Origin: an uncultured Alphaproteobacteria bacterium
Lineage (GTDB): Bacteria > Pseudomonadota > Alphaproteobacteria > HIMB59 > GCA-002718135
Assembly (NCBI GenBank): GCA_902524385.1
Contig: CABZCZ010000014.1
Span: 1-35,043 of the forward strand
Length of the DNA: 35,043 nucleotides
Reading direction: 5' to 3'
Shown: positions 1-35,043 of the stretch, piece after piece
Layout: each line of letters opens with the position of its first letter
Numbering within the stretch: the first letter of the stretch is position 1
The notes under the pieces: model-generated
Seen by the model: the letters and a program-made list of their open reading frames with translations, nothing else
Told to the model about the DNA's origin: nothing
Databases searched by the model: none
Position numbers and translations under genes: made by a program

Positions 1-1
1 C

Positions 2-1270
2 TTTAAAAAAAAGAAAAATAATCAAAATATAAAAAGTATATTTTTTGGCACTTATCCAAATAATTGGATTTTTAAAAAAAATATAATTAATTATAGGTAT
101 ACCGGAACTCATTTTCAGTTAAAAGACAAATCAGAAAAATATATTGTATCATTAACTAGAAGTAATCAAGAAAAATCAAAAAATTTTTTTAAAAATTATA
201 AATATTTTTCCTTATTAAATACAAGTAATATTCTTCCTATGGAAAGTTGTACAAATCCCTATGATGTTCTAAAGAATTATTTCTTTTCTTTAATAAAAAT
301 AAATCAAACATTTAAAAAAATAAATTTTAAAAAGATTAATTTAGAGAGTTATAAATATGAATTACTTTATAGATATATTTTTATTGAGAGACCAAAAAAT
401 TTATTAATAAATCAACAAATAATCAATATTTTAAATTATTATAAAAAAACAAAAAATTGTATAATTCCAATGCATGAATTATATGAACAAAGAATAGTTA
501 TTAATTCACTTAAAAAAATTAAAGATTTAAATATATATGGTATACAACAGGGCTCTATTGGACTTTGTCATCTTTGGCGTTTTGTCTACTCACAATCTTT
601 TTTATCTTTATATAAAAATAATTTTTTACCTAATTTAATTTTTATAGAAGGTGAGATAACAAAAAAATATTTTAAAAAATACAACATAAAAAATTATAGC
701 GTTATCGGCGCTCAAAGAATCCTAAGCTTACCAAGTATTTATAAATATGATAAAACATTAAATAATAAATACTTAATACTTCTAGATATGCATAATTGGA
801 AAAAAAATCTTAAAAAATTCTTAAAAATTATTAAAAATAATTCAGATATTAAATTCATAATTAAACCACATCCCGCAAGAGAAAAAAAATATGCTAATTT
901 TATATCTAAAATTAAACTTAAACTCTCAAATCTTGAAAGTAATTTTAATAATCTTAACATAATTTTAAATGAAAATTATAATTATATCATTTTTGCAAAT
1001 GAAACTGGCGCTGTTATAGAACTTACAAAAAATGGATGGCCATGTTTTATATTCAAAGATAAGAATAGCCCGTCTGCAAATCCTTTAGCCTTGGCCGACT
1101 TAAATATTTATTATAATTATAATGAAATAAAAAAAATTTTTCAATTAAAGCACAATGAATTGGAGACTTACAGAAAAAATCTTCTACAAATATCATCTCT
1201 TTATTTTAATTTATATGGAAAAAATTCAACAATAAAAATGAAAAAAATTATAAATGAAAAATCAAGATAA
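2..1270 (+). CDS. GT-B-fold surface-polysaccharide transferase, 5' end outside the window
   Basis: The reading frame is open from the first bases of the window, so this gene is truncated at its 5' end. The Met codon at 239 is internal, because about 79 in-frame residues without a stop precede it. Seen: a KPHP motif near base 865 followed by an ANETGAVIEL segment near base 1000. This pair is typical of the C-terminal nucleotide-binding half of GT-B transferases of capsule and teichoic-acid type (CDP-glycerol glycerophosphotransferase, KpsS and polysialyltransferase-like groups). The protein is Lys/Asn/Ile-rich with no membrane segment, so probably cytosolic or membrane-associated. It overlaps the next glycosyltransferase by 17 bases, indicating translational coupling in a polysaccharide operon. 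Donor and acceptor cannot be read from the sequence. The transferase assignment rests on these motifs and the context. Confidence 0.7.
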   Translation, partial: FKKKKNNQNIKSIFFGTYPNNWIFKKNIINYRYTGTHFQLKDKSEKYIVSLTRSNQEKSKNFFKNYKYFSLLNTSNILPMESCTNPYDVLKNYFFSLIKINQTFKKINFKKINLESYKYELLYRYIFIERPKNLLINQQIINILNYYKKTKNCIIPMHELYEQRIVINSLKKIKDLNIYGIQQGSIGLCHLWRFVYSQSFLSLYKNNFLPNLIFIEGEITKKYFKKYNIKNYSVIGAQRILSLPSIYKYDKTLNNKYLILLDMHNWKKNLKKFLKIIKNNSDIKFIIKPHPAREKKYANFISKIKLKLSNLESNFNNLNIILNENYNYIIFANETGAVIELTKNGWPCFIFKDKNSPSANPLALADLNIYYNYNEIKKIFQLKHNELETYRKNLLQISSLYFNLYGKNSTIKMKKIINEKSR

Positions 1271-2333
1271 AATTTGCTTATTTATACCTTCTTTAGAAGG
1301 TGGTGGAGCAGAAAGAGTTTTTTTAAATTTAGCTAATTACTTAGAAAAAAATAAATATAATTATAATTTACTGCTAGGATTTAAAAAGGGGGAAAACTTA
1401 GCTAAAATTATTAATTTAAAAAAAATTTTTTCATTAAACAAAAGGGGTAGATATTTTATTTTTAGTTTTATAAAATACTTAAAAAATGAAAAACCAACTA
1501 AAATTTATTCTACATTACTATCAGCAAATTTTTGTAATTTATTTTCTAAAATATTTATTTTAAAAAAAAGTAAAAGAATAATTAGAGAAGCAAATATTAT
1601 TATTATGCCTAAAAATATAATTAAAAGATGCTTTATTTATTTAATTTACCAATTTTATTATTTAGCAGATTTTATAATTGTCAACTCTAATGATACAAAA
1701 ATTTCTTTATTAAAAATTGTTCCTCATATTAAAAATAAGGTCACTGTAATTCCAAATCCTGTTTTTTTTTATGATGCGTTTAATATTGAATTAAATAACA
1801 AAAAATTTATAGATAATGAAATTCCCAAATTCGTTGGGATTGGTAGATTGGTTGATCAAAAAAACTTTGATTTACTTATAAAAGCTTTTAATTTAGTTCA
1901 AAAAAAAAATAAATCTGAACTTTTAATTGTAGGTGAAGGACCTTTAAAAAATGATTTAATTAATTTGACTTTAAATTTAAATATTAATGACAAAGTAAAA
2001 TTTCTACACTATCAAAATAATATTCATGCTTTATTTAAGAACAATACAATTTTTGTTTTATCTTCTAAATACGAAGGTTTTGGAAATGTTATTGTTGAGG
2101 CATTAATGAACAGTGTTCCAGTTGTATCAACGAATTGTCTTGGCGGACCATTGGAAATATTGAATAATGGTGAATACGGATTTATAGCTGATCAAAATAT
2201 TGATGATTTAGCAAATAAAATGACAAGGATGTTAGTTGATATTAAAAAAAACAAAATAGATTACAAAAAAATTCAAAATCGCGCACTGAATTACACAGTT
2301 GAAAAAATAGCATTAAGATATTTTAATTTATAA
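1254..2333 (+). CDS. Glycosyltransferase family 4 (GT-B)
   Basis: This 359-residue protein has the usual length and layout of retaining GT4 enzymes. The N-terminal glycine-rich loop (SLEGGGAERV, residues about 13-22) binds the acceptor side. PNPV occurs mid-protein, then GIGRLVDQKNFDLLIKAF and LLIVGEGP open the nucleotide-sugar domain. The EX7E signature is seen as E-G-F-G-N-V-I-V-E, followed by a GGPLEIL segment. Such enzymes transfer a sugar from a nucleotide donor to a lipid-linked glycan at the cytoplasmic membrane face. The start lies inside the preceding gene (17-base overlap), and the next gene begins one base after its stop, so it is part of one operon. Sugar specificity is unknown. 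Confidence 0.9.
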   Translation: MKNQDKICLFIPSLEGGGAERVFLNLANYLEKNKYNYNLLLGFKKGENLAKIINLKKIFSLNKRGRYFIFSFIKYLKNEKPTKIYSTLLSANFCNLFSKIFILKKSKRIIREANIIIMPKNIIKRCFIYLIYQFYYLADFIIVNSNDTKISLLKIVPHIKNKVTVIPNPVFFYDAFNIELNNKKFIDNEIPKFVGIGRLVDQKNFDLLIKAFNLVQKKNKSELLIVGEGPLKNDLINLTLNLNINDKVKFLHYQNNIHALFKNNTIFVLSSKYEGFGNVIVEALMNSVPVVSTNCLGGPLEILNNGEYGFIADQNIDDLANKMTRMLVDIKKNKIDYKKIQNRALNYTVEKIALRYFNL

Positions 2334-2334
2334 A

Positions 2335-4125
2335 ATGTATTTAATAACCACTCCTATAGAAAAAAATTGTACAAATAATGAATCTAAAAGGATCCTTCTT
2401 GGTGAATGGTGTAACATTTATAATCATCCTGTTTATAAAAAGAAAAATTCTGATCTAATATTAGATTATCATTGGTCTAATCTTAATAAGTTAGAGGATG
2501 ATTCGGAAAAAATATTCAAATTATATAATAGTATTTTAATTGAATTAAGTAATGATCTTAATAAAATATTTAATAAGAATCTTAACAAGAAATCATATGA
2601 GCTAATCATGGGTTATTGGTTAATTCAATTTATAGCTGTAGTTTTTGATAGATATTCAAATCTTTTAAACGCATATAAATATGACTCTAGTTTAAAATTA
2701 ATTAAATTTAGTAATTTAAAATTACAATTAATTTCAAATAATTCTGGAAATTCTGGACGACTATTTGCTAACGATTTTTGGAATTATGTTTTGTATATAA
2801 GAATATCTAAATTATCAAAGTTAATTAATTTTAAATATGATAGTTTAGTATTGGATAAAAAATTAATAGAAGAGTCTAAAAAAGACCTATCAGTTAATTA
2901 TAAATTAAAGAAAAATAAATACAAAAATTATTTAAAAAGTATTATTGGAAATATTACCTATTTTTTTTCAAAATCAAATAATGTTTTCCTTTATAACGCA
3001 CTACCACTAAAGTATCACATTAAACTTTACAAAAAATTTAAATCTTTTCCAACTTTAAATTGGATACAAAATTCGTTTAATTTTCAAGAAGACAAAAAAC
3101 TTCGTGAAATTATTTTATCAACTAGTCAGAAAGAAACCGATGATTTTCATAGTATTCTAAAAAGTTTAATTAAATTATGTTTACCTAAAATATATTTGGA
3201 GGGCTTTAATTTAGTGTATGAGCATGTAGATCAACTCAAGCTTCCAAAAAACCCTAAAATTATTTTTACAAATAATTCACATTTTAAAGATGATTTATTT
3301 AAGTTCTGGACTACAAAAAAGATTGAAAAAAATTCAAAACTATTAATTTCTCAACATGGTGGAGGACCATTTTATAAATTTTCAGGAGCAAACTATTTTG
3401 AAACTAGAGTAGCAGATCTGTATTTATGTTCTGGTATTGGAAACTCAATTAAAAAGAATATTAAGTCTATGTACTCAAATCTTAACTATAAAATAGATGA
3501 AAAAAGTTACGATAAAAAAGGTATTGCTTTGTATGCTTTGGTAACTCTTCCAAGATATAGTACAGATTTAAGATCTGCACCACTTTCAACAAACATGTTA
3601 GATTATTTTGATTTTAATTATAAATTTTATTTAAATCTAAATCAGGAAATTAAAAAAAATTTATATGTTAGAGTTTATCCTAAAGGTGATTATGATTGGA
3701 TGCAAAAAGAAAGATGGAAAGATAAATTTAGAGATGTTAGATTAGATTTATGTCAGTCAACTATGGAAAAAATGATACAGAAATCGAGAATATTTATATC
3801 AAGTTATGATGCTACAACTTATAATCAAACTTTATCAGCTAATATCCCCACTCTAATGTGTTGGGATCCAAAATTATGGAAAACCATTGAAAATTCAAAA
3901 TCTATATTTAGAGATCTTAAAAAAAATCAAATTTTTCATGATACACCAACAAGTGCATCAAAATTTATTAATACAATCTGGGATAATATTGAAGAATGGT
4001 GGAATTCAAAGGAAGTTCAAAATACTAGAAATAATTATTGTGAATTATTCGCATATAGAGATAATAAAGAACTTGATATCTTGACCAATATATTTGAGGA
4101 ACAAATTAATAATAAATACAAATGA
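2335..4125 (+). CDS. LIC12162-family putative transferase (TIGR04331-like)
   Basis: The 596-residue protein opens with MYLITTPIE and then RILLGEWCNIYN, the characteristic N-terminus of the LIC12162 family. That family is found in polysaccharide loci of spirochaetes and marine bacteria. The C-terminal half contains SQHGGGPFY (residues about 338-346), RVYPKGDYDW, and a YDATTYNQTLSANIPT stretch resembling the donor-binding end of GT-B capsule transferases. No membrane segment or signal peptide is evident. Family knowledge gives only 'putative transferase', and no reaction has been established that I can cite. It begins one base after the GT4 stop and overlaps the next gene by four bases (ATGA), so it is co-translated with sugar-nucleotide genes. 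A glycosyl or glycerophosphoryl transferase is inferred from context. Confidence 0.8.
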   Translation: MYLITTPIEKNCTNNESKRILLGEWCNIYNHPVYKKKNSDLILDYHWSNLNKLEDDSEKIFKLYNSILIELSNDLNKIFNKNLNKKSYELIMGYWLIQFIAVVFDRYSNLLNAYKYDSSLKLIKFSNLKLQLISNNSGNSGRLFANDFWNYVLYIRISKLSKLINFKYDSLVLDKKLIEESKKDLSVNYKLKKNKYKNYLKSIIGNITYFFSKSNNVFLYNALPLKYHIKLYKKFKSFPTLNWIQNSFNFQEDKKLREIILSTSQKETDDFHSILKSLIKLCLPKIYLEGFNLVYEHVDQLKLPKNPKIIFTNNSHFKDDLFKFWTTKKIEKNSKLLISQHGGGPFYKFSGANYFETRVADLYLCSGIGNSIKKNIKSMYSNLNYKIDEKSYDKKGIALYALVTLPRYSTDLRSAPLSTNMLDYFDFNYKFYLNLNQEIKKNLYVRVYPKGDYDWMQKERWKDKFRDVRLDLCQSTMEKMIQKSRIFISSYDATTYNQTLSANIPTLMCWDPKLWKTIENSKSIFRDLKKNQIFHDTPTSASKFINTIWDNIEEWWNSKEVQNTRNNYCELFAYRDNKELDILTNIFEEQINNKYK

Positions 4126-5009
4126 ATATTTTAGTTATAGGTGGAAATGGGTTTGTTGGGAAGCATCTAGTAAAACATTTAGTTGTTAGAAAACATAACG
4201 TTAGAGTTTTAGATATAAAAAAAACGACATATTCAGCTATTGATATTCAAAATAAAATTGATCAAATAATAGGTGATTACAGCTCTAAAGTATTATTAGA
4301 AAAAGCTATAAAAAAAATTGATATTGTCTATCATTTAGCAGGATTATCTGATTTGAATGATACTTTGAGAAAACCAGCAGAAACAGCTGATAAAAATATC
4401 ATTGGAACTATTAAAATTTTACAAGCCTGTGTTAAGTTTAAAGTAAAGAGGTTTATTTTTGCCAGTACAATTTATGTAAATAGTAGCCAAGGTGGTTTTT
4501 ATAAATGTAGTAAAATTGCTGCTGAAAGTTACATTAGAGAATTTAGTAAATTATATGGTTTAAAATTTACAATACTGCGCTATGGTTCTATTTATGGTCC
4601 TGGAGCTGATGCATCCAATGGAGTTTATAGATTAATTAAAAAAGCTATAAATAATAAATTTGTAGATTATGAGGGTGATCCAAACACCATAAGAGAATAT
4701 GTACATGTTGAAGATGTTGCGCGAGCAAGTATAGAGGTAATTAAAAAAGATTATATTAATCAACATATAAATATTTCTGGTTTAAACTCGATAAAAATAG
4801 ATGATTTTATTAAAATCATTTTAGAAACTCTGAATGTGAAAAAAAAGATTTTATACAAAAAGAAAAAACAAATTGGACATTATGTAAGGACTCCATATTC
4901 TTTTGAGGACAATTTAGGTATTAAATTGAATATTCCTTTAAGTATTGATTTTGGTCAAGGTATTTTGCAAATGATTAATCAATTAAAAAAAGACGGAGAA
5001 AAAAATTAG
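4122..5009 (+). CDS. NAD(P)-dependent sugar epimerase/dehydratase (extended SDR)
   Basis: This 295-residue extended short-chain dehydrogenase begins with the Rossmann motif GGNGFVGKH (residues 7-15). It has a DIVYHLAG segment (67-74), Ser115/Thr116 before the active site, and the catalytic YxxxK as Tyr127-K-C-S-Lys131. RYGSIYGPGA and an EYVHVEDVARA segment match the substrate side of UDP- or GDP-sugar epimerases and dehydratases. It probably makes a nucleotide sugar for the polysaccharide encoded here. It is slightly shorter than GalE/WbpP-type enzymes (about 310-340), so I do not assign a substrate. Its TAG stop overlaps the proposed ATT start of the HAD phosphatase by five bases, suggesting coupled translation. 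Confidence 0.85.
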   Translation: MNILVIGGNGFVGKHLVKHLVVRKHNVRVLDIKKTTYSAIDIQNKIDQIIGDYSSKVLLEKAIKKIDIVYHLAGLSDLNDTLRKPAETADKNIIGTIKILQACVKFKVKRFIFASTIYVNSSQGGFYKCSKIAAESYIREFSKLYGLKFTILRYGSIYGPGADASNGVYRLIKKAINNKFVDYEGDPNTIREYVHVEDVARASIEVIKKDYINQHINISGLNSIKIDDFIKIILETLNVKKKILYKKKKQIGHYVRTPYSFEDNLGIKLNIPLSIDFGQGILQMINQLKKDGEKN

Positions 5010-5646
5010 TTCAAATAAATACGTCAAGTTAGAAGATTTTTTAAAAGATTTTTCATTTATTTTTTGGGATTTTGATGGTGTAATTAAAGACACTGTAAAT
5101 GTAAAAGGGGAGTGCTTTAAGAAATTATTTATAAATTTTGGAAAAGATTTTTCAAAAAAGGTTTATGATTACCATTTGCAGAATATTGGTATTTCCAGGT
5201 ATGAAAAATTAGAAACAATATTAAATTGGAAAAATATTTGTAGTAGTAATAATATAAGAATATATGAAAATAAATTCTCTAATTTAGTTATTAAAAGTGT
5301 GATTGAATCAAAATGGTTCCATGATGCTAAAAATTATATTTCTAAAGAAAGTAAAAATAAAATTTTTTATTTACTGACAAGTACTCCAAAGAAAGAAATA
5401 GATAATATTTTAAAAGAAATAAATTTTTCAAATCATTTTTATGAGGTATATGGATGGCCATCTGAAAAAAAATTTATTTTACAAGAAATAATCAAAAAGA
5501 AAAAATATCCTAAACATCAATGCTTAATGATAGGAGATTCAAAAACTGATGAAGAAGCTAGTATTAAAAATAAAATTTCATTTTTACTTCATAAAACAAA
5601 TGAAAATGACAAAGATTTCTATAATTATGACGGGTATTATTACTAA
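5005..5646 (+). CDS. HAD-superfamily phosphatase with apparent ATT start
   Basis: The frame holds all HAD motifs. DFDGV (Asp22 and Asp24 counted from 5005) is motif I, LTSTP motif II, the Lys in WPSEKK motif III, and GDSKTDEE motif IV. The first in-frame ATG (5176) lies about 45 residues after motif I nucleophile Asp22, so it cannot be the start. No ATG, GTG or TTG occurs between the upstream in-frame stop at 4984 and motif I. The best start is ATT at 5005, six bases after GGAG at 4995-4998, giving 213 residues. Similar small HAD proteins occur in marine lipopolysaccharide clusters and probably dephosphorylate a sugar phosphate. A sequencing error that removed an ordinary start is the alternative. 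Confidence 0.75.
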   Translation: MSSNKYVKLEDFLKDFSFIFWDFDGVIKDTVNVKGECFKKLFINFGKDFSKKVYDYHLQNIGISRYEKLETILNWKNICSSNNIRIYENKFSNLVIKSVIESKWFHDAKNYISKESKNKIFYLLTSTPKKEIDNILKEINFSNHFYEVYGWPSEKKFILQEIIKKKKYPKHQCLMIGDSKTDEEASIKNKISFLLHKTNENDKDFYNYDGYYY

Positions 5647-5648
5647 TT

Positions 5649-7421
5649 ATGAAAAAATATCTAATATTGTTTGAAAATAAAGAAATTTATTATATTTTTT
5701 TAAGTTTATTAGGTTCTATTTTAATTAGTTTTATTGAATTGATTGGAGTTAGCTCAATCCCTATATTTATTTTAGTAATAACTGATATTGAACAAATATA
5801 TAATTTTTTATTTAACTATAAATTAAATTATTTAATAAATTATATTCAAAATTTAGAAACATACAATTTAATATTATTATCAGCTCTTATTTTATTTTTA
5901 ATTTTCCTTTTTAAAAATTTATTAGTTTTATTAATTTTATATTTTGAAGGGATAATCTTAAGAAATTTGACAACAAACTTGTCAAAAAAACTATTTAATA
6001 TCTATATAAATTCACCAACCATACTTCATGTGAAAAGAAACTCAGCAAATATTATTAGAAATATTACTGAAGAAATTGAATATGTAAGAGCATCGATAAG
6101 AGCTGCAATGATCATGGTTAGAGAGTTTCTAACCATTTTTATTATCACAATAACTATTATATTTATCGATCCATTTATTGCTATATCTATATTTATTTTA
6201 TTGGGAGCAGGTTCTGTATTTTTTATAGTTTTAATGCAAAACAAATTAGTTGATTGGGGTAAAAAGCATCAATTTCACAGAGGAAAACAAATTATGTCGA
6301 TTAATCAAGGCCTTGGTTCAATAAAGGACATAAAAATACTAAATAGAGAAGATAATGTTTTCAGAATTTTCTTAAAAGATACTTACGGGAGAATGCATTA
6401 TCATTTTTTACAGCAATTTTTTAGTCAAGTACCTAGAAAAATTTTGGAAGTTGTAGCAATAACCTCAGTATTATTAATAGTTTTATTTTTTTTCTATTTA
6501 AATAGGCCTATTGAAATTATGTTACCGCTTTTATCTTTATTTGCTGTTTCTGTTATAAGATTCTTACCTTCATTAAATGTTATTACATCATCTTATTCCA
6601 CAATTAAATTTTATAATCATGCTGTAAATTTAATAATTAAAGAATTTTCAGAATATGCTCATCTATTTAGAGGTTATTTTCAAAAAAAAGAAAAAATTAC
6701 ATTTAATAGAATAATAAGTATAGAAAATTTATCCTTTCAATATGTTAAAAATTCAAAAAAAATTTTAGATAATATTAATTTTAAAATAATTAAAGGTCAG
6801 GCAATTGGAATAATAGGAAAAACAGGATCAGGTAAAACGACCTTAGTGGAAAATTTGATAGGTTTACATAATCCTCAAGCAGGATCAATTAAGATTGATG
6901 AAGTTGCAATCAAATTTAATGAAAATAAGTCAAAGTTATCTGTAGGATATGTTCCTCAGGATATTTATCTTCTCGATGATACTATATTAAAAAATGTCGC
7001 TTTTGGAATAATGGATGAAAATATTGATTTAAACAGAGTAAATAAATGCTTAGAAATATCAAATATCTTAGAGTTTATTAATTCTCTACCAGATCAGCTA
7101 AATACTAAAGTTGGCGAAAGAGGTATTAAGCTCTCAGGAGGACAGAAACAGAGGATTGGTATTGCAAGAAGTCTATATGACAACCCTGATATTTTAGTTT
7201 TTGATGAAGGCACTAGTTCTTTAGATAATATTACTGAAAACGAGATAATAAATAGTATTTTAAAACTAAAAGGTCTTAAAACAATTATTATTATTGCGCA
7301 TCGATTAAGTACGATAAAAAATTGTGATAATATAATTTTAATGGAAAATGGTAGAATAATTGACGAAGGTAGTTTTGATTATTTATTTTCAAAACATAAA
7401 TTATTAAACTTTCCAAATTAA
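5649..7421 (+). CDS. ABC transporter, fused permease and ATPase (lipid-linked glycan flippase-like)
   Basis: This 590-residue half-transporter has a transmembrane domain (hydrophobic stretches near residues 15-45, 73-100, 160-200 and 265-305) followed by an ATPase domain. Walker A is GKTGSGKTT (390-398), the signature is LSGGQ (495-499), Walker B is ILVFDE (515-520), and a switch histidine lies in IIAHRLST. The architecture and length match MsbA and PglK-type exporters. Inside a glycan cluster without a visible Wzx flippase, moving a lipid-linked oligosaccharide across the inner membrane is the likely job. Export of lipid A or a peptide cannot be excluded. It starts three bases after the HAD gene and five bases before the next glycosyltransferase. 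Confidence 0.88.
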   Translation: MKKYLILFENKEIYYIFLSLLGSILISFIELIGVSSIPIFILVITDIEQIYNFLFNYKLNYLINYIQNLETYNLILLSALILFLIFLFKNLLVLLILYFEGIILRNLTTNLSKKLFNIYINSPTILHVKRNSANIIRNITEEIEYVRASIRAAMIMVREFLTIFIITITIIFIDPFIAISIFILLGAGSVFFIVLMQNKLVDWGKKHQFHRGKQIMSINQGLGSIKDIKILNREDNVFRIFLKDTYGRMHYHFLQQFFSQVPRKILEVVAITSVLLIVLFFFYLNRPIEIMLPLLSLFAVSVIRFLPSLNVITSSYSTIKFYNHAVNLIIKEFSEYAHLFRGYFQKKEKITFNRIISIENLSFQYVKNSKKILDNINFKIIKGQAIGIIGKTGSGKTTLVENLIGLHNPQAGSIKIDEVAIKFNENKSKLSVGYVPQDIYLLDDTILKNVAFGIMDENIDLNRVNKCLEISNILEFINSLPDQLNTKVGERGIKLSGGQKQRIGIARSLYDNPDILVFDEGTSSLDNITENEIINSILKLKGLKTIIIIAHRLSTIKNCDNIILMENGRIIDEGSFDYLFSKHKLLNFPN

Positions 7422-7426
7422 TTTAA

Positions 7427-8179
7427 ATGAACAAAATTGTAATATATACTTCAATATTCTCTGAATATGATCAATTACATGAACCGCCTTTAGACGACAA
7501 AATAGATTACATTTGTTTTACCAATAACAAAAATTTTAAAAGTAAAATTTGGAAAATAATTTTAATTAATGAAGATTTAAATATTAAAATTTTAAATAGA
7601 AAATTTAAATTTCTTCCACATAAATATCTATCGCAATATGAATGGAGTTTTTATATTGATGGTAATATTAGAATAATAACTAGTCCCTCAACTCTTTTTT
7701 CTAAATACATGAATTCTTATAATATTTATGCTCCTAATCATCCAGAAAGAAACTGCATATATGATGAAGCTAAATATTTATTAAATAAAAAAAAAAATAA
7801 TAAAGAATTAATTAAAAAACAAATAAAAAAAATCAAAAATGAAAATTATCCTGAAAAAATTGGTCTTAATGAGTTTAATATTATAATTAGAAGACATAAT
7901 GATCCTGATATAATAAATAGTATGGAAGAAATATGGACTTTATTTCAAACTTTTCCTACAAGAGATCAATTAATTTTTAATTATGTCTTATGGAAAAATA
8001 ATATTCAAATAGGAAAAATAATTGAAAGTGCAAGAAAAAAAAATAAATATTTCAAAGCTATTCCTCATAAAAATAATTTTTTCTTAAGAAAGATTTTTAA
8101 TATCTTTTGGTATAGAAGATATCACAATAAATATTTTTTTTTCATATCAAAATTTTTTTCAAAATTATTAAATGTATGA
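7427..8179 (+). CDS. DUF616 (TOD1/MUCI70-like) glycosyltransferase-type protein
   Basis: The protein has 250 residues. It begins IVIYTSIFSEYDQLHEPP, followed by DYICFTNN, KFLPHKYL and a WSFYIDGNIRI segment. These are landmarks of the DUF616 / glycosyltransferase TOD1-MUCI70-like domain. The IDGN element probably plays the DxD-like donor-binding role, though this is inferred. Further conserved-looking pieces are YAPNHPERNCIYDEA and FPTRDQLIFNYVLWK. The C-terminus is basic and aromatic, suggesting contact with the membrane surface. It sits between an ABC exporter and a polytopic membrane protein in the same operon. The transferred sugar is unknown. Confidence 0.7.
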   Translation: MNKIVIYTSIFSEYDQLHEPPLDDKIDYICFTNNKNFKSKIWKIILINEDLNIKILNRKFKFLPHKYLSQYEWSFYIDGNIRIITSPSTLFSKYMNSYNIYAPNHPERNCIYDEAKYLLNKKKNNKELIKKQIKKIKNENYPEKIGLNEFNIIIRRHNDPDIINSMEEIWTLFQTFPTRDQLIFNYVLWKNNIQIGKIIESARKKNKYFKAIPHKNNFFLRKIFNIFWYRRYHNKYFFFISKFFSKLLNV

Positions 8180-8189
8180 TTAAATAAAA

Positions 8190-9584
8190 ATGTCAAAAAC
8201 AAATACTTATTTAATACTAATTTTTATAATATTCGCATTATTGTTTAGATTAGTTTTGCCCTATTCTGATGAACCTGATTTTCACTCACAATCATATGAT
8301 TTAATCAAGCATAATGATAATAAAATTATACCATATTATTATCTAAAATCCTTACTCAGCACATTAGCAGAAAAAACAAATCTTAAAGTTCTTTTAGAAA
8401 ATTATAATCAAGATATTAAATTTTATTTTGGTCTTAACTGTCAAATAGATGCACCACTTACATACTTTGATACTAATGTATCACCCGCATGTCATGAAGA
8501 TTATATAAGTGTAGTAATTAGGATGATTATTTTAATAATAATTATTTCTCCACTATTAGTTATATTAATTTTTAAAGATTATTTTAAAAAATTTTTTTTA
8601 CTTATTAAATTTAATAAAAATATAAATACAGACTTAGATAATAGAGTAAATTCTTTATCATTATCATTAATAATTCCTAGTTTAATCTATGCATTGGGTT
8701 TTCTATCTATTGAGCAAACTGTTTTAATTGTTACACTACTAATTTTTCTATTTTATAACACACTAATTATTATACCATTATTACTATATTTACTTTTAAT
8801 TGATTTAGGGAACTTTACTGTATTATTATTATTTATATTAATATCCTACACAAACTTTTATCTCTATAAATATTTTAGAATAAGAACAATAATTCTATTT
8901 AATTTTATTTTTGTAGTAATCGCTTATTATTTCGGACTAAAAGTATTTGACATTTTATTTTATATTTTAAATTTAGTTGTTAGTGAACCAGTAGCAAGAT
9001 ATGATTTTAATAGCCTAGATATGGAGTATATAAGACTCAGTAACACATATAATCCTGGTGCTGAAATTAATAAAATTTCACAAAGTTATAATTCTGAATT
9101 TGGTTTATCAACAGAAACACCAATTTTACAGCAATTCATCTCAAAACTTATTAATATGGAGTTTCAAATGCGTACCTCAGGTGAGTATGAAAAATACCCA
9201 ATTATATTAAGACCTATAATAACGTATTTATCATCAATATATTTTCCACCTTCTTTATTAAAATTACCAATACTCCATATATTTTCAGCCTTTATACTAA
9301 TATTTGTATTTCTAAAGCTAATCTTTAACCCTAAAAAAATACAAAAAATTTTAAACCAAGATGATATTTTTTTAATTACAAATTTAATAAGTGCATTTAC
9401 ATGTATTTTAACTTTTGTACTTCTATTTCCAATATATGCTAATGCTAAATATTATTTATTTCTATTTCCTTTTATTATATCAGTAATCTTAAAAATATTT
9501 AAATTAAGAGATGTATTTTTAGTTATTTTTTCAATGAATGTTTTACTATTATTTAATATATCATTATATCATTTAGTTTTATGA
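8190..9584 (+). CDS. Polytopic membrane protein, possible GT-C glycosyltransferase or Wzy-type polymerase
   Basis: I do not recognise a named family. The 464-residue protein has about 10-11 hydrophobic segments: roughly 8-25, 106-128, 155-175, 177-203, 208-225, 232-249, 251-265, 358-378, 393-416, 420-437 and 441-461. Two long polar loops lie at 26-105 and 266-357. Directly after the first membrane segment is SDEPDF (Asp27-Glu28-x-Asp30). This is where GT-C enzymes, which use polyprenyl-linked sugar donors, keep their acidic motif. Cys84 and Cys101 in the same loop could form a disulfide outside the cytoplasm. Its stop overlaps the rmlA start by four bases (ATGA). A Wzy-type polymerase is the main alternative. 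The function is inferred from topology only. Confidence 0.55.
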   Translation: MSKTNTYLILIFIIFALLFRLVLPYSDEPDFHSQSYDLIKHNDNKIIPYYYLKSLLSTLAEKTNLKVLLENYNQDIKFYFGLNCQIDAPLTYFDTNVSPACHEDYISVVIRMIILIIIISPLLVILIFKDYFKKFFLLIKFNKNINTDLDNRVNSLSLSLIIPSLIYALGFLSIEQTVLIVTLLIFLFYNTLIIIPLLLYLLLIDLGNFTVLLLFILISYTNFYLYKYFRIRTIILFNFIFVVIAYYFGLKVFDILFYILNLVVSEPVARYDFNSLDMEYIRLSNTYNPGAEINKISQSYNSEFGLSTETPILQQFISKLINMEFQMRTSGEYEKYPIILRPIITYLSSIYFPPSLLKLPILHIFSAFILIFVFLKLIFNPKKIQKILNQDDIFLITNLISAFTCILTFVLLFPIYANAKYYLFLFPFIISVILKIFKLRDVFLVIFSMNVLLLFNISLYHLVL

Positions 9585-10453
9585 AAACAATTGGACTAGT
9601 ATTAGCTGGCGGAATAGGAAGTAGATTATATCCTGCTACATTGTTCCAATCAAAACAAATACTCCCAGTTTATGACAAGCCAATGATATACTACCCAATG
9701 TCAGTATTAATTGAAATAGGCATTAGAGATTTTATAATTATAATAAAGAAACAGGATTTAAATGTTTTTAAAAAACTTGATTTTTTAAAAAGATTTAACC
9801 TTAATATTAAATACGTTATTCAAAATAAACCCAATGGTATTGCAGAGGCTTTTATATTAACAAAAAAATATATAAAAAATAAAAACTCATGCCTAATTCT
9901 TGGAGACAATTTATTTCATGGAAATAACTTAATTGAAATGTTAGTGAATGCTAAAAAAAAATTACAAAATAATAATTCTGCTCAAATATTTGCAAATTAC
10001 GTAAAAAACCCATCAAATTATGGAGTTATTGAATTTGAAAAGAATCACAAAATTATTCGCATTATTGAAAAACCAAAAAAAACTAATAGCAATTATGCTA
10101 TACCAGGTATTTATTTCTTTCCTCAAGATGTAATTGATAAAGTCAAATTGCTAAAACCCTCAAAGAGAAATGAGCTTGAGATTGTTGATTTACAGAGAAT
10201 ATATTTGAAAGAAAATAGACTGTCAGTTAATATTTTTGATAAAAATACAGTGTGGTTTGATACTGGAACAATCGATAGTTTAAATCAAGCATCTTCTTTT
10301 GTACAATCTATTGAAAATAGACATGGAATAAAAATAGGAGCAATAGAAGAAGTTTGCTATAGAAATAATTTAATTAAAAGAAAAGAGTACTTAGAATATT
10401 TAAAAAAATTTAAACATATAAAATATTACAATGATTTAAATCAAAATATATAA
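9581..10453 (+). CDS. rmlA: Glucose-1-phosphate thymidylyltransferase
   Basis: This enzyme makes dTDP-glucose from dTTP and glucose-1-phosphate, the first step to dTDP-L-rhamnose. The 290-residue protein carries the signature GGIGSRLYPAT (residues 10-20), SKQILPVYDKPMIYYP, LILGDNLFHG with the metal-binding Asp, a VIEF...EKP segment and WFDTGTIDSL. Length and layout match RmlA/RfbA. A small variation is TLFQSKQ where most relatives read TLAVSKQ. It overlaps the upstream membrane-protein stop by four bases and is followed one base later by rmlC, so the whole rhamnose pathway is co-transcribed with the glycosyltransferases that would use it. Confidence 0.96.
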   Translation: MKTIGLVLAGGIGSRLYPATLFQSKQILPVYDKPMIYYPMSVLIEIGIRDFIIIIKKQDLNVFKKLDFLKRFNLNIKYVIQNKPNGIAEAFILTKKYIKNKNSCLILGDNLFHGNNLIEMLVNAKKKLQNNNSAQIFANYVKNPSNYGVIEFEKNHKIIRIIEKPKKTNSNYAIPGIYFFPQDVIDKVKLLKPSKRNELEIVDLQRIYLKENRLSVNIFDKNTVWFDTGTIDSLNQASSFVQSIENRHGIKIGAIEEVCYRNNLIKRKEYLEYLKKFKHIKYYNDLNQNI

Positions 10454-10454
10454 T

Positions 10455-11000
10455 ATGTATTATTTTAACAAAAAAGTTTTTACAATAAAGCAAAAATTTT
10501 TTAGAGATAAGAGGGGATATTTTTGTGAAACTTTCAATAAAAAATTATTTGATATGGACTTTGGTAGTAAAATCAAATTTATTCAAGATAATTTATCATA
10601 TTCAAAAAAAGGTGTGTTTAGAGGATTGCATTTTCAAAACAAACCCTACGGACAATGTAAACTAGTACAAGTTCTGGATGGAGAAATAATAGATTTTGTA
10701 GTTGATATTAGATATAAAAGTAAAGATTTTGGTAAATTTATTAAACTTAAATTAAGTAGTAATAATAAAAAACAATTATTTATTGATTCGGGTTTTGCAC
10801 ATGGTTTTTTAACTACCTCTAATTCAGCCTTAGTTTCATATAAAGTTGATAAGTATTACAATAAACAAAGTAGTATAACACTAAATCTATTTGATAAAGA
10901 TTTATCAATAAATATTAATAAGTATTCTGATAAAATTATCTTATCTAACAATGATAAGAGCGGGTTATCTTTAAATGAAGTTTATAAATTAAAATTGTAA
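10455..11000 (+). CDS. rmlC: dTDP-4-dehydrorhamnose 3,5-epimerase
   Basis: The 181-residue cupin-fold epimerase converts dTDP-4-keto-6-deoxyglucose to dTDP-4-keto-L-rhamnose. Seen: RGYFCETF (20-27), GVFRGLHFQ with Arg56 and His59, Lys69 in QCKLVQV, and FAHGF with His116. These fit the catalytic base His and Lys pattern of RmlC with a constant offset from the Salmonella enzyme. Tyr134/Tyr135 match the catalytic-acid Tyr region. The length is normal. The TAA stop shares its last base with the rmlD ATG (TAATG), so translation is coupled. It is cytosolic and unlikely to be anything else. Confidence 0.96.
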   Translation: MYYFNKKVFTIKQKFFRDKRGYFCETFNKKLFDMDFGSKIKFIQDNLSYSKKGVFRGLHFQNKPYGQCKLVQVLDGEIIDFVVDIRYKSKDFGKFIKLKLSSNNKKQLFIDSGFAHGFLTTSNSALVSYKVDKYYNKQSSITLNLFDKDLSININKYSDKIILSNNDKSGLSLNEVYKLKL

Positions 11001-11869
11001 TGACCAAGATACTTTTACTTGGTTCTACCGGGCAATTAGGTTCAATTTTAACACAATTATTTTTACAGTTAAGTAATTTTAATATTTCTAATCCAACTTC
11101 TAGCGAATGTGATTTATCAAGTGAAAAGTCAATAATCAATTATCTGTATAATAAAAAATTCGATATCTTAATTAATTGTGCTGCATTTACTAATGTTGAT
11201 TTAGCTGAAGAAAAAGTAAAATTAAGCAATATAATTAATAGTCTGTCTCTAAAGTTTTTATGTGATAATTTAAATCAAGATTGTTCAATACTGCATATTT
11301 CAACTGATTATGTATTCGATGGAAATAATAATGTACCATACTTAGAGACGGATTTTTGTAGACCTCTTAGTCAATATGGAAAATCTAAGCATGAAGGCGA
11401 AAAAATTTTAAACTTATATAATAGGAGAATATTAGTTGTAAGAACCGCAGGCTTATATAGTTACAAAGGGCATAATTTTCTTACTAAAATTGTCAGTAAA
11501 ATTAAAAATAATGAAAGTATTTCAGTTATAAGAAATCAGTATACTAGCACAACAAGTGCACTAGATTTAAGTAATTTCATTTATCAAATAATTATATCAA
11601 AAAAAATTTATAGTTTAGAAAAAAAATTAAATATTTTTCATTATGTAAATGATGGAAATATTTCATGGTTTAAATTTGCCTTAGAAATATGTAAAATTTA
11701 TGAGTATAAAAAGAAGATTGAGGCTTTAGACTATTCTAGATATAAGTTTATTGCAAAAAGGCCACAATACAGTGTTTTAAATAATTCAAAATTAAAAAAC
11801 TATTTTAATGTTTCAATTAATAACTTTGATAATTCACTAAAAAATTGTATTTATAAGTTTGAGAAGTGA
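11000..11869 (+). CDS. rmlD: dTDP-4-dehydrorhamnose reductase
   Basis: This is the last enzyme of dTDP-L-rhamnose synthesis, reducing the 4-keto group with NAD(P)H. The 289-residue SDR starts with LLLGSTGQLGS, then NCAAFTNVDLAE, ISTDYVFDGN and the YxxxK motif as Y-G-K-S-K followed by HEGE. All are typical of RmlD. RTAGLYS and a late RPQYSVLNNSKL segment (usually RP..S.L...K) complete the fold. The start overlaps the rmlC stop by one base. The stop overlaps the GTG start of rmlB by four bases. Confidence 0.96.
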   Translation: MTKILLLGSTGQLGSILTQLFLQLSNFNISNPTSSECDLSSEKSIINYLYNKKFDILINCAAFTNVDLAEEKVKLSNIINSLSLKFLCDNLNQDCSILHISTDYVFDGNNNVPYLETDFCRPLSQYGKSKHEGEKILNLYNRRILVVRTAGLYSYKGHNFLTKIVSKIKNNESISVIRNQYTSTTSALDLSNFIYQIIISKKIYSLEKKLNIFHYVNDGNISWFKFALEICKIYEYKKKIEALDYSRYKFIAKRPQYSVLNNSKLKNYFNVSINNFDNSLKNCIYKFEK

Positions 11870-12867
11870 AAACAGTTTTTGTAACAGGTGGCTCAGGTTT
11901 TATAGGTTCTAACCTAATAAATTATTTATTAAAAAGAAAAACTGTTAAAATAGTTAATATCGATAAACTGACATATGCATCAAATAAAAATTTTATATTA
12001 TCTAATAATCCATTATATAGACATTATAAAATTGATATAAAAAATAAAAAAAAAATTGACACCTTATTTGATAAACATAAACCACATTTAATAATTAATT
12101 TAGCTGCTGAAACTCATGTAGATAATTCAATAATTAAACCAGATGCTTTTATAAATACCAATATTATAGGTACTTTTAATTTATTATTAGCATCAAAGAG
12201 ATACATAGATAATAATTTATTTTTTAAAAATAAATTTAAATTTATTCATATTTCCACTGATGAAGTTTTTGGAGATATTGGATTTTTGAAAAAATCAAGC
12301 ATAGAAAATGATCCTTATAGACCAAATTCACCTTATTCAGCATCTAAAGCATCATCTGACCATCTTGTAAGAGCTTGGATTAAAACATATAAATTTCCTG
12401 CAATAATAACAAATTGTGGAAATAATTATGGACCATTTCAACACAAAGAAAAATTAATACCAAAAGTAATTATCAATTCATTATTATTTTTACCTATACC
12501 TATCTACTCAAATGGTAGGCAAATCAGAGATTGGATATTTGTTGAAGATCATGTCAGGGCAATATTGCATCTAACTAGGTTTGGTAAATTAGGAGAAAGT
12601 TATAACATAGGTGCTAGTAATGAAATTAGTAATATAAATGTCGTTAAAAAAATATGTCAAAAATTAGATTATCTATATCCTTCACAAAATAAAAAATACA
12701 AATCATATAGTGATTTAATTACGTATGTTAAGGATAGGCCAGGTCATGATCAAAGATATGCTTTGAATACAAGTAAAATAAAAAAAATAAATTGGAAGCC
12801 AATTACTGCTTTTGAAACTGGTATAGATAAAACTATTAAGTTTTATATAAAAAAAATTAATGAATAA
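11866..12867 (+). CDS. rmlB: dTDP-glucose 4,6-dehydratase (GTG start)
   Basis: The 333-residue extended SDR converts dTDP-glucose to dTDP-4-keto-6-deoxyglucose. Seen: VTGGSGFIGSN (6-16), NLAAETHVDNS (79-88), the catalytic triad region Thr131-Asp132-Glu133, Tyr157 and Lys161 in YSASK, GPFQHKEKLIP, GRQIRDWIFVEDH and a DRPGHDQRYALN segment. All are diagnostic of RmlB. Translation starts at GTG 11866, whose last two bases are also the first two of the rmlD TGA stop (GTGA overlap). No ATG lies close by, and MKTVFVTGG is the expected N-terminus. The gene runs eight bases into the next glycosyltransferase. Confidence 0.96.
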   Translation: MKTVFVTGGSGFIGSNLINYLLKRKTVKIVNIDKLTYASNKNFILSNNPLYRHYKIDIKNKKKIDTLFDKHKPHLIINLAAETHVDNSIIKPDAFINTNIIGTFNLLLASKRYIDNNLFFKNKFKFIHISTDEVFGDIGFLKKSSIENDPYRPNSPYSASKASSDHLVRAWIKTYKFPAIITNCGNNYGPFQHKEKLIPKVIINSLLFLPIPIYSNGRQIRDWIFVEDHVRAILHLTRFGKLGESYNIGASNEISNINVVKKICQKLDYLYPSQNKKYKSYSDLITYVKDRPGHDQRYALNTSKIKKINWKPITAFETGIDKTIKFYIKKINE

Positions 12868-13777
12868 AAAAAAAAATGAGAATAAAGTTTTAATTTTACT
12901 CGCAGCTTGTAATGGAGAAAAGTGGATAACACAACAAATTGAAACTATTTTAAATCAAAAAAATGTAAATATAAGTTTAAAAATTTCCATAGATAGATCT
13001 ACGGATAAAACTATAGAAATTTGTAAAAAATTCGCAGAGGATAATAAAAATATTTCTTTAGAATTCAATAATAATGATAATTCATCTGCAGCAAATAATT
13101 TTTATAGATTAATTTCAAAAACTGATTTTAAGGAATTTGATTTTATAGCTCTATCTGATCAAGATGATATTTGGTTTCAAAATAAAATTATATATGCAAT
13201 TGATATAATTGAAAATGAAAATGTAGATGTATATTCTTCAGACGCCATAGCTTTTTGGGAAAATGAAAACAAAAAAATTTATATAAAAAAATCTTATAAT
13301 ATGAAAAAATATGATTTTTATTTTGAAGCTGCAGGACCAGGATGTACATATGTTTTTAATAATAAATCAGCTATTTTTTTGCAAAAATTTATCCTTGAAA
13401 ATTATAAAAATCTAAAATCAATTTCACAACATGATTGGTTAATATACGCAATTCTAAGGAAAAAAAATTTTAAATGGTTAATTAATGATAAAGCATTAAT
13501 TTTATATAGGCAGCATAAGAAAAATGTTTTTGGTGCTAATTATGGATTAAAAAATTCATTATATAGAATTAATCTTTTATTTAATAAATGGTATAAAAAA
13601 CAAATTATAAATATTATAAAAATTGTAGGTGATGAAAAAGATCAATATATTTTTAAATATTTTTTAAAAAATAAGACTTTTTATAAATTTTTTTTATTAG
13701 TTAATGTTAAAGATCTTAGAAGGCGACCACGAGATAAGTTTGTTATGTTTTTTATATTACTTTTTGGATTGATTTAA
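12860..13777 (+). CDS. Glycosyltransferase family 2, rhamnosyltransferase-like
   Basis: The 305-residue inverting GT-A enzyme begins VLILLAACNGEKWITQQIETIL, followed by ISIDRSTDKT and the donor/metal motif SDQDDIWF (Asp100-Asp103). That combination is common in GT2 enzymes annotated as rhamnosyltransferases. The later part has SQHDWLIY and a LYRQHKKNVFG segment of the same group. Its start overlaps rmlB by eight bases, placing it immediately behind the complete dTDP-rhamnose cassette. This makes dTDP-L-rhamnose the most probable donor. The donor is inferred from neighbourhood and motif flavour, not proven by a specificity residue. No membrane segment is evident, but the basic, aromatic C-terminus could touch the membrane. 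Confidence 0.85.
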   Translation: MNKKKNENKVLILLAACNGEKWITQQIETILNQKNVNISLKISIDRSTDKTIEICKKFAEDNKNISLEFNNNDNSSAANNFYRLISKTDFKEFDFIALSDQDDIWFQNKIIYAIDIIENENVDVYSSDAIAFWENENKKIYIKKSYNMKKYDFYFEAAGPGCTYVFNNKSAIFLQKFILENYKNLKSISQHDWLIYAILRKKNFKWLINDKALILYRQHKKNVFGANYGLKNSLYRINLLFNKWYKKQIINIIKIVGDEKDQYIFKYFLKNKTFYKFFLLVNVKDLRRRPRDKFVMFFILLFGLI

Positions 13778-13817
13778 TATTGAATTTTTTTTTCTAAATG
13801 ATAGTTAATTTATATTA

Positions 13818-14951
13818 ATGAATGATGATAATAATAATAATGATGATGATGATAATTTATCTCTAACAGATTTTTTTAAATTTATAAAAAAAAATATATT
13901 AATAATTCTTTTTTTTACTGGATTATTTACATATTTAGGTTTTAATTTTAACCAAAAAATTAATGCAGAAGTTGAAACTCAAGAAAAGTATATAGTAGAT
14001 TTAAATTTTATCTTTTTAGAAAATGAAATTGGTTATTTAATGAAGCATATAGATCAAATATTTGATACTTCTTCTGTCAATGTTAATATACATCATAAAT
14101 TTTTAAGCTTAAAAACTGATTCATTTGTTGAAAGAGATACTATAGCAAAAACCTTACCTATTTCAAAATCTGAATCAAATGAACTAGAAACAAAGTTTTC
14201 TCTATTAAATCATCTTGCATTCATTTATCAAAATTTATTGAGTAATAAACATATAGAAAAATATTTTAAAGCTAAAAATATTGAAAATAGTGACTTATAT
14301 TTTTTTTTAAAAGATCGACATATAAGTATCAGATTTAAAACTAATCATAATTTTACAAAAAAAAATCAAGAAGAATTAACTTCTTTGCTTAATGACCTTG
14401 GAGTCTTTGAGGTACAGAATGCAATTACATTAAAAACTACATATCATAATAATCTTTTGGAGCATATAATTTCTGATTTAAAACAGATAAAAAAAGTAAT
14501 TAAAAATAATTACTATACACAATTAGAAAAAGAAATAGAAAGAATTAAATTTGGAATTTCATTAGCTGACAATGAACCAAACATAACCATATTTGAAAAT
14601 CTAGATAAATTTTATGAAGCTAATGATGATAATAATTTTATTTTAGGCAAAAAATTTTTAAATAAGAGATTAAAGATATTAGAAAAAACAGTTCTTCAAA
14701 AAGATGATGAAGTAGAAAGTATTAATGTAATTAACGATTATATTTCACGATTAGAGATTGATACTACTGCAAATTACATTACAGATTTTTTTTATGATAG
14801 TGAATTTTATAAAAATAAAAATTTATTTACATCTAACTTTGTAATTACAGAGATAAGTAAAGATTACCTACATATTTCTTTTATATTCTTCCCAATTTTT
14901 GGATTTATATTTAGTATTTTCATGGCAAAATTAATTAGATATTTTATTTAA
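13818..14951 (+). CDS. Wzz-like two-transmembrane protein (possible chain-length regulator)
   Basis: The 377-residue protein has one hydrophobic segment near each end (about 26-44 and 351-374). Between them lies a long polar, probably coiled, extracytoplasmic region, for example the Lys/Glu-rich stretch around residues 225-250. This is the topology of polysaccharide co-polymerases (Wzz/Wzc family). Position next to an O-antigen ligase/polymerase and a WecA-like enzyme supports a chain-length role. I see no clear Pro/Gly-rich motif before the second membrane segment, so the assignment rests on topology and context. The N-terminus is a run of Asn and Asp encoded by AAT/GAT repeats. A 40-base AT-rich gap precedes it, one of the larger gaps in the cluster. 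Confidence 0.6.
   Translation: MNDDNNNNDDDDNLSLTDFFKFIKKNILIILFFTGLFTYLGFNFNQKINAEVETQEKYIVDLNFIFLENEIGYLMKHIDQIFDTSSVNVNIHHKFLSLKTDSFVERDTIAKTLPISKSESNELETKFSLLNHLAFIYQNLLSNKHIEKYFKAKNIENSDLYFFLKDRHISIRFKTNHNFTKKNQEELTSLLNDLGVFEVQNAITLKTTYHNNLLEHIISDLKQIKKVIKNNYYTQLEKEIERIKFGISLADNEPNITIFENLDKFYEANDDNNFILGKKFLNKRLKILEKTVLQKDDEVESINVINDYISRLEIDTTANYITDFFYDSEFYKNKNLFTSNFVITEISKDYLHISFIFFPIFGFIFSIFMAKLIRYFI
13821..13856 (+). repeat. AAT/GAT trinucleotide tract in the 5' coding end
   Basis: Twelve consecutive codons after the start codon are only AAT or GAT, arranged N-D-D-N-N-N-N-D-D-D-D-N. As a triplet tract in frame, slippage would change protein length without a frameshift. It encodes an acidic, disordered cytoplasmic tail before the first membrane segment of the Wzz-like protein. 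Confidence 0.85.
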
Positions 14952-14958
14952 TTAATTT

Positions 14959-16269
14959 ATGAATTTTTTTTCATATCTTTATCTTAAGATAAATTCAATT
15001 GATAAAATTAACTTTATTTTAATCTTTTTAATTCCTATTTCACTAGCTACAGGACCTGCTATTCCAGATATAATTATTACTACTTCTGTAATATTATTTC
15101 TTGTTTCAGTTTATTTAAATAAAGATTATTTTTTTTTTTATAATAAATTTTTTTTTATTTTTGTCCTTTTCTATTTGTACTTACTTTTATCCTCTTTCTT
15201 ATCTGATATGATATTATTTTCATTACATTCATCATTATTTTATTTAAGATTTTTTTTATTTTGTTTTGGTCTTTATTATTTGATTAGAAAAAATGAAAAT
15301 TTAATAATTTATATAATTTTCTCTTTAAGTCTAATTATTATATTACTTAGTATTGATGGTTATTTTCAATATTTTAATAAATATAATTTTTTAGGCTATG
15401 AGTATACTGGTGTAAGACTTTCTGGAGTCTTTGGAGAAGAACAAAAATTAGGAAGTTTCTTATCTAGACTTTTACCATTACTAATTTGTTTATTAATATA
15501 CACTAAATTTTTTAACAATAAAATTATCATTTATATAACCATTGTGTTATCTTTCTTTATAATAAATTTGATTTTAATTACTGGAGAAAGAACTGCATTA
15601 TTTTCCATATTCTTCTTTTTATTTTTATGTACTTTCTTACTTAAATTTACTTTTATTTATAAGTTTTTAATTTTTCTTACATTTACTTTTTCTTTATTAT
15701 TATTAATCATGAGCGATATAAATTTAAAAACACGTATAATTACTCTTACAATTAATCAAATTAATTCAACAACAGATAAAGGAGGTAAATTTGATGAGTC
15801 TGAAATTCAAAATGAGTATTTGTTTTCAAAAAATTTAAGAATTTTTTCTATTCAACATGAAAGTCATTATATTAGTGCTCTTAAAATGTTTAATAGTAAT
15901 AAAATATTTGGTATTGGCCCAAGATTATTTAGAGTAAAATGTGATGATGAAAAATACTACACTAAGTATGGTTGTTCAACACATCCTCATAATTTTTACA
16001 TTCAATTATTATCAGAAACTGGAATAATAGGATTTTTATTTCTTTTTACTCTTTTTATAATAATATCATATTATTTAATTAAGATTATTTTTATTCAAAA
16101 ATTTAGACTTCAGGAATCAAATTATAAAATTGCTATCATGATTACAATATATGTCAGTATTTGGCCTTTTATTCCTAATGGAAACTTTTTTAATAATTGG
16201 TTAAACATAATATTATATTTCCCGTTTTCATTTATATTGTTTTTCCTTGAAAAAGAAAATACACATTAA
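14959..16269 (+). CDS. O-antigen ligase / polymerase family membrane protein (WaaL/Wzy_C)
   Basis: The 436-residue integral membrane protein has about ten or more hydrophobic segments and one large extracytoplasmic loop (about residues 255-345). Near the end of the loop is THPHNFY (His342, His344, Asn345), followed by SETGIIGFLFLF. This is the hallmark of the Wzy_C superfamily of O-antigen ligases and polymerases. An ERTA segment after LITG fits the conserved arginine region. The enzyme would join undecaprenyl-linked glycan to lipid A-core or polymerise repeat units on the periplasmic face. Ligase and polymerase cannot be separated by eye. It lies eight bases after the Wzz-like gene and three before the WecA-like gene. 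Confidence 0.85.
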   Translation: MNFFSYLYLKINSIDKINFILIFLIPISLATGPAIPDIIITTSVILFLVSVYLNKDYFFFYNKFFFIFVLFYLYLLLSSFLSDMILFSLHSSLFYLRFFLFCFGLYYLIRKNENLIIYIIFSLSLIIILLSIDGYFQYFNKYNFLGYEYTGVRLSGVFGEEQKLGSFLSRLLPLLICLLIYTKFFNNKIIIYITIVLSFFIINLILITGERTALFSIFFFLFLCTFLLKFTFIYKFLIFLTFTFSLLLLIMSDINLKTRIITLTINQINSTTDKGGKFDESEIQNEYLFSKNLRIFSIQHESHYISALKMFNSNKIFGIGPRLFRVKCDDEKYYTKYGCSTHPHNFYIQLLSETGIIGFLFLFTLFIIISYYLIKIIFIQKFRLQESNYKIAIMITIYVSIWPFIPNGNFFNNWLNIILYFPFSFILFFLEKENTH

Positions 16270-16271
16270 AT

Positions 16272-17291
16272 ATGCATTTTTTATTGAGTGTTTTACTATT
16301 AAATACAATTTTATTTTTTGTTTATTTTTTTATTTTTTACAAATTTTCGGAAAAACTAAAAATAATTGATTATCCTGATAATGTTAGAAAAAAACATTCT
16401 TATCCTGTCCCAGCAATCGGAGGCTTAATAATCTATTTCTCTTTAGTTACTCAAGTTTTTAACCTCGATATATCTTATAATTTAAAAATAATAATTATCT
16501 CTTCTTCATTGGTAGTTCTTATTTCATATTTAGATGACTCTATCAAAATTGGAATATTACCTAGATTAATATCACAGGTTTTTGCTTCACTTATAATTAT
16601 AGGTTTTAATATAAGCATTTCTTATATTGGAAGTTATCCAATAATTGGAGAAATTTATTTATCTAATTTTAGTTTTCTTTTTACTTTATTTTGTATTTTG
16701 TTAGTCACTAATGCATATAATTTTATTGACGGAATTGATGGTTTAACGAGTACTCAATTTTTAATATCTTTATTAATTATTCTTTTTTATATTTACTTTG
16801 AAAATCCAGAAAATTTAAAATCAATAGATATTAAATTTGTTTATATTTTAATTTTCTTATCAATAATGTTCTTACTATTTAATTTAGGTCTTATTCCATC
16901 TAAAAAAATATTTTTAGGTGATAACGGATCAAATTTACTTGGTTTTATTTTAGGGTGGATAATTATATATTTTGCTCTTAAAGATTATATTTCTTCTACA
17001 TTATGTATATGGGTGGTATCTTTACCTTGCATAGATTTATTAAGAGTATTCATCGATCGAATAAAACTAAGGAAAAATCCTTTTCATCCTGATAGACTCC
17101 ACATTCATTTTTTATTTAAGGAAAAAAATTATTCTAACTCCTCTATATTATTTTTATTAAGTTTTGGTTCTGTAATATTTGGTGTTCTTGGCTACATATC
17201 ATTTATAATTGGCGGTGATATACTTTCAATTTTAACATTTGTAATTATTGTAGTTATTTATAATTTGTCTGTGAAAAAATTTTTATCCTAA
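16272..17291 (+). CDS. WecA/MraY-family undecaprenyl-phosphate sugar-1-phosphate transferase
   Basis: The 339-residue polytopic protein has the family landmarks in order: DNVRKKHSYPVPAIGG, YLDDSIKIGILPRL, NAYNFIDGIDGLT, FLGDNGSNLLGF and DRLHIHFLF. The aspartates bind Mg2+ and the HIH motif belongs to the polyprenyl-phosphate HexNAc-1-phosphate transferase group (WecA, WbpL and TagO type). It would begin the glycan by moving a sugar-1-phosphate from a UDP-sugar to undecaprenyl phosphate at the cytoplasmic face. The exact HexNAc is not readable, so no symbol is given. It is the last gene of the polysaccharide cluster. Its stop codon directly abuts the stop codon of the convergent gene. Confidence 0.92.
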   Translation: MHFLLSVLLLNTILFFVYFFIFYKFSEKLKIIDYPDNVRKKHSYPVPAIGGLIIYFSLVTQVFNLDISYNLKIIIISSSLVVLISYLDDSIKIGILPRLISQVFASLIIIGFNISISYIGSYPIIGEIYLSNFSFLFTLFCILLVTNAYNFIDGIDGLTSTQFLISLLIILFYIYFENPENLKSIDIKFVYILIFLSIMFLLFNLGLIPSKKIFLGDNGSNLLGFILGWIIIYFALKDYISSTLCIWVVSLPCIDLLRVFIDRIKLRKNPFHPDRLHIHFLFKEKNYSNSSILFLLSFGSVIFGVLGYISFIIGGDILSILTFVIIVVIYNLSVKKFLS

Positions 17292-18539
17292 CTAAAATTT
17301 ATCTAAAGAATTTAATATTTTGTTAGAATCAGATATGTTGTTATAATGCACCATACTTAGTCTTACAACCCCATCATCAGTATCTATTCCTAAATGTTTC
17401 AAACATCTCCAAGCATAAAAATTATCATTACGTGTTGCAATTTTATCTTTAATCAACAATTTCGAAATTTCCTTTGAAGACTTATTTTTAGATACAAATG
17501 ATATAGTAGGAGCTCTATTTTTATTTTTTATTGAGCTTTTACCAATTAATTTAAAATCTTTTCTATTAGAAATATAATCTAAAATTGGATTAGCAATATA
17601 TTCTTCATGAGTAGAAATAAGATCATTAATTTTTTTTATTTTTTCCAATATGTTCAAATTATCACTTTCAAAGTGATGTGAATATAAATTTTCAAAATAA
17701 TCATAAATTCCTATTAATGATACTAATTCCTCATGATTTGGACCACCAGGATTTATAGTATAAGGATATTGTCCATTTAAAAATTCATGATTCTGATTAG
17801 GTAGATCTTTTAAAATTTCTTCTTTTCCATATAGTAGTCCAAGATGTGGACCATAAGTTTTATAAAGACTGAAGGTATAAAAATCTACTCCCAATTCTTT
17901 AACGTCAGGAAAACCATGCGGCGCATAAGAAACACCATCACCAATTACAATAATATTATTTTTATGCGCTATATCACAAATTGCTTTTAAATTATTAACT
18001 GATCCAACTATATTTGAACAATGTGTTACAGCTAAAATTTTAGTTTTAGTTGTAATTAATTTTTCTAGTTCTGATAATTCTAATTCTTGGTTATTTATGT
18101 TAAATTTCCATTCTACAATATTTGCTCCTACATCCTTTAATTTTCTCCATGGGCTTATATTTGCTTCATGATCTTGATTTGTCACAATAACATCATCTCC
18201 AACATTCAAGAATTTCTTCAATGCATTCGACAAAACATATAAATTAATAGAAGTAGAACCACCAATGATAATTTCATTTTTTTTTGCATTAATCATTTTT
18301 GCAAATAATTCAGTTGCCCTATCCATATTTTCACCAGCAATTTTTGACATTGGATACTCAGCATAGGGTTGCACTTTAGTAGATGTCATAAATTCAGTCA
18401 GTTTATCAATTACATTATTTGGAACATAACTTCCTCCTGCATTTTCAAAAAAAGACCAATCTTTTGAAAGAGGATCTTTAAAAGCTGGAAATTGAGATCT
18501 TACATAATCTACGTCAAGTTTAATATTTTCTAGTGTCAA
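17292..18539 (-). CDS. Class V aminotransferase-fold PLP enzyme (cysteine-desulfurase-like, VC1184 type)
   Basis: The 415-residue fold-type I PLP enzyme has FFENAGGSYVP near the N-terminus, a DHEAN segment (123-127) above the cofactor ring, Asp201 in IGDGVSYAPH, and the Schiff-base Lys227 in SLYKTYGPHLG. This resembles the VC1184 subgroup of cysteine-desulfurase-like proteins and, more distantly, isopenicillin-N epimerases. I do not see the catalytic Cys motif of SufS/IscS near the C-terminus, where GVVRLSMVHYN stands in the usual place. Desulfurase activity is therefore doubtful. Translation starts at TTG 18539, preceded by AAGAG and then A residues. An in-frame stop lies just upstream and no early ATG exists. 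It is divergent from an aldehyde dehydrogenase. Confidence 0.8.
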   Translation of the reverse strand: MTLENIKLDVDYVRSQFPAFKDPLSKDWSFFENAGGSYVPNNVIDKLTEFMTSTKVQPYAEYPMSKIAGENMDRATELFAKMINAKKNEIIIGGSTSINLYVLSNALKKFLNVGDDVIVTNQDHEANISPWRKLKDVGANIVEWKFNINNQELELSELEKLITTKTKILAVTHCSNIVGSVNNLKAICDIAHKNNIIVIGDGVSYAPHGFPDVKELGVDFYTFSLYKTYGPHLGLLYGKEEILKDLPNQNHEFLNGQYPYTINPGGPNHEELVSLIGIYDYFENLYSHHFESDNLNILEKIKKINDLISTHEEYIANPILDYISNRKDFKLIGKSSIKNKNRAPTISFVSKNKSSKEISKLLIKDKIATRNDNFYAWRCLKHLGIDTDDGVVRLSMVHYNNISDSNKILNSLDKF

Positions 18540-18619
18540 TTTTTTCTCTTATCGTATATTCTTTTTATTCTAATATAGAAAAAAATAAATGAATAATAGA
18601 TTTTAATATCTTTTTAATC
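18540..18619. promoter_or_regulatory. Divergent promoter region between PLP enzyme and aldehyde dehydrogenase
   Basis: Eighty AT-rich bases separate two divergent start codons, so both promoters must lie here or inside the genes. Overlapping -10-like hexamers are present: TAATAT on the + strand at 18571-18576 and TATATT on the - strand at 18577-18572. No convincing -35 element or operator palindrome is seen. Confidence 0.4.
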
Positions 18620-20050
18620 ATGATTGATAAACGAAAATTTTATATAAATGGTACTTGGGTTAATCCGATAATTAAGAATGATTTTGAAGTTATTAATCCT
18701 TCTAATGAAAAACCTTACTCCTTTATTTCTTTAGGTTCCAAAAAAGATGTAGATTTGGCAGTAAGTTCAGCCAAGAAAGCATTTATTACATGGAGCCAGG
18801 TAAACAAAGAAGAAAAAATTAGTTTATTAGAAAATTTACTTAAGATTTACAAAGATAGATGGGATGAAATAACGCAAACAATGTCCGCGGAGATGGGAGC
18901 GCCATTAGATTGGTCTTCATCAGCACAAACTTCTTCCGGTGCTGACCATATTAATGATTTCATTTTAAGATTAAAAAATTTTGAATTTGAAAGAAGATTT
19001 AATAAAAATTCTAATAATTATATTGTTTATGAACCGATTGGAATATGTGGTCTTATTACGCCATGGAATTGGCCTATCAATCAAATCACATTAAAAGTAA
19101 TACCTGCACTAGCAACAGGCTGCACTATGATATTAAAACCCTCAGAAATTGCACCCATGTCAGGAATTATTTTTGCAGAAATAATTCATGAAGCGGGTTT
19201 CCCTCCTGGTGTTTTTAATTTAGTGAATGGGGATGGAGATGGTGTAGGTACAGATTTATCTTCACATCACGATATTGAAATGATTTCCTTTACCGGATCA
19301 ACAAGAGCAGGAAAACTTATTTCAAAAAATGCTGCCGAAACTATTAAAAGAGTTTGTCTAGAACTAGGAGGCAAGGGAGGTAATATTGTTTTTGCTGATT
19401 CACATCCAGAAGCAGTAAGAGAAGGTGTTAGGAATATTATGAGTAATTCTGGTCAATCTTGTGATGCACCAACAAGAATGCTAGTTGAAAAATCAATCTA
19501 TAAAAGAGCGGTAGAGGAGGCGGCTGATGAAGCAAATAAAATCAAAGTTGATATTGCTTCTAAGAATGGAAATCATATCGGTCCAGTTATTTCTAAAACA
19601 CAATATGATAAAATTATTGATCTAATTAATAGTGGTATAAATGAGGGCGCTACACTCGTGGCTGGAGGTCCTGAAAAACCAAATGGTCTTGAAAAGGGAT
19701 ATTTTGTAAAGCCAACAATTTTCACAGATGTAACTAATAATATGAGAATTGCAAAAGAAGAGATTTTTGGACCTGTATTATCTATAATTCCATTTGAAGA
19801 TGAAGATGAAGCTATATCAATTGTTAACGATACATCATATGGTCTAGGAAATTACGTTCAAACTCAAGATAAAGAAAAGGCTAAAAGAGTTGCAAGAAAA
19901 TTTAGATCTGGAGGTGTCTATATAAATGGAAATAGTGCAGAACCAGGAACTCCCTTTGGTGGTTATAGACAATCTGGTAATGGAAGAGAGGGAGGTGATT
20001 GGGGTCTAGAAGAATATTTAGAAATTAAAACTATCTGTGGATGGGAATGA
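18620..20050 (+). CDS. NAD(P)+-dependent aldehyde dehydrogenase (first copy)
   Basis: The 476-residue protein belongs to the ALDH superfamily and oxidises an aldehyde to the carboxylate. Seen: PWNWP (148-152), ILKPSE, FTGSTRAG, general-base Glu248 in LELGGKGG, nucleophile Cys281 in SGQSCDAPTR, EEIFGPVLSI and a late FGGYRQSGNGREGG. The spacing is normal and all catalytic residues are present. The substrate is not obvious. It differs clearly from the second ALDH at 25992-27464, so the two are not a recent duplication. It converges with the dioxygenase gene with a one-base gap. That dioxygenase type sits next to an aldehyde dehydrogenase step in the carnitine pathway, but this link is inference. 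Confidence 0.93.
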   Translation: MIDKRKFYINGTWVNPIIKNDFEVINPSNEKPYSFISLGSKKDVDLAVSSAKKAFITWSQVNKEEKISLLENLLKIYKDRWDEITQTMSAEMGAPLDWSSSAQTSSGADHINDFILRLKNFEFERRFNKNSNNYIVYEPIGICGLITPWNWPINQITLKVIPALATGCTMILKPSEIAPMSGIIFAEIIHEAGFPPGVFNLVNGDGDGVGTDLSSHHDIEMISFTGSTRAGKLISKNAAETIKRVCLELGGKGGNIVFADSHPEAVREGVRNIMSNSGQSCDAPTRMLVEKSIYKRAVEEAADEANKIKVDIASKNGNHIGPVISKTQYDKIIDLINSGINEGATLVAGGPEKPNGLEKGYFVKPTIFTDVTNNMRIAKEEIFGPVLSIIPFEDEDEAISIVNDTSYGLGNYVQTQDKEKAKRVARKFRSGGVYINGNSAEPGTPFGGYRQSGNGREGGDWGLEEYLEIKTICGWE

Positions 20051-20051
20051 T

Positions 20052-21191
20052 CTAAACTTTAATATTATTAAAATAATTTAATCTTCCTATTATTTCATCT
20101 CTTTCAATATAATATCCTTGAAGATGTCTATTTCCAGAGTTTGGATCAAATTCAGTCCTCCCATGTAATACTCTTCTATTGTTAAAGCAAAATATATCAC
20201 CTGCCTCTAATCTAAAATCAATTTTAAATTTTTTGTTTTGAAGCAACGATGCAAAATATTGGTAGGCATCATAAAATTTTTTCATTTTTTTTGGATCAAC
20301 ATCAACTGTTCCCATTGCAGCCATACTAAATCTAATATCATTGAAATCATTATCTTTTGTTAGTGTTATTATTGGTGAATGAAGAATTCTGACAGCTTTT
20401 TGAGTATAATCAGTATCTTTGAATTTAACGTGAGTTTTTGCTAAAATATTAAAAACATCTTTTTCATTTTTTTTTAAATAATTTGCAACTGCAAAACCAT
20501 CTACAACAGATGATAATCCACCATTAGCTTTATTTACTAAGCAATGGAGAAACTGATAACCAGGAGCATATTCAAAATAAGGTAAGTCGGTATGATTTCT
20601 TAATGCATCTGCCGTATAAGCGGTGTTATTTGGCTTTGGAATGTTAATTACTTCAAATGGTGTACCAAAAAATGTTTCTCTATGATGGCTTATTCTATTT
20701 AATATTTTGAATGCTGATTTTTTGCTAGTTGGCGCATTTTTGATTAATGCAAAACCATAAGTATGAAGTAAATTTAACCATTTACTTAAATTTTTGTCAT
20801 TTTTTATTACACTATTATGATCAACAATAATTTTCTTTAAATTTTTTTTTAATTTACCATCCCAAAAAACATAAGGTGATTTATATTTTCGATTATTTAT
20901 TTCGGTATAACAATGATCTCTTAACCATTTTAAATTGAACTTGCTATTATGATCACCCTCACTCCAATCAATGTTGAGTTTATTTTTTTCAATTTTATAC
21001 TTTTTAGGAAATATATTTTTACTAACTGTTAAAATATTAAAGACTCGCATATTTGCAGTAGGGTGTATTGCTGTTGGACAATTATCTCTTAACCACATAA
21101 AATGGAATTTACTTTCAAAATTATCTTTCCACAAAATACTTAAATGGTCATTCTTTTTTTCTAATTTTTTTACATGATATTTACTACTCAT
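20052..21191 (-). CDS. Gamma-butyrobetaine-dioxygenase-like Fe(II)/2-oxoglutarate oxygenase
   Basis: The 379-residue protein has the two-domain layout of the BBOX/TMLH family. An N-terminal GBBH-like domain contains two WLRD segments (33-36 and 89-92). It is followed by a TauD-type double-stranded helix with the iron ligands His200, Asp202 and His343 and Arg355 for 2-oxoglutarate. FLHC(216-217 region), VDGF and an LHGR segment match human BBOX1. Such enzymes hydroxylate trimethylamino acids. In BBOX1 zinc is held by Cys38, Cys40, Cys43 and His82. Here Cys38 and His81 are kept, but Thr40 and His43 replace the other two. The substrate could be gamma-butyrobetaine, trimethyllysine or another betaine or phosphonate analogue. 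Confidence 0.85.
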   Translation of the reverse strand: MSSKYHVKKLEKKNDHLSILWKDNFESKFHFMWLRDNCPTAIHPTANMRVFNILTVSKNIFPKKYKIEKNKLNIDWSEGDHNSKFNLKWLRDHCYTEINNRKYKSPYVFWDGKLKKNLKKIIVDHNSVIKNDKNLSKWLNLLHTYGFALIKNAPTSKKSAFKILNRISHHRETFFGTPFEVINIPKPNNTAYTADALRNHTDLPYFEYAPGYQFLHCLVNKANGGLSSVVDGFAVANYLKKNEKDVFNILAKTHVKFKDTDYTQKAVRILHSPIITLTKDNDFNDIRFSMAAMGTVDVDPKKMKKFYDAYQYFASLLQNKKFKIDFRLEAGDIFCFNNRRVLHGRTEFDPNSGNRHLQGYYIERDEIIGRLNYFNNIKV

Positions 21192-21200
21192 TTTTAAATA

Positions 21201-21206
21201 TTTATA
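21201..21206 (-). promoter_or_regulatory. Candidate -10 element for the dioxygenase gene
   Basis: Reading the - strand, TATAAA occurs with nine bases between it and the ATG at 21191. A transcript starting at the usual distance would be almost leaderless. No -35 box is clear. Confidence 0.35.
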
Positions 21207-21221
21207 TCTGAATAAATTATC

Positions 21222-21231
21222 TTAGTATAAT
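21222..21231 (+). promoter_or_regulatory. Candidate extended -10 (TTAGTATAAT) for the EamA transporter gene
   Basis: A perfect TATAAT at 21226-21231 is preceded by TTAG, with only ten bases between it and the ATG at 21242 and no Shine-Dalgarno sequence. The predicted transcript would have a leader of about 0-5 bases. The same ten-base word stands before the GMC oxidoreductase gene (24280-24289). Confidence 0.5.
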
Positions 21232-21241
21232 AAACAAATTA

Positions 21242-22102
21242 ATGAAATCGAAAAATAATAATCTCTTGGGAATTTCTTTCATGTTATTTTCCATGTTTTG
21301 TCTAAGTATAAATGATATCACGTATAAATATTTAAGCTTTCATTTTCCTGTATGGGAATCAATATTCTTCAGAGCACTAAGTGGAAGTATCATTGCAACT
21401 TTTTCAGCAATGTATTTTGGATTTGATAAGTTAAAAACTAAAAAACCAGTTGGACACGCTATCCGAGCTCTTTCTGCTTCTGGTTGTGTTGTATTCTATA
21501 TTTACGGAATTAATCATTTAATGTTATCTGAAAATATTGCTATTGCACATTCTGCTCCCATTATAGCCGCTTTTCTTGCTGTACCAATACTTGGCGAAAG
21601 AATTGGGATTTTTAGAACAACTGCAATATTAATTGGCTTTATTGGTGTGTTAATTATTGTTAAGCCCGGTACTGACTTGTTCAAATTAGAATCACTCTAT
21701 CCTCTAATATCTGCAGCTTTTATGGCTTCTGTTTATTTATCAACTAGATCAGTAATGAGTACTGATTCCAGTGTTGCAATAGTTTTTTATTACTCTTTTG
21801 CATTATTAATTACGTCAATAATATTTTTCCCTGATAATTTTATTATGCCAAATGGAATTCAATTAATTTTTGCTATGAGTTTAGGTGTGATGGGATCACT
21901 AGGACATTTATTTATGTCTCAAGCATTTAAATACGCAGATGTTGCAATTACTTCACCCTTTGAATACTCATCTTTTATATTTGTAGGAATTATGGGATAT
22001 TTAATTTATTCTGAGGTTCCAACTTTGAGTATTTATTTAGGGGGGACAATAATTATTAGTACTGGAATATTTATAGCTTACAGAGAAAGAAAAAATAGCT
22101 AA
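21242..22102 (+). CDS. EamA/DMT-family transporter
   Basis: The 286-residue protein has about ten hydrophobic segments arranged as two EamA repeats. SAPIIAAFLAVPILGERIG ends the first repeat and SPFEYSSFIFVGIMGYLIYSEVPT the second, each with the typical acidic residue. Members of the drug/metabolite transporter group move amino acids, nucleosides or other small metabolites, often outward. Substrate cannot be inferred from sequence. It is divergent from the dioxygenase gene (50-base gap) and converges with the MmgE/PrpD gene with a one-base gap, so it is probably a single-gene transcript. It could import or export a compound handled by the neighbouring enzymes. Confidence 0.88.
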   Translation: MKSKNNNLLGISFMLFSMFCLSINDITYKYLSFHFPVWESIFFRALSGSIIATFSAMYFGFDKLKTKKPVGHAIRALSASGCVVFYIYGINHLMLSENIAIAHSAPIIAAFLAVPILGERIGIFRTTAILIGFIGVLIIVKPGTDLFKLESLYPLISAAFMASVYLSTRSVMSTDSSVAIVFYYSFALLITSIIFFPDNFIMPNGIQLIFAMSLGVMGSLGHLFMSQAFKYADVAITSPFEYSSFIFVGIMGYLIYSEVPTLSIYLGGTIIISTGIFIAYRERKNS

Positions 22103-22103
22103 A

Positions 22104-23429
22104 TTAAAAAATTATTTCTTTTAAATTTTTTTTCTTATATTTTTGATTTCTTATTTTATTTAAAATATTTTTTTTACCTCCACACATTAAAAATTTATTA
22201 TTAATATCTTCGTCTCTTAAGGGGTTTTTTTTCCCTCCTTTAATATGTGATATTTTTTCAATCAATATACTTCCATCATTCATTATTACTTTAATTATAT
22301 CAGGATACTTAGGATCATAATCTTCAAAATTATTTGGCACTTTGTACGTGACTAGTTTAATTTTTTTAACCATATTTAAACTTTTTTTATTTTTGGAAAT
22401 AATTAAACTACTTAAATCAAATTTACCATTAATCAGAGCAGTTGCTAAACAATAACTCAATGAAAATCTAGCTTCAGTAGAATTTTTAGGTATATGAAAT
22501 TTTGATACTCTGAACCAAGGTTCTGGAAACTCAATTGTAATTGATTTAATATTTTTTTTTATAAAAATTTTTTTATTTAAAATTAATCCTCCTTGTATTA
22601 CTCTTTGTGAATAACTACAAACTGGCCAAAACTTAATGAAATTTGGAAATTTAATTATTGCATTTCCTAAATCTGATCTTTTAATATTATTATTTAATTT
22701 TTTAGAAAATTTACTACCATATAATTCAATAAATCCTCTCTCAATATTCCAAATATCTTGATTAGCTGTCCCTCCATTTTTTGCAAGTAAAGCTGATTGT
22801 ACACCTGCTTGGGCGGCAAAACCTATATGAAACGCTTTTGTATCTTTTCCGAATTGTTGTTTTAAGCCAGATGAAAAACTTGTAGCAATAGAAATTGCAT
22901 TTGCCATTTGATCCGCATTTAATTTTAACACTTTAGATACTGCTGCAGCAGTTCCAAGCACTCCTATTGTATTTGCTGAATGCCATCCTTTATAATAATG
23001 ATCATAACTAAGCGCTTTTCCTAATTTTATTATTAATTCATATCCTACTACCCATCCTTGATATATTTCTTCAATTGAAATGTTTTTCATTTGAGCGATA
23101 GATATAAGAGCTGAAAAAATAGGAGCACTAGGATGAGACCCAGCTACGTATTCGTAATCATCAAAGTCTATCGACGCTGATCTTACTCCATGTAAAAAAC
23201 TTGCAGCAGAAATAGATAATTTTTTTCCACCTCCAAAAACTTTTATTTTTCCTAAATTATTATTTTCTAAACAATATTTTAAAGCAACCTTTGATTGTTT
23301 TTCTTTAACACCTGATAATATACAAGCTAGGCTATCTATGAATGCATTTTCTGCTCTTTTATAAGTTACCTTATTTATTCTAATTTTTTTTTGTGATGCC
23401 CAATTACAAAATTTTTTATGAAAACTCAT
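22104..23429 (-). CDS. MmgE/PrpD family protein (2-methylcitrate-dehydratase-like)
   Basis: The 441-residue protein matches the MmgE/PrpD fold. Seen: an N-terminal AFIDSLACILSG segment, DFDDYEYVAGSHPSAPIFSA, GWHSANTIGVLGTAAAVSKVL, and FHIGFAAQAGVQSALLA. Known members dehydrate 2-methylcitrate, decarboxylate cis-aconitate or isomerise related acids, so the fold gives a broad dehydratase/isomerase expectation only. It is translationally coupled to the MaoC-type gene, whose TGA stop overlaps this ATG by four bases. The two proteins are made together and probably act on consecutive intermediates. No citrate synthase or methylisocitrate lyase is nearby, so a complete methylcitrate cycle is not encoded here. 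Confidence 0.88.
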   Translation of the reverse strand: MSFHKKFCNWASQKKIRINKVTYKRAENAFIDSLACILSGVKEKQSKVALKYCLENNNLGKIKVFGGGKKLSISAASFLHGVRSASIDFDDYEYVAGSHPSAPIFSALISIAQMKNISIEEIYQGWVVGYELIIKLGKALSYDHYYKGWHSANTIGVLGTAAAVSKVLKLNADQMANAISIATSFSSGLKQQFGKDTKAFHIGFAAQAGVQSALLAKNGGTANQDIWNIERGFIELYGSKFSKKLNNNIKRSDLGNAIIKFPNFIKFWPVCSYSQRVIQGGLILNKKIFIKKNIKSITIEFPEPWFRVSKFHIPKNSTEARFSLSYCLATALINGKFDLSSLIISKNKKSLNMVKKIKLVTYKVPNNFEDYDPKYPDIIKVIMNDGSILIEKISHIKGGKKNPLRDEDINNKFLMCGGKKNILNKIRNQKYKKKNLKEIIF

Positions 23430-24244
23430 TTTTGAAATTTTGTAATCATTGTGATTTCTTCTTTTTCATTGAGTATTCTTCCAATAATTTCATCTTTTGG
23501 ATTTCTGCCAATTTCTACAAAGAAATTATTGTTATATACAAGAGGCGCTGTAGCCCTATACTCAAAAGAATTAAAATCAATATCGTTTTTTCTTGCAAGA
23601 TTTAAAAGATAAGTTGCTTGAAGAGGTGCATGGACTAATAATCCATTATGACCCTCAAAATTTTTTGTATAATCATTATCATAATGAATCTTATGTCCAT
23701 TAAAAGTTAAGGCAGAATATCTAAATAGTAGAGTTGATGAGCTATAAATTTCTACTTTATCAATTAACTTAAATTCATCTTTTAATTTAGGAGTAATGAA
23801 GTTTTTATTTATTTTTTCTCTATAAACAGCAGTTTGATCTTCTGATACTATTAATTTATTTTTATTTAAATATTCATGATTAATATTAATAAAACATAGA
23901 TTGCCTGATTTACCTTCCTTAAATTCAATACTAGAAATAATTGAATTTTTTTTAATTTCAGATCCAATTTCAAATTTATCAAATATTTTTATTTTACCGC
24001 CAGCCCACATTCTAATTTTATAAGGTAACTCAGGTAAGAAAATTCCTAATTTTGTATTTCCATCTTTGTCTAGATCATTTAGTGAAGCTATATCTGGGCA
24101 TAAGCATAAAAAAATTCCCTCTGGTACGGTTTGATCACTTAAACAGTTTTGATCGATTGTTTTTTTTAAATGATCAACTAATCGAGGAGTAATAATATCA
24201 CTTCTTGAAATTTTCTTCCCAATCCAATCTTTATAATTATTCAT
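23426..24244 (-). CDS. MaoC/FAS1-type hydratase (mesaconyl-CoA-hydratase-like)
   Basis: The 272-residue protein has an N-terminal FAS1-like dehydratase half with MWAGGKIKIF (79-88). A C-terminal MaoC hot-dog half contains FRYSALTFNGHKIHYD (174-189) and EGHNGLLVHAPLQATYLL. This double hot-dog layout and wording are those of the 3-methylfumaryl-CoA / mesaconyl-C4-CoA hydratase group. Asn182 and His187 occupy the spacing of the Asp/His catalytic pair of R-hydratases, with Asn in place of Asp as is usual for this subgroup. The protein would hydrate a branched or unsaturated dicarboxylyl-CoA. It is first in a two-gene unit with the MmgE/PrpD gene and divergent from the GMC oxidoreductase. Confidence 0.85.
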   Translation of the reverse strand: MNNYKDWIGKKISRSDIITPRLVDHLKKTIDQNCLSDQTVPEGIFLCLCPDIASLNDLDKDGNTKLGIFLPELPYKIRMWAGGKIKIFDKFEIGSEIKKNSIISSIEFKEGKSGNLCFININHEYLNKNKLIVSEDQTAVYREKINKNFITPKLKDEFKLIDKVEIYSSSTLLFRYSALTFNGHKIHYDNDYTKNFEGHNGLLVHAPLQATYLLNLARKNDIDFNSFEYRATAPLVYNNNFFVEIGRNPKDEIIGRILNEKEEITMITKFQK

Positions 24245-24279
24245 ATTTAATATACTCGAGTTTACTTATAAATTAATAA

Positions 24280-24289
24280 TTAGTATAAT
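24280..24289 (+). promoter_or_regulatory. Candidate extended -10 (TTAGTATAAT) for the GMC oxidoreductase gene
   Basis: TATAAT at 24284-24289 is preceded by TTAG, giving the same ten-base word as at 21222-21231. ATAAATTA also lies just upstream in both places. Fifteen bases separate it from the ATG at 24305. The intergenic region (24245-24304) must also hold the promoter of the divergent MaoC-type gene. Confidence 0.5.
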
Positions 24290-24304
24290 TTATATTTTTA
24301 AAAA

Positions 24305-25942
24305 ATGAAAAAAACATTTGACTACATAATAGCAGGAGGAGGTTCTGCTGGCTGTACATTAGCCTCAAGATTATCTGAAAATAAAGATATAAAGGTATTA
24401 CTAATAGAAGCAGGAGGGTCAGGAAAAAGTTTATTCACTCAAATGCCTGGCGGTAACGGATATATTTTTGGAAACCCTAAATTTGATTGGAGTTTTGAGT
24501 CAATACCTCAACCTTCTTTAAATAATAGAAAAATTTTATATCCCAGAGGTAAAGGACTTGGAGGATCCTCTCTTTTAAACGGTATGATTTACATGAGAGG
24601 TGCTCCAGGTGATTTTAATAGGTGGAGACAAAAGGGTTTAGAGGGTTGGTCATTTAATGATGTATTACCATATTTCAAAAGATCTGCTTCAGCTTTTCAT
24701 AGAGAAAAAAATGAATATCACTCACATTCAGGTCCTTTAAAGCTTACTCCAGCTGGTAATTACAATTCTATCGATAAAGCATTTATTGATGCATGTGTTG
24801 AAGCAGGGGCAGAAATTAATAATGATTTTTATAATGGCAATCTAAATGGAGTAGGTCGATATGACGTTAAAGTATGGAATGGAAAAAGACAATCATCTGC
24901 AGAAGCTTATTTGAAATTTAAACCTAGCAACTTAACAATTTATAAAAATACATCCGTAATCAAAATTTTAATTGAGAAAAATAAAGCTAAAGGATTGCTT
25001 TTATCAAATGGTGAAGTTTTTGCCTCATCAGAGGTAATATTATCTTTAGGAGCATTCGGTAGTCCCAAATGTTTAATGTTGTCAGGAATTGGCTCAGAAG
25101 AACATTTAAAAGAAAAAAATATAGAATTATTAATTAACTTACCTGGAGTAGGTGAAAACCTTCACGATCATCCTGTTATGCCAATGAATTGGGCTTTTCA
25201 AAATAACAATTTAAGTTTTTCTAAATATCAAAGGATCGATAGAGCTATTATTGTGGGTTTAAAATATATTTTATTTAAACAGGGATTAGCCGCAGCTCCT
25301 TTTTGGTCAACAAATCTATTTCATGCAATAAGAGAAAAAGATATGCCTGAAATACAAGTATTCATGACACCTATGTGTTTTAAAGAAGAAAAAGATAACT
25401 GGTCTATGAGTTTAGACAATTTATTAAATTTTGGGTCATTATTTTTTTCTAGAGGTAAAAAAGCTTTTCCAGGATTACACTTTCAAATTAATTTACTAAG
25501 ACCAAAGAGCACAGGAAGTGTAAAACTTAAAAGCTCAAATCCAAATGATGAACTTAATATAAATCCAAATTGGTTCATCGATCCATCTGATATGGAAGAC
25601 ATGATAGAAGGGATGAAGCATACAAGAGAAGTATTGTCAAAACCCAGTTTAGCTAAAATTGTTTCGGAAGAATTACTTCCAGGAAAAAAAATCAAAAGTG
25701 ACCAAGATTTAAAAGAGTCAGTTCGAAATCATGTACAAACAGGTCATCATCCTGCATCTACTTGCGCAATGGGTTCAAGTAATAACAAAATGGCTGTACT
25801 TGATAATCAGCTTAAAGTTAGAGGAATAGACAATCTGAGAGTAGTAGATGCTTCTTCTTTTCCAGATATGATAAGTGGAAATATAAATGCATCTGTAATT
25901 ATGTTAGCAGAAAAAGCATCAGATATGATATTAAAAAATTAA
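24305..25942 (+). CDS. GMC-family FAD alcohol dehydrogenase (choline-dehydrogenase-like)
   Basis: The 545-residue flavoprotein has the FAD dinucleotide fold AGGGSAGCTLASRL (10-23) with VLLIEAGG, the GMC signature around PRGKGLGGSSLLNGMIYMRG, NLPGVGENLHDHP, and the C-terminal catalytic region with His481/His482 in GHHPAST and Asn in GNINAS. The length fits choline, glucose and other alcohol dehydrogenases of the GMC family. It oxidises an alcohol to an aldehyde at the membrane or in the cytosol, with electrons probably going to the quinone pool. The next gene is an aldehyde dehydrogenase on the same strand, 49 bases on. The pair would carry an alcohol to its acid, as BetA and BetB do for choline. 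Choline itself is not proven. Confidence 0.9.
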   Translation: MKKTFDYIIAGGGSAGCTLASRLSENKDIKVLLIEAGGSGKSLFTQMPGGNGYIFGNPKFDWSFESIPQPSLNNRKILYPRGKGLGGSSLLNGMIYMRGAPGDFNRWRQKGLEGWSFNDVLPYFKRSASAFHREKNEYHSHSGPLKLTPAGNYNSIDKAFIDACVEAGAEINNDFYNGNLNGVGRYDVKVWNGKRQSSAEAYLKFKPSNLTIYKNTSVIKILIEKNKAKGLLLSNGEVFASSEVILSLGAFGSPKCLMLSGIGSEEHLKEKNIELLINLPGVGENLHDHPVMPMNWAFQNNNLSFSKYQRIDRAIIVGLKYILFKQGLAAAPFWSTNLFHAIREKDMPEIQVFMTPMCFKEEKDNWSMSLDNLLNFGSLFFSRGKKAFPGLHFQINLLRPKSTGSVKLKSSNPNDELNINPNWFIDPSDMEDMIEGMKHTREVLSKPSLAKIVSEELLPGKKIKSDQDLKESVRNHVQTGHHPASTCAMGSSNNKMAVLDNQLKVRGIDNLRVVDASSFPDMISGNINASVIMLAEKASDMILKN

Positions 25943-25991
25943 TTAATCACAAATAAGTTGACCAATGAAAATATTTAAGTTTAAATAAATT

Positions 25992-27464
25992 ATGTCTGAA
26001 ATTCAAACCTACAAATTTTATGCAGGAAATAAATGGCATGACCCTTCTTCTGAAAAATATTTTGAAAGTGAGGATCCATCTATAGGTAAAGTATGGGCAA
26101 GGGTCCCTGACTGTAATGAAAAAGATATTAATCTTGCAGTATTATCTGCTAAACATGCTTATTATGATGGTCCTTATGGTAAAATGCATCCAGCAGAAAG
26201 AGGGAGAGCATTAACTAGAATTGGAGATATTATTGCTAAAAATGCAGAACGCATTGGACAGATAGAAACTAAAGACAACGGCAAACTACCAAAAAATATC
26301 ACTCCTTCTTTAACCAGCTGGCAGACTGAGAGTTTTTATTATTATGCAGGCATGTGTGACAAGTATGAAGGTAGATTGATACCTTCAGAGGTTCCATATA
26401 TGCATAATTATTTAAAATGGGAACCATTTGGAGTTGTTGCACTTATTCTTCCTTGGAATTCACCTATTGGAACATTGATCTGGAAATTAGCGCCGGCAAT
26501 AGCTGCAGGCAATACAGTTGTAATTAAACCATCAGAAAGAGCATCGTGCTCTACATTAGAGTTGATGAAAATTTTAGAAGAAGCCGATCTACCAGAAGGT
26601 TTGATTAATGTTGTTACTGGTTTTGGTTCTACAACCGGAGCACCTCTTATTGAACACCGAGATGTTAGAATGATAAGTTTTACAGGTGGAACAAAAGGGG
26701 GGAGTGCAGCAAGTTTAAGTGCATCCAAAAATGTTAAACCTATTATTATGGAGCTAGGAGGAAAATCACCACAAATTATATTTAAAGATGCTGATTTAAC
26801 TTTATCAGTTAATGGAGTTGTATCAGGAATCTTTCCAGTTTCAGGTCACAGCTGTATTTCAGGATCAAGAATACTAGTACATAAAGATATAAAAGATAAA
26901 TTTACTTATAATTTATTAGAAGTTGTAAAAAAGGCTAAAGTAGGTCACCCAAATAATTCTGAAACTCAAATTGGCCCTATAGCAAATAAAGAACAATATG
27001 ATTTTATTTTATCTAAAATAGAATCTGCAGAAAAAAGAGGTTTAAAATTATTAATTGATGGAAGAAAAGAACAAAAATCTAAAGGATACTATATTGGACC
27101 AACTATTTTTGATAATGTTCCAAATGAAGATGATCTAGCTCAAAATGAAGTATTTGGACCTGTCGCCTCAATACAAACTTGGGAGGATGAAGATGAAGTA
27201 ATTAAAATTGCAAACGATACTATTTATGGGCTTGCAGCAGGTATTTGGACTAAAGATACTAATAAAGCTATACGTTTAGCAGATAAGATAGAAGCTGGAA
27301 CTGTTTATATAAATAATTATTTTAATGCCTCTACTCAATCTCCAGTTGGAGGCTTCAAGCAATCAGGATACGGTCGTGAAAATGGATGGGAGGGAATGCA
27401 AAGTTACATGCAGACTAAATCTACTTGGCTAGCTACCAATCCATTTCAACCAAACCCATTTTAA
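25992..27464 (+). CDS. NAD(P)+-dependent aldehyde dehydrogenase (second copy)
   Basis: The 490-residue ALDH has PWNSP (154-158), VIKPSERAS, FTGGTKGG, general-base Glu254 in MELGGKSPQ, nucleophile Cys288 in SGHSCISGSR, NEVFGPVASI and FGGFKQSGYG-like ending (here GGFKQSGYGRENG). All catalytic residues are present and the length is normal. It follows the GMC oxidoreductase on the same strand and probably shares its transcript, suggesting that it removes the aldehyde formed there. It also converges with the crotonase end of the minus-strand demethylation operon, seven bases away. It could therefore serve the aldehyde made by that operon's ThDP enzyme. Both links are inference. Confidence 0.93.
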   Translation: MSEIQTYKFYAGNKWHDPSSEKYFESEDPSIGKVWARVPDCNEKDINLAVLSAKHAYYDGPYGKMHPAERGRALTRIGDIIAKNAERIGQIETKDNGKLPKNITPSLTSWQTESFYYYAGMCDKYEGRLIPSEVPYMHNYLKWEPFGVVALILPWNSPIGTLIWKLAPAIAAGNTVVIKPSERASCSTLELMKILEEADLPEGLINVVTGFGSTTGAPLIEHRDVRMISFTGGTKGGSAASLSASKNVKPIIMELGGKSPQIIFKDADLTLSVNGVVSGIFPVSGHSCISGSRILVHKDIKDKFTYNLLEVVKKAKVGHPNNSETQIGPIANKEQYDFILSKIESAEKRGLKLLIDGRKEQKSKGYYIGPTIFDNVPNEDDLAQNEVFGPVASIQTWEDEDEVIKIANDTIYGLAAGIWTKDTNKAIRLADKIEAGTVYINNYFNASTQSPVGGFKQSGYGRENGWEGMQSYMQTKSTWLATNPFQPNPF

Positions 27465-27471
27465 AAAGTAA

Positions 27472-28263
27472 TTATTCTTTCCAGTTTGGTTCTCTTTTTT
27501 CTAAAAAAGCTTCAATACCTTCCTTGGAATCATCATGTAACATATTTTCTGTCATAACCTTTGAAGTAAAAGTATATGCGTCTTCTAAATTCATATCTTT
27601 TTGTTTGTAAAAAGCTTCTTTACCAATTTTAATAGTATTAAAAGATTTAGACGATATTTTTTTAGCAATTTGAAATACATTTTCTCTTAAAAAATCTTCT
27701 TCAAAGACATCATTTATTAAACCAATCCTTAATGCTTTATTTGCATCAATAAGATCTCCAGTGAGAAGCATTTCCATTGCTTGCTTTTTACCTACAGTTC
27801 TTGATAGTGGAACCATTGGTGTAGAACAAAATAATCCAATATTAACACCAGGTGTTGCATATTTTGCTTTACTACTTGAGTAAGCTAAATCACAGCTAGA
27901 AATTAACTGACAGCCTGCTGCAGTAGCAATACCATCAACCATAGCTATAACTGGTTTATTATTTTTATTAATTTTCAGCATAAGTTGAGAGCACATTTGA
28001 AATATTTTTTTAAAATAGCTTTCACCTTTGTCATTTTTCAATCTTTGTGAATTTAAATCTTTTAAATTATGTCCTGCACAAAAAATATTACCTTTTGAGG
28101 ATAAAATAATTACTTTTACATCATTATCTTTATCAGCAATGTCTAGCGCTGATGTTAATTCATTGATCATGTTTTCGCTTAAAGTGTTTTGGTTTTTCTG
28201 GTCATTAAGAATAATATTAAAAATATTATTATTTTTTTCGATTAATATTAGATTTAAATTCAT
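27472..28263 (-). CDS. Crotonase-fold protein, ECHDC3-like
   Basis: The 263-residue protein has the crotonase oxyanion-hole elements FCAGHNLKDL (61-70) and DGIATAAGCQLISSCDLAY (110-128). ATPGVNIGLFCSTP (136-149) is almost a signature of ECHDC3. In true enoyl-CoA hydratases two glutamates lie at the equivalents of residues 119 and 139. Here they are Gln119 and Gly139. Classical hydration of an enoyl-CoA is therefore unlikely, and another acyl-CoA reaction or binding role is expected. DmdD, the methylthioacryloyl-CoA hydratase of DMSP degradation, is from the same superfamily but uses the glutamates. The ATG directly abuts the OsmC stop, so it is the last gene of the operon. Confidence 0.88.
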   Translation of the reverse strand: MNLNLILIEKNNNIFNIILNDQKNQNTLSENMINELTSALDIADKDNDVKVIILSSKGNIFCAGHNLKDLNSQRLKNDKGESYFKKIFQMCSQLMLKINKNNKPVIAMVDGIATAAGCQLISSCDLAYSSSKAKYATPGVNIGLFCSTPMVPLSRTVGKKQAMEMLLTGDLIDANKALRIGLINDVFEEDFLRENVFQIAKKISSKSFNTIKIGKEAFYKQKDMNLEDAYTFTSKVMTENMLHDDSKEGIEAFLEKREPNWKE

Positions 28264-28710
28264 TTAATTGATTTGAATTTCAACATCTTTAGATAGTGAA
28301 TTAGCGATAAAACAATACTTATGTGATCTCTCTTTCATCTTTTTCATTTCTTCATCAGAAATATTAAAATTATCTTCAAATACTATAGCTGGATTTAGTT
28401 CTATTTTATTGACGTACATTCTTCCTTCTGCATTTTTTCCTAAATACGAAATTGCTTTGTCTTTATAATTTATAACTGGCCATTTCATTTTTGCAGCTAA
28501 AGCTAAGAATGTCATCATAAAACAACTACTTACAGCTGCAGCTAGTTTCTGTTCTGGATTAATATTAGTTTCACTCCCTCCATAATCTGGAGATGATCCT
28601 GCATCAATTGATGTATTTTCGTTAAGTATTACCGTGTGATCAGTTAAGTACTTTCCAAATTCAAGTTTTTGATCTCCTAATTCCCACTTTAATTCGATTG
28701 AATGACTCAT
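28264..28710 (-). CDS. OsmC-family peroxidase-like protein
   Basis: I choose the ATG at 28710 rather than an upstream one at 28758. It gives MSHSIELKWELG, a normal OsmC N-terminus, and avoids a 47-base overlap with the demethylase gene. The 148-residue protein has EQKLAAAVSSCFMMTFLALA with Cys63 and HKYCFIANSL with Cys133, the reactive cysteine pair of OsmC/Ohr proteins. The family reduces organic hydroperoxides with thiols, and members of the YhfA/OsmC branch have other or unknown roles. Placed between a demethylase and a crotonase, it might protect thiol intermediates such as methylthio compounds, which is inference. It is cytosolic. Confidence 0.85.
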   Translation of the reverse strand: MSHSIELKWELGDQKLEFGKYLTDHTVILNENTSIDAGSSPDYGGSETNINPEQKLAAAVSSCFMMTFLALAAKMKWPVINYKDKAISYLGKNAEGRMYVNKIELNPAIVFEDNFNISDEEMKKMKERSHKYCFIANSLSKDVEIQIN

Positions 28711-28711
28711 T

Positions 28712-29833
28712 TTAAGAATAATTAAAAGGCAAGGAACAAACTTTACCTTTTCTCTCAATATTGTCTGGTGTTAATACAATAACATCCTGCCCATCATTCC
28801 AATAATCTCTATCAACCATTGATAGTCCAATATTGGTTTTTAAAAAAGGTGAATAAATGCCAGAGGTAATATTACCAATTTGAAATCTATTTTTTGAGTA
28901 TACTGGAAAAGGTATTGAGCATGGAGGAGTCGGGGACCCATCAAAAGTAATTCCTTTTATTTTTTTTTCTATTCCATTTCTTAATATTTTTTTTAGTGCA
29001 TTTTTTCCTATGAAATCATGAGATAAATCATTACAATATTCATCAAATCCACATTCAATTGGATTATTTTCTAAAGTAAATTCATTACCATAGGATAATA
29101 AACCACCTTCTATTCTATCAATTAAATTTGGACAACCAGGAGAAATATTAAAATCTTTTCCAGCTCCCCATATTGTTTCCCAAAGTTTTTTTCCTAAACC
29201 AAAACCTTTAAGATAAATTTCAAACCCATCTTGTTTACTATAACCTGATCTTGCAATTATCTGTTTTGTTCCTTCAAACTCAAAAAAAGAAAAATGAAAG
29301 AATTTTAATTTTTTAATTTTTTGACCAAATATAGAAGACATTAATTCTTCAGATTTTGGCCCTTGAATCGCTAAGGGGTAAACATCAGGCTCAATAATAT
29401 TAACTTTAAAACTTCTTCCTACCGCTAATCCTTTTGCCCAAAGTAGAACATCTGAATCTGCAACTGATAACCAATATTTATTTTCACTTAATTTTAAAAG
29501 AACAGGATCATTAATCATCCCTGCATTTTCATCAATCATTGGATAATAATAACATTTACCAATTGGCATATGCTTAATAGATCTAGGTGACATAAGCTCA
29601 ACTAATTTTTCAGAATCAACTCCCTCTATTTGAACTTGCCTTTGACAAGATACATCCCATATCTGAGTATTTTGAGATAAGTGCCAATAATCTTCTTCTA
29701 CTGTTGCTTTATATGATTTTGGAAGAAGCATATGATTTACGACAGTAAAACCACTTACACCAGCTTCAATTACTTTTTCTGTATAAGGAGTTCTCCTAAT
29801 ACGTCTTGACATGTTTAATCCTGAACTACTCAT
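28712..29833 (-). CDS. dmdA: DmdA-family tetrahydrofolate-dependent demethylase (DMSP demethylase-like)
   Basis: The start at 29833 gives 373 residues and avoids overlap with the preceding gene. An in-frame ATG at 29863 would add ten residues. Seen: SRRIRRTPYTEKV (9-21), YNHM-like VVNHMLLP, DYWHL, IWDVSCQRQVQI (58-69), ADSDVLLWAKGLAVG, PLAIQGPKS, RSGYSKQDGFEIY, GCPNLIDRIEGGLLSYGN and a final KVCSLPF. This is the pattern of DmdA rather than of glycine-cleavage T protein. The Asp-Asp pair of GcvT reads Asn108-Asp109 here. DmdA moves one methyl from DMSP to tetrahydrofolate, leaving methylmercaptopropionate. Its place between a transthyretin-like protein and OsmC is unusual. The family is confident, the substrate less so. 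Confidence 0.8.
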   Translation of the reverse strand: MSSSGLNMSRRIRRTPYTEKVIEAGVSGFTVVNHMLLPKSYKATVEEDYWHLSQNTQIWDVSCQRQVQIEGVDSEKLVELMSPRSIKHMPIGKCYYYPMIDENAGMINDPVLLKLSENKYWLSVADSDVLLWAKGLAVGRSFKVNIIEPDVYPLAIQGPKSEELMSSIFGQKIKKLKFFHFSFFEFEGTKQIIARSGYSKQDGFEIYLKGFGLGKKLWETIWGAGKDFNISPGCPNLIDRIEGGLLSYGNEFTLENNPIECGFDEYCNDLSHDFIGKNALKKILRNGIEKKIKGITFDGSPTPPCSIPFPVYSKNRFQIGNITSGIYSPFLKTNIGLSMVDRDYWNDGQDVIVLTPDNIERKGKVCSLPFNYS

Positions 29834-29834
29834 T

Positions 29835-30170
29835 TTATTTAGACCACCAAATTGAATAACCATTTGGTGAAATGATTAATGGTATATGATATTTTTTTTC
29901 TGAATCTTTCATTTTAAATTTAACACTTATTGAATTAATTATTTCACTAGTATTTCTAAAATATTTACCAGAATTAATTATCATTTCATAATCACTTTCA
30001 CAATCTTCTTTCGTTAATTCAAATTCTTTAAGCATTCTACCAGAGCTATCTGTTTTATCTTCTAGAAATACAACTTTGTTATCATTATTTGATTTATAAA
30101 TTATAATTTCTACATCACCTGCATGCGTACCATCTATCGAGTTTAGTAAATGTGTCGAAAAAATAGCCAT
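29835..30170 (-). CDS. Transthyretin-like / 5-hydroxyisourate-hydrolase-related small protein
   Basis: The 111-residue protein follows the HIUase/transthyretin fold. It starts FSTHLLNSIDGTHAGDVEI with His7, has TDSSGRMLKEF with Arg45, and YHIPLIISPNGYS with His95. These are the positions of the three catalytic residues of HIUase. The diagnostic C-terminal YRGS tetrapeptide is replaced by YSIWWSK, so hydrolysis of 5-hydroxyisourate is doubtful. No uricase, OHCU decarboxylase or allantoinase is nearby. It lies three bases after the ThDP enzyme and one base before the DmdA-family gene. A role in that pathway, perhaps as a hydrolase or binding protein, is likely but unknown. Confidence 0.8.
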   Translation of the reverse strand: MAIFSTHLLNSIDGTHAGDVEIIIYKSNNDNKVVFLEDKTDSSGRMLKEFELTKEDCESDYEMIINSGKYFRNTSEIINSISVKFKMKDSEKKYHIPLIISPNGYSIWWSK

Positions 30171-30173
30171 AAA

Positions 30174-31916
30174 TTACTCTATAGAAGCTTTATCTCTTTT
30201 ATCGCTGACTGCAGCAACTATTGGACTAATAACACCTTTAGCCTTAACATTAACACAAGCAGTTTTACCACTTTCTAACGCTCTTTTTAATGCAGGACCT
30301 AAATCTTCTCTTTTAGTAACTAATTCTCCATGTCCTCCAAAACCTTCAAAAATAGAATGAAATGGAATATCTCTGAAATCAGTTGCAAAGTGTTTCCCAC
30401 TTTCAAATAACCTTTCTTGTTGTTGAGAAATACAGTCAAGGCCTCCATTGTTATCTATTACTACAACAATGGGCTTTTTTTCTTGAAATGCAGCTTCAAT
30501 TGATAATCCACCAGATAAAAATGCACCATCTCCACTTATTAAAACAACATTAGAATTAGGATTAAGATTTTTTGCTGATACTGCAAAAGGAACTCCAACA
30601 CCTAACATACTGAAAGTGCCTGGATGTAATATTCCGCCAAGTTTTTTACCTTTTGATCCAGCAATATTAATTGCAATCTCGGACCAGAAATGCGTGTTAC
30701 CACCATCAATAACTAACCAATCATTTTCTGTTAATACCTCTTGAACATCTAAAGCTAATTGAAGAGGATGAATTTTTCCGCCATTTTTTTTGGCATCTTC
30801 AGTTTCTTCTTTTAAATCATCTAATGTTTTATCAATCCAATTTTTTTTCTCTTTTTTATTCTTATCAAACCATTCATCGTTTAATTTCCATTTACTGTTT
30901 TTCTTTAATTCTATAAGTTTATCTAAAAAGACTCCAGGATCACAAAGTAAGTTAATATCTGCAGCTCTATTTAATTCTATTTCTTCATGCGATCCATTAA
31001 TACAGACAAGCTTAATACTTTTTGGAAAAAGTGGAGGATTACCAAAATTCATCTGATTATCAAGACGCGCACCAATCATAAGAACCAAATCTGATTCATT
31101 AAGGGCCATTTTTGATGGAGGATATTGATGAATATCTGCTAGACCCATGTATGTATCCGCCTCTTCTCCTAAAAGCTTTTGATGGTATGGTATATTAAAT
31201 ATTGGAATGTTTAATTCAAAACCAGCTTGCTCTAATTTTTTTTCTGCATTAGACCACCAAACACCATGCCCTCCAATAAAAACTGGTTTTTGAGCATTAA
31301 TTGCTAGATTAAATATTTCATTTAAACTCTCAGGATCAGGCCAAGCTTTGGTTAATGGTTTTTTTTGATGAGTAAAAGGTCTTTCTTCTAAACCTGCATC
31401 ATCAGCAAATGATGAAAACATTATATCTACTGGCACACTTAAATGTACTGCTCCTGGATAGCCATTTGTTGCAATTCTATATGCTCTATCTACAAACTCT
31501 CTTATTCTGTTGCCGTCTGTTATACTTGCACTGTATTTTGTTAAAGGTGCTGCAATAGATACGTCATCTATTTCCTTAAAACCGCCTGCCCCTTGTCTTT
31601 TTAAGCTACTTGATCCAGTTATAAAAATAACAGGTGATCTTTCACCCCAAGCTTCCATCATTGATGGTACTGCATTTGCAAAACCTTCTGGTCCTACAAT
31701 ACAAACGGATGGTTTTCTCGATATTCTAGTATGACCATCAGCTAAATGACCAGCAATTTGTTCATGAGGACAATTAATTACATTAATTTGACACTCCATA
31801 AATCCTTCAAGTGCTGGATTACAAAAACCTCCAGAAAGTGTAAAAACATTTTCAATACCTTTGTCTCTAAGAGCTCTTGCAACTAATGCACCACCTCTAA
31901 TCTTTTTACCTCCCAT
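30174..31916 (-). CDS. Thiamine-diphosphate-dependent decarboxylase/lyase (acetolactate-synthase-like)
   Basis: The 580-residue protein has the three ThDP-enzyme domains. The N-terminal Pyr domain carries the cofactor-activating Glu52 in PHEQIAGHLADGHTR, the middle domain contains GLADIHQYPP and LVLMIGARLD, and the C-terminal PP domain has the metal/ThDP motif GDGAFLS...NN (462-490). It is not the biosynthetic acetohydroxyacid synthase by context, since no IlvN or IlvC is nearby. Relatives include benzoylformate decarboxylase, 2-hydroxyacyl-CoA lyase and sulfoacetaldehyde acetyltransferase. It begins one base after the FMN 2-hydroxyacid dehydrogenase. The expected reaction is therefore decarboxylation or C-C cleavage of the 2-oxo acid that enzyme forms. 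The precise substrate is unknown. Confidence 0.87.
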   Translation of the reverse strand: MGGKKIRGGALVARALRDKGIENVFTLSGGFCNPALEGFMECQINVINCPHEQIAGHLADGHTRISRKPSVCIVGPEGFANAVPSMMEAWGERSPVIFITGSSSLKRQGAGGFKEIDDVSIAAPLTKYSASITDGNRIREFVDRAYRIATNGYPGAVHLSVPVDIMFSSFADDAGLEERPFTHQKKPLTKAWPDPESLNEIFNLAINAQKPVFIGGHGVWWSNAEKKLEQAGFELNIPIFNIPYHQKLLGEEADTYMGLADIHQYPPSKMALNESDLVLMIGARLDNQMNFGNPPLFPKSIKLVCINGSHEEIELNRAADINLLCDPGVFLDKLIELKKNSKWKLNDEWFDKNKKEKKNWIDKTLDDLKEETEDAKKNGGKIHPLQLALDVQEVLTENDWLVIDGGNTHFWSEIAINIAGSKGKKLGGILHPGTFSMLGVGVPFAVSAKNLNPNSNVVLISGDGAFLSGGLSIEAAFQEKKPIVVVIDNNGGLDCISQQQERLFESGKHFATDFRDIPFHSIFEGFGGHGELVTKREDLGPALKRALESGKTACVNVKAKGVISPIVAAVSDKRDKASIE

Positions 31917-31917
31917 C

Positions 31918-33081
31918 TTAATACTTTATATCCTTAAAAAATTTCTCTGCTATAATTTTTTTATCAACTTCATTTATATCTGTTAATCCTACTAAGCCAA
32001 GATTAGTACTTAACTCCTCTTTAATTAAGTTGATAATTCTTCGCAGACCTCTTGAACCATCTGCGCCAATGGCATACATTAGAGGTCTGCCAAACATAAC
32101 AAAATCAGCTCCTAGAGCTAATGCACGTAAAATATCACTACCACTTCTAATACCACTATCAAAAAGTATTGGAAAACCATCTCCCAAAGCTTTTCGAATT
32201 AATGGTAAAGCATTAATAGAAGCAGTAGCACTATCTAATTGCCTTCCACCATGATTAGATACTTGAATTGCATCAGCACCGGCTTCTTTAATTTTTAAAG
32301 CATCTTCAGAATTCATTACTCCTTTGATTATTAATTTTCCTTTCCATGTGTCTCTAACCCTTTTTAGAGTATTCCAATCAGTTGCTCCTCTACTTTCTTT
32401 TCGTCTAAAAATTTGATCACCACTTTTAGAAGTAACATAATTCATTGGTTTTGGTGCTCCTTTTAATAAAGTTGTTAAACTCCATTGAGGATGTAGTGCA
32501 AAATCTAAAAATTGTTTTGGACCTATTTTAAATGGATAGCCAAAACCATTTCTGTCATCTCTTGCTCTTCTTGAAAGAATAGGCACATCAACAGTAAGAA
32601 TTAAAACTTTGTATCCAATATTTTCTGCTCTTTTTAATAATTCCATAATAAATTCTTCACTTTGAAAAATATATATCTGCATCCACGAATGACCTTCTGA
32701 AAAAGTAAACATATCTTCAAGTGTTGTACTAGATGCCATTGAGACACATGTTGGAATATTATTATATGCACTTTCTTTTGCTATCATTTTATCTGCTTCA
32801 GGCCATGAAAGATTTGTCATTCCCATTGGAGCAAATCCAAATGGATAATTAAAATTAAAATCAATTATTTTTTTACTTAAATTTCTATTTTCGACATTTC
32901 TAAAAACCTTAGGTTCAAGTCTAATTTGATCTAATGCTGTACTATTGATTTCTGCAAGTTTATCATCTCCTGATGCTCCATCAATAAAATCAAAGACTAA
33001 TTTTGGTAATCTTTTTTTAGATAATCTTATTGCATCATCTATTGTATGGATTTTAGAGCTAGGTTTAATGAGATCATTCAT
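31918..33081 (-). CDS. FMN-dependent 2-hydroxyacid dehydrogenase/oxidase (LldD/GOX/mandelate-dehydrogenase family)
   Basis: The 387-residue TIM-barrel flavoprotein has FGFAPMGMTNL, QIYIF with Tyr137, TVDVPILSRR, the FMN-binding Lys253 in LIIKGVM, catalytic His277 and Arg280 in VSNHGGRQLD, and FDSGIRSGSDILRALALGAD. These oxidise an L-2-hydroxy acid to the 2-oxo acid, passing electrons to quinone or oxygen. At the position of the substrate-carboxylate-binding Tyr24 of glycolate oxidase the sequence reads Phe32 (DFIDGAS), which may mark a different substrate. It heads a six-gene run with 0-3 base gaps and is followed by a ThDP enzyme. This is the same pairing as mandelate dehydrogenase with benzoylformate decarboxylase. 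Confidence 0.9.
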   Translation of the reverse strand: MNDLIKPSSKIHTIDDAIRLSKKRLPKLVFDFIDGASGDDKLAEINSTALDQIRLEPKVFRNVENRNLSKKIIDFNFNYPFGFAPMGMTNLSWPEADKMIAKESAYNNIPTCVSMASSTTLEDMFTFSEGHSWMQIYIFQSEEFIMELLKRAENIGYKVLILTVDVPILSRRARDDRNGFGYPFKIGPKQFLDFALHPQWSLTTLLKGAPKPMNYVTSKSGDQIFRRKESRGATDWNTLKRVRDTWKGKLIIKGVMNSEDALKIKEAGADAIQVSNHGGRQLDSATASINALPLIRKALGDGFPILFDSGIRSGSDILRALALGADFVMFGRPLMYAIGADGSRGLRRIINLIKEELSTNLGLVGLTDINEVDKKIIAEKFFKDIKY

Positions 33082-33129
33082 TTTAATATTTGTATTCTAA
33101 TATAATTTATAATTCTATTATAAAATATG
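33082..33129 (-). promoter_or_regulatory. Probable promoter region of the six-gene minus-strand operon
   Basis: Forty-eight AT-rich bases separate the upstream GcvT-fold gene from the FMN dehydrogenase gene, the second-largest gap on this strand side. Reading the - strand, TATAAT occurs at 33122-33117, 35 bases before the ATG, with further TATAAA and TATATT words nearer the start. No -35 box or operator repeat is evident. Read-through from upstream is also possible. Confidence 0.4.
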
Positions 33130-34359
33130 TTAGTTTTTTGAAATACCCTTCCAAGGTATTGGACTGGACGGAATATTTTCTTTTAAGCCTCTTTGTATTT
33201 CACCTTTCTCATCATACATTGGTAAAGTACAGATCTCGCCTTTTTGCAAACTACCATCATCACAAGTAACATCAACTATTGTTCCTGGTCCAAATTCTGC
33301 TTGATCCATATGAACTATAGCAACACCACAAACTTGAAATGGCGACCATGTACTTGAAGTTACAATTCCAATTTTTTTATTATTAATAGAAATCTCAGAA
33401 TCAACTAATGCAAAACTATTTTCCACTCTCATACCCCATGTTAAACAATCTTTGCTTGCATTTAGTAAATAATCTCTCCCAATAAAATCCTCTTTATTAA
33501 AATCTATAAACTTTCCTAACCCAACAGCAAATGGAGATCTATCACTTGTAAAATCTCTCCCAGCAGATAACAGACCTGCCTCAATCCTTCTACATCTAAA
33601 TCCTGGTGAGGCTGTTAGGATCATTCCCATTTCTTTACCTTTTCTTAATATTAAGTCTCCAATTTTTTTAGAATCATTTTGTGGTCTTAAGTAAATTTCC
33701 CATCCTAGTTCATTCGTAAAACCTGTTCTACTTATAATTACTTCTTCTGAAGCAATTGAAGTTTCAGTCCAATCAAAGTAATTAAAATAATTTTTTAATG
33801 GTTGATCAACTAGTTTTTCTAATAGTTTTAGAGATTTAGGACCTTGTATTTGACTAACCCAAACATTTGGATCTTTAATTTCAACATCTAAATTTTTCGA
33901 ATGAGCTTTGTACCAACTATATAAATGCCCATCACCTTGTGCAAACCAAAATTTATTTTTTTCTAATCTTAATAATAATCCATCTGAAATCATACCTCCA
34001 TCATGGTAGCAAGCAAATTGATAAGAACATCGTCCGATTTTTACTTTTGATATATCTCTAGGAAATATTTGTTGAAGTAAATTTTCAGCATCTGGACCTG
34101 AGATTTCGTAAGGATGCTCACCCGTATGACGTAAAATTATTTCTTGTCTAGCTTTCCAATACATTTCATCTGCTGTAGCATGAGATAATTTTTCAAGCGT
34201 AAATCTCCCATCAGCGTAGTTAGTATATTCTGGGTTAAGTGGTAACTCTTGATATGTAAGAGGATGTATTTTCATGGGTCTAGCCAAATCTAGAGATCTA
34301 CCAGTTTCTTTAATAACTGGCTTTACAACAAATCTGTAATTATTAACTAAATCTCCCAT
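33130..34359 (-). CDS. GcvT-fold tetrahydrofolate-dependent methyltransferase/demethylase
   Basis: The 409-residue aminomethyltransferase-family protein has an N-terminal extension of about 60 residues, not seen in GcvT. Then come HTGEHPYEISGPDAENLLQ (78-96), the GGMISDG segment (121-127), VSQIQGPKS, SRTGFTNELGWEIYLRP, FRCRRIEAGLLSAGRDF and the C-terminal barrel ending CTLPMYDE. The Asp-Asp pair of glycine-cleavage T protein is Ser125-Asp126 here, and the rest of the glycine cleavage system is absent. It is therefore more likely a demethylase of a methylated N, S or O compound than GcvT. It is distinct in sequence from the DmdA-family gene downstream. It lies 41 bases after the homocysteine methyltransferase gene. 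Confidence 0.85.
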   Translation of the reverse strand: MGDLVNNYRFVVKPVIKETGRSLDLARPMKIHPLTYQELPLNPEYTNYADGRFTLEKLSHATADEMYWKARQEIILRHTGEHPYEISGPDAENLLQQIFPRDISKVKIGRCSYQFACYHDGGMISDGLLLRLEKNKFWFAQGDGHLYSWYKAHSKNLDVEIKDPNVWVSQIQGPKSLKLLEKLVDQPLKNYFNYFDWTETSIASEEVIISRTGFTNELGWEIYLRPQNDSKKIGDLILRKGKEMGMILTASPGFRCRRIEAGLLSAGRDFTSDRSPFAVGLGKFIDFNKEDFIGRDYLLNASKDCLTWGMRVENSFALVDSEISINNKKIGIVTSSTWSPFQVCGVAIVHMDQAEFGPGTIVDVTCDDGSLQKGEICTLPMYDEKGEIQRGLKENIPSSPIPWKGISKN

Positions 34360-34400
34360 AAAATTTATTCAACTTATCATAAAATAATGAAAAAAAAATT

Positions 34401-35042
34401 TTAAAATATATTCTTTATAGCTTCAATATGTCGTGGCTTAACTTCACAGCATCCACCTACTAAAGTAACACCTTTATTTAAAGAATTTAAAACAAATTTT
34501 TTATATTTTTCTTCTCCAAATTCTTCATTTCTAGTTCCAAGCAATTCAACAGGATCAATATAATCGTAATGACCCTCAAAACCGTCTGAATTGAATTTTT
34601 TTTTATCACTAGTAGGGAGCTGTTTAAATAAATTCATTTTGTACCCAAAAGGAAGCTTTTGTTTATTGAATATAGGAATACTTAAACTAACGATTTCAGG
34701 TGATACGCATGCTGATAATATACCACAACAGTTAAAATTTTGAATAGTTTCAAATAGTTTATCAAGACTTTCTCCAGATGGTAATTTTCCGTCATAACGT
34801 AAGTGCACACCTACAAGAACCTGTTTATTAAATTCTTTTGAAGCTTCTAAGGCAATTTTTATTTCTTTAATTGAACACAAAACATCTAAGTAAAATATAT
34901 CGACGTAATCTCTTAATATTTTTGCAATTTCATGAAAATAATTAAACATTGTTTCATCAGTTTCAAAATGTATAGGCGAATATGTATTACCTTGATTTGG
35001 TAATGAGCCAGCAACAATAACCTTTTTATCACTTTCATTTTT
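34401..35042 (-). CDS. Homocysteine S-methyltransferase (MmuM/BHMT family), 5' end outside the window
   Basis: The frame stays open to the window edge, so the N-terminal part is missing. The ATG at 34949 is internal, because VIVAGSLPNQGNTYSP, a typical family segment, precedes it. Seen further on: GVHLRYDGKLPSGES, ILSACVSPE holding the first zinc cysteine, and GGCCEVKPRHIEAI holding the Cys-Cys pair. The three cysteines bind the zinc that activates homocysteine. The enzyme makes methionine from homocysteine and a methylated donor such as S-methylmethionine, glycine betaine or DMSP. The donor cannot be told from this fragment. It precedes two THF-dependent demethylase-type genes on the same strand, which fits a shared methyl-group economy. 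Confidence 0.88.
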   Translation of the reverse strand, partial: KNESDKKVIVAGSLPNQGNTYSPIHFETDETMFNYFHEIAKILRDYVDIFYLDVLCSIKEIKIALEASKEFNKQVLVGVHLRYDGKLPSGESLDKLFETIQNFNCCGILSACVSPEIVSLSIPIFNKQKLPFGYKMNLFKQLPTSDKKKFNSDGFEGHYDYIDPVELLGTRNEEFGEEKYKKFVLNSLNKGVTLVGGCCEVKPRHIEAIKNIF

Positions 35043-35043
35043 T

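Follow-up and report, generated by a model that had tools for sequence, protein, structure and literature searches.

Among the nearest described counterparts of the locus reported here are the DMSP demethylases DmdA, of the roseobacter type and of Ca. Pelagibacter ubique (3tfh), for which the accessible text of PMC7487153 names W171 as a key active-site residue for DMSP (Trp197 of 3tfh by our own count). SAR11_1265 and SAR11_1303, two SAR11 GcvT-like aminomethyltransferases whose substrate is given as unknown in the available part of PMC3160333, share the broad family with this enzyme and with the second GcvT-like protein described below (DmdA2). On the side of DMSP synthesis, DMSHB is an intermediate, and the DMSHB decarboxylase in print is DsyD (of DsyGD), a synthesis enzyme with a ureidoglycolate-lyase domain, PF04115 (PMC11306096, as far as its accessible text goes). 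Searches of the literature gave no description of the present gene block.

The window, that is the whole stretch of 35,043 nucleotides that was analysed, contains at 27472-33081 the six minus-strand genes listed by a first-pass annotation, and all six ORFs and their families were recovered (Table 1). In the mechanical ORF list the OsmC and DmdA genes overlap by 47 bases and the DmdA and TTR genes by 29, but the translations indicate ATG 28710 (OsmC) and ATG 29833 (DmdA) as the likelier starts; with these the spacings are 0, 1, 1, 3 and 1 bases, so the gaps of 0-3 bases given earlier hold. The genes for DmdA2 and a homocysteine S-methyltransferase, absent from that earlier list, lie upstream of the six on the same strand, and in relatives of the same genus a Dpp-type importer is found just past this side. 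A convergent gene, for an aldehyde dehydrogenase, has its end 7 bases away from the crotonase gene. Positions 27000-35043 gave no Rfam match with an E value of 1 or lower, and no riboswitch reached the gathering threshold across ten sources.

Table 1. Genes of the block and its upstream neighbours, with positions in the window.
Feature	Coordinates	Strand	Evidence and remarks
FMN 2-hydroxy-acid oxidase/dehydrogenase family protein, 387 aa	31918..33081	-	PF01070, 393 bits
ThDP-dependent lyase/decarboxylase, 580 aa	30174..31916	-	TPP_enzyme N, M and C domains
Transthyretin-like protein (TTR), 111 aa	29835..30170	-	PF00576, 69.6 bits
DmdA-family folate-dependent methyltransferase	28712..29833	-	PF01571 and PF08669; NF009133; ORF listed from 29863
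OsmC-family protein	28264..28710	-	PF02566, 57.3 bits; ORF listed from TTG 28758
Crotonase, PRK08139-type enoyl-CoA hydratase	27472..28263	-	PF00378; NF006008, 365.9 vs cut-off 313
DmdA2, second GcvT-like protein	33130..34359	-	PF01571, 141.7 bits
Homocysteine S-methyltransferase	34401..35042	-	PF02574, 78.6 bits; truncated by the window end

The FMN, ThDP, TTR and DmdA genes form a conserved four-gene block. Among 110 scored loci (51 from the window's genus, 33 from the Pelagibacteraceae (SAR11) and 26 others), TTR adjoins the ThDP gene in all 110, DmdA adjoins it in 104, and the FMN gene accompanies it in at least 100; the script itself counted 98 FMN genes, a minimum because it mis-called some high-GC genes, such as those later found in L130 and L217. 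The scored set consists of carriers from the order of G321 (10/31), f24 (12/12), f81 (4/5) and a further carrier set (4/5), together with 80 loci kept from 553 relatives; it omits the paralogue loci L199, L200 and L207, L124 (a short near-copy of L125), the block-less L210, L127 and L128, and the short search-derived loci L009-L038, L119-L122, L129 and L161-L189. Since the same order recurs across several lineages, namely the window's genus, the Pelagibacteraceae and groups taken as SAR116 and Rhodobacteraceae, it is no chance grouping, and the synteny for which the first-pass annotation had proposed a search is thus present elsewhere for these four genes. The other two of its six stand outside the conserved unit: OsmC occurs in 47/51 loci of the window's genus and 0/59 others, and the crotonase in 44/51 and 1/59. 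A homologue of the aldehyde dehydrogenase was likewise detected in 44/51 fetched stretches of the genus and 0/59 others (tblastn at E 1e-10 on stretches of at most about 20 kb, from which an unrelated or farther enzyme could escape). These three were therefore rejected as core parts, being essentially restricted to the window's genus. DmdA2 is found in 43/51 loci of the genus and 28/33 of the Pelagibacteraceae, and the homocysteine S-methyltransferase in 40/51 and 1/33, respectively, and in 0/26 of the others. Furthermore, G474, G1365, G1366, G1030 and G1306 have the ThDP-TTR pair without DmdA, and the core substrate therefore need not be methylated. Two closed genomes carrying the block measure 1,456,888 and 2,753,527 bases, and two closed genomes of the Pelagibacteraceae family (G315 and G405) lack the ThDP gene. 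A plasmid search returned just two distant records (28-29% identity), and the best 120 of 3482 matches to the ThDP protein were near-copies, which are uninformative on distant relatives.

The FMN protein, as claimed earlier, belongs to the 2-hydroxyacid enzymes, although it reaches no NCBIfam cut-off. The catalytic Lys, His and Arg and Tyr129 are retained in 30/30 aligned block copies, and in 28/30, the window included, Phe replaces Tyr24, which in glycolate oxidase contacts the carboxylate. The assignment of the next gene to ThDP decarboxylases or lyases was also confirmed, the catalytic Glu52 being invariant in 19/19 aligned rows; it reaches no cut-off among the 25 of 51 families shown. With identities of 79-90% in nearer lineages and 62-75% in the most distant ones, this gene is the best conserved of the block. 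The mandelate-pathway logic invoked in the first-pass annotation stands as far as an FMN hydroxy-acid family protein is followed by a ThDP enzyme, but the best 60 of the 154 PDB sequences for the ThDP profile include no benzoylformate decarboxylase; they are headed by benzaldehyde lyase/formolase with 270 bits and 2-hydroxyacyl-CoA lyase with 260, so the analogy is a loose one. The TTR protein scores 70.7 against TIGR02962, below the cut-off of 87.45. Its His7, Arg45 and His95, the catalytic residues of 5-hydroxyisourate hydrolase, are invariant in 16/16 aligned copies, all of which end in W-x-S and lack YRGS, the C-terminal motif of that enzyme, which is also seen in canonical copies. Judged by these residues, TTR is a hydroxyisourate-hydrolase paralogue without YRGS. 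A second, higher-scoring PF00576 protein is encoded elsewhere in 31/38 genomes, with a YRGS end in 29 of the 30 read, and the block copy is the only one in the remaining 7/38.

The DmdA of the block scores 527.6 against NF009133, the NCBI model for DMSP demethylase (cut-off 410), which bears out the family membership proposed earlier. In the tree, however, all 30 block copies form their own clade (support 95/100) outside the roseobacter-type and SAR11-type clades; the reference rows are assumed to represent verified enzymes by type, the block copies of L213 and L219 are not in the tree and L206 is mis-called, and for these the motif was verified separately. This pocket motif, V-N[HR]x(L/I)LPK, is present in 104/104 block DmdAs, many of them near-copies, versus 0/26 other DmdAs, a set without the DmdA' of L200 and five DmdA2 rows. 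At the W171/Trp197 site, as named in the accessible text of PMC7487153, the block DmdAs have Tyr; this change was rejected as a mark of a non-DMSP enzyme, since it looks convincing beside the SAR11 enzyme but roseobacter-type DmdA shares the Tyr. Another DmdA above the cut-off is present in 21/33 carrier genomes, where the block copy may thus be unneeded for DMSP, while in the other 12/33 the block copy is the only one and could therefore still serve DMSP. DmdA2 is nearest to the folate domain of TMAO demethylase (PDB 9q5a, 131.5 bits; NF053776, 186 bits, below cut-off).

Frequent additions to the block outside the window's genus are an S51 peptidase, a second methyltransferase and an ABC importer of family 5 (Dpp-type). 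The binding protein of the importer, nearest to GsiB or NikA and above no cut-off, occurs in 77/110 loci and the peptidase in 41/110, many contigs being short; f24 has them in 3/12 and 2/12 loci, and no S51 gene was present in any of the 51 loci of the genus. The second methyltransferase is DmdA2 in the window's genus and SAR11 and an MttB-family protein in the SAR116-like order and f24 (7/22 loci), and the two never occur together in one group. In all 33 Pelagibacteraceae loci a thiolase gene lies downstream of DmdA, at a distance of no more than 200 bases. In addition, a paralogous cluster has the arrangement GMC - ThDP' (37% identity) - DmdA' - crotonase.

Considering these data, we tentatively assume, at slightly below even odds in our own judgement, that the block forms the centre of a so far undescribed route by which marine Alphaproteobacteria break down an onium-methylated 2-hydroxy acid (a quaternary-ammonium or sulfonium compound), which is probably imported in amide-linked form. 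This is suggested by the synteny in 110 loci, the single DmdA clade and its block-specific pocket motif, the thiolase beside DmdA in the Pelagibacteraceae, the importer and peptidase partners, the mutual exclusion of DmdA2 and MttB by group, the carnitine 3-dehydrogenase neighbourhood of G1246 (see below) and the paralogous cluster, which echoes the logic of the block. The substrate, probably amide-linked, would be taken up by the Dpp-type importer, and the amide would be cut by the S51 peptidase, or by an asparaginase-like enzyme in one lineage. One methyl group could be taken off by DmdA2 or the MttB-type protein, the FMN enzyme would convert the 2-hydroxy into a 2-oxo group, the ThDP enzyme would cleave the adjacent C-C bond and the transthyretin-like hydrolase would handle the product. 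The DmdA-clade enzyme would then pass a methyl group to tetrahydrofolate, and the leftover acid may enter beta-oxidation via the crotonase in the window's genus or the thiolase in SAR11. Counted against this pathway are the ThDP-TTR pairs without DmdA, the breadth of the importer and S51 peptidase families and their absence or scarcity in some groups (S51 in the window's genus, both in f24), the Phe in place of Tyr24 in the FMN protein, and the 12/33 carriers in which the block copy could still serve DMSP. Moreover, an ordinary quaternary amine that loses two methyl groups by non-oxidative transfer would be unusual chemistry, so the two methyltransferases may work at separate steps or on separate molecules.

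A narrower form of the same explanation, in which the substrate is of the carnitine or betaine type and the DmdA clade is an N-demethylase, is unlikely, though it deserves to be considered first among the alternatives. The genes after the block DmdA of G1246 encode a BKACE-like protein that stays under its cut-off and a carnitine 3-dehydrogenase that exceeds its own (647.1 vs 592), the MttB-family proteins point in the same direction, and by eye choline-dehydrogenase-like GMC and OpuA-like genes are recognised in the ThDP' clusters; the window itself has a gamma-butyrobetaine-dioxygenase-like gene at 20052-21191, which remains below its cut-off (322 vs 414.75). However, no such link extends beyond a few lineages, we noticed no carnitine genes near the blocks of SAR11 or the SAR116-like group, the single SAR11 neighbour tested scores 67.4 vs 592, and carnitine is a 3-hydroxy acid. 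The other flank of the G1246 block has, named by eye, sarcosine-oxidase-like and folate C1 genes.

The route of the first-pass annotation, in which the FMN enzyme oxidises DMSHB, the ThDP enzyme decarboxylates the product to DMSP-aldehyde, the aldehyde dehydrogenase turns this into DMSP and DmdA then removes a methyl group, appears improbable. DMSHB is an onium 2-hydroxy acid and an intermediate of DMSP synthesis (accessible text of PMC11306096), the FMN, ThDP and DmdA genes are tightly linked, the aldehyde dehydrogenase gene is close by in the window, and there are the 12 carriers without another DmdA above the cut-off. On the other hand, a homologue of that dehydrogenase, which this route requires for DMSP formation, is missing from all 59 fetched loci outside the genus; the DmdA falls in a separate clade and stands alongside another DmdA in 21/33 genomes, and the importer, peptidase, TTR and second methyltransferase are left unexplained. 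The published DsyD would act on this candidate substrate but is a different protein from the ThDP enzyme of the block (PMC11306096, accessible text), and PF04115 had no match among the ten window proteins that were scanned. DMSHB is thus a possible substrate that has no specific support and fits part of the evidence only. In a variant that is more doubtful still, DMSHB or a conjugate would first be demethylated by the block DmdA to 4-methylthio-2-hydroxybutyrate and oxidised by the FMN enzyme to 4-methylthio-2-oxobutyrate, which would go to methionine by transamination or to ThDP cleavage. A branched-chain aminotransferase (PRK07544 in L213, 463.5 vs cut-off 396) is found in the fetched stretch of 19/33 SAR11 loci and 1/51 of the genus, after the thiolase wherever the order is visible, a cystathionine-synthase/methionine-lyase-like PLP gene follows DmdA in G1239, and the clade-specific Lys could touch an extra polar group. 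But these neighbours are lineage-specific, the PLP protein reaches no cut-off among the families shown, and TTR, peptidase and MttB are given no role. Just as doubtful is an ordinary operon for breaking down hydroxy acids or branched-chain compounds, with DmdA as a chance passenger: lactate dehydrogenases and acetolactate synthases do belong to the FMN and ThDP families, but DmdA stands by the ThDP gene in nearly all loci, the 30 tested copies make one clade, and ThDP' and DmdA' are linked again in the paralogous cluster. A purine or ureide pathway with TTR as hydroxyisourate hydrolase is scarcely credible and this role of TTR was rejected, for despite its family, its His/Arg/His, its being the sole copy in a few genomes and the S51, asparaginase-like, Ldh_2 (AllD-like, below cut-off) or arginase-family neighbours noted in some lineages, it lacks YRGS, stays below TIGR02962, and most genomes encode a higher-scoring protein, nearly always with that motif. 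Reasoning on gene content also led us to drop pantothenate, ectoine, cyanophycin, ergothioneine and betaine lipids as substrates, since specific genes for them are lacking.

The lineages that carry the block are among the most abundant of the surface ocean. Returning to the onium 2-hydroxy-acid pathway, we suppose, a shade more cautiously than for the pathway itself, that it is common to SAR11, SAR116-like, AEGEAN-169-like and some Rhodobacteraceae-like bacteria, where a ThDP lyase dedicated to the pathway and a hydroxyisourate-hydrolase-type protein recruited to a new role would split an oxidised, amide-derived onium 2-hydroxy acid while a DmdA-like non-DMSP enzyme methylates folate. The block DmdA passes the standard DMSP-demethylase threshold despite its separate clade and different partners. 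If it is inactive on DMSP, demethylation of DMSP may in some cases be overestimated where it is gauged from dmdA, notably in SAR116, and part of the surveyed dmdA would belong to a different, undescribed methyl cycle.

Compared with known systems, the block resembles the mandelate pathway in the succession of its first two enzymes (the FMN protein gives 242.2 bits to the mandelate dehydrogenase 6bfg), but its ThDP enzyme is of the benzaldehyde lyase/HACL group, TTR and DmdA are added, and no aromatic-pathway genes were noticed. With benzaldehyde lyase/formolase and 2-hydroxyacyl-CoA lyase/oxalyl-CoA decarboxylase the ThDP protein has the three-domain family and the catalytic Glu in common, and differs from them in exceeding no family cut-off among those shown and in its constant TTR neighbour. 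TTR shares family and His, Arg and His with 5-hydroxyisourate hydrolase (HIUase/UraH), whereas W-x-S replaces YRGS and most carrier genomes have a canonical copy at another place. The MttB-type proteins in some SAR116-like and f24 blocks exceed no NCBIfam cut-off, and neither does DmdA2, whose nearest relative is the folate domain of TMAO demethylase. Finally, the block DmdA has family, length and folate-binding domains in common with the DMSP demethylase DmdA (398.7 bits to 3tfh), but it is set apart by its clade, its gene neighbours, the frequent second DmdA in the genome, and the Val and Lys that it carries at two positions of the N-terminal motif, at which the 26 other aligned DmdAs have Tyr and no Lys.

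The first-pass annotation had described six minus-strand genes in the window as one gene unit; all six are present, with the families assigned there, and the unit is borne out. In the ORF list the OsmC gene starts at a TTG and the dmdA gene at an early ATG, which produces overlaps of 47 and 29 bases; with in-frame ATGs further in, the spacings become 0, 1, 1, 3 and 1 bases. The genome is 80% complete at 1.43 Mb. Features with coordinates are collected in the table.

Features of the window and of related loci
Feature	Locus	Position	Strand	Remark
FMN, ThDP, TTR, DmdA, OsmC and crotonase genes	window	27472-33081	minus	
In-frame ATG of OsmC	window	28710	minus	
In-frame ATG of DmdA	window	29833	minus	
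DmdA2, second GcvT-like protein	window	33130-34359	minus	upstream of the six genes
Homocysteine S-methyltransferase	window		minus	upstream of the six genes; truncated by window end
Gene run	window	17292-27464		cysteine-desulfurase-like, EamA permease, MmgE-like, choline-dehydrogenase-like GMC, two betaine-aldehyde-dehydrogenase-like and one gamma-butyrobetaine-dioxygenase-like genes
272-aa protein, no Pfam match	window	23426-24244		within the preceding run
Nucleotide-sugar and surface polysaccharide biosynthesis genes	window	1-17291		named by eye from translations
Branched-chain aminotransferase	L213 (SAR11)	13774-14652		over its cut-off; 3' of thiolase
PYLIS_3 match in MttB-family gene	L123	7383-7493		
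PYLIS_3 match in MttB-family gene	L190	4296-4395		
Block run that includes folD-like and fhs-like genes	L191 (G1246)	28-19899		urease-like operon nearby; partly named by eye
GMC, ThDP', DmdA', crotonase, Dabb-like cluster	L200 (G1296)	3477-9369		

Synteny was scored by tblastn in 110 loci (51 from the window's own genus, 33 from Pelagibacteraceae, 10 SAR116-like, 12 from family f24 and 4 from family f81), with TTR, DmdA and FMN counted when on the same strand as the ThDP gene and within 1 kb of it; many own-genus and Pelagibacteraceae loci are near-copies, and the counts are not independent events. TTR stands beside ThDP in all 110 loci, DmdA in 104 (L043, one of the six misses, ends at a contig end) and FMN in at least 100 (98 scored, plus L130 and L217). 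A Dpp-type binding protein accompanies them in 38/51 own-genus, 27/33 Pelagibacteraceae, 9/10 SAR116-like, 3/12 f24 and 0/4 f81 loci, contig ends having cost some, and an S51 peptidase, in the same order, in 0/51, 30/33, 9/10, 2/12 and 0/4. DmdA2 occurs in 43/51 own-genus and 28/33 Pelagibacteraceae loci and in none of the SAR116-like, f24 and f81 loci, and MttB (PF06253) in 4/10 SAR116-like and 3/12 f24 loci and in none of the own genus or Pelagibacteraceae. OsmC, aldehyde dehydrogenase and crotonase are found in 47, 44 and 44 of the 51 own-genus loci, and in 0, 0 and 1 of the 59 others. All 33 Pelagibacteraceae loci have a thiolase gene no more than 200 bases downstream of DmdA; 19 of them carry the branched-chain aminotransferase, beyond which L213 and other SAR11 loci have PotABCD-like, ectoine-hydrolase-like M24 and EutA-like genes. 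Two MttB-family genes contain matches to the Rfam family PYLIS_3 (pyrrolysine insertion, mttB), and the one in L123 may be coding similarity alone, since the gene is an uninterrupted 541-aa ORF.

Close ThDP orthologues (at least 85% identity, fragments counted) were found in at least 71 of 102 own-genus genomes among the matches listed and in none of the 8 genomes listed from other genera of the family, most of these assemblies being incomplete. With a threshold of E 1e-100, it was detected in 5/117 Pelagibacteraceae-family genomes, 32/121 of the order of G321 (one with a 37% paralogue only), 12/295 of f24 and 5/14 of f81 (one a fragment), as well as 6/385 class-wide and 2/398 phylum-wide, the window's own genome counted in both. 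We infer that the order of G321 is SAR116 and that f24 is Rhodobacteraceae. G321 (2,753,527 bases) and G874 (1,456,888 bases) are closed genomes. The window's relatives, presumably the AEGEAN-169/HIMB59 group, are catalogued as single cells of uncultured Alphaproteobacteria, one of them as Pelagibacteraceae.

The block DmdA of the window passes the NCBI DMSP-demethylase cut-off (527.6 versus 410) and scores 398.7 bits against the Pelagibacter enzyme 3tfh. In a tree of 61 sequences, 30 block copies group together in a single clade (95/100), separate from the rows of roseobacter type and SAR11 type; all 30 have Val and Lys at window DmdA positions 42 and 49, as do 0/26 other DmdAs, and the motif recurs in 104/104 block copies of the scored loci, many of them near-copies. 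Tyr in place of Trp at a DMSP-contacting position was rejected as a marker, roseobacter-type DmdA also having Tyr. Among 38 ThDP-carrying genomes, the DmdA at the block exceeds the cut-off in 33; a further DmdA above it is encoded elsewhere in 21 of the 33, and 12 (some assemblies incomplete) have none, including all 8 tested from families f110 and f238. The second DmdA of the window's genome, the sole second copy placed in the tree, groups with SAR11-type rows.

In single-sequence comparison the ThDP enzyme is nearest to oxalyl-CoA decarboxylase/2-hydroxyacyl-CoA synthase (190.8 bits), and in profile comparison to formolase/benzaldehyde lyase (270 bits), ahead of 2-hydroxyacyl-CoA lyase (260) and acetolactate synthases (about 218 or less). 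All 19 rows aligned share its Glu52. In the FMN enzyme, the catalytic residues Lys, His and Arg and also Tyr129 are conserved in 30/30 aligned copies, and Phe stands at the glycolate-oxidase Tyr24 position in 28/30. Both enzymes fit 2-hydroxy-acid oxidation followed by C-C cleavage, and neither pins down the substrate. The TTR keeps His7, Arg45 and His95 in 16/16 aligned copies, all with W-x-S in place of the hydroxyisourate-hydrolase YRGS, and falls below that family's cut-off. A PF00576 protein is encoded in each of the 38 carrier genomes searched, and 31 (7 do not) have a second, higher-scoring copy elsewhere, ending in YRGS in 29/30 loci read, with no fitting ORF found in the remaining one. 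Block TTR is thus a paralogue with an altered active-site end, and probably still a hydrolase.

Variant clusters also bear on the pathway. In genome G1246, ThDP, TTR and DmdA lie on one strand, DmdA being followed by genes for a BKACE-like protein (236, below its cut-off of 382) and a carnitine 3-dehydrogenase (above its cut-off); the usual place of FMN is taken by an epimerase/dehydratase-family gene, and folate C1 and sarcosine-oxidase-like genes (named by eye) are on that strand too. Genome G1296 has a second cluster in which a ThDP paralogue (ThDP', 37% identity) and a DmdA paralogue (DmdA') stand between a GMC gene and genes for a crotonase and a small Dabb-like protein. The ThDP-DmdA link in two related clusters supports the view that both act in one pathway. 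In two different lineages (L199, L207), ThDP' also adjoins OpuA-like, GMC and sulfatase-like genes (partly named by eye). ThDP and TTR are also found as a pair lacking DmdA: in G1030 they lie amid PhyH, TauD and thiolase genes, and in the f81 genomes G474, G1365 and G1366 no DmdA was found at E 1e-80, an asparaginase-like gene (named by eye) adjoining the pair in G474 and G1365.

The first-pass annotation was right to link 2-hydroxy-acid oxidation and ThDP cleavage with folate-dependent demethylation. Its proposed substrate, 4-dimethylsulfonio-2-hydroxybutyrate (DMSHB), which would be converted to DMSP, is one candidate but not a preferred one, because that route requires an aldehyde dehydrogenase, which is not conserved with the block, would make the block DmdA redundant in 21/33 carriers, and gives the importer, peptidase, TTR and second methyltransferase no task. 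On gene content alone, the substrate class that we prefer is an onium 2-hydroxy acid that is larger and amide-linked. The literature searched, which comprised open-licence PMC papers, yielded no account of the block; two papers on SAR116 (PMC12262181, PMC8547437) infer DMSP demethylation from dmdA.
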